Source of the DNA: Patescibacteria group bacterium
GTDB taxonomy: Bacteria > Patescibacteriota > Microgenomatia > UBA1406 > GWC2-37-13
Assembly (NCBI GenBank): GCA_026416975.1
Contig: JAOAEC010000007.1
Coordinates: 1 to 33,314 of the forward strand
DNA: 33,314 nucleotides
Reading direction: 5' to 3'
In this document: piece after piece, positions 1-33,314 of the stretch
Layout: each line of letters starts with the position of its first letter
How positions within the stretch are numbered: position 1 is the stretch's first letter
Program-made: the position numbers and the translations under genes
Notes under the pieces: generated by a model
Told to the model about the DNA's origin: nothing
The model's database searches: none
What the model saw: only the letters and a program-made list of their open reading frames with translations

Positions 1-372
1 ACAGACACAGATGATACAAATGTCGTTGTTAAAGAAAATGTAATTCAAGCATTAAAAAAGATAGTTGAAAAAAATGGCTTTGATAGTTTAGAAGCAAATT
101 TAGATAAAGAAAATATTGATAAATTAAAAAGAGAACCAACAAAAGCAAGAATAAAAAGAAATAAATATATTGACCGATACAATAAATTTCTTGAGCAATT
201 AGCTAAAATCCGCGACTGGAGAAGATATGTAATGTATCATGGCATACCTAAAGGATGCACCGGGGAAAATACGACGATTCCTGATACAGAGGGGGCATTG
301 AATCAAAATGAAGATGAACCTTCAAACATCTTACCTGACATATTTCAAATTGATCCTGATTTAATTTCTTAG
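1..372 (+). CDS. Unknown protein, C-terminal part (5' end outside window)
   Basis: Frame 1 is open from the first base to a TAG at 370-372, giving the last 123 residues of a protein that starts before the window. The visible part is charged and mostly helical (Lys/Glu/Asn-rich), with a motif around RDWRRYVMYHGIPKGC and an acidic, proline-containing tail ending FQIDPDLIS. I recognise no family. The stop codon overlaps that of the convergent gene on the other strand (369-372). It could equally be a phage or plasmid-type accessory protein; nothing visible decides this. Confidence 0.6.
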   Translation, partial: TDTDDTNVVVKENVIQALKKIVEKNGFDSLEANLDKENIDKLKREPTKARIKRNKYIDRYNKFLEQLAKIRDWRRYVMYHGIPKGCTGENTTIPDTEGALNQNEDEPSNILPDIFQIDPDLIS

Positions 373-665
373 CTTTCGAATCCTAAAATTTCCGCTACTA
401 CTGCGCCGATTTCCTGTGGAGATTTACCTGCGTTAAGCATTTCTTGAGCAACTCGTTCTGCTCTTTGTTGAGGAGAAAGCTTCCTTTTTCCTGAATTTAA
501 TCTTCCTTGGAGAGGATAATCACCATTTGATGGAGTTGATTGTAAATAATCACCTATATCAAGCCCATTATTTCTTAATTCTAATAAATGATTTTGTTCA
601 CAACCTTCGGGAAGCTTATTCGCTTGGGCATTAGCAACTAAAGCACCTCTATGTTGTGGTAACAT
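369..665 (-). CDS. Small hypothetical protein (98 aa)
   Basis: An ATG-initiated frame of 98 codons, with an in-frame stop just upstream of the ATG so the start cannot move far. The product is hydrophilic: an Asn/Gln/Leu-rich first half, then a basic linker (GKRKLSPQQRAERVAQ) and a short predicted helical pair (MLNAGKSPQEIGAVVAEIL) that resembles a small helical interaction motif. No membrane segment or signal peptide. A TATAAT lies at 696-701 on the same strand, about 30 nt before the ATG. It is convergent with the gene ending at 372 and shares 4 nt with it. Family unknown; it could be a chance frame, but the codon pattern looks protein-like. Confidence 0.45.
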   Translation of the reverse strand: MLPQHRGALVANAQANKLPEGCEQNHLLELRNNGLDIGDYLQSTPSNGDYPLQGRLNSGKRKLSPQQRAERVAQEMLNAGKSPQEIGAVVAEILGFES

Positions 666-842
666 TCGGCAAAATTAGTCGGCATAGTAAAAAATATTAT
701 ATCAAATTTTTTTAAATATAAATAAGCTAAAATAAGAGTTTGTAAAAATGTTCTTATATCTTATAGGCGGAAGGCAATTAAACTTAAAAACTAAATCCAG
801 CGCTTGGTGGAGTAATCAAAGGTGAAATAGTTTAAAATACTC

Positions 843-871
843 TTTACTTTATCTCTACTACGGGTTATAAT
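843..871 (+). promoter_or_regulatory. Predicted sigma70-type promoter, small ORF at 882
   Basis: TTTACT at 843-848, a 17-nt spacer and a perfect TATAAT at 866-871. The predicted transcription start (about 878) falls after the first ATG (873) and just before the second (882), so the second ATG would be used on a nearly leaderless transcript. Confidence 0.5.
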
Positions 872-881
872 AATGTGTATT

Positions 882-1076
882 ATGAGATTAATTAGAAAAA
901 GACAAGAGATAAATTATCTTATGCATGGAGAAAGAATAGGATGTCTTGGTATTTTAGTTGGAGGATTTATTGCTGTTTTAAAATATCTTTTTGCAAGAAA
1001 TAGATTAACTGTTGGTGATGCAAGAAGATTAAGGGATGCGCACGATATTTTTCATATAGATTTTCCTTTAACATAA
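882..1076 (+). CDS. Small possible membrane protein (64 aa)
   Basis: This frame begins at ATG 873 or, better, ATG 882, because the -10 box at 866-871 places transcription start near 878. The 64-aa product has a basic N-terminus (MRLIRKRQEI), one hydrophobic stretch (GCLGILVGGFIAVLKYLFA, about residues 19-37) that could cross the membrane, and a basic/acidic tail (RLRDAHDIFHIDF). No family recognised. The strong promoter right in front is the main argument that it is real. Confidence 0.4.
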   Translation: MRLIRKRQEINYLMHGERIGCLGILVGGFIAVLKYLFARNRLTVGDARRLRDAHDIFHIDFPLT

Positions 1077-1428
1077 AAAATTTATAAAAAAACACTTGTG
1101 TTAACACCTCGGAGATGGAATGGAAAAAAAATCAAAACTCAAATCCGTCAGCTGGCGGAAAAAAACCAAAAACAAAAAATCTCAAAACTCTCAAAACCCG
1201 CTAAACTTTCTAAACTTATAAACTAAATAATAAGCTTGAAAAACTAATTTTTAATAAATTAATAAATTAATTTTTATTCAATAATTGATAAATTAATAAA
1301 AAAATATTAAATAGCAAATTTTAAATATCAAAGAAACTAGAAACTAAAAAATATTAAATATTAAAAAAATATTAAAAAAACCTTTGAAATAAAAAAATGA
1401 TTTTTCTTCTTTTGGCGACTAAAGCAAT
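1077..1428. other. AT-rich spacer with repeats, no gene seen
   Basis: About 350 bp before the HMG-CoA reductase gene. It holds a 10-bp palindrome gtgttaacac (1098-1107), A-rich 'atcaaaactc'-like repeats surrounding a 16-bp palindrome (1144-1159), and long aattaataaatt/aaatatta low-complexity runs. No tRNA, no open frame of note and no convincing -35/-10 pair for the downstream operon were found. Confidence 0.6.
1144..1159. repeat. 16-bp palindromic repeat, intergenic copy
   Basis: tccgtcagctggcgga is an almost perfect palindrome (one mismatched pair). It is GC-rich in a very AT-rich background and embedded in 'aaaatcaaaactcaaa'-like sequence. A near-identical copy lies inside a coding gene at 16690-16705. 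Confidence 0.6.
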
Positions 1429-2553
1429 ATGAAGCTGTCTGCTTTTAAAAATGCTAGAGAAAGGCGAGAGTTTTTGGAAAAAAAATTAGGAGTAAAATTT
1501 TCTTTGATTAAAAAAGCTCATCTTCACAATGAAAAGAAGATTTGTTGCGAAAACTTAATTGGAGAAACAACCTTGCCTTTAGGAGTAGCGGGTCCCTTAA
1601 AAATTAAAAATTTAAAATCAAAAATTAAAAATTATTATCTTCCTTTGGCAACCACTGAGGGAGTTTTGGTGGCGTCGGTTAACCGGGGCTGTAAAGCCAT
1701 TAATTTGTCGGGCGGAGCAAAGGTTTTTATTGAAAAAACAGGAACAACAAGAGGACCGGTTTATGAGACTGGCGGGATTGAAAGAGGTTTTTGGTTTTTA
1801 AAATGGCTTAAAAAAAATGAAGGCAAAATTAAAAAACAGGCAGAGTCGACCTCTTCTCATCTAAAATACTTAAAACATCAAGGAAAGGTGATTGGTCCTT
1901 ATACTTTTGTTCGTTTTTATTTTGACACTGATCAAGCCATGGGAATGAATATGTCAACAGTTGCCGTTGAAGCGATTAATCAGTTGATTGAGAAAGAGAC
2001 TAAAATTAGATGTTTGTCTTTATCTGGCAATTTTTGTGTTGATAAAAAACCTTCGTGGTTAAACTTTATTGACGGTCGGGGTTATCAAGCTTGGGCTGAG
2101 ACAGTTATTAATCAAAAAGTTTTAAAAAAGATCTTAAAAACAACCGCAGAAAAGTTTTTTGATACTTGGTTGTCAAAGTGTTTGATTGGGGGAGCAGTTA
2201 GCGGGTCATTAGGTTTTAATTCTCATTTTACCAACATGGTAGCGGCTTTTTTTTCAGCCACCGGACAGGATTTGGCGCATATTGTTGAAGGAAGCTTGGG
2301 AATAACAACGACAAAGGTTTTAACTAACAGCAATCTTTATTTTTCTGTTTATTTGCCATCGTTAATGATGGGAATGGTTGGTGGAGGAACAAAATTAGCG
2401 ATTAAAAAAGAAGCAATTGCCTTAACCGGCGCTAAAAATACTGAAGAGTTAGCAACGGTTTTAGCTGGGGCGGTTTTGGCCGGTGAGTTGTCTCTTTTGG
2501 CATCATTATCAGAAGGAAGTTTAGCAGAAGCCCACAAAAAATTAGGAAGATAA
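1429..2553 (+). CDS. hmgA: 3-hydroxy-3-methylglutaryl-CoA reductase
   Basis: Reduces HMG-CoA to mevalonate, the committing step of the mevalonate pathway. At 374 aa it has the size of archaeal class I soluble enzymes, with no membrane anchor. Visible motifs in order: ENLIGETTLPLGVAGPL (41-57), TTEG with the catalytic Glu77, GTTRGPV (105-111), DTDQAMGMNM (166-175), DKKP with the catalytic Lys near 206, GQDLAH with the catalytic Asp281, and a C-terminal LAEAHKK with the catalytic His369. All four catalytic residues are present. A short Lys/Asn-rich stretch (KNLKSKIKN, about 60-68) between PLGVAGPL and the PLATTEG motif looks like an in-frame repeat insertion. It is the first gene of a + strand isoprenoid cluster. 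Symbol by homology; mvaA is also used. Confidence 0.95.
   Translation: MKLSAFKNARERREFLEKKLGVKFSLIKKAHLHNEKKICCENLIGETTLPLGVAGPLKIKNLKSKIKNYYLPLATTEGVLVASVNRGCKAINLSGGAKVFIEKTGTTRGPVYETGGIERGFWFLKWLKKNEGKIKKQAESTSSHLKYLKHQGKVIGPYTFVRFYFDTDQAMGMNMSTVAVEAINQLIEKETKIRCLSLSGNFCVDKKPSWLNFIDGRGYQAWAETVINQKVLKKILKTTAEKFFDTWLSKCLIGGAVSGSLGFNSHFTNMVAAFFSATGQDLAHIVEGSLGITTTKVLTNSNLYFSVYLPSLMMGMVGGGTKLAIKKEAIALTGAKNTEELATVLAGAVLAGELSLLASLSEGSLAEAHKKLGR
1599..1634. repeat. A-rich repeat in frame in HMG-CoA reductase
   Basis: An 'aaattaaaaatttaaaatc'-type stretch encoding KIKNLKSKIKN. Homologues usually join the GPL motif to PLATTEG with a short loop here, so this looks like an expansion by the repeat family that also occurs between genes. 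Confidence 0.5.
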
Positions 2554-2589
2554 AAATAATTTAAAAATTAAAAATTTTTAATTTTATTT

Positions 2590-3609
2590 ATGATTGGTGT
2601 TGTTGATTATGGTTTTTATATTCCAAAGTATCGAATAAGAATTGAGGAGATTGCTAAGGTGTGGGGGAAAAACCCGTCGGATATTGAAAATTCTTTAGCC
2701 GTTTATGAAAAAGCAGTTGCCGGAGTTGATGAAGATTCTTTAACAATGGCTTATGAGGCGAGTGTAATGGTTATGGAAAACTTTAAAAAAAAACAAAAAA
2801 TTAGAGCAGTTTATTTTGGCTCAGAAACACCCTCTTATGCAGTTAATCCCACTTCAACTATTTTAGCTAATTTTTTGGGGATAGAAGGAAACTACTTAGG
2901 GTTAGATCATCAATTTGCTTGTAAAGGCGCAACCGGCGCCATAATCTCACTTTTAGGATTAATTAAGGCTGGTGAGATTGATTATGGTTTAGTTTGTGCG
3001 TCAGATAAAGCTAATGCTAAAACTCAAGACGCATTAGAATATACAGCTGGTTCGGCTAGTGTTAGTTTGCTTTTGGGAACAAAAGATTTGGTTTTAGAGG
3101 TTTTAGACTGGGAAAGCTTTTCTTCAGATACTCCTGATTTTTGGCGCCGGGAAGGAATTCGCTACCCTTCCCACGGAGGAAGATTTACCGGAAAACCATC
3201 CTATTTTTATCACATTTATCATGCCGGTAATAATTTATTAAAAAAAACCGGTTTAAAGGTAAAGGATTTCCAATACACTGTTTTTCATATGCCCAATGGT
3301 AAATTTCCTCAAGAAATAGCTCAAATTTTTGGTTTTCAAAAAAGCCAAATAGAAGATGGACTAGTAGTTAAATATTTAGGTAACAGTTACACTGCCTCAG
3401 CTTTAATGGGATTGGTGGCGGTTTTGGAAAAAGCAAAGAAAGATAATTTGATATTTTTTGTTTCATATGGTTCAGGAGCTGGCTCAGATGCTTTTATTTT
3501 TAGAGTAACCAAAAACATTGAAAAAAAAAGAAAAAATTTTTCCCAAATTATAAAAAATAAGGAATATATAAACTATGCCACTTATTTAAAATTTATGAAT
3601 TTTATTTAA
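2590..3609 (+). CDS. Hydroxymethylglutaryl-CoA synthase, archaeal type
   Basis: Condenses acetyl-CoA with acetoacetyl-CoA to HMG-CoA. The 339-aa sequence opens with the archaeal signature (GVVDYGFYIPKYRIR) and carries the thiolase-fold catalytic triad: Glu79 (GSETPSYAVNPT), nucleophile Cys111 (FACKGATGA) and His233 (VFHMPNGKFP). It ends with GSGAGSDAF plus a Lys-rich tail. It is closer in layout to the short archaeal enzymes (about 350 aa) than to eukaryotic or Gram-positive ones. It starts 36 nt after the reductase and ends 3 nt before the thiolase ATG, so it is almost certainly co-transcribed. In archaea this enzyme forms a complex with thiolase and a DUF35 protein, and both partners follow here. 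Confidence 0.93.
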   Translation: MIGVVDYGFYIPKYRIRIEEIAKVWGKNPSDIENSLAVYEKAVAGVDEDSLTMAYEASVMVMENFKKKQKIRAVYFGSETPSYAVNPTSTILANFLGIEGNYLGLDHQFACKGATGAIISLLGLIKAGEIDYGLVCASDKANAKTQDALEYTAGSASVSLLLGTKDLVLEVLDWESFSSDTPDFWRREGIRYPSHGGRFTGKPSYFYHIYHAGNNLLKKTGLKVKDFQYTVFHMPNGKFPQEIAQIFGFQKSQIEDGLVVKYLGNSYTASALMGLVAVLEKAKKDNLIFFVSYGSGAGSDAFIFRVTKNIEKKRKNFSQIIKNKEYINYATYLKFMNFI

Positions 3610-3612
3610 TTT

Positions 3613-4770
3613 ATGATTGCTGTTGTTGGTTATTACTCAACCAAATTTGGTGAACTTTGGGAGCGATCACTTTTTGATTTAACCAAAGAGGCAGTTAATG
3701 AGGTTTTAAAACAAACTGCTTTAGAGATTAAAGAAATTGATGCTATTTTTTTTGCCAATATGTTGGCTGGTGTTTTGGAAAACAATCTTCACTCAAGCGC
3801 AAAACTGGCGGAGATTTTTAATATTAATATTCCTATTTTTAGAGTTGAGGCAGCTTGCGCTTCAGGCGGAATGGCAGTATTTTTAGCTAATCAATATTTA
3901 AAAGCCAATACCAATAAAACTGTGCTTGTGGTTGGTGCCGAAAAAATGACTGATTTTTCCCCGGAGCAGGTAACCTATGGCTTATCAGCGGCTGCCTCTT
4001 CTCAAGAACAAGAGGCTGGTTTAACTTTTCCGGGTCTTTATGCTTTAATGGCCAATTTTTATCTTCATAAATATCACTATAATGAAGAAAATTTAGCCTA
4101 CGTTTCGGTAAAAAATCATTTTCATGGTAGTTTAAATTCAAAGGCTCATTTTAGAAAAAAAATTATTGTTGATAATGTATTGGAAAGTCCTTATGTGGCT
4201 TATCCTTTAAAAGTTCTTGATTCCTCACCTATTTCAGATGGTGCTGCTGCTTTAGTATTAACCAATGATAAAGAAAAAATAAAAAAAATTAAAAATAAAG
4301 CAATTCTTCTTTCTTGTAATCTTGCTACCGATAGTATCTCTTTAGCTAAACGAAAAAACCTTGATGAAATTTTAGCCACCAAAATTGCTGCAGAAAAAGC
4401 TTTTAAAGAAGCAAAAATTAAACCATCAGAAATTCAAGTGGCTGAAGTTCATGATTGTTTTTCAATTGCCGAAATTTTAGCCATGGAAGATTTAGGTTTC
4501 TGGGAAAAAGGAGAAGGTGGAAAATTAATCACCCAGTTTCCTACAATGATTGATAAAGGTGATCGGCTAATTGTTAATACCTCAGGTGGATTAAAAGCTT
4601 CCGGTCATCCAGTGGGAGCAACTGGTGTTAAACAAGTGGGAGAAATTTTCTTGCAGTTAACTAATCAAGCAGAAAAGCGGCAAGTAAAAAATGTTAAATA
4701 CGGCTTAACCCATAATGTTGGCGGCTCAGGCGGAACAGCGGTAGTATCAATATTAGCAGTTAGTAGCTAG
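3613..4770 (+). CDS. Acetyl-CoA C-acetyltransferase, archaeal-type thiolase
   Basis: Makes acetoacetyl-CoA from two acetyl-CoA and feeds the HMG-CoA synthase encoded just upstream. 385 aa, thiolase fold. The nucleophile is Cys82 (EAACASGGMAV), His332 lies in GHPVGATG, and there is a C-terminal HNVGGSGGTAVV in which the usual bacterial CxG cysteine is replaced by His367-Asn, as is typical of the archaeal/SCP2-like thiolase group. The start at ATG 3613 lies 3 nt after the synthase stop. No organelle or export signal, so cytosolic. A degradative thiolase role is unlikely given the surrounding pathway genes. Confidence 0.93.
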   Translation: MIAVVGYYSTKFGELWERSLFDLTKEAVNEVLKQTALEIKEIDAIFFANMLAGVLENNLHSSAKLAEIFNINIPIFRVEAACASGGMAVFLANQYLKANTNKTVLVVGAEKMTDFSPEQVTYGLSAAASSQEQEAGLTFPGLYALMANFYLHKYHYNEENLAYVSVKNHFHGSLNSKAHFRKKIIVDNVLESPYVAYPLKVLDSSPISDGAAALVLTNDKEKIKKIKNKAILLSCNLATDSISLAKRKNLDEILATKIAAEKAFKEAKIKPSEIQVAEVHDCFSIAEILAMEDLGFWEKGEGGKLITQFPTMIDKGDRLIVNTSGGLKASGHPVGATGVKQVGEIFLQLTNQAEKRQVKNVKYGLTHNVGGSGGTAVVSILAVSS

Positions 4771-5061
4771 TAGATAGTAGTTAGCATTTAGGAAAAAAAA
4801 TTAAGTTATGAGTTAGGAGTTAAGAGGGATAATAAGTTTTCATTTTTTTTAATGTTTAATAGTTTAATATTTAAAAATTGTTTAAGATTTAAGATTTTTT
4901 TAGAATTTAGATTTTAGGATTTAAAGTTTTTAAATATTTTAGGATTTAAGTTATATTTTTGAGTTTTGGAAATTGAGTTTTGACATTTTTAATGTTTGTT
5001 TAGGATTTTTTAATATTATATATTTCACGTTTAACGTTAGAAGTTAGATGTTTGTTGTATT
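4771..5061. repeat. AT-rich spacer with short direct repeats
   Basis: Between thiolase and the DUF35-like gene. It begins with gttagtagctagtagatagtagttagc and runs into tttaggattt/agatttaag words; attttaggatttaa occurs twice (4911-4924 and 4936-4949). No gene or clear promoter is visible. It belongs to the same class of low-complexity repeat that appears inside genes elsewhere in the window. Confidence 0.5.
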
Positions 5062-5370
5062 ATGCTTTCCCCGGTTAAGATTTGGCGACGACAAAAAGAA
5101 ATTAGAAAAATTTTAGGTAAAGAAGGAATCATTATCTCTTGGACAAAAATTTATGTTGCCACTGATGAGTTTAAAAAACAAGCACCCTATTTTATTGTTT
5201 TGATAGAATTAGAGGATAAAAAAAGAGTCATTGGTCAGTTGGTTGATTTTGATAAAGAGAAATTAAACTTTGGTTTAAAAGTAAAAGCGGTTTTGAGAAG
5301 AATAAAAGAAATTAAAGAAGAAGACATAATTCCTTATGGAGTGAAGTTTAAGTTAGTAGATGAAAATTGA
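5062..5370 (+). CDS. DUF35-like OB-fold protein without zinc ribbon
   Basis: In archaea a DUF35 protein bridges thiolase and HMG-CoA synthase. This 102-aa protein follows those two genes and matches the DUF35 plan: an N-terminal helix with an SPVKIWRRQKE-like motif, then an OB-fold core with WTKIYVATDEFKKQAPY, the strand FIVLIELEDKKRVIGQLVD, and KVKAVLRRIKE followed by IPYGVKFKLV. The usual rubredoxin-like zinc ribbon (two CxxC pairs) between helix and OB-fold is missing: the protein has no cysteine at all. ATG 5062 is the first in-frame start after the repeat-rich spacer. A bridging role is inferred from position and fold. Certain on family resemblance, less on function. Confidence 0.8.
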   Translation: MLSPVKIWRRQKEIRKILGKEGIIISWTKIYVATDEFKKQAPYFIVLIELEDKKRVIGQLVDFDKEKLNFGLKVKAVLRRIKEIKEEDIIPYGVKFKLVDEN

Positions 5371-5521
5371 AAAAATTCAAAATGACAAAGAAAAATTAAA
5401 AAAATATAGCCAGTATTTAGTAGTTAGAATTGAGAATATAAAAGAGTTTTTTTATTTTTTAAATATTATATGTTATTCATTCTATGGTATGCGTCTCATA
5501 TTTTTAGGTTTAGATGGGTGA
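5360..5521 (+). CDS. Possible small ORF (53 aa) overlapping the DUF35-like gene
   Basis: ATG 5360 overlaps the end of the preceding gene by 11 nt in another frame, and the frame stays open to TGA 5519-5521, 22 nt before mevalonate kinase. The product starts with a charged helix (MKIEKIQNDKEKLKKYSQYL) and ends with a hydrophobic stretch (FFYFLNIICYSFYGMRLIF). It fills most of the spacer and could couple translation across it, but may be a chance frame. Function unknown. Confidence 0.22.
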   Translation: MKIEKIQNDKEKLKKYSQYLVVRIENIKEFFYFLNIICYSFYGMRLIFLGLDG

Positions 5522-5543
5522 CGTTTATTAATTTTTAATTATT

Positions 5544-6497
5544 ATGGACGATAAAAATATTTGTTTTAGTACATCAGCAAAGGTAATTTTATCAGGAGAA
5601 CATGCTGTTGTTTATGGTAGACCGGCTTTAGTTTCAGCGATTAATTTAAGATTTAATTTCACTGTCACCGCGTTTATTCGAGAAGGTAAGGATAGTTTCT
5701 TTGATAAAAATATTTTATTTATTGCTCATAAAGTTAAGCAATATTTAAGAGATAAAAAAATAAACTTTACTGATAAACAATTTAATTTTAAGATTAATTC
5801 AGAAATTCCCATCGGTCAAGGATTAGGCTCATCAGCTGCTTTATCGGTAGCAGCGGTGGCAGCGCTTTTAAGATTTTATACGGGAAAGGATTTTGATAAA
5901 GAAATAGTAAATAACTTAGCTTACCAGATTGAAAAATATTTTCACAAAAATCCATCAGGCGTTGATAATACCGCTGTTTGTTTTGGTGGTTTAATTTATT
6001 ATCGAAAAGAGTTTGAGTTTTTAAAAAATATCTCTTTTTTAAACTTTAAAATTCCTAAAAAAATAGAAGAAAATCTATTTTTAATTGATTCAGGAAAACC
6101 AAAAGAATCAACGGCTCAAATGGTTGAGATGGTTAAAATAATGTATAATAAAAAGCCATTATATGTGGAGTCTCTATTAAACAATATTGAAAAAAATACT
6201 AAAAAAATGACCCTATCAATAGTTAAAGGAGATATTAATCTTTTTCGAGAGTCTCTTTTAGATAATGAAATCTGTTTGGAATTACTGGGAGTTGTTTCCA
6301 ATAAAGCAAAAAAGATATTAAAAAATCTCAGTCAATATGGTGTAGGAAAAATTACTGGTGCTGGCGGAAGAACACATGGCGCTGGTTTTATCTTATTTTT
6401 TGCCGATGATAAACTGAAGCTTGAGAATTATTTAAAAGAACAGAGGATTAATTTTTTTAAATTTTTTTCTGATTATGAAGGTTTAAAAAAATTATGA
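5544..6497 (+). CDS. mvk: Mevalonate kinase (GHMP family)
   Basis: Phosphorylates mevalonate to mevalonate 5-phosphate with ATP. 317 aa, cytosolic. GHMP motifs: the N-terminal SAKVILSGEHAVVYGRPAL with Lys13 and Glu19; the phosphate-binding loop IPIGQGLGSSAALSVA (88-103); and PSGVDNTA with the catalytic-base Asp141. The C-terminal GHMP motif, normally TGAGGGGC, reads ITGAGGRTHGAGF (about 270-282), a departure from the glycine run. Its ATGA overlaps the next gene (6494-6497), so the two are probably translationally coupled. The N-terminal sequence separates it from phosphomevalonate kinase and homoserine kinase. Confidence 0.9.
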   Translation: MDDKNICFSTSAKVILSGEHAVVYGRPALVSAINLRFNFTVTAFIREGKDSFFDKNILFIAHKVKQYLRDKKINFTDKQFNFKINSEIPIGQGLGSSAALSVAAVAALLRFYTGKDFDKEIVNNLAYQIEKYFHKNPSGVDNTAVCFGGLIYYRKEFEFLKNISFLNFKIPKKIEENLFLIDSGKPKESTAQMVEMVKIMYNKKPLYVESLLNNIEKNTKKMTLSIVKGDINLFRESLLDNEICLELLGVVSNKAKKILKNLSQYGVGKITGAGGRTHGAGFILFFADDKLKLENYLKEQRINFFKFFSDYEGLKKL

Positions 6498-7504
6498 TAA
6501 AAAAAATTAAAGTAAAAAGCCCAGCCAATATTGCTTTTATTAAATACTGGGGACAGAAGGATAATCAGCTTATTATTCCTTATAATGATAGTTTTTCAAT
6601 GAATCTTTCCGCCTGTTTAACCTATTTAGAAGGAGAAATTCTTGAGAATAAAGAGATTAAAGAAGTTTTTATTAAAGATTATAAAAAAGAAAACTTTTTA
6701 AAAGCTAATACAGAGATTTTAAACAAAATAATTTCTTTTTATTCAACGGCAAAAAAATTTTTAAATTCAAAAAAAGACTTTGGTTTTAGGATTTATTCAA
6801 AAAATACTTTTCCTAAAAAATCGGGAATTGCCGGATCAGCCTCTTTTTTTTCTGCTTTAGCTCTTTTTTTTGCCACTGCTTTTGAAAAAAAACTTAATCA
6901 AAAACAACTTTCTATTTTAGCTCGTCTTTCTGGTTCAGGTTCTGCTTGTCGTTCTATTCCCGATGGTTTTTCTTGGTGGAGAAAGGGTAATAATAACGAA
7001 ACTTCATACGCTTATTCATTAGCACCACCTAATTTTTGGGATCTGCGAGATTTGGTTTTGATAGTTAATCCTCAAGAGAAAAAGGTTGGTTCTTATGAAG
7101 GTCATCAACAAGCAACAACGAGTTTTTTTTTTAAATTTCGATTAAAAGAACTTAAAAAAAGATTAATAATGATTAAAAAAGCATTTTTTAAAAAAGATTT
7201 TTCTTTATTTGGCCAGTTATTAGAAGAGGATGCCTTATCAATGCATATCGTAATGATGACACAAAGGCCACCATTGTATTATTGGAGCGAGAAGACTTTT
7301 TCACTAATAAAAAAAATTGTTGAGTTAAGAAAAAGTGGTAAAATGGAGGGATATTACACAATTGATGCTGGTGAAAATATTCATTTAATTTGTCAGAAAA
7401 ATGATTATCAGCAATTTATCGACTATTTTAAAGAACAACCAGAGATTTTAAAAATTATTGACAATCAGCCATCAACAGGAGCAAAGATAATAGAAATTAT
7501 ATGA
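6494..7504 (+). CDS. Mevalonate (di)phosphate decarboxylase
   Basis: ATP-dependent decarboxylase of the GHMP superfamily. 336 aa with the MDD signatures: ANIAFIKYWGQKD (11-23), SGIAGSASFFSALA (110-123), ARLSGSGSACRSIPDG (143-158), and TIDAGENIHL with the catalytic Asp291. The substrate cannot be read from these motifs. Because no phosphomevalonate kinase gene is present and isopentenyl phosphate kinase follows directly, it may act on mevalonate 5-phosphate and release isopentenyl phosphate, as described for Roseiflexus and haloarchaea. Classical MDD acting on the diphosphate remains possible if the kinase lies elsewhere. It overlaps its neighbours by ATGA on both sides (6494-6497 and 7501-7504), pointing to one tightly coupled transcript. 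The retained Asp argues against mevalonate-3-kinase. Confidence 0.88.
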   Translation: MIKKIKVKSPANIAFIKYWGQKDNQLIIPYNDSFSMNLSACLTYLEGEILENKEIKEVFIKDYKKENFLKANTEILNKIISFYSTAKKFLNSKKDFGFRIYSKNTFPKKSGIAGSASFFSALALFFATAFEKKLNQKQLSILARLSGSGSACRSIPDGFSWWRKGNNNETSYAYSLAPPNFWDLRDLVLIVNPQEKKVGSYEGHQQATTSFFFKFRLKELKKRLIMIKKAFFKKDFSLFGQLLEEDALSMHIVMMTQRPPLYYWSEKTFSLIKKIVELRKSGKMEGYYTIDAGENIHLICQKNDYQQFIDYFKEQPEILKIIDNQPSTGAKIIEII

Positions 7505-8307
7505 AAGAAATAGTTTTAATAAAGTTAGGGGGGAGTTTAATTACTGATAAAGAAAAACCATTTGTCGCCAAAAAAGGAGTTATTGATAATTTAGCTTGTC
7601 AAATAGCAGAAGCTTTAAAAGAAAATCCGGAGATAAACTTGATTATTGGCAATGGCGGTGGTTCTTTCCCTCATTATCCAGCAGTAAGGTATGAGATGAG
7701 TTTAGGGATAAGAAATGAAAAGCAGAAATATGGTTTTTGTTTAGTGCAAGATGCCGCTTCTCAACTAAATAGAATCGTAGTTTCCTCATTGTTAAAATAT
7801 CAAGTCAAAGCCTTTTCAATTCATCCATCATCAATTATTTTGTCAAAAAAAGGACAGATTAGAAAAATTTTTCTTGAGTCGTTATTAGGTTTATTAAAGT
7901 TAAAAATTACACCGGTGGTTTATGGGGATATTGTTTATGATGAGGTTTGTGGATCAACGATTTTTTCAACAGAAAGACTATTAGTTGAGTTAGCTAAAAA
8001 ATTAAAAGATAAAGGATTTATTATTAAAAGAATTATTCACAATGGAATTACCAAGGGAGTTTTAAATGATAAAAACCAAACAATTCCCTTAATTAATAAA
8101 GAGAATTTTTCTCAGATCAAAGACTTTATTTTCAAAACTCAAGGTTTTGATGTTACCGGCGGAATGCTTCATAAAATTAAAGAGTCATTAAACTTAGCGA
8201 AAAAAATGGCAATCAGAACCATAATTATTAACGGCGTCAGTCAAAAAAATCTTTTAAAAGAGGCAATTTTAGGAAAAAAAGTGAGAGGAACAGTAATAGA
8301 AGGTTAA
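7501..8307 (+). CDS. ipk: Isopentenyl phosphate kinase (amino-acid kinase fold)
   Basis: Converts isopentenyl phosphate to IPP with ATP. 268 aa of the amino-acid kinase fold. Motifs: N-terminal LIKLGGSLITDKEKP (6-20), GNGGGSFPHYPA (50-61) with His58 at the place of the catalytic His that marks IPKs against glutamate or UMP kinases, a VVYGD strand-turn (139-143), and FDVTGGM (216-222) near the ATP site. It starts inside the stop of the decarboxylase gene and ends with its stop codon overlapping that of the convergent pilin gene (8304-8307). Together with the kinase and decarboxylase it can make IPP without phosphomevalonate kinase. Fosfomycin-resistance kinase (FomA) is a relative but unlikely in this context. 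Confidence 0.9.
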   Translation: MKEIVLIKLGGSLITDKEKPFVAKKGVIDNLACQIAEALKENPEINLIIGNGGGSFPHYPAVRYEMSLGIRNEKQKYGFCLVQDAASQLNRIVVSSLLKYQVKAFSIHPSSIILSKKGQIRKIFLESLLGLLKLKITPVVYGDIVYDEVCGSTIFSTERLLVELAKKLKDKGFIIKRIIHNGITKGVLNDKNQTIPLINKENFSQIKDFIFKTQGFDVTGGMLHKIKESLNLAKKMAIRTIIINGVSQKNLLKEAILGKKVRGTVIEG

Positions 8308-8657
8308 GGAGAAAGAGTGGGAATTTTAAAGTTTAGACACTGATCAGTTAGATGAAGAACATCAACAGTAATAATACAGAAAACACTTAAAACAGCAATT
8401 AAAACAAAAATACCAATAACCGCGTTAGTAATTTTTTGTTGAGCTTTGGCAATTTTTTCTTTTTCTCCTCCGGAAACAATCCAATCATACGCACCCCACA
8501 TCATATAAACTAAAAGAGTCAGACTGGCAACAAAGATGAAGATTTTAATTCCTGCAGAAACCAAGGTGCCGAAAGCTTGAATAGGATTGGTAGGAATTGA
8601 TGAAATAGGAGGAGCAACAGTTCCAAAAATTTCACTCATTTCTTGTGCAATTTTCAT
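8304..8657 (-). CDS. Pilin-like protein, TrbC/VirB2-like (Mbov_0395-like)
   Basis: 117 aa with two membrane segments (about 35-57 and 80-102) flanking a short cytoplasmic-type loop, WGAYDWIVSGGEKEKIAKAQQKI, which is the hallmark of the small VirB2/TrbC-like pilin subunits found in mycoplasmas and CPR bacteria. It is the second gene of a two-gene - strand unit. Its ATG overlaps the TGA of the upstream pilin gene (8654-8657). The N-terminal 30 residues are Pro/Ile-rich and probably extracytoplasmic. Likely role: a subunit of a type IV secretion-like pilus or a membrane pore protein. Assignment is by pattern, not by alignment. Confidence 0.75.
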   Translation of the reverse strand: MKIAQEMSEIFGTVAPPISSIPTNPIQAFGTLVSAGIKIFIFVASLTLLVYMMWGAYDWIVSGGEKEKIAKAQQKITNAVIGIFVLIAVLSVFCIITVDVLHLTDQCLNFKIPTLSP

Positions 8658-8950
8658 TGTGACAAGAGATTAATTTTTAAAATAAAACCAATTAATTTTA
8701 CCAAAATAAAGGCAGAGATAATAATAATTAATCCTAAAAAAGCTGAAATAAATTTTTTTTTGGCTTTTTTTAAGTTTTCCGAATTATCACCGGCAGTAAT
8801 CCAATCAAAAGCGCCCCATAAGGTCATTACCAAAAAAATTATTGCCGCGCCTAAAGTTAAAAGAGGAATGACCAGATTAAGGAGAGAGCTGATATTAGTA
8901 AATTTTGCTGGAGCAAAGTTATCACTGCTGATATCTAGAGCGTAGATCAT
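8654..8950 (-). CDS. Pilin-like protein, TrbC/VirB2-like, paralogue
   Basis: 98 aa, same plan as its downstream neighbour: TM1 about 24-46, loop LWGAFDWITAGDNSENLKKAKKKF, then TM2 rich in Ile/Leu. It looks like a tandem duplicate of the 117-aa pilin. The start at ATG 8950 is fixed by a promoter of good geometry directly upstream, predicting a leaderless message. Divergent from uppS; no other secretion genes adjoin, but a third pilin-domain protein lies at 25681-26562. Confidence 0.72.
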   Translation of the reverse strand: MIYALDISSDNFAPAKFTNISSLLNLVIPLLTLGAAIIFLVMTLWGAFDWITAGDNSENLKKAKKKFISAFLGLIIIISAFILVKLIGFILKINLLSQ

Positions 8951-8956
8951 ATTTTA

Positions 8957-8985
8957 AGTCTAATATAGATGATTTTTTAAGTCAA
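8957..8985 (-). promoter_or_regulatory. Promoter of the pilin pair, leaderless geometry
   Basis: On the - strand: TTGACT (8980-8985), 17-nt spacer, TAGACT (8957-8962), then 6 nt to the ATG at 8950. Transcription would start at or next to the A of the ATG. Confidence 0.5.
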
Positions 8986-9041
8986 GAAGACTATAATTAA
9001 TATTATTTTTATTCAAAGTTAATTGTTATTTTTTAAACGAG

Positions 9042-9737
9042 TTGTTAATAAAAACTAATTCTCTTAAACATATTGCTATAATTCCAGACGGTAATCGTAG
9101 ATGGGCAAGGGAAAGAGGTTTGCCTACTTTTTTTGGTCATAAAAAAGGTTTTGATCAATCAATAAGTCTTTCCAAAAAGTCAAGAGAATTAGGAATTAAG
9201 ATTTTAACCTTTTGGGCATTTTCTACTGAAAATTGGAAGAGGTCAAAAGAAGAGGTTAATTATTTGATGAAACTATATGAAGAAATGATTGATAAAAATT
9301 TAAAAGAAGCTTTGCGAGAAAAAGTAAGAATAATCCATTTAGGAAGAAAAGATAGACTTAATCAAAAATTAAAAGAAAAAATCATTGACGCAGAAGAAAA
9401 AACTAAACACTTTAACAAATATTATTTAACTATTGCTTTAGATTATGGTGGGGTAGACGAAATTTTAAGAACGATTAACAAGATTAAAAAATTAAAAATT
9501 AATAATTTAGATGAAAAAATATTTGAAAAAAATTTAGATACAAAAGACTTGCCCTATCCTAATCCTGATTTGGTAATTCGTACTAGTGGAGAGGTTAGAA
9601 CATCAGGATTTATGATTTGGCAAACAGCTTATTCTGAATGGATATTTTATCCAAAATATTTTCCTGATTTTACCCCTTCTGATCTTGAAAAATGTGTTAA
9701 AGAATATCAAGAAAGACAGCGAAGATTTGGAAAATAA
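9042..9737 (+). CDS. uppS: Isoprenyl transferase, undecaprenyl diphosphate synthase
   Basis: Cis-prenyltransferase that extends farnesyl-PP with IPP to the C55 carrier lipid for peptidoglycan and glycan export. 231 aa. The motif HIAIIPDGNRRWARERG holds the catalytic Asp16, followed by GHKKGFD, the FWAFSTENWKRS region, and the C-terminal DLVIRTSGEVRTSGFMIWQTAYSE-type signature. The start is TTG 9042: no ATG lies upstream in frame, and this places the catalytic motif at the usual distance. It follows the IPP-forming cluster but is separated from it by the divergent pilin pair, so it has its own promoter, not identified. No farnesyl-PP synthase or IPP isomerase is in the window. Confidence 0.93.
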   Translation: MLIKTNSLKHIAIIPDGNRRWARERGLPTFFGHKKGFDQSISLSKKSRELGIKILTFWAFSTENWKRSKEEVNYLMKLYEEMIDKNLKEALREKVRIIHLGRKDRLNQKLKEKIIDAEEKTKHFNKYYLTIALDYGGVDEILRTINKIKKLKINNLDEKIFEKNLDTKDLPYPNPDLVIRTSGEVRTSGFMIWQTAYSEWIFYPKYFPDFTPSDLEKCVKEYQERQRRFGK

Positions 9738-9801
9738 CTTTCAAAATGATATTTTTTTAATTAATCAACAAGATTAAAAATCGTATATTAAAATAATAAA
9801 T

Positions 9802-10845
9802 ATGTTTACTCCAAACTATACGATCACCAATAAAATTTTAACCAATATTGCCAAAATTGAGGCGGCAGAAGAGGTGATAAAAAACTCACCCCTTTTACCT
9901 TTATGGGAAAAACAGTTTAAAGAAGAAGCAATTGTTCGTTCGGTTCATCACGGAACCCATATTGAGGGTAATCCTTTAAAAAAAGATGAAGCAAGAGATA
10001 TTTTAGAAGGAAGAGAAGTAATTGGTCGGCCAAGAGATATTCAGGAGATTATTAATTATCGTAAAGTGATTCAGTTTATTGATGAAGAGGCCAATAAAAA
10101 AATTGAGAAAATCACTGAGGTTTTGATTAAAAAGCTTCATCGCATCATTATTGATAGAATCTTACCTCAGAATTTAGCCGGTGAGTATCGAATAAAACAG
10201 GTAATTATCCGTAATTCCCAAACAGGAGAGGTGACTTTTCGACCACCTGATTCAATTGAGGTGCCATTTTTAATGAGAGAGTTTATTTATTGGTTAAATC
10301 GGGAAGATAAAGGTGAGATTCATCCGGTAATTAAAGCGGGAATTGCTCATCATGAATTAGTGAGAATTCACCCTTTTATTGATGGTAATGGTCGAGTAGC
10401 TAGGGTTTTGGCAACCTTAATTTTATTTTTAGGCGGTTATGATATCAGAAGATTTTTTTCTTTAGAGGAGTATTATGACAAAGATGCCGCTTCTTATTAT
10501 CACAATCTTCAGAAAGCTTCAAAAGGAGATTTAACCGCTTGGTTGGAGTATTTTACTTATGGAGCGGCTGTTGAATTTGAAAAAATAAAAGAGAAGGTTT
10601 TAAAGATTTCTAAAGACGTAAGGCTAAAGGAAAAATTTGGCGGTCAGCAGATTTTTTTAACTGAACGTCAAATGAAGATTGTTGAGTATATCCAAGAGAT
10701 TGGTTATTTACAAAATCAAGCTTTCAAAACTCTTTTTCCTGATGTGTCAGAAGATACTGTGTTAAGAGAGCTTCAAGATTTGGTAAGAAAAGGTTTAATA
10801 AAGAAAATCGGTTCCACTAAAGCGGCTAGATATGTAATGGTTTAA
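9802..10845 (+). CDS. Fic family protein with C-terminal winged helix
   Basis: Fic enzymes transfer AMP (or related groups) from nucleotides to protein hydroxyls. 347 aa. An N-terminal helical region carries GTHIEGN (51-57), matching the inhibitory (S/T)xxxE(G/N) type motif, so the protein is probably autoinhibited. The Fic core holds the full active-site motif HPFIDGNGR (190-198) and then the downstream region RFFSLEEYYDKDAASYYHNL. The C-terminal 80 residues (LTERQMKIVEYIQEIGYLQN onward) look like a winged-helix domain, common in the Fic/DOC family with DNA-binding or targeting roles. It starts at ATG 9802 with a TATATT/TAAAAT-like -10 immediately upstream, and is followed after 17 nt by DNA ligase, probably as an operon. 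Target unknown. Confidence 0.88.
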   Translation: MFTPNYTITNKILTNIAKIEAAEEVIKNSPLLPLWEKQFKEEAIVRSVHHGTHIEGNPLKKDEARDILEGREVIGRPRDIQEIINYRKVIQFIDEEANKKIEKITEVLIKKLHRIIIDRILPQNLAGEYRIKQVIIRNSQTGEVTFRPPDSIEVPFLMREFIYWLNREDKGEIHPVIKAGIAHHELVRIHPFIDGNGRVARVLATLILFLGGYDIRRFFSLEEYYDKDAASYYHNLQKASKGDLTAWLEYFTYGAAVEFEKIKEKVLKISKDVRLKEKFGGQQIFLTERQMKIVEYIQEIGYLQNQAFKTLFPDVSEDTVLRELQDLVRKGLIKKIGSTKAARYVMV

Positions 10846-10862
10846 AAATTAAAAACCTATCA

Positions 10863-12650
10863 ATGAAATTTTTTCATTTAGCTCAATATTTTGAAAAGAT
10901 TGAGTCAACCAGTTTAAGACTTAAAATAACAACAATTTTAGCTGATTTATTTGATAAACTAACGCCGGCGGAGCTTAAAAAAACAATTTATCTTCTTCAA
11001 GGAAGAGTGGTTCCTCTTTATGAAAAAATTGAGTTTGGCATGGCGGAAAAAATGATTATTAAAAGCGTTATTTTGGCTTTAAATTTGGAAAAAGATTATT
11101 TTTTAAGTCGCTATAAAAAAATTGGTGATTTAGGTCAAACAGTTGAAGAATTTAAAAAAGAAATAAGATCGTTTGAAGAAAAAGAACTTTCAGTTTTAGA
11201 GGTTTATGAAAGTTTATATAAATTAGCGATTGTTTCCGGCGATGGTTCGCAAGAGACAAAAATAAAAATTTTAGCCAATCTTATTCGCCAACTTGACCCT
11301 TTGTCTTGTCGTTATATTGTTCGGATTCCCGCCGGCATAATGAGATTAGGTTTTTCTGATATGACTATTTTAGATGCTTTTTCTTGGCTGATAAAAAAAG
11401 ACAAAAGTTTAAGAGGAATAATTGAGAAAGCTTATCATGTAAGACCAGATTTGGGTTATATTGGTGAGGTAATTAAAGAAAAGGGAGTTGAAGGATTGAC
11501 AAAAATCTCTCCCCAAGTGTTGACACCCATTTTAATGATGCGGGCGGAAAGACTTTCTTCCTCTCAGGAGATTTTAGAAAAGATTGGTTGTTGCGCGATT
11601 GAGGAAAAATTTGATGGTTTTCGGCTCCAGATTCATTATCAAAAAAAAGATAGCAAGGTTAAGCTTTTTTCCCGTAATTTAGAGGAGGTAACCTTTATGT
11701 ATCCAGACATTGTCGAAGCAGTGAAAAAGGAGATTGGAGCGGAGGAGATAATTTTTGAGGGCGAGGCGGTTGGTTTTGAGCCGCAAAGCAATAGTTTTCT
11801 ACCGTTTCAAGAGACAGTTCAACGAAAAAGAAAGTATGGGATTGAAGAGAAAGCCAAAGAGATTCCTCTTAAAGTTTTTGCTTTTGAGCTTTTATATTTT
11901 AATGGCAAAAGTTATTTAAACAAGCCATTTTTTAAAAGAAGGGAGAGGTTAGAAGAGATAGTTATTAATAAAGAAAAAGATTTTGAAAAAACAATTTTCT
12001 TAGCTAATCAAAAAATAGTTGAAAAAGAAAAGGAAATTAACCTTTTTTTTGACGAGGCGATAACTAAAGGTTTGGAGGGAATTGTTGCCAAAAAATTAGA
12101 TGGCGTTTATCAGCCGGGCGCTCGCGGTTGGAACTGGGTAAAGTTTAAACGCAGTTATTCTTCAAAAATTGAGGACACAATTGATTGTTTGGTAATGGGT
12201 TATGATTTAGGTAAAGGAAAAAGAGCTAGTTTTGGCATTGGCGCTTTTTTGGTAGGAGTTTATGATGAAAAGGAAGATAAGTTTGTTACTGTGGCCAAGA
12301 TTGGTACTGGATTGTCTGATGAAGAGTGGAAAAATTTAAAAGTTCAAAGTTTAAAATTTAAAGTTCAAAAAAAACCAAATCAATACGAGGTAGATAAGAC
12401 GATAGAGTGTGATGTTTGGTTAGCACCATCAATTATTGTTGAGATTCGGGCTGATGAGATAACCCGTTCACCAGTACATACTGCGGGAAGAAGATTAAAA
12501 CCGAGTAAAAGCGGTTCTGCCTTAGAGGTTGATGTTCCCGGTTTTGCTTTAAGATTTCCTCGCTTGGAAAGATTTAGGGAGGATAAAAAGATTGATGAGG
12601 TAACTACTTTAAAAGAGTTAGAAAATTTATTTAATCGCCAGAAAAAATAA
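10863..12650 (+). CDS. lig: ATP-dependent DNA ligase, archaeal/eukaryal type
   Basis: Seals nicks using ATP through a lysyl-AMP intermediate. 595 aa, the size of archaeal LigI. An N-terminal all-helical DNA-binding domain (1-215) is followed by the adenylation domain with motif I EEKFDGFRLQIH (catalytic Lys249), motif III around EGEAVGFEP, motif IV EGIVAKK and motif V WVKFKRSY. The OB domain follows, with RRLKPSKSGSALEVDVPGFALRFPR. An insertion, LKVQSLKFKVQKKPNQ, in the OB domain is encoded by an A-rich repeat. Most bacteria rely on NAD-dependent LigA; whether this replaces it or serves repair cannot be seen here. It lies 17 nt after the Fic gene. Confidence 0.93.
   Translation: MKFFHLAQYFEKIESTSLRLKITTILADLFDKLTPAELKKTIYLLQGRVVPLYEKIEFGMAEKMIIKSVILALNLEKDYFLSRYKKIGDLGQTVEEFKKEIRSFEEKELSVLEVYESLYKLAIVSGDGSQETKIKILANLIRQLDPLSCRYIVRIPAGIMRLGFSDMTILDAFSWLIKKDKSLRGIIEKAYHVRPDLGYIGEVIKEKGVEGLTKISPQVLTPILMMRAERLSSSQEILEKIGCCAIEEKFDGFRLQIHYQKKDSKVKLFSRNLEEVTFMYPDIVEAVKKEIGAEEIIFEGEAVGFEPQSNSFLPFQETVQRKRKYGIEEKAKEIPLKVFAFELLYFNGKSYLNKPFFKRRERLEEIVINKEKDFEKTIFLANQKIVEKEKEINLFFDEAITKGLEGIVAKKLDGVYQPGARGWNWVKFKRSYSSKIEDTIDCLVMGYDLGKGKRASFGIGAFLVGVYDEKEDKFVTVAKIGTGLSDEEWKNLKVQSLKFKVQKKPNQYEVDKTIECDVWLAPSIIVEIRADEITRSPVHTAGRRLKPSKSGSALEVDVPGFALRFPRLERFREDKKIDEVTTLKELENLFNRQKK
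12330..12370. repeat. A-rich repeat in frame in the DNA ligase gene
   Basis: A 'tttaaaagttcaaagtttaaaatttaaagttc' type stretch encoding NLKVQSLKFKVQKK in the OB domain. It contains two aagttcaaa words and resembles the intergenic repeats. Confidence 0.5.
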
Positions 12651-12652
12651 TT

Positions 12653-13321
12653 CTAATAATGGCTAATTAAAGTTTTTATTAATCTTAAAGGATATTCAAT
12701 GAAAAAAGAGAAAGGATTATTTTTTATTCTTCTAGCAGAGATGAAAGCAATAAGTGAGGAATCAATTTTTATTTTTCCATCAATTTGATTGATATGAATT
12801 GCCAAATCAACATCTTCATGAACTTTTTTATCGTCTAAACAGACCTTTTTTTTAATTTTTTGCCATGTTTTTTTAGTTATGACCATATTAGGTCCAATTA
12901 AAATATTTTTTCCCATAAGGAGAATTTTCATAAAAGCAAGATAAATTTGAGAAAAAAGAGCGGTTTTAATAGGTAAATTATAGAAGATTATTGGACCTGA
13001 TAAAGCGTCAATTGGTGATTGAAAATTTTTTTTGATGGTTTCAATCCAATTTTTGGGTAAAATAGTGTCAGCATCACAGCGAGCAATGATTTCATATTTT
13101 ACCTCATCAAAACCGCGATTGCGAGCACAAGTTAATCCCTGTTTTTTTTCTTTAATAATTTTTACCGGATATTTTTTAGCAATTTCAACGGTTTTATCAT
13201 TACAATTGTTGTCAACAATAATAATTTCATCAGGTTTTTCACTTTGATTAATTATTGATTGAAGACATTGCTCAATATATTTTTCTTCATTGTAAACGGG
13301 AATAATGACAGATATTTTCAT
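12653..13321 (-). CDS. Glycosyltransferase family 2 protein (222 aa)
   Basis: Inverting GT-A glycosyltransferase. The N-terminal strand-turn MKISVIIPVYNEEKYIEQCL and VDNNCNDKT form the nucleotide-sugar fold, RCDADTILP (81-89) supplies the metal-binding DxD, and HEDVDLAI contributes the acidic acceptor-side motif (ED). About 222 aa with no C-terminal membrane helices, so probably a cytosolic or peripheral enzyme that acts on a lipid-linked acceptor. It is divergent from a second GT2 gene across a 31-bp region with overlapping TATAAT boxes (13326-13331 on +, 13335-13340 on -). The stop lies 2 nt from the DNA ligase stop (convergent). Sugar and acceptor unknown. Confidence 0.85.
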   Translation of the reverse strand: MKISVIIPVYNEEKYIEQCLQSIINQSEKPDEIIIVDNNCNDKTVEIAKKYPVKIIKEKKQGLTCARNRGFDEVKYEIIARCDADTILPKNWIETIKKNFQSPIDALSGPIIFYNLPIKTALFSQIYLAFMKILLMGKNILIGPNMVITKKTWQKIKKKVCLDDKKVHEDVDLAIHINQIDGKIKIDSSLIAFISARRIKNNPFSFFIEYPLRLIKTLISHY

Positions 13322-13325
13322 TTGT

Positions 13326-13340
13326 TATAATTAGATTATA
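13326..13340. promoter_or_regulatory. Overlapping divergent -10 boxes of two GT2 genes
   Basis: TATAAT on + at 13326-13331 and TATAAT on - at 13335-13340, within the 31-bp gap between divergent starts at 13321 and 13353. Neither has a good -35. The two promoters would compete for polymerase. Confidence 0.4.
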
Positions 13341-13352
13341 GCAATTTAGTTT

Positions 13353-14180
13353 ATGAAAAAGCCTTTTTTTTCAATAATTATTCCTACTTTAAATGAAGAA
13401 AAATATTTACCAAAACTTATTAAAAGCTTAAAAAATCAGAAAGAAAAGAGTTTTGAAGTGATTGTGGTTGATGGTGGATCTATTGATAAAACAGAAAAAA
13501 TAGTTTATCAATTTAAAAAATCTTTAAAAATATCTTTTTTTAAAAAAAAGAAAAAAAACGTTTCATATCAAAGAAATTTTGGCGCCAAAAAAGCCAAAGG
13601 TAAATATCTTATTTTTTTAGACGCTGATTCAGAGGTTTCTTTGTCTTTTTGTAAAAATTTAAAAAGAAACATTGAGCGAAAAAAAGGCCTTTTTTTTATA
13701 CCTTATCTTTTACCTGATTTTCAGCATAGAGAATATAAAGTTTTTTTTAGATTTATTAATCTTTTAATTGAATTTAGTCAAAACTTTAAAAAACCTTTTT
13801 CAGCTGGTGGGGCAATGATTATTGAAAAAAATTTTTTTCATATTTTAGGCGGTTTTAATGAAAATTTATTTATTTCAGAAGATCATAATTTGGTTTGGAA
13901 AGCCTATCAATGGGGAGTAAGGGCTAAATTTTTAAAAGATGTTAAAGTTAAATTCTCCCTTCGTCGGTTAAGAAAAGAAGGGAGTTTAAAGTTGTTTTAT
14001 AAGTATTTATTAGCAGCTGGTCATTATATTTTTAAAGGTGATGTAAAAGATAAAATATTTGATTATCAGATGGGCGGTCAGTTTTTCGAAGAAAAAAAGA
14101 AAAATGTCAAGATTGAAGATTTTTTAAAAAAATACTTTCAATCACTGAAAAATATTTTTACAGAACTTCTTAAAGCTTAA
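13353..14180 (+). CDS. Glycosyltransferase family 2 protein (275 aa)
   Basis: GT-A fold glycosyltransferase: FSIIIPTLNEEKYLPKLIKSL, VIVVDGGSIDKT, DxD at residues 90-92 (FLDADSEVS), a GGAMIIEKNFFHILGGFNENLF acceptor-site region and SEDHNLVWKAYQWG with the acidic pair. The layout (GGAM...GGFNE...SED...RLR) is that of dolichol/polyprenyl-linked or exopolysaccharide GT2 enzymes. No obvious membrane spans. It is convergent with the phosphatase-family gene and shares 4 nt with its stop (14177-14180). The exact sugar is not predictable. Confidence 0.85.
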   Translation: MKKPFFSIIIPTLNEEKYLPKLIKSLKNQKEKSFEVIVVDGGSIDKTEKIVYQFKKSLKISFFKKKKKNVSYQRNFGAKKAKGKYLIFLDADSEVSLSFCKNLKRNIERKKGLFFIPYLLPDFQHREYKVFFRFINLLIEFSQNFKKPFSAGGAMIIEKNFFHILGGFNENLFISEDHNLVWKAYQWGVRAKFLKDVKVKFSLRRLRKEGSLKLFYKYLLAAGHYIFKGDVKDKIFDYQMGGQFFEEKKKNVKIEDFLKKYFQSLKNIFTELLKA

Positions 14181-14986
14181 CTTTTATCTTTAGCTAATTC
14201 AAATTCGACTAATAAAGGATAATGATCAGAAGAATTAACATTGATTTTTTTTATGTTTTTTAAAAAAAGATTTTTATAAAAAATATAATCAATTTTTAAT
14301 TTGTCAGTAAAAAATTTACTAAAAATTTTAACAATTATTCTTGTTAAAGTACTTTCATAAAAATTTTTTACATTTCGAGCATATTCAATTGTATAGTTAA
14401 TATTTTTAGTGGCTTCTTTAAAACCAAACTTTTTCATCATATTTTCTAACTTTTTTCGATTATAAGGAAGATAATTAAAATCGCCGGCAAAAATAAAAGA
14501 AGTTTTTTTATCATTAGTTTTAAGATTTTTTAAAACTTTGTTAAGATATTTTATTCTTCCTTTATTAGAAGTAAAAACAGTTAGATGAGTATTATAAATA
14601 ATTATTTTTTTTCTTGATTTTTTTTCAATAAATTCAGTTTTTAAAAAACTTCTTCCTAAATTTTTATCTTTTATAAGATTAATCAACATAACAAAATTAT
14701 CAAGAAATGTTTTATTAAGAGGAATCTTTTCTGAGGTATTAAAAATAAATTTGTTTTTTTTATAATAAGTAACCATTCCAAAAATATTTCCATATTTAAG
14801 AGAATAGTTTGAAAAATCAGCTAATTGATAATTATGATTTATTTCTTCTATTTGTTTTAAATTATCATCTTTAGTATTAATTTCTTGGACGCATATAATA
14901 TCAGGTTTATATTTTTTAATAATTTCTTTTAATTCATAGAAGCCTTTGTTAAATAAAATATTAAAAGTAAGTAAAGAAAATTTCAT
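14177..14986 (-). CDS. Endonuclease/exonuclease/phosphatase family protein
   Basis: 269 aa with all EEP hallmarks: LLTFNIL (N-terminal Asn), ICVQEI with catalytic Glu35, a YNTHLTVF strand, AGDFNYLP (the D-x-N of the active site), KIDYIFYK and the C-terminal SSDHYPLL with catalytic Asp-His. The family includes AP endonucleases, sphingomyelinase-like phosphodiesterases and inositol phosphatases; the sequence does not decide among them. An in-frame TTG five codons upstream (15001) is possible, but ATG 14986 puts the first strand at the protein's start as in homologues. No signal peptide, so cytosolic. Confidence 0.85.
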   Translation of the reverse strand: MKFSLLTFNILFNKGFYELKEIIKKYKPDIICVQEINTKDDNLKQIEEINHNYQLADFSNYSLKYGNIFGMVTYYKKNKFIFNTSEKIPLNKTFLDNFVMLINLIKDKNLGRSFLKTEFIEKKSRKKIIIYNTHLTVFTSNKGRIKYLNKVLKNLKTNDKKTSFIFAGDFNYLPYNRKKLENMMKKFGFKEATKNINYTIEYARNVKNFYESTLTRIIVKIFSKFFTDKLKIDYIFYKNLFLKNIKKINVNSSDHYPLLVEFELAKDKS

Positions 14987-15209
14987 AAAAATTTGATTCA
15001 AACTTTTGGGTTTTAATAAGTTTGTTGATTCTTTGTAATTAAATATTAAATTTTTAAATTATACTACAAAAATAATAAAATTTTATTTTTATAAATTATC
15101 CACATTTTTTATTAACTTTTTTAATCAAGAAAAAGATTAATAAGACAATCTTTTTTATTTTTATTAACTATAGGATATCTTGTAGTATTAGTTTTTTTTT
15201 CTATAGGTC

Positions 15210-15238
15210 TTGACAAATAATTTTTTTTTTAATATATT
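15210..15238 (+). promoter_or_regulatory. Strong predicted promoter of the 47-aa ORF
   Basis: Perfect TTGACA (15210-15215), 17-nt spacer, TATATT (15233-15238). Predicted start near 15245, about 11 nt before ATG 15256. Confidence 0.6.
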
Positions 15239-15255
15239 TAGTTTTATAAAAAAAT

Positions 15256-15399
15256 ATGTTTTTTAAACAATCTAATTTATTAATAAGAAAAAAAACAAAA
15301 GTAGAGAAAAAAGACGATTTAATTAATTTTGTTTTTTTTCAATTTAAGCAGTTGTCTAAAAAAGGGTTGAAGATTCCAATCCAACTTTATAATCTTTGA
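15256..15399 (+). CDS. Small basic protein (47 aa), unknown
   Basis: ATG 15256 to TGA 15397-15399, directly behind a near-consensus promoter. The product begins MFFKQSNLLIRKKTKVEKKDD, has a short hydrophobic/aromatic patch (LINFVFFQFKQL) and ends KKGLKIPIQLYNL. Strongly basic, with no signal peptide. No family recognised. The stop lies 6 nt before the long hairpin at 15406-15459. An opposing promoter could make an RNA antisense to the region just past its 3' end, a layout that recalls small regulated peptides or type I toxins, but the peptide is not clearly a membrane toxin. Confidence 0.4.
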   Translation: MFFKQSNLLIRKKTKVEKKDDLINFVFFQFKQLSKKGLKIPIQLYNL

Positions 15400-15405
15400 A
15401 AAATA

Positions 15406-15459
15406 AAAGAGCATCACTACCGCTCGTATATAGGTGGACGACGAGTAGTAATGCTCTTT
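15406..15459 (-). terminator. Hairpin with U-tract on the - strand
   Basis: 22-nt arms (15406-15427 and 15438-15459) with a 10-nt loop. Read on the - strand, two of the four non-matching positions become G-U pairs, and the stem is followed by ctcttttatttttc. It therefore fits an intrinsic terminator for - strand transcripts, most simply that of the DUF2298 gene ending at 15504. On the + strand no U-run follows. Confidence 0.6.
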
Positions 15460-15466
15460 GGTATAA

Positions 15467-15495
15467 ACCATAGCAAATTTTTTTTTAGTTGTCAA
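15467..15495 (-). promoter_or_regulatory. Predicted promoter firing into the hairpin
   Basis: On the - strand: perfect TTGACA (15490-15495), 17-nt spacer, TATGGT (15467-15472). Predicted start near 15460, which is the first base of the hairpin arm. It would give an RNA of about 60 nt consisting mainly of the hairpin. Confidence 0.45.
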
Positions 15496-15503
15496 TAACA
15501 AGT

Positions 15504-17729
15504 TTAATTTACTTGATAAATAGCCCCCTTTTTATTAGTAGATTGATAAATAAGTTTACCTATTTTTAAAAACTTTTCTTCATTTAATTTTTGATATTTT
15601 TGTCTTTCAAGAGTAGAGACAATAATATATTTAATTTGATATTTTTTTATTAGCTTTTTTGTTAATGCCAGATCAGAACTTTCATATAAATTAACAATCT
15701 CAGGGATTCTTTCGCCAACAATATTAGCGCTTCCTCGCCACAGCCATTCATGAACCCACCAACCAGCAACAGTGGGTAAACCAGTCATGGCGGAAATTCT
15801 TTCATAGTCGGTATAGGAATTTCCCTGAGCCTCAAGAATAACTGGTTGATTAATAATATTTTTATTTAACCAATCAATAATTTCTTTGTCTTCTGGATAA
15901 AAATCTTTTAACCAAAGCGAACCATCAAGAACAACCGGTTTTTTTAAGTTGCCATAATAAGAAGGGATGGCAAAAAAAGGATAAATAAAAATAAAGATAA
16001 ACAATAATGAATAAATAATAATCAACAATGTTTTTTGATATTTTTTTATTAAAAAAAAGACAAAAGCAGAAGCTAAGCTCATCATTATAAAAGCTTGATA
16101 GCCGAGTTTAAACATTGTGTTGGCGCGAAAATGAGCCGGGTAAATATCTTTGATATAAAAAAATTCTGGAATAATAACAAGAAAAGTACCGAAAGAAAAA
16201 AGAATAAATAGGTAATTGATAATTGGTAATTGATAATTATTAATTTTTTGTTTTTTTATGGTAAGAATAAAAATTAAAAAAGATACCCAAAAGAATCCCC
16301 ATAAAACAAAAAGCATCCAAAAAGGTGAAGTTTGGCAATTTCCTTTTTCAAAAAGAAAGGGACCTAATTTTCCTTGATAAGAAAAAATTTCTGATCCGCA
16401 ATTGACTCCGATTCCAGAAACAAACGGTTTAAAGTGAGAAGAAAAAGGATAAGAAAAAACAATAAATGAAAAAACAATCATTAATAATGAATGAAAAAAC
16501 TTTTCCGAAAAACCAAAAATAAGAAATAATGTTATCAAGGATAACAGAAAATAAATTGGACCGTCAAAAGCATTGGTCATATAATGAATGGCAATGAGGA
16601 AGCCTAAGAAAATAGAACTTAAAAATAAGAAGTTAGAATTAATAATAAAATCAATAATTTTAAATTTTAAGTTGTAATTTTGATTTTTGTCCGCCAACTG
16701 GCGGATTGATTTTTGATTTTGTCTAATAATACTATTTTGATTTTCTTTAGATAAAATAAGAAAGATCAAAAGTATTGCTAAGGTTAATAACACAAACGGT
16801 ATATCAAAAACATGACCATGAAGATCAGCAACTACATAAGAGTAAGAAGGAAATTCATGAATGGTATAGGGAATGAAACGAGTAGCGTCTGGATACCAGT
16901 AAGAAATTAAAGTTTCGCCGATTTTTTGGCAAAGTGAAGGAAATAGACTATTACAAAAAGAAAATATCTGCCAAAAAGGAATAGGGTTTTCATTATGATA
17001 GCCTTTGGTTAGAATATAAATTGTGTGAAGATTACCACTAAGGTTAACGAGAAAAGCGGCAAAAAGACCAAAGACAATTTTTTTTGATAGTTTAAGTTTT
17101 TGTTCAAATATTTCAAGAAGATTAATTGTTAAAGAAAAAACTTGGGTGATTGCCAAGGCAAAGATATTTGCAAGAATAAGGTTATAACCAACAGCTGGTA
17201 TAATTCCGGTTAATTTGATGAGGAAAGCGCCAGTAAGATGGCCAAAATAATAATAATTAATAGGATAGTTACCAGCATACCAGATGTCTAAAGGTGGAAA
17301 AAATTTACTCCGAAGGATGGAGTTAATAAAACCAAAATCCATAAATTTTTCTAAGTTGTGAATTGAAGGTTCTTGGCCGCGGATAAAGACCCAAAAAAGA
17401 AAAGAAAAAAGAAACAAAAGTTCTTCAATTATTAAAATTGAAAATTTTAAAGAGAAAAAATTTTTCTTATTCTTTTTAAGAATAAAAAGATTTATTAAAG
17501 TAAAAATAATTAAAAGAAAAAAAAGATTTTGTCGGCTAAAAGAAAAGATTTTAAGCCAACTTAAAAAATAAACAGCATAGGAAGTAAAAATAATTGCCAT
17601 TGTTTTAGAAAAAGGAAAACCTAAGTCAAAAGAAAACTTTTTAAAAATCTTGGTAGTTAAAGGAAGAAAAATTAATCCTAAAAGAAAAAGGTAACTATAC
17701 CATTGTAAAGAAATAACAAGCCAGCTCAT
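15504..17729 (-). CDS. DUF2298 polytopic membrane protein
   Basis: 741 aa with many hydrophobic segments from the N-terminus to about residue 590 and a soluble C-terminal domain. The region FMDFGFINSILRSKFFPPLDIWYAGNYPINYYYFGHL is the hallmark of the DUF2298 (Chlor_Arch_YYY) family, known from Chloroflexi, archaea and CPR bacteria, with a glycosyltransferase-like (GT-C) fold suspected. The C-terminal part (about 600-741) has PVILEAQGNSYTDYERISAMTGLPTVAGWWVHEWLWRG-like sequence typical of the family. Substrate unknown; a polyprenyl-phosphate-sugar transferase would fit the neighbouring GT2 genes. Two loops (IIRQNQKSIRQLADKNQNYN and KKQKINNYQLPIINY) are encoded by inserted repeats. A -10 box sits 8 nt before the ATG. 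Confidence 0.85.
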   Translation of the reverse strand: MSWLVISLQWYSYLFLLGLIFLPLTTKIFKKFSFDLGFPFSKTMAIIFTSYAVYFLSWLKIFSFSRQNLFFLLIIFTLINLFILKKNKKNFFSLKFSILIIEELLFLFSFLFWVFIRGQEPSIHNLEKFMDFGFINSILRSKFFPPLDIWYAGNYPINYYYFGHLTGAFLIKLTGIIPAVGYNLILANIFALAITQVFSLTINLLEIFEQKLKLSKKIVFGLFAAFLVNLSGNLHTIYILTKGYHNENPIPFWQIFSFCNSLFPSLCQKIGETLISYWYPDATRFIPYTIHEFPSYSYVVADLHGHVFDIPFVLLTLAILLIFLILSKENQNSIIRQNQKSIRQLADKNQNYNLKFKIIDFIINSNFLFLSSIFLGFLIAIHYMTNAFDGPIYFLLSLITLFLIFGFSEKFFHSLLMIVFSFIVFSYPFSSHFKPFVSGIGVNCGSEIFSYQGKLGPFLFEKGNCQTSPFWMLFVLWGFFWVSFLIFILTIKKQKINNYQLPIINYLFILFSFGTFLVIIPEFFYIKDIYPAHFRANTMFKLGYQAFIMMSLASAFVFFLIKKYQKTLLIIIYSLLFIFIFIYPFFAIPSYYGNLKKPVVLDGSLWLKDFYPEDKEIIDWLNKNIINQPVILEAQGNSYTDYERISAMTGLPTVAGWWVHEWLWRGSANIVGERIPEIVNLYESSDLALTKKLIKKYQIKYIIVSTLERQKYQKLNEEKFLKIGKLIYQSTNKKGAIYQVN
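16211..16257. repeat. Repeat in frame in DUF2298 gene ('ggtaattgataatt')
   Basis: Tandem ggtaattgataatt / ggtaattgataatt followed by an A/T run. It encodes KKQKINNYQLPIINY in a loop before a membrane segment. Confidence 0.55.
16657..16740. repeat. Repeat with palindrome in frame in DUF2298 gene
   Basis: A run of 'tgatttttg'/'aaaatc' words around the 16-bp palindrome at 16690-16705. It encodes a hydrophilic loop of about 25 residues between two membrane segments. Confidence 0.55.
16690..16705. repeat. 16-bp palindromic repeat, coding copy
   Basis: tccgccaactggcgga differs from the copy at 1144-1159 at two positions. Read on the coding strand it gives SIRQLADK. Confidence 0.6.
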
Positions 17730-17737
17730 AAAAAAAT

Positions 17738-17747
17738 ATTATATAAT
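17738..17747. promoter_or_regulatory. Bidirectional -10 box between DUF2298 and valS
   Basis: The sequence attatataat holds TATAAT on both strands: 17738-17743 on - (8 nt before the DUF2298 ATG, leaderless geometry) and 17742-17747 on + (about 33-nt leader for valS). No good -35 is seen on either side. Confidence 0.4.
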
Positions 17748-17786
17748 ATAAATAAATTTTTAATTTCTAATTTTTAATATCTTTAA

Positions 17787-20030
17787 ATGGAACCTAAATA
17801 TCAACCAAATTTTTTTGAGGAAAAAATTTATCAATTTTGGGAAGGAAATAATTATTTTCACGCTGAGATTAATAAAGAGAAAAAACCTTTTTCCATCATT
17901 CTTCCACCTCCTAATGCTAATGCTGATCTTCATTTAGGCCACGCAATGTACGTTTATGAGGATATTATGATTCGCTTTTATAAATTAATGGGTTTTGAAG
18001 TTTTATGGTTGCCAGGCGCAGATCATGCCGGTTTTGAAACGCAATATGTTTTTGAAAAACATTTAAAAGAAAAAGGAAAATCGCGTTTTGATTATAATCG
18101 CGAGGAACTTTATCAGATGATTTTTGAGTTTGTGATGAAAAACAGAGACAATATGGAAAATCAATTGCGAAGATTGGGTTTTGCCTTAGATTGGCAAAGA
18201 AAAAAATTTACTTTGGATGCCGACATTATTCAAGTGGTTTATGATACATTTAAAAAGTTATTTGAGGCTGGTTTAGTTTATCGAGCAAAAAGATTAGTTA
18301 ATTTTTGCACTTTTTGCGGCACCTCATTTTCTGACTTAGAAGTTGTTTATAAAGAAAAATTAGGAAAGCTTTATTATATAAAATACTTATTTAAATCTAA
18401 AAATGATAATATAAAGAATAAAAATTATATTTCGGTTGCCACTACTCGACCAGAGACATTATTAGGTGATACAGCTGTAGCTGTTAATCCCAAAGATAAG
18501 CGTTTTAAAAATTTAATTGGAAGGTCGTTGATTGTGCCTTTAGTTAATAGAGAGGTTAAAATTATTGCTGATTTGGTAGTTGATCCTAAATTTGGAACCG
18601 GAGCGGTTAAGGTGACTCCGGCTCATGATCAAACCGATTGGGAGATTAGCCAAAGACACAATCTTTCTTTAATTCAGGTGATTGATTTTGATGGTCGAAT
18701 GATGAAGGAAGCAGGAGAAGAGTTTCAAGGTTTATTTATTAATCAAGCCAGAGAAAAAGTGGTTGAAAAACTGAAAGAATTAAATTTAATTGAAAAAATT
18801 GACGATTATAAACATAGAGTTGGCCACTGTTATAAATGTGGTCAAGTAATTGAGTTTTTACCAAAAGAACAGTGGTTTATTAAAATAAAACCTTTGGCTG
18901 AGAGAGCTAAAGAAAAAGTAGTGAAAGAAAAAATAAAAATTTATCCGAAAAGGTTTAAAAAAATTCTTCTTTGGTGGCTTGATCATTTTCAGGACTGGAA
19001 CATTTCTCGTCAGGTAGTTTGGGGAATAAGAATTCCGGCTTATAAATGTCAATCAAAAATCAAAAATCAAAAATCAAAAATTGAAAAAGAAAGTTGGTTT
19101 GTTTCTTTGGAAAAACCAAAAAAATGTTTAATTTGCGGTAATTGTGATTTTAAGCAAGATGAAGACACTTTTGATACCTGGTTTTCTTCAGGGCAATGGC
19201 CGTTCGCAACTCTGGCGAGTTGCTCAATATCAAATATTAAATATCAAAAATCGAAAACACATATTAAAAATCAAAAAGAAAAAAACAATTTAATTACTAA
19301 ACAATTTAACAATGAATTCTTTAACTATTTTTATCCCACCTCAGTGATGGAGACGGGTTATGATATCTTACCTTGGTGGGTGGCAAGAATGATTATGTTG
19401 GGCCTTTTTTATACGGGTAAGGTCCCCTTTAAAAATGTTTTTTTACATGGTTTAGTCAAAGATAAATTTGGTCAAAAAATGAGCAAATCAAAAGGAAATG
19501 TGATTAATCCAATGGAGATGATTGATAAATATGGAGCCGATGCTTTAAGATTAGCTTTAGTTTATCAAGTAAAAGAGGGGAACGATCAGTCTTTATCTGA
19601 AGGAAAGATTGTCGGAATGAGAAATTTTATCAATAAGGTTTGGAATATTGGTCGTTTTATTTATCTTACTAAACAAATCAAAAATCAAAAATCAGAAATC
19701 AGAAATAATAGTTTAAAATCAATAATTATTAAAAAATTAAAAAAGGAGTACGTTAATGAAAAAAAACGTTATCTTAAATTAATGAAAGATTTTAAATTTT
19801 CTTTAGCCTTAAGTTTGCTTTATAAATTTTTATGGCATAGACTAGCCGATTTTTATATTGAGAGATTGAAAGAGGAGTTCAAAAATGGTAATATTAAAGC
19901 TTCTAAAGTTTTAGAGGATGTTTTTTTAGGTAATTTAATAATGTTGCATCCTTTTACTCCGTTTGTTACTGAGGCGATATGGAGGATTTACTATAATAAA
20001 AAAGAGTCAATCTTAGACAAAAAATTTTAA
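17787..20030 (+). CDS. valS: Valyl-tRNA synthetase, C-terminally short
   Basis: Class I synthetase charging tRNA-Val, with an editing domain. 747 aa. Motifs: PPPNANADLHLGHA with the HIGH equivalent HLGH (49-52); zinc-type CxxC pairs (NFCTFCG, HCYKCG); an editing domain with TTRPETLLGDTAVAVNP and GTGAVKVTPAHDQTDWE; DTWFSSGQWPFATL; and KMSKS at 564-568. The anticodon-binding helical domain ends at LHPFTPFVTEAIWR, and the protein stops about 15 residues later, so the usual C-terminal extension with coiled coil (100-150 residues in most bacteria) is absent. No continuation exists in other frames before rpmH. Three repeat-encoded inserts rich in Lys/Gln/Asn are present. Co-directional with rpmH 18 nt downstream. 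Confidence 0.95.
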   Translation: MEPKYQPNFFEEKIYQFWEGNNYFHAEINKEKKPFSIILPPPNANADLHLGHAMYVYEDIMIRFYKLMGFEVLWLPGADHAGFETQYVFEKHLKEKGKSRFDYNREELYQMIFEFVMKNRDNMENQLRRLGFALDWQRKKFTLDADIIQVVYDTFKKLFEAGLVYRAKRLVNFCTFCGTSFSDLEVVYKEKLGKLYYIKYLFKSKNDNIKNKNYISVATTRPETLLGDTAVAVNPKDKRFKNLIGRSLIVPLVNREVKIIADLVVDPKFGTGAVKVTPAHDQTDWEISQRHNLSLIQVIDFDGRMMKEAGEEFQGLFINQAREKVVEKLKELNLIEKIDDYKHRVGHCYKCGQVIEFLPKEQWFIKIKPLAERAKEKVVKEKIKIYPKRFKKILLWWLDHFQDWNISRQVVWGIRIPAYKCQSKIKNQKSKIEKESWFVSLEKPKKCLICGNCDFKQDEDTFDTWFSSGQWPFATLASCSISNIKYQKSKTHIKNQKEKNNLITKQFNNEFFNYFYPTSVMETGYDILPWWVARMIMLGLFYTGKVPFKNVFLHGLVKDKFGQKMSKSKGNVINPMEMIDKYGADALRLALVYQVKEGNDQSLSEGKIVGMRNFINKVWNIGRFIYLTKQIKNQKSEIRNNSLKSIIIKKLKKEYVNEKKRYLKLMKDFKFSLALSLLYKFLWHRLADFYIERLKEEFKNGNIKASKVLEDVFLGNLIMLHPFTPFVTEAIWRIYYNKKESILDKKF
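19051..19083. repeat. Tandem 7-bp repeat in frame in valS (1)
   Basis: Four to five copies of tcaaaaa give the peptide QSKIKNQKSKIEK between the last zinc-type CxxC regions. Confidence 0.6.
19225..19305. repeat. A-rich repeat in frame in valS (2)
   Basis: 'atcaaatattaaatatcaaaaatc'-like sequence encoding an Asn/Lys/Gln-rich loop between the FATL strand and the YPTSVMETGYDI motif, where other ValRS have a much shorter loop. Confidence 0.55.
19672..19708. repeat. A-rich repeat in frame in valS (3)
   Basis: 'aatcaaaaatcaaaaatcagaaatcag' encoding KQIKNQKSEIRN at the junction to the anticodon-binding domain. Confidence 0.6.
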
Positions 20031-20048
20031 AAATTATTTTTTCTAATT

Positions 20049-20183
20049 ATGAAAAGAACCTGGCAACCAAAAAAGAAAAAAAGACAAAGAAAACATGGTT
20101 TTTTGAAAAGAATGTCAACACAAGGTGGTAGAAAGGTGATAAAAAGAAGAAGATTAAAAGGAAGAAAAAGATTGGTAATATAA
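20049..20183 (+). CDS. rpmH: 50S ribosomal protein L34
   Basis: 44 residues, with the L34 signature: [18 protein letters not shown], then [15 protein letters not shown] and a basic tail. A structural component of the large subunit near the exit tunnel. It is slightly shorter at the end than E. coli L34 (46 aa). The gene sits 18 nt after valS and 4 nt before yidC. In most bacteria rnpA, the RNase P protein gene, lies between rpmH and yidC; here there is no room for it. No Shine-Dalgarno precedes the ATG (ttttctaatt). Confidence 0.95.
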
Positions 20184-20187
20184 AAAT

Positions 20188-20985
20188 ATGATTAATCAAA
20201 ATTTTTTTAACAATTTTTTTGTTATCCCAACTTTAAATATTTTAGTATTTATTTATAAGGGTTTATCTTTTTTAAAAATTCCTGGAGCCTTAGGTTGGGC
20301 GATAATTGGTTTAACAGTTTTGATTCGTTTATTACTTCACCCCTTTTTTAAACAGCAGATGGAAACTTCAAAAAAACTACAAGAATTAAAACCTCATTTA
20401 GATAAATTAGCTAAAAAACATAAAAACGACCAAAAAAAACTCCAACAAGAACAACTTCGTTTGTATCAACAAGCGGGTATTAATCCAGCCAGCGGTTGTC
20501 TTTTAATGATTATTCAAATACCGGTTTTTATTGGTTTATACAACACTTTATCCTTATTTTTATTAAATGGTAGTAGAGTTAAAGTGATTGATCAGATAAA
20601 TAGAGTTTTATATTTTTCTTTCTTAAAGATTACTAGTATTGATTCATGGTTTTTTGGTTTTAATTTAGCTTTGACGCCAGCTAAGGCTGGGGTTTGGTAT
20701 TATTATTTGATTCCTCTTTTAACCGCTTTTTTGCAATATAAACAAAATCAGAGTCTTCAGACGGCTCCCAAACCAACCGAAGTGGTTAACAAAGTTGATA
20801 AGAGCAAGGATGATGAAGATGATTTTCAAAAAGCTTTAAATACCCAGATGAAGTTTCTTTTTCCTTTAATGATTGGTTGGTTTTCTTATAGTCTGCCGGT
20901 GGGTTTGTCTTTGTATTGGAATATCTTTTCCTTGTTTAGTATTGTACAATATAAAAAATTAACTGAGAAAAAGGTTATTAGTTAA
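20188..20985 (+). CDS. yidC: Membrane protein insertase YidC/Oxa1 family
   Basis: Inserts and folds membrane proteins, alone or with SecYEG. 265 aa, the short Oxa1-like form without the large periplasmic domain of E. coli YidC. A first hydrophobic segment (8-30) is followed by TM helix GWAIIGLTVLIRLLLHPFFKQ, carrying the conserved Arg of the hydrophilic groove. Then come the cytoplasmic helical hairpin rich in Lys/Gln (LQELKPHLDKLAKKHKNDQKK), the NPASGCLLMIIQIPVFIGLYNTL helix, and the final LPVGLSLYW motif before the last TM. It starts 4 nt after rpmH. The loop after TM5 is charged and low in complexity (KDDEDD). Confidence 0.93.
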   Translation: MINQNFFNNFFVIPTLNILVFIYKGLSFLKIPGALGWAIIGLTVLIRLLLHPFFKQQMETSKKLQELKPHLDKLAKKHKNDQKKLQQEQLRLYQQAGINPASGCLLMIIQIPVFIGLYNTLSLFLLNGSRVKVIDQINRVLYFSFLKITSIDSWFFGFNLALTPAKAGVWYYYLIPLLTAFLQYKQNQSLQTAPKPTEVVNKVDKSKDDEDDFQKALNTQMKFLFPLMIGWFSYSLPVGLSLYWNIFSLFSIVQYKKLTEKKVIS

Positions 20986-21018
20986 TAAATTTTAATTAAA
21001 ATTATATTTTTTAAAAAT

Positions 21019-21474
21019 ATGGATAAGCTAAAAATCATTAAATCAGAAACAGAGGCATTATTAGAAAAAATGGTTGATAAGTTTGAGGTTTCGGTTAAAG
21101 AAGAGACAGGTATTTATGAAATATTAATTAAAGCTGATCAGGAAGCACCAATAATTATTGGTCGTCACGGAGAAACGATTCGAGCAGTACAAAAAATTCT
21201 CGAGGTGATTTTTTACAAAAAGTTTGGCGAGGCCGTGGAGATTTTGGTGAATATTAATGATTATCGAGAAAAACAAAAAGAAAGATTAGAAAATTTAGCT
21301 GAGCAATTTGCTCAAAAAGCCATTCAATCAAAAGGACCGGTTTTTCTTAAAAACTTTTCCTCGTATGAAAGGAAGATTATCCATGAGTATATCGCCAAAA
21401 ACTATTCTCAATTAACCTCTTATTCGCAAGGCGAAGGAAAAGAAAGACAGTTGGTGATTGAAGAAAAAAAATAA
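21019..21474 (+). CDS. khpB: RNA-binding protein KhpB/Jag (KH and R3H domains)
   Basis: 151 aa. A KH domain of the Jag type with the GxxG-like loop IIIGRHGETIRAVQ (about 46-59) and helix LEVIFYKKFGEAVEILVNINDYREKQKERL. It is followed by an R3H domain (SSYERKIIHEYIAKN, with the Arg-x3-His spacing). The N-terminal Jag_N domain of longer homologues is absent. KhpB binds RNA and in firmicutes influences cell division. The position directly after yidC is the conserved bacterial arrangement. Last gene of the valS-rpmH-yidC-khpB unit. Confidence 0.92.
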   Translation: MDKLKIIKSETEALLEKMVDKFEVSVKEETGIYEILIKADQEAPIIIGRHGETIRAVQKILEVIFYKKFGEAVEILVNINDYREKQKERLENLAEQFAQKAIQSKGPVFLKNFSSYERKIIHEYIAKNYSQLTSYSQGEGKERQLVIEEKK

Positions 21475-21539
21475 GGAGATTTTTAAATAAAAAGATAATT
21501 TTAATAATTATACTTTTAAAACAATCTAAATAAGATTTT

Positions 21540-21563
21540 TTGTCGGTTATAGTCTATAGACAA
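21540..21563. promoter_or_regulatory. Possible operator upstream of the XRE gene
   Basis: An inverted repeat ttgtc-N14-gacaa (21540-21544 / 21559-21563) whose right half is the perfect palindrome gtctatagac (21552-21561). It lies about 50 nt before the XRE start and could be the site where the regulator binds its own gene. No matching second copy was noticed. Confidence 0.3.
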
Positions 21564-21611
21564 GTTTATTCTTTTTGTTTAATCTTCTTTTTAATTCTTA
21601 ATTTTTTTAAT

Positions 21612-21830
21612 ATGAAGGGTAACTTCTTTTATCAGAGATTAGGAAAAAAAATTCATTTTGAAAGAATTAAAAGAAAACTTTCTCAGGAGCAGTTAGCTTT
21701 TTTATCAGACACTGATAGAACATATATTGTCAGAATTGAGAATGGTAAAGCTAATCCAACTGTAAAAGCTTTATACAAAATTGCGAGAGCATTGCACATA
21801 AAAATAAGTCAACTTCTAATAGGGGTTTGA
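21612..21830 (+). CDS. XRE-family transcriptional regulator (72 aa)
   Basis: A stand-alone helix-turn-helix protein of the Cro/CI type: GKKIHFERIKRKLSQEQLAF as helices 1-2, then SDTDRTYIVRIENGKANPTVKALYKIARAL with the recognition helix, the usual IENG and P-x-v-ka-L-k-IA-aL motif, and a short end. The frame extends upstream through a hydrophobic non-homologous stretch to a TTG at 21540, but ATG 21612 gives a protein that begins with the domain. It probably regulates itself or the following large gene, which starts 56 nt later from its own -10 box. No toxin partner is visible. Confidence 0.85.
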   Translation: MKGNFFYQRLGKKIHFERIKRKLSQEQLAFLSDTDRTYIVRIENGKANPTVKALYKIARALHIKISQLLIGV

Positions 21831-21874
21831 GTTTCAGTTTTAATTTATTAATTTCATTATTTTTTAAAATTAGA

Positions 21875-21880
21875 TATAAT
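21875..21880 (+). promoter_or_regulatory. -10 box 6 nt before the large gene's ATG
   Basis: Perfect TATAAT followed by tttttt and the ATG at 21887, the same geometry as the other leaderless promoters. The -35 region (tttcat, 21852-21857) is weak. Confidence 0.45.
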
Positions 21881-21886
21881 TTTTTT

Positions 21887-24646
21887 ATGAACACACCGGA
21901 TAATTCGCCTAGTAGAGGGACAGATGAGATTACTCAATTAATTGAGGAGGCAAAGGAGTCAGTTAAAAGAGAGGTAGAGGCGGCTAATTCTGTGTCAGCC
22001 AAAAAAGAGTTAGCAGAAGAACTTCGTGATGAATTAAAAAGAATAAGAATTTCTGTGGAAGAAGTACTTCGTGAACAAGAACAGATCCAAAAAGGTCGGC
22101 GATTGGTGATAACAAAAAGTGAGGAAGCAAAAAAAAATTTACGGACACTAATAAGAGCGGTAGAGGCAGCTAAAAGAGGAGTGATTGTAGGCAAAACCAA
22201 TGAAGCTCAGGTAATTTTAATTAAATTAGCAGAAATTGATTTAACGCCTTCTACCGCTTCAGCATTAGAATATTATCTTACTGATTATTTAGTTGGTAAT
22301 AAAAGAATTTTAGTTGAGAGCGCTTCTGATTCAAAATCAGAGTTCGAAAGAGATTTTGAAAATCTAGCAAAAACTAATTTTATAGCAGCACAAGAGATTA
22401 TTAAATTACTAGAAGAAGCAGTTAATAAGGGAAAAATTACTTCATTAACAAAGGAAAAAATAGAGAAATTAAAGAGCTATTTAGAGCAAGTAATTCAGAA
22501 TGAAAAAAAGGAAGAAAGAGAAAGAGAGGCAAGAATTCCCACAAAGGAAGAAGTGGAAAGTTTTATAAAACTTTGGCGACGCGTAAATGAAAAAATTGGC
22601 GAAAAAGTTAAAACAGGTGAATTATCGAAGGAAAAACTTGAAGAGTATAATCGCTTAATTTTTAATAAAGAAGAGGTTGATGTAGAAAAAGCTTTTCGAG
22701 AATTAGGTTTTACTGACGCGGAAGCAAAAGAGTTTTCAAGATTAAGGCCAGTTTATCATGGAGAATTAAACACTCATTTTATGGAACAACACCTTCCTCG
22801 TTTAGCTGGTGAGGTTCATGCAGTTCAAGAAGAATTAGGTGCTTTTTTTCAGCAACTAATGAAAAGAAATGAAAGAGGTGAGTTAATTATGGAGAAAAAA
22901 GATCGCCAGAGATTAAAAAATATTGTAAGAAAGTATTTATATTATGGCTTAAAAGAGATTCATGAAAACAAATCAACAGACTTTCACCATGCATTGCAAG
23001 AAAGGTCAGATGTAGGATATTATTTTGGTTTAATTCATCAGGTAATTGGTTATCATTGTGAACGAATTGCTGAATTAATTCCGCCAGAAACATCAGAAGG
23101 TAGAGAACTGAGAAAGTTTTTAATTGATTTAGGTGGAAGTTTTATTAGTCGCACCTTAACATTTGCCCAGATCTTTCATAATCTACCTTTATATGTAAGA
23201 GATATTGGTAGTATTGAGAATATCTCAAAAATGTTTGCTTATATTTATCCAAGCCAATTAGCAGAACTTTTTGATGATGAGACAGCTTTTATGATGGTAG
23301 CAAGGGATGAATTAACAATGTTAATACGAGAGTATTTGGTTAGTAATGATAATATCTATGGTGGTGATTTTCTATCAGGGAAATATAGAGAGGAAGGTTG
23401 TTATTGGAACCCAGTATTTAGAGATAATTTTATTGATCGGTTAAGAGAAAAATTAAAAAGGTTGGGAATTGGTTTAAGTGAGGAAGATGAGTGGAAAATG
23501 TCTATGTTTTCCACTTATGCTGAAGGGATTGGTATTGCTACCCTAACTGATGGAGAGATTTTAGCCACTTCAAGACCAGTTGGACATATTCGTGATGTTC
23601 ATCCTTTAATGCAGCTTTTATCAGCTAAATTTAATTGGTTAGGCGGTCGTGGAGAAAGAGATGTTGGTCATTTAATCAACAGATTTTTATTAGGAATGGA
23701 TGTTGAGCTTTTAACTCATGAAAGGCCTCTTTTAGCCAGATTAATTAAAAAGAAAAAGTTTATTCCTGATAAGATTGCTGATTTAACCGAAAGGAGAATT
23801 GATGAATATGGAGGTAAGATGATTGAGGGGATGGTTGATGCATCTGGCGGAGATTTTCTGTTTGATATGGGTGGTCTTTACCAAGAGTTGATCTCAATGT
23901 TTACGGTGCCGGGAGCTTTAGATAGTTGGCATGGTTGGCGGGTACAGGGAGTAACTCTAGAGTTGAATAAGATATTTTCTTTAATATTTGATAAAAAGTT
24001 AGATGATGCATGGAAAAGTTGGAATGATAGTGATTGGCGAGATTTTTTTGATTTATCATTGGAACTTTATGGAACAACTTCAATATGGTGGCAGATAGGT
24101 ATTGGTGGAACTGGAAATAGGGTTTCTCATGAGATAAAAAGGCTTTTTTTAGATCTTTGCGGAGGAGATATTAATAAGGTTGGACCGATGTATAATCAGC
24201 TGTCAGGCGATAGCGCTTTAGCTCCAGTTATTGATTTTCAGATTGACGACCCAAAATATAAAGGAAGAAAAATAAGCTTTTTAGAGTTGCGTCATCATAA
24301 AATGAATCAGCTAAGAGGCGAGGTTTTTTTTAGATTTTTACGAAGAAATCCAGGCGAGTTTTTAGCTCTTTTATCTCAGTTGGTGCCGGAGATTTTAAAG
24401 GATGATACCTTAATTTTTAAATCAGAAGCGGAAATAAGGAAAGTTTCAAAAGATGAAAAAAAAACAGAAAATGAGATTAATCAAGAATTAGCTAAGCGAG
24501 CTGCTTTAGAAAGACGTTGGGGAAAGGAGTTGTTTGAACTTTTTGGCAATCTTCATCAATGGTTAGGAGAGAAAACGATTAAATTTAATAATCCAACTAC
24601 AGGTAAACCTTTTACCTCAAGAGAAAATGTTATTCTTATTTTTTAG
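21887..24646 (+). CDS. Very large unknown protein, 5' part (919 aa), frameshifted
   Basis: ATG 21887, with a TATAAT 6 nt upstream, is the likely start; the open frame also reaches a TTG at 21827 but that adds only a hydrophobic non-homologous stretch. The first 230 residues are charged and coiled-coil-like (EEAKESVKREVEAAN, RDELKRIRISVEEVLREQEQ). A larger globular, mostly helical part follows, with Trp/His-rich stretches such as GALDSWHGWRVQGV and SIWWQIGIGGTGN. No signal peptide or membrane segment in this half. The frame ends at TAG 24644-24646 in a T6 run; the -1 frame continues without interruption into the next entry. I recognise no family. It precedes genes of a pilus/secretion type, which suggests an envelope-associated or cytoplasmic partner role. 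Confidence 0.75.
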   Translation: MNTPDNSPSRGTDEITQLIEEAKESVKREVEAANSVSAKKELAEELRDELKRIRISVEEVLREQEQIQKGRRLVITKSEEAKKNLRTLIRAVEAAKRGVIVGKTNEAQVILIKLAEIDLTPSTASALEYYLTDYLVGNKRILVESASDSKSEFERDFENLAKTNFIAAQEIIKLLEEAVNKGKITSLTKEKIEKLKSYLEQVIQNEKKEEREREARIPTKEEVESFIKLWRRVNEKIGEKVKTGELSKEKLEEYNRLIFNKEEVDVEKAFRELGFTDAEAKEFSRLRPVYHGELNTHFMEQHLPRLAGEVHAVQEELGAFFQQLMKRNERGELIMEKKDRQRLKNIVRKYLYYGLKEIHENKSTDFHHALQERSDVGYYFGLIHQVIGYHCERIAELIPPETSEGRELRKFLIDLGGSFISRTLTFAQIFHNLPLYVRDIGSIENISKMFAYIYPSQLAELFDDETAFMMVARDELTMLIREYLVSNDNIYGGDFLSGKYREEGCYWNPVFRDNFIDRLREKLKRLGIGLSEEDEWKMSMFSTYAEGIGIATLTDGEILATSRPVGHIRDVHPLMQLLSAKFNWLGGRGERDVGHLINRFLLGMDVELLTHERPLLARLIKKKKFIPDKIADLTERRIDEYGGKMIEGMVDASGGDFLFDMGGLYQELISMFTVPGALDSWHGWRVQGVTLELNKIFSLIFDKKLDDAWKSWNDSDWRDFFDLSLELYGTTSIWWQIGIGGTGNRVSHEIKRLFLDLCGGDINKVGPMYNQLSGDSALAPVIDFQIDDPKYKGRKISFLELRHHKMNQLRGEVFFRFLRRNPGEFLALLSQLVPEILKDDTLIFKSEAEIRKVSKDEKKTENEINQELAKRAALERRWGKELFELFGNLHQWLGEKTIKFNNPTTGKPFTSRENVILIF
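24639..24646 (+). other. Frameshift site: T6 run before a stop
   Basis: Six T (24639-24644) then AG. In the upstream frame it reads ATT TTT TAG. A -1 shift, or one more T, gives ATT TTT TTA GAG and opens the frame for 332 further codons. It could be a real inactivating indel, a homopolymer error in the assembly, or slippage. Confidence 0.7.
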
Positions 24647-25641
24647 AGAGAACTTCGGATGCTTTAGAGCGATTAAAAATTAGAAATGAACCTTTAAGAA
24701 GAGAGATTATTAAAATTGCTAGTGATCCTAAATTAACCAGTGAGGAAAAAAAAGCAAGAATTACTACTATAAGAAAAAAAATGCTTTATTTAAGAAAAGA
24801 AGATTTTAGTGAAGATACAGCTTTGTGGGATATTTTTGCCGGTAAAGGTGGATTTTTTGAGATCTTAACAAAAACCGAATATGAGAATGCTGATAATTTT
24901 TATACTCAATTAGGAGCTTATAATAAAGCAGCTAGTACGGGGAATCTTTTTTTTAAGATGGCTGAGGTTTGGTATCTTCGCAATGACGACCTAAATCCTT
25001 TTCCTTCAGATATAGCTTATTATGATATTTTTAAACACATTCCTTTCTCTGGAGAAAATGCTTTAAAGAGACTAATTGATGCTGATTGGGCAACTTATAA
25101 AGATGTAGTCACCCAGGTACCACAATTAGAAAAAATTCTTCTTAAGGCGGCTAATACTGGTGATTTTAAAGAGATATATGAACTTCATCAAAAGATATTT
25201 AATACTTTAAGTGGCTTGGTAGGGACGGAACATGCTTATAAAGCCAATTACATTCTTTCTCAGATTGTCATTCAGTTTTTTATGGAACATAGCGTTTTAC
25301 GAGATCCGATATATAACTATTTGGCTCCGGTTAACTTTGTAATGAGAGCTTTAATTGGCAAAAATCGTTCTCTTTCCCGACTATTAACAGGTAATATTCA
25401 TGCTTATTCAATGGATGCGAACGCAATTAGAGACTATTTGATTAAGTTGGGGACTGAGATGCATGTGATTAATCAAAAAGGAATTTATTCGGCTGAACAG
25501 TTAGAAAAGGTTTTTGAGGTGACAAAAGGCGAGTTTATTTTAGGCGATGTGGCGCCAAAATTAGCTTGGTTTATTATTATTTTCCTTATGTGGACCTATA
25601 TTAAAAAGGCATTAGAAGAAGCTGAAGGAAAGAAAAAATAA
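24643..25641 (+). CDS. Very large unknown protein, 3' part (332 aa after shift)
   Basis: The reading frame is open upstream of its first ATG (24781) back past 24643, and the residues encoded there (LERTSDALERLKIRNEPLRR) look like ordinary protein, so this is the continuation of the 919-aa part and not an independent gene. The restored protein would be about 1250 aa. It is helical, with a region of aromatic residues (LWDIFAGKGGFFEILTK) and a single membrane segment near the end (LAWFIIIFLMWTYI), followed by a Lys/Glu tail (KKALEEAEGKKK). A C-terminal tail anchor with a large cytoplasmic body is the simplest topology. Family unknown. If translated separately it would start at ATG 24781 (286 aa). 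Confidence 0.65.
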   Translation, partial: LERTSDALERLKIRNEPLRREIIKIASDPKLTSEEKKARITTIRKKMLYLRKEDFSEDTALWDIFAGKGGFFEILTKTEYENADNFYTQLGAYNKAASTGNLFFKMAEVWYLRNDDLNPFPSDIAYYDIFKHIPFSGENALKRLIDADWATYKDVVTQVPQLEKILLKAANTGDFKEIYELHQKIFNTLSGLVGTEHAYKANYILSQIVIQFFMEHSVLRDPIYNYLAPVNFVMRALIGKNRSLSRLLTGNIHAYSMDANAIRDYLIKLGTEMHVINQKGIYSAEQLEKVFEVTKGEFILGDVAPKLAWFIIIFLMWTYIKKALEEAEGKKK

Positions 25642-25645
25642 AAAG

Positions 25646-25674
25646 TTGAAAAAAAATCAGTTTTTAAGTGTAAT
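25646..25674 (+). promoter_or_regulatory. Promoter of the Cys-rich pilin protein, leaderless geometry
   Basis: TTGAAA (25646-25651), 17-nt spacer, TGTAAT (25669-25674), then taaatt and ATG 25681. The -35 lies just after the stop of the large protein gene. Confidence 0.55.
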
Positions 25675-25680
25675 TAAATT

Positions 25681-26562
25681 ATGAGTAAAAAATTTTTAAT
25701 TAAATACTTAACAATAATCGTTCTTTTAATTTTTCTTTTTATTAATAATTCTTTTTATGTTTTAGCTCAAACAACACCTACATGGATACCAGTACCAACA
25801 CCAACCTATGCTCTTTTTCAAGATCAGGGAAATGATTTTAATTATTTAAACCAATATGATGAATGGATTCAAAAACAATTTTTAGAATCTGAATTAAACT
25901 GCGGTAATATTGGTCAGGCGTGTTGTGGAAGAGCATATAGTCCTCAAATTAAATTAATTGATAATTTTTTAAGCTCAATTATTTTTTTCTTACCGGGGAG
26001 TTACGGATTAAGATCGCTTATTTCGCTACTGTTTCCGATTGCTGTTAGCATAATAAGTCCGATAATTGACACAGCCACTAATTTGCCTAATAGAATTTTA
26101 GGTTTTATTGAGGTGGAAACAAGAGGTTATTGCGCCCATGGTTATCCAAGCAATGAGTTTAATATTGATCAGTGTACTTGTGTTTCATCAGATAATTTGG
26201 CTGCCGGCAGGCTTTGCGGAGTTTTGACAAACAACAGCGAAAAAAACAAATGTTTTAATACGTGTATGAAAGATGGTAGTGGAGTTTGGACCGCTTTGGG
26301 TTGTTTTTCTTCGGATTTATCAACCATGATAAAAGAAAAAGTTTTTGGATTGGGAGTAGGATTAGCTGGTTTTATTGCTTTAATGTGTATTATTTATTCG
26401 GCCTTTCAACTTCAAACCTCTCAAGGTTCAACAGAAAAGATCAAAAAAGTCCAGGAGCTTTTGACTTCCTGTATTATGGGACTAATGCTGATTATATTCT
26501 CCGTGTTTATTCTTCGGTTAATTGGCGTAGATATTTTGAAGATACCGGGATTCGGGAAGTAG
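25681..26562 (+). CDS. Secreted Cys-rich protein with C-terminal VirB2-like domain
   Basis: 293 aa. A signal peptide (1-29, cleavage after FYVLA) is followed by a Pro/Thr-rich stretch and an ectodomain with Cys at 74, 81, 82, 151, 165, 167, 179, 191, 195 and 208, a pattern that suggests several disulfides. A hydrophobic stretch lies at about 92-130. The C-terminal 75 residues (two TMs at about 224-246 and 263-283 around QTSQGSTEKIKKVQELL) repeat the plan of the small VirB2/TrbC-like pilins at 8304-8950. So it looks like a pilin domain carrying a large disulfide-rich head, possibly a tip or surface subunit. It lies between the large unknown gene and the VirB6-like gene. Role inferred from domain layout. 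Confidence 0.75.
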   Translation: MSKKFLIKYLTIIVLLIFLFINNSFYVLAQTTPTWIPVPTPTYALFQDQGNDFNYLNQYDEWIQKQFLESELNCGNIGQACCGRAYSPQIKLIDNFLSSIIFFLPGSYGLRSLISLLFPIAVSIISPIIDTATNLPNRILGFIEVETRGYCAHGYPSNEFNIDQCTCVSSDNLAAGRLCGVLTNNSEKNKCFNTCMKDGSGVWTALGCFSSDLSTMIKEKVFGLGVGLAGFIALMCIIYSAFQLQTSQGSTEKIKKVQELLTSCIMGLMLIIFSVFILRLIGVDILKIPGFGK

Positions 26563-26888
26563 TTTATAATTTAGAAGATTATTTATTGCAGAATAAAATT
26601 TATAAAAAAGATGATTTATATTGAAGAAATTTTTAAAAGCTATTTAGAAAAAGGTATTGTTGGTTTTTAAAAAAATAAAAGATCCTTACCTTTTTTCTGA
26701 GTTGACAACCATTTTATCTTAAAGAATTAGTAGTTCAATTAATATTGAGAGATTGTTTTTATAGCTTTACAAATCTATTCTTCTCAAAAAGAATTCCATT
26801 CATTTTAGCTTTGGATGTTTTAAGATAGACAAATTTGAGTTAGTTGGGTATATTCTAAAGATTCAGAGGTTTGGAAATTTTTTATAGA
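26563..26888. other. Convergent spacer, no gene supported
   Basis: About 325 bp between the ends of two convergent genes. A 9-bp inverted repeat (26648-26656 / 26687-26695, aaaaaggta / taccttttt) runs into T's and might act as a weak + strand terminator. A TTGACA occurs at 26702-26707 without a good -10. Short open stretches are interrupted by stops and look like noise or a decayed gene. Confidence 0.5.
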
Positions 26889-28568
26889 TTATTTTTGTTT
26901 TATAGGTATTCCTCCCTTCTCAATAAGTTGTTGAAAATATTCTTCAGATAATGGTGTTGGCGTACTTAATCCTAATTTCTTAGCAATTGGCTTTACAATT
27001 TTACCAATTCCAGGAGTTTGCGATAATGAGGTTATTTGACTTATAGCTCCCATACCACCACTGAAAGCAGCTCCGACACCACCAAAAAATGTTCCCAATC
27101 CTAAATTGATTGGTAAACCTTTAGCACCTAAAAGTTCTTTAATTAGTTTTAAAAAGTCAGGAATTAAAAGATAGATTCCCATACCTATTAAAGCAGCAAT
27201 AGATTTACCATCAAGTCCATAGATAAATGGTGGCGCCCAAGTTGGTTGATCAACTGAAAAAGTTCGCATAATAATATCAGAGACAAGAATAAGAGTAATA
27301 ACAACAATAAATCCTAAAAGATTAGCAATAAGATTTTTTAACCAAAAAGAAAAAGTTCCTTTGCCAGGAATCGCTTCAAAAACCAAAAGAAAAGGAGCAA
27401 AAATAATCAAAAGAATAATCTGAAGATAGTTCATAAAAAGAGCGAAAAATACACGAAAAATAAGAAAAAGAACGGTGAAAAAGACAAGAAGAGCTAAAAA
27501 AAAAGGAAAACCGAAAAGAGCAATTGAAATAAAAATAAGAACATCTGCAACTATACCTATTATATTAAGCAATGATCCTAAACTATTACCAAGAACATGA
27601 ACACCATCAAAAAGCTCTGTTAATTGTTTAATAAGGCCCTTTTTGTCTCCACCAAGAAGTTCTTTAAAAATTTTAGTAAAAAATATTCCCGAAGCAATTT
27701 GTAAGGCAATAATCAAAATTGATCTTATTCCTTCAGGCATGATATTAAAAAGCGCCATTCCTACTCCTGCCATATTTTTAAAAAAATGCCTAGGAAAAAT
27801 TTTCCCAAAAGAAGGGTTTAAGTATTGAGAGGCGATTTCAGCTGAAGACTGAGAGAGTTGAGGAGCAAGGATGCTGATAATAACAATAATAATTACATAC
27901 ATAAGATCAATTAAAAATCCGGCGATTGGAAAGGAAAAGGTGATTAGAATTAAAGAAACAACAATTTTTGGAAGGGAGTTTTCAACAGAGATAACAGTTT
28001 GTGGATTGAGTTTTGTCCGAAACATAATCATAAAACCAATAGCGATTAAAACCAAAACTAAAAGCATATAAGAAATATCGCGAAAAACCTTCCAGATATT
28101 CATAAAAGGCTTTATGGCAGCAAAACCAATGCCTTCGGCAGCATAGGTTTTGGGTATAAAACCAGCGTTTTGAAGACCTGAGTAGGCCCAATACATTCCT
28201 GAAGCTGGCAGATTAGTGTATGGAAGAACAATTAGCTTGGTAACAAAACCGAAAACTGAGTGATGAAAATTTTTATCGCCGTCTGATGGGTTGTCAGTGC
28301 AAGCTTCACCAATAAAACTACAGTACATTAGCCGATATAAAGCAATAAAAATTTTTCCCTGTTTAGTTTTTTTAAGTTGAGGATTATTGATTGTTTGATA
28401 TATCTCTTGCCGATTTTTTTCTATCAAATTTCCTGTGTGTTTTGGTCTGTCTTTGTTGATAAAGTGAAGAAAAAGACTGATAACAAAAAAATAAACCGCT
28501 AAAATCAAAAACGCCTTTTTTAAAAAACCAAAGATCTTTTTAAATCCCAAAAGATAAAAAGAAGCCAT
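26889..28568 (-). CDS. Polytopic membrane protein, VirB6/TrbL-like
   Basis: 559 aa, starting at ATG 28568; a TTG eight codons upstream is less likely because it overlaps the -10 box. One N-terminal TM (about 12-32) is followed by an extracytoplasmic-type region with two Cys (CSFIGEACTDNPSDGD), then roughly eight hydrophobic segments with loops such as FRTKLNPQTVISVENSLPKIVVSLIL and a FKELLGGDKKGLIKQLTELF loop. The C-terminal tail is Gly-rich (GTFFGGVGAAFSGGMGA), then hydrophilic. This layout matches the VirB6/TrbL-like inner-membrane channel proteins of type IV secretion systems that CPR genomes encode beside VirB2-like pilins. Similarity is by topology and context; no alignment was possible. 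Confidence 0.6.
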   Translation of the reverse strand: MASFYLLGFKKIFGFLKKAFLILAVYFFVISLFLHFINKDRPKHTGNLIEKNRQEIYQTINNPQLKKTKQGKIFIALYRLMYCSFIGEACTDNPSDGDKNFHHSVFGFVTKLIVLPYTNLPASGMYWAYSGLQNAGFIPKTYAAEGIGFAAIKPFMNIWKVFRDISYMLLVLVLIAIGFMIMFRTKLNPQTVISVENSLPKIVVSLILITFSFPIAGFLIDLMYVIIIVIISILAPQLSQSSAEIASQYLNPSFGKIFPRHFFKNMAGVGMALFNIMPEGIRSILIIALQIASGIFFTKIFKELLGGDKKGLIKQLTELFDGVHVLGNSLGSLLNIIGIVADVLIFISIALFGFPFFLALLVFFTVLFLIFRVFFALFMNYLQIILLIIFAPFLLVFEAIPGKGTFSFWLKNLIANLLGFIVVITLILVSDIIMRTFSVDQPTWAPPFIYGLDGKSIAALIGMGIYLLIPDFLKLIKELLGAKGLPINLGLGTFFGGVGAAFSGGMGAISQITSLSQTPGIGKIVKPIAKKLGLSTPTPLSEEYFQQLIEKGGIPIKQK

Positions 28569-28574
28569 AGTTTC

Positions 28575-28603
28575 ATTAAAGCAAAAAAACAAAAAACAGT
28601 CAA
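28575..28603 (-). promoter_or_regulatory. Promoter of the VirB6-like gene, leaderless geometry
   Basis: On the - strand: TTGACT (28598-28603), 17-nt spacer, TTTAAT (28575-28580), then 6 nt to ATG 28568. Same geometry as at 8957-8985, 25646-25674 and 31193-31221. Confidence 0.55.
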
Positions 28604-28678
28604 GGAGTTTTGTTATACTTAAAATAAAAGAGGATCGATATTTTTATAATTTTAAAGTTTGGAAAAAGATATAAAAAG

Positions 28679-29896
28679 ATGGAAAAAAATTTAAATAAAA
28701 TTGTTGCTATTTTTTTAGTCATTATAATTATTATTTTATTTTTTTTATATTTTCTTTTGTCAAAATTAGGAAAGAGATTATCACCGATTAATCAAAAGAG
28801 AATTTCTCCTACAAAAATAGTTGGTTTTTATAAACAGGAAGGAAATACAAAAAAAATTGAAGAAAAGAACAATGAAATAATTACCAGCACTTTTGCTGGT
28901 GAAGATGGTTTTGGCGAAGATTTTATTGCGGTTTATAATATAAGAAACAATGAGCTGAAAAAAAAATTGCCTTTAAAAACAGATTTTTTTGAGATTTTTT
29001 ATAATGAAGAAACAGGAAAATTTTTTGTTAATTTGAACTTGAATGTTTCCAATTCTTATAACCAATTTCTAAAGTGGTTAGCAATAAATGGTTTCAATTC
29101 TGATGATTTTATAATTAATCAAACAACAATTACTTTACAACCAACAATTTCCATTGTTAATCAAAATCAATTAAATTCTTTTTCTATGGTTGATAATATA
29201 TTGCTTCCTTTTTTGAGAGTTTTATCTAATCTATCTCAAGATAATTTTTCTTCTGCAACAACATCCTATAATTTGTTTGAGAATTATAATTTCATTTCTC
29301 CAATGCCTATTTCTTCAACATCAGATATTTCATCTAATAATAATTTTACTCCTTCTAATTATAATCCTAACCGACGTGGTTGTTATACTCCAGAAAGATT
29401 CATTGAGGTTTATGCTGATGGTTTAACTCCTAATGGTCCGCCGAACTGTTATGCTAATGTTAAGACAAGGGTTGAATCCTATCTTGTAAGGATTCCATTT
29501 TTAGGATTAGCCAATATTCCAGTTCATAAAAAAACCGCCTCTTTTTTTAAAGCAGTAGATGAGGAATTAGCGCCTTATAAAGTTAGCGGTAGTACTTATC
29601 GTTTTCAACAAGGAAATTATACTTTTAAATTTTCCGGCACTTATGTTTTTCGTTGTAATGTTAATGCTAGTGGCAATATTGACCGGTTTGATCTTTGTAA
29701 TTCTTCTTGTGTTTTATCGCCACACTCTTTTGGTTTTGCTATTGATTTAAATGCTGATACCAATAGAAATAAAAGTTCCACCTATGATATGCCGCCAGAA
29801 GCAGTGGCTGCTTTTAGGAAGTATGGTTTTCGTTGGGGAGGAGAATGGAATGACGCGATGCATTTTGAATACTTAGGAGAGATCTGCCCTCCTTAA
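28679..29896 (+). CDS. Membrane-anchored M15-type peptidase (D-Ala/L-Ala type)
   Basis: 405 aa. An N-terminal TM anchor (about 9-29) is followed by a domain (about 95-180) that resembles one in the convergent gene, a Ser/Asn-rich linker, and a C-terminal M15 (VanY/LAS) metallopeptidase domain. Zinc ligands: His349 and Asp356 (SPHSFGFAIDLN), and His395 in the MHFE motif; the catalytic Glu comes from this late region too. The GFRWGGEW...DAMHFE stretch is diagnostic. Such enzymes cleave peptidoglycan cross-link peptides. It probably opens the wall locally for the adjacent secretion/pilus-like apparatus. The start at ATG 28679 is preceded by TATAAT 28645-28650 and a TATAAA 3 nt upstream. Confidence 0.85.
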   Translation: MEKNLNKIVAIFLVIIIIILFFLYFLLSKLGKRLSPINQKRISPTKIVGFYKQEGNTKKIEEKNNEIITSTFAGEDGFGEDFIAVYNIRNNELKKKLPLKTDFFEIFYNEETGKFFVNLNLNVSNSYNQFLKWLAINGFNSDDFIINQTTITLQPTISIVNQNQLNSFSMVDNILLPFLRVLSNLSQDNFSSATTSYNLFENYNFISPMPISSTSDISSNNNFTPSNYNPNRRGCYTPERFIEVYADGLTPNGPPNCYANVKTRVESYLVRIPFLGLANIPVHKKTASFFKAVDEELAPYKVSGSTYRFQQGNYTFKFSGTYVFRCNVNASGNIDRFDLCNSSCVLSPHSFGFAIDLNADTNRNKSSTYDMPPEAVAAFRKYGFRWGGEWNDAMHFEYLGEICPP

Positions 29897-29900
29897 GATT

Positions 29901-31187
29901 TTATTGGTTTTGATAATAATCCCAAACATATTGACAATAACTGCGATTACCAAGCCGGGAAAAACGATTAAAACAGGCGCTGCGACCATTATAACGAGTA
30001 ATTGCTCGATAAACCTCTTCTTGTGTCCAGAAAAAAGGATTGGCGGCCCGGGCGCCGGTTTTAAGAAGAAAAGCAGCAGCATAAATACTATCTTTAATAT
30101 TACAAGGATCAGGGGTGTGAGAATAGTCGCCATAAATATTGATTGCCTGACCATAACTTGCCCAAGCGTTGGGACAATAACCAGGAGCGCAACCAGGACA
30201 ATTGTTTGTTCCAAACCGATCAACACCGGTGGTAAACTGCATTGGTCCTTTTTCCGAACAAGTATTAATAAAACAATTAGGAATGCTATTACCTGGTTGG
30301 CTATATAAAGAGATTTCTTCATTAGAATAATTAAAAGTAGAAGGAGACTCAACCTTCATTACTGCTTCTAAAATTTTTGGTGGGACACCAACTTTTGAAC
30401 CAGCCTCTTGAAATAATTTAGAAAGGCTAAGAGAGATTAAAGGAGACGATGGTAGCGGTGAAATAGGAGGAGTTAATGATTGATTGGGAAGATTAGGAGA
30501 ATTGTTTAATGGTTCATTAGCAGTTTGGTTATTTGATTGAGTGGTAGATAAAGAGGTAAGAATTCTTAAAAAATCAATTAACAAAGAAAAATTATTTTGA
30601 GGATTAGCTATGAATGTTGGATTAACCGAAGGAGAAGTAGTAATTTCTCTTGCTTGAATTGAGGTTTGAAGATGTTGGGAATACGAGTTTTCTTTAAAAT
30701 CTTTGTATTCTGAAGCGTTTCTTTCATCTGGCTGATTGTTTACAAAAGGAGTAAAAATGACTAAATTATTATAAGAAAGAAGATTTTCTAAACCTTGTTC
30801 CTTTAACCAAAGAATAGCTTTTTCTTTTCCATCTTTGTTTTTGGGAGAAACAAACAAAGTATTTAAATAAGAAGAGTAATCAATAGAAAAATCAGTGTTT
30901 TCTATTGGTAGTTGATTTTGGAGATTATTTAATTTTTCTGTTTCCTGAAAAGAAAGGGTTTTATAACTTATATTTGTTTTTATTGACGAATCAGTGGAAT
31001 TAGAGCTTGATAAAGAATTTGTTTTAGCCTCTTTTTGCAAATCAAGTTTTTCCGGAAGTTTATTTTTTGTTAAAGATAATTTTTGGTAAACAACAGATTT
31101 TTTTTTAAAGTCTAATTTTTTAAGCAAAAAATTTAATAAGATTAAAATAAAAAAAATGATGGTGAGAACAACAATTATTTTTTTCAT
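29901..31187 (-). CDS. Membrane-anchored lytic-transglycosylase-like protein
   Basis: 428 aa. N-terminal TM (KKIIVVLTIIFFILILLNFLL), a domain with paralogy to the convergent M15 gene (about 90-160), a long Ser/Asn/Pro-rich linker, and a C-terminal SLT/lysozyme-like domain: AGSKVGVPPKILEAVMKVES with catalytic Glu near 280, GPMQFT (314-319) and AITRYNG (395-401). Extra Cys residues (CFINTC, NNCPGCAPGYC) suggest disulfides or metal binding. It cleaves the glycan strands of peptidoglycan. VirB1-like enzymes of this kind accompany type IV secretion systems, matching the VirB6-like neighbour. ATG 31187 is chosen over TTG 31202 because it gives a clean Lys-Lys-TM start. Confidence 0.82.
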   Translation of the reverse strand: MKKIIVVLTIIFFILILLNFLLKKLDFKKKSVVYQKLSLTKNKLPEKLDLQKEAKTNSLSSSNSTDSSIKTNISYKTLSFQETEKLNNLQNQLPIENTDFSIDYSSYLNTLFVSPKNKDGKEKAILWLKEQGLENLLSYNNLVIFTPFVNNQPDERNASEYKDFKENSYSQHLQTSIQAREITTSPSVNPTFIANPQNNFSLLIDFLRILTSLSTTQSNNQTANEPLNNSPNLPNQSLTPPISPLPSSPLISLSLSKLFQEAGSKVGVPPKILEAVMKVESPSTFNYSNEEISLYSQPGNSIPNCFINTCSEKGPMQFTTGVDRFGTNNCPGCAPGYCPNAWASYGQAINIYGDYSHTPDPCNIKDSIYAAAFLLKTGARAANPFFWTQEEVYRAITRYNGRSACFNRFSRLGNRSYCQYVWDYYQNQ

Positions 31188-31192
31188 TTTAG

Positions 31193-31221
31193 TTGACAAC
31201 AATTAATTTTTTATTCATAAT
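31193..31221 (+). promoter_or_regulatory. Promoter of the clp gene, leaderless geometry
   Basis: Perfect TTGACA (31193-31198), 17-nt spacer, CATAAT (31216-31221), then aaatct and ATG 31228. It lies in the 40-bp gap to the divergent transglycosylase gene, whose start is at 31187. Confidence 0.6.
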
Positions 31222-31227
31222 AAATCT

Positions 31228-33314
31228 ATGACCGGTTTCTTTGATTTTATAAAAAAAGGGAGGGGGAACGCAAATCAAAATCAAACAGGTGTTTCTTTAT
31301 CTTCTCAATCGTTTCAAAATCCATATCAAGCACAGAATATAGATCAAAATCAACAATCAACAAGAAAAGTAAGCTATTCGGGCATAGGACCAAATCCAGG
31401 CGATGGTCAACCATATTTAAGAATTATTGAGCCATCAAAAAACAATAATAATAAAAAACCAGCATCTTTTTCTACCCAATCTAATCAAGTTTTAAATAAT
31501 TTAAGTGGTCAAAAAACCGCTTTTTTATCAACAAGTTCAGCAAAAACAAACAATGATAAAAAAAGCGATTTGGATCTGATGACTCATCTTACTCAACGAG
31601 CTAATAGAATATTTCTTTCTTCTCAGACAAAAGCTAAGGAGTTATCAGCAAATTTTGTTGATAGCGAGCATCTTTTACATGGTCTTTTGTCTGATAACGA
31701 GATTTATAATCTTTTGATTGATCTAAAAATTCAACCACAGCTAATTGAAGAAGAGCTAAACAAAATTTATAAAAAAGAGAATAATCAAGGAATACCCCAA
31801 CTTTCTCCCCGAGTAAAAAAAATTTTAAATGATTCCTTAGTGATTGCCAGGAAATTAGGTTTTGAGTTTATTTCGCCGGAACACATTCTTTTAGCCTTGT
31901 ATGAAGAAGGAGAGGGGGTTGGTGCTAGAATCTTGGCTAAGTTGGGTTTAAAAAAAGAAGAGCTTAATAAAAAAATTCTTGGAAAAAAAGAAGGATTGGA
32001 TGAAGGAAAGAAAAAATTAGAAAAAAAGAAAAGTGTTTTGGAAGAGTTTACCATTGATTTAACGGTTAAGGCGGCGCAAGGTCTTTTGGATCCAGTAGTG
32101 GAAAGGTCAGAGGTGATTGAAAGAGTGATCCATATTTTATCTCGTCGAACAAAAAATAATCCGGCTTTAGTCGGCGAAGCTGGTGTTGGAAAAACCGCTA
32201 TTGTTGAGGGCTTGGCGCAAAAAATCGTTGCCAAGCAGGTACCAGAACCGCTTTTAAACAAAAAACTGCTTCAATTAGATTTAATGAATATTTTAGCTGG
32301 CGCTTCTCATCGAGGCGAGTTTGAGGAAAGAATGAAGAATTTAATTGAAGAAGTAAAAGAGAGCCAAAATCAAATAATTCTTTTTATTGACGAAATTCAT
32401 AACATTGTTGGCGCTGGTTCCTCGGGTGAGGGAAGTTTAGACGCTTCTAATTTTTTAAAACCAGCTTTAGCCAGAGGTGAGATTCAGTTAATCGGCGCGA
32501 CAACTTTAACTGAGTATCGAAAATATATTGAGAAAGATCCAGCACTTGAGCGACGATTTCAATCAGTATTAGTGCCAGAACCAACTGAGGAACAGGCGAT
32601 TAAAATGTTAAAAGCGACAAGAGACAAATACGAAGTATTTCATCGGGTGAAAATTCCTGATGAGGCGATTGAGGCGGCGGTTAAATTTTCTAAACGTTAT
32701 ATAGGTGATAGATTTTTGCCAGACAAGGCAGTTGATTTGATTGATGAGGCAGCTTCAGCTGTTCGTTTACCTTTAATTTCTTTACCAGAAGAGATTACCT
32801 CTTTACAAACAAGAATAAGTGAGTTAAATCAAGAATTAAAAGAAACTGAGAAAAAAGGCGATGGGGTTAGGGCAAGAATTTTAAGATCAAAATTAGATGA
32901 TTTAACCTCGGTTTTAAAAGAAAAACAAGAAGAATATAATCTGAAAAAATCGCAAACAACTACTGCAGTGACCATTGAAATAATTAAAGACATTGTTTCT
33001 CGCTGGACGGGGATTCCTGTTTCTAAAATTACCTCCTCTGAATTAGAAAGATTGGCTAATTTGGAAAAAATTATGCATGAGCGATTAATTAATCAAGAAA
33101 CAGCTGTTTCGGCAGTGGCGCAGGCAGTTAGACGCGGTCGTGCTGGTTTAAAATCACAAACAAGACCGATTGGTAGTTTTGTTTTTTTAGGACCAACCGG
33201 TGTGGGAAAAACCGAGTTGGCAAAAACCTTAGCTGATGTTTTATTTGGTCAAGAAGAGGCAATGATTAGGTTTGATATGACTGAGTATATGGAAAAACAT
33301 GAAGTGGCTAAGCT
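31228..33314 (+). CDS. clpC: ClpC/ClpB-type AAA+ unfoldase, N-terminal 695 residues
   Basis: Runs off the window end without a stop. About 110 residues of an Asn/Gln/Ser-rich low-complexity extension come first, then a Clp N-domain (DLMTHLTQRANRIFLSSQ..., SPEHILLALYEEG). The first AAA+ domain has Walker A GEAGVGKTAIVEG (catalytic Lys322) and Walker B ILFIDEIHNIVGAG. A short middle region of roughly ClpC size (coiled-coil SLQTRISELNQELKETEKKGD) follows, then the second Walker A GPTGVGKTEL (Lys661). It unfolds proteins for ClpP or remodels aggregates. The short middle domain favours ClpC over ClpB; the missing C-terminus prevents a check of the ClpP-binding loop. Its own promoter precedes it. 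Confidence 0.88.
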   Translation, partial: MTGFFDFIKKGRGNANQNQTGVSLSSQSFQNPYQAQNIDQNQQSTRKVSYSGIGPNPGDGQPYLRIIEPSKNNNNKKPASFSTQSNQVLNNLSGQKTAFLSTSSAKTNNDKKSDLDLMTHLTQRANRIFLSSQTKAKELSANFVDSEHLLHGLLSDNEIYNLLIDLKIQPQLIEEELNKIYKKENNQGIPQLSPRVKKILNDSLVIARKLGFEFISPEHILLALYEEGEGVGARILAKLGLKKEELNKKILGKKEGLDEGKKKLEKKKSVLEEFTIDLTVKAAQGLLDPVVERSEVIERVIHILSRRTKNNPALVGEAGVGKTAIVEGLAQKIVAKQVPEPLLNKKLLQLDLMNILAGASHRGEFEERMKNLIEEVKESQNQIILFIDEIHNIVGAGSSGEGSLDASNFLKPALARGEIQLIGATTLTEYRKYIEKDPALERRFQSVLVPEPTEEQAIKMLKATRDKYEVFHRVKIPDEAIEAAVKFSKRYIGDRFLPDKAVDLIDEAASAVRLPLISLPEEITSLQTRISELNQELKETEKKGDGVRARILRSKLDDLTSVLKEKQEEYNLKKSQTTTAVTIEIIKDIVSRWTGIPVSKITSSELERLANLEKIMHERLINQETAVSAVAQAVRRGRAGLKSQTRPIGSFVFLGPTGVGKTELAKTLADVLFGQEEAMIRFDMTEYMEKHEVAK

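Follow-up and report, generated by a model that had tools for sequence, protein, structure and literature searches.

Here, we report that two neighboring genes for cell-wall enzymes in a patescibacterial genome, a peptidase (P0001) and a putative transglycosylase (P0002), carry the same small domain, which recurs in related genomes on unrelated wall hydrolases and as a free membrane protein beside type IV secretion system (T4SS) genes. From these sequence relationships we consider it probable that this module is a T4SS-associated anchor drawing interchangeable wall hydrolases to the secretion channel, in a VirB1-like role. Patescibacteria are thought to depend on T4SS for life on host cells.

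The window analyzed is a 33,314-nucleotide stretch of a genome of 671,785 bases across 43 contigs, and the relatives used for comparison are mainly Roizmanbacteria and other Microgenomates. Apart from the genes discussed below, the window holds a forward-strand cluster (1429–8307) of what we take from sequence to be mevalonate-pathway-like genes (HMG-CoA reductase, HMG-CoA synthase, thiolase, kinases and a decarboxylase), in a very small genome.

A domain shared by two convergent genes

P0001 (28679–29896, forward strand) encodes a 405-aa protein in which an N-terminal transmembrane helix (aa 7–30; 28697–28768, forward) is followed by the module, a linker and an M15 peptidase domain. The Pfam profile Peptidase_M15_4 recognizes this last domain (E = 1.9e-14; 54.4 bits vs. 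a cut-off of 25), and alignment to 2vo9 identifies H349, D356 and H395 as the zinc ligands (HxxxxxxD + H). P0002 (29901–31187, reverse strand, with a TTG at 31202 as a possible alternative start) encodes 428 aa in the same order, with a transmembrane helix (aa 3–25; 31113–31181, reverse), the module, a linker and a divergent SLT-like transglycosylase domain. The stop codons lie four bases apart, and the convergent pair of membrane-anchored proteins given in a preliminary description of this DNA is confirmed by the open reading frames and their orientation.

Pfam SLT profiles do not match the catalytic domain of P0002 above cut-off (SLT_2, E = 0.084), find only two of ten homologous catalytic domains (best E = 8.8e-5) and return nothing from the source genome, and PDB sequence searches with P0002 or its catalytic profile gave no match. 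The SLT motifs are present, with the Glu in MKVES (aa 277–281), GPMQ (314–317) and YNGR (399–402), and their columns are near-invariant among relatives, one of which has Asp for Glu.

The module spans aa 91–148 of P0001 (28949–29122, forward) and aa 87–147 of P0002 (30747–30929, reverse). As BLASTP between the two proteins returned no match (E above 3) and direct Smith-Waterman alignment of the regions was marginal (p = 0.045), the pair alone could not settle whether they match. We searched 116 related genomes with both proteins, and the ORFs of the resulting loci with their N-terminal parts, and found that these parts match the same third proteins in related loci. In our strictest test, profiles were built from phmmer matches of relatives, excluding the window proteins and all transmembrane helices, with 3000 shuffles as the null. 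The HMM from relatives of P0002 matched P0001 aa 90–135 with 19.8 bits, where the best shuffle reached 10.3; the reciprocal HMM matched P0002 with 19.0 bits (best shuffle, 10.5), and one more HMM round gave 29.4 and 38.5 bits for the two directions. An HMM of 39 enzyme-borne modules matches P0001 aa 90–153 (E = 4.8e-6), and hhalign of enzyme-type against free-type module profiles gave a probability of 98.3 (E = 2e-14). P0001 and P0002 carry the same small domain: the similar region before the linker that the preliminary description had pointed to in both proteins is borne out by the helix-free profiles and by hhalign, and the profile alignment it named as a check proved significant.

Separate AlphaFold2 models, whose input alignments partly overlap so that they are not fully independent, predict alpha-beta-beta-alpha-beta for the module of P0001 (mean pLDDT 88) and alpha-beta-beta-alpha-(alpha)-beta for that of P0002 (mean pLDDT 87). 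The predicted secondary structures coincide in the order helix, strand, strand, helix, strand, and the two predicted folds agree in the structural comparison that the preliminary description had proposed. The family has no match in Pfam, NCBIfam or PDB sequences, and Pfam and NCBIfam run against 52 module sequences gave only single-member chance matches. A PDB fold search with both models yielded no match below E = 0.1; the best neighbor, the alpha-lytic protease pro region (E = 0.15, TM 0.58), is not significant, and neither are EscJ (E = 0.44) or PrgH and YscD (E = 1.1), all at TM about 0.4. We rejected a match of the FtsH extracellular domain (PF06480) to P0001 aa 11–97 (E = 0.0056; 17.3 bits vs. 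a cut-off of 25.5) because it spans the transmembrane helix and linker, outside the module. A literature search over a limited set of papers found no existing description, and the module is best read as an undescribed, predicted extracytoplasmic domain of ~60 residues.

Each module had also been said to be followed by another LLxFLRxLxxLS-like stretch, which finds support in P0002 but not in P0001. An EM motif search on trimmed linkers uncovered a short hydrophobic helix with the approximate consensus DFLNIFLNL that recurs in related enzymes with or without the module (score 543 vs. 358 ± 9 in shuffled linkers). The stretch SLLIDFLRILTSLS of P0002 (30546–30587, reverse) fits this motif, which is common to many related enzymes (p = 0.001), and NILLPFLRVLSNLS of P0001 (29195–29236, forward) does not (p = 0.79); compared directly, the two linkers show no significant similarity (p = 0.07).

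Fusion partners, free forms and history of the module

Among Roizmanbacteria relatives, the module sits behind a transmembrane helix and linker on C39, SLT, M23, NlpC/P60 and CHAP enzymes. Pfam confirms fusions with C39_2, M23, NLPC_P60, CHAP and Big_5 domains, and with M15 in P0001; the SLT-like fusions are identified through homologous domains. Single proteins can combine the module with both SLT and C39 (L112/L089) or carry it in tandem copies (L144, L154), and it is also joined to Big_5 Ig-like domains in proteins with no hydrolase domain. Its free form is a membrane protein of ~145 aa with one transmembrane helix. The search of other surface proteins suggested beforehand thus revealed the module in six or more catalytic families, as well as in a free membrane protein.

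Free and fused forms complement each other. The free protein adjoins a wall enzyme in islands whose enzyme has no module, and islands with no free protein carry the module on the enzyme, making the module more constant than the enzyme. Many versions of the same wall enzymes occur without it. Nor is the module universal: of 287 genomes sampled throughout the phylum, 9 have a detectable copy. Free single-span proteins in the module slot of three further loci (L118:7139–7573, L150:8297–8791 and L131:8595–9041) have divergent module-like sequence (LPLRTQKYFVYYD..., TPFAAPSFSIATYY...) below the HMM threshold, and the family is therefore probably wider than counted. In another locus (L096:9522–11219 and L096:11188–12036), an M14 zinc carboxypeptidase is joined to a C39-like domain, and the adjacent Big_5 protein has a variant of the module.

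The two modules of the window appear to have different histories. As the full-length M15 orthologues examined in relatives have no module and a different N-terminus, P0001 looks like a lineage-specific fusion. Its nearest module relatives are free module proteins, with which it groups in the tree (97/81) on a long branch; it occupies the slot of the free protein beside the VirB6-like gene, inverted; and the source genome (in a 78% complete assembly) yielded no free module copy and no further clear copy of any kind. The simplest reading of P0001 is that an M15 peptidase became joined to the free module protein within this lineage. The module of P0002 groups with enzyme modules of locus L155 (96/88), and P0002 joins an enzyme-type module to a divergent transglycosylase. 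The AU test does not reject a tree that unites both modules (p = 0.20).

Linkage to type IV secretion genes

Next to P0001, the window encodes a VirB6-like polytopic membrane protein (567 aa; 26889–28592, reverse), a conserved neighbor of module genes, and a T4SS-pilin-like fusion protein (293 aa; 25681–26562, forward; Pfam T4SS_pilin E = 0.002, below cut-off), which is conserved in the island. Twenty related loci share a gene order that runs through ValS, YidC, Jag, a ~1220-aa membrane protein, the pilin-like and VirB6-like proteins, the free module protein, one or more wall enzymes, ClpC extended at its N-terminus, an M50-like protein, a VirB2-like pilin and RecF, where the housekeeping genes are named by recognition of their sequences.

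Several features of the island are recorded here in their own right. The ~1220-aa membrane protein is split in the window (21827–25641, forward): near 24640 the reading frame changes, by a natural frameshift or an assembly error, leaving ORFs of 939 and 286 aa. The ClpC-like AAA+ protein (31228–33312, forward), conserved beside module genes, has a long extra N-terminus with FFDFIKK...YNGIG repeats, and some relatives have extra inserted stretches in the C-terminal half. Six loci (L091, L093, L094, L098, L099 and L104) encode a small transmembrane protein of 105–135 aa between ClpC and the M50-like gene, conserved in position, with an NYTPLDLxK start and a P/S/T-rich tail.

We measured linkage from both sides. 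With the VirB6-like protein as bait, picked independently of the module, 38 of the 51 loci that offered at least 1.5 kb of upstream sequence had a module within 3 kb upstream of the VirB6-like gene. Near the VirB6-like genes of more distant groups (Gottesmanbacteria and others), the profile used found no module. Most of the Microgenomatia genomes we searched encode the VirB6-like protein, which belongs to no Pfam family. In 12 distant Microgenomatia genomes its gene is no more than 16 kb away from VirB4, a proximity that supports a role in the T4SS. When the search was extended across the class and phylum, using the module profiles by themselves, and the surroundings were read, 9 of 12 distant module-bearing loci had VirB4, PrgI/VirB3, VirB6-like or pilin genes in the sequence retrieved; the other three showed no T4SS genes in theirs. 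In locus L198, PrgI follows immediately downstream of the module gene, and in other Patescibacteria families the module lies within VirB4/PrgI/pilin clusters.

In the source genome VirB4 is present on another contig, and in its family it is located away from the island, so that the case for T4SS membership of the island is made by its VirB6-like and pilin-like genes together with the linkage seen in other families. The wall hydrolases of the window are encoded with these two core genes, as expected of VirB1-like enzymes, with VirB4 elsewhere.

Proposed role, alternatives and known systems

Its presence on many wall cutters, and as a free protein beside T4SS genes, makes it probable that the module directs these enzymes to the secretion channel. 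In the mechanism we propose, the module would be held to the membrane by one transmembrane helix and a linker, facing outward, and would form part of the T4SS in Microgenomates and in some other Patescibacteria. Most relatives encode it as a free protein beside the VirB6-like channel protein, and enzymes of unrelated catalytic families have been fused to it time and again. The module would most likely bind itself or a neighboring channel component, and each fused hydrolase would then open peptidoglycan at the secretion channel only, as VirB1-type enzymes do elsewhere. The preliminary description spoke of a docking or targeting module; that reading is supported, the T4SS linkage gives it a concrete target, and docking itself is what we infer. 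Conceivable, though we would not expect it, is a ring or collar subunit of the patescibacterial T4SS channel in place of the missing VirB8, with hydrolases built into the ring by fusion; wall opening would then be part of the secretion machine itself.

The module could instead be a peptidoglycan-binding domain that targets enzymes to their substrate, its link to secretion merely reflecting the enzymes used there. Such a domain might well sit on many unrelated wall hydrolases, as LysM or SH3b domains do, but it would be expected on wall enzymes beyond these islands as well, and M15 orthologues elsewhere in the genomes of relatives have none. The many free membrane proteins with no enzyme, the Big_5 fusions with no hydrolase domain and the linkage to VirB4, PrgI and VirB6 also make this explanation unlikely. 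We think it improbable that the module is an auto-inhibitory or folding pro-domain of the enzyme that follows, with free copies regulating in trans. The alpha-lytic protease pro region is its top fold neighbor, but at E = 0.15 and TM 0.58 this is no significant fold match, and the module precedes six unrelated catalytic folds, is often missing from the same enzymes and occurs in tandem in L144 and L154; the free copies, hydrolase-less Big_5 fusions and VirB4/PrgI linkage weigh in the same direction.

Two further explanations would deprive the pair of wider meaning. The adjacency of the genes and the joint tree that is not rejected (AU p = 0.20) would suit a recent tandem duplication, but the best tree separates the modules, placing that of P0001 among free proteins (97/81) and that of P0002 beside the enzyme modules of L155 (96/88), their direct similarity is at noise level, and the same two module types recur in dozens of relatives, leaving such a duplication very improbable. 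A chance resemblance of low-complexity N/S/T-rich regions next to a transmembrane helix, consistent with BLASTP E above 3 and pairwise p = 0.045, is refuted by the non-circular, helix-free profile tests that beat 3000 shuffles; hhalign (98.3%) and the shared topology of confident models concur, and we give it practically no credence.

The T4SS-associated anchor that we favor bears on two questions left open in the accessible text of a 2025 survey of patescibacterial T4SS (PMC12102498), namely the whereabouts of VirB8 and which protein plays VirB1. That text reports patescibacterial VirB1 as weakly or rarely linked to VirB4, with other glycosidases as possible substitutes, VirB8 as nearly absent in Patescibacteria and VirB6 as scarce in Microgenomatia, and it contains no description of the module; the VirB6-like family found here is a candidate for this scarce VirB6. 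The module flags T4SS-associated wall hydrolases even where Pfam no longer recognizes their divergent catalytic domains, and points to a free, conserved single-span protein beside the VirB6-like gene; together these are directly testable candidates.

Like VirB8, TcpC and TraM, the free module protein has one transmembrane helix and a small outer domain and adjoins VirB6-like genes. VirB8 is NTF2-like and larger, whereas the module has ~60 residues in an alpha-beta-beta-alpha-beta order with no match to VirB8 structures, and no VirB8 is among the listed PDB fold matches of its models. Helices and strands follow the same order in ring-building motif domains of type III secretion (EscJ, PrgH, YscD), and at E = 0.4–1.1 and TM about 0.4 homology is not established and the likeness is a lead only. 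The catalytic domain and metal ligands of P0001 are those of M15 D-Ala-D-Ala carboxypeptidases and L-Ala-D-Glu peptidases (2vo9), but its N-terminal module is absent from all full-length M15 relatives examined. Another parallel is with VirB1-type hydrolases, including PrgK, TraG(pIP501) and TrsG of monoderms, where T4SS genes are likewise accompanied by SLT, CHAP, M23 and NlpC-type wall enzymes. Monoderm enzymes such as PrgK and TraG combine several catalytic domains, and the island proteins sometimes carry two, as with SLT and C39 in L112/L089. In contrast to VirB1-type hydrolases, the enzymes described here vary in their catalytic domain, often below Pfam cut-offs, and have in common an undescribed membrane-anchored module that occurs as a free protein too.
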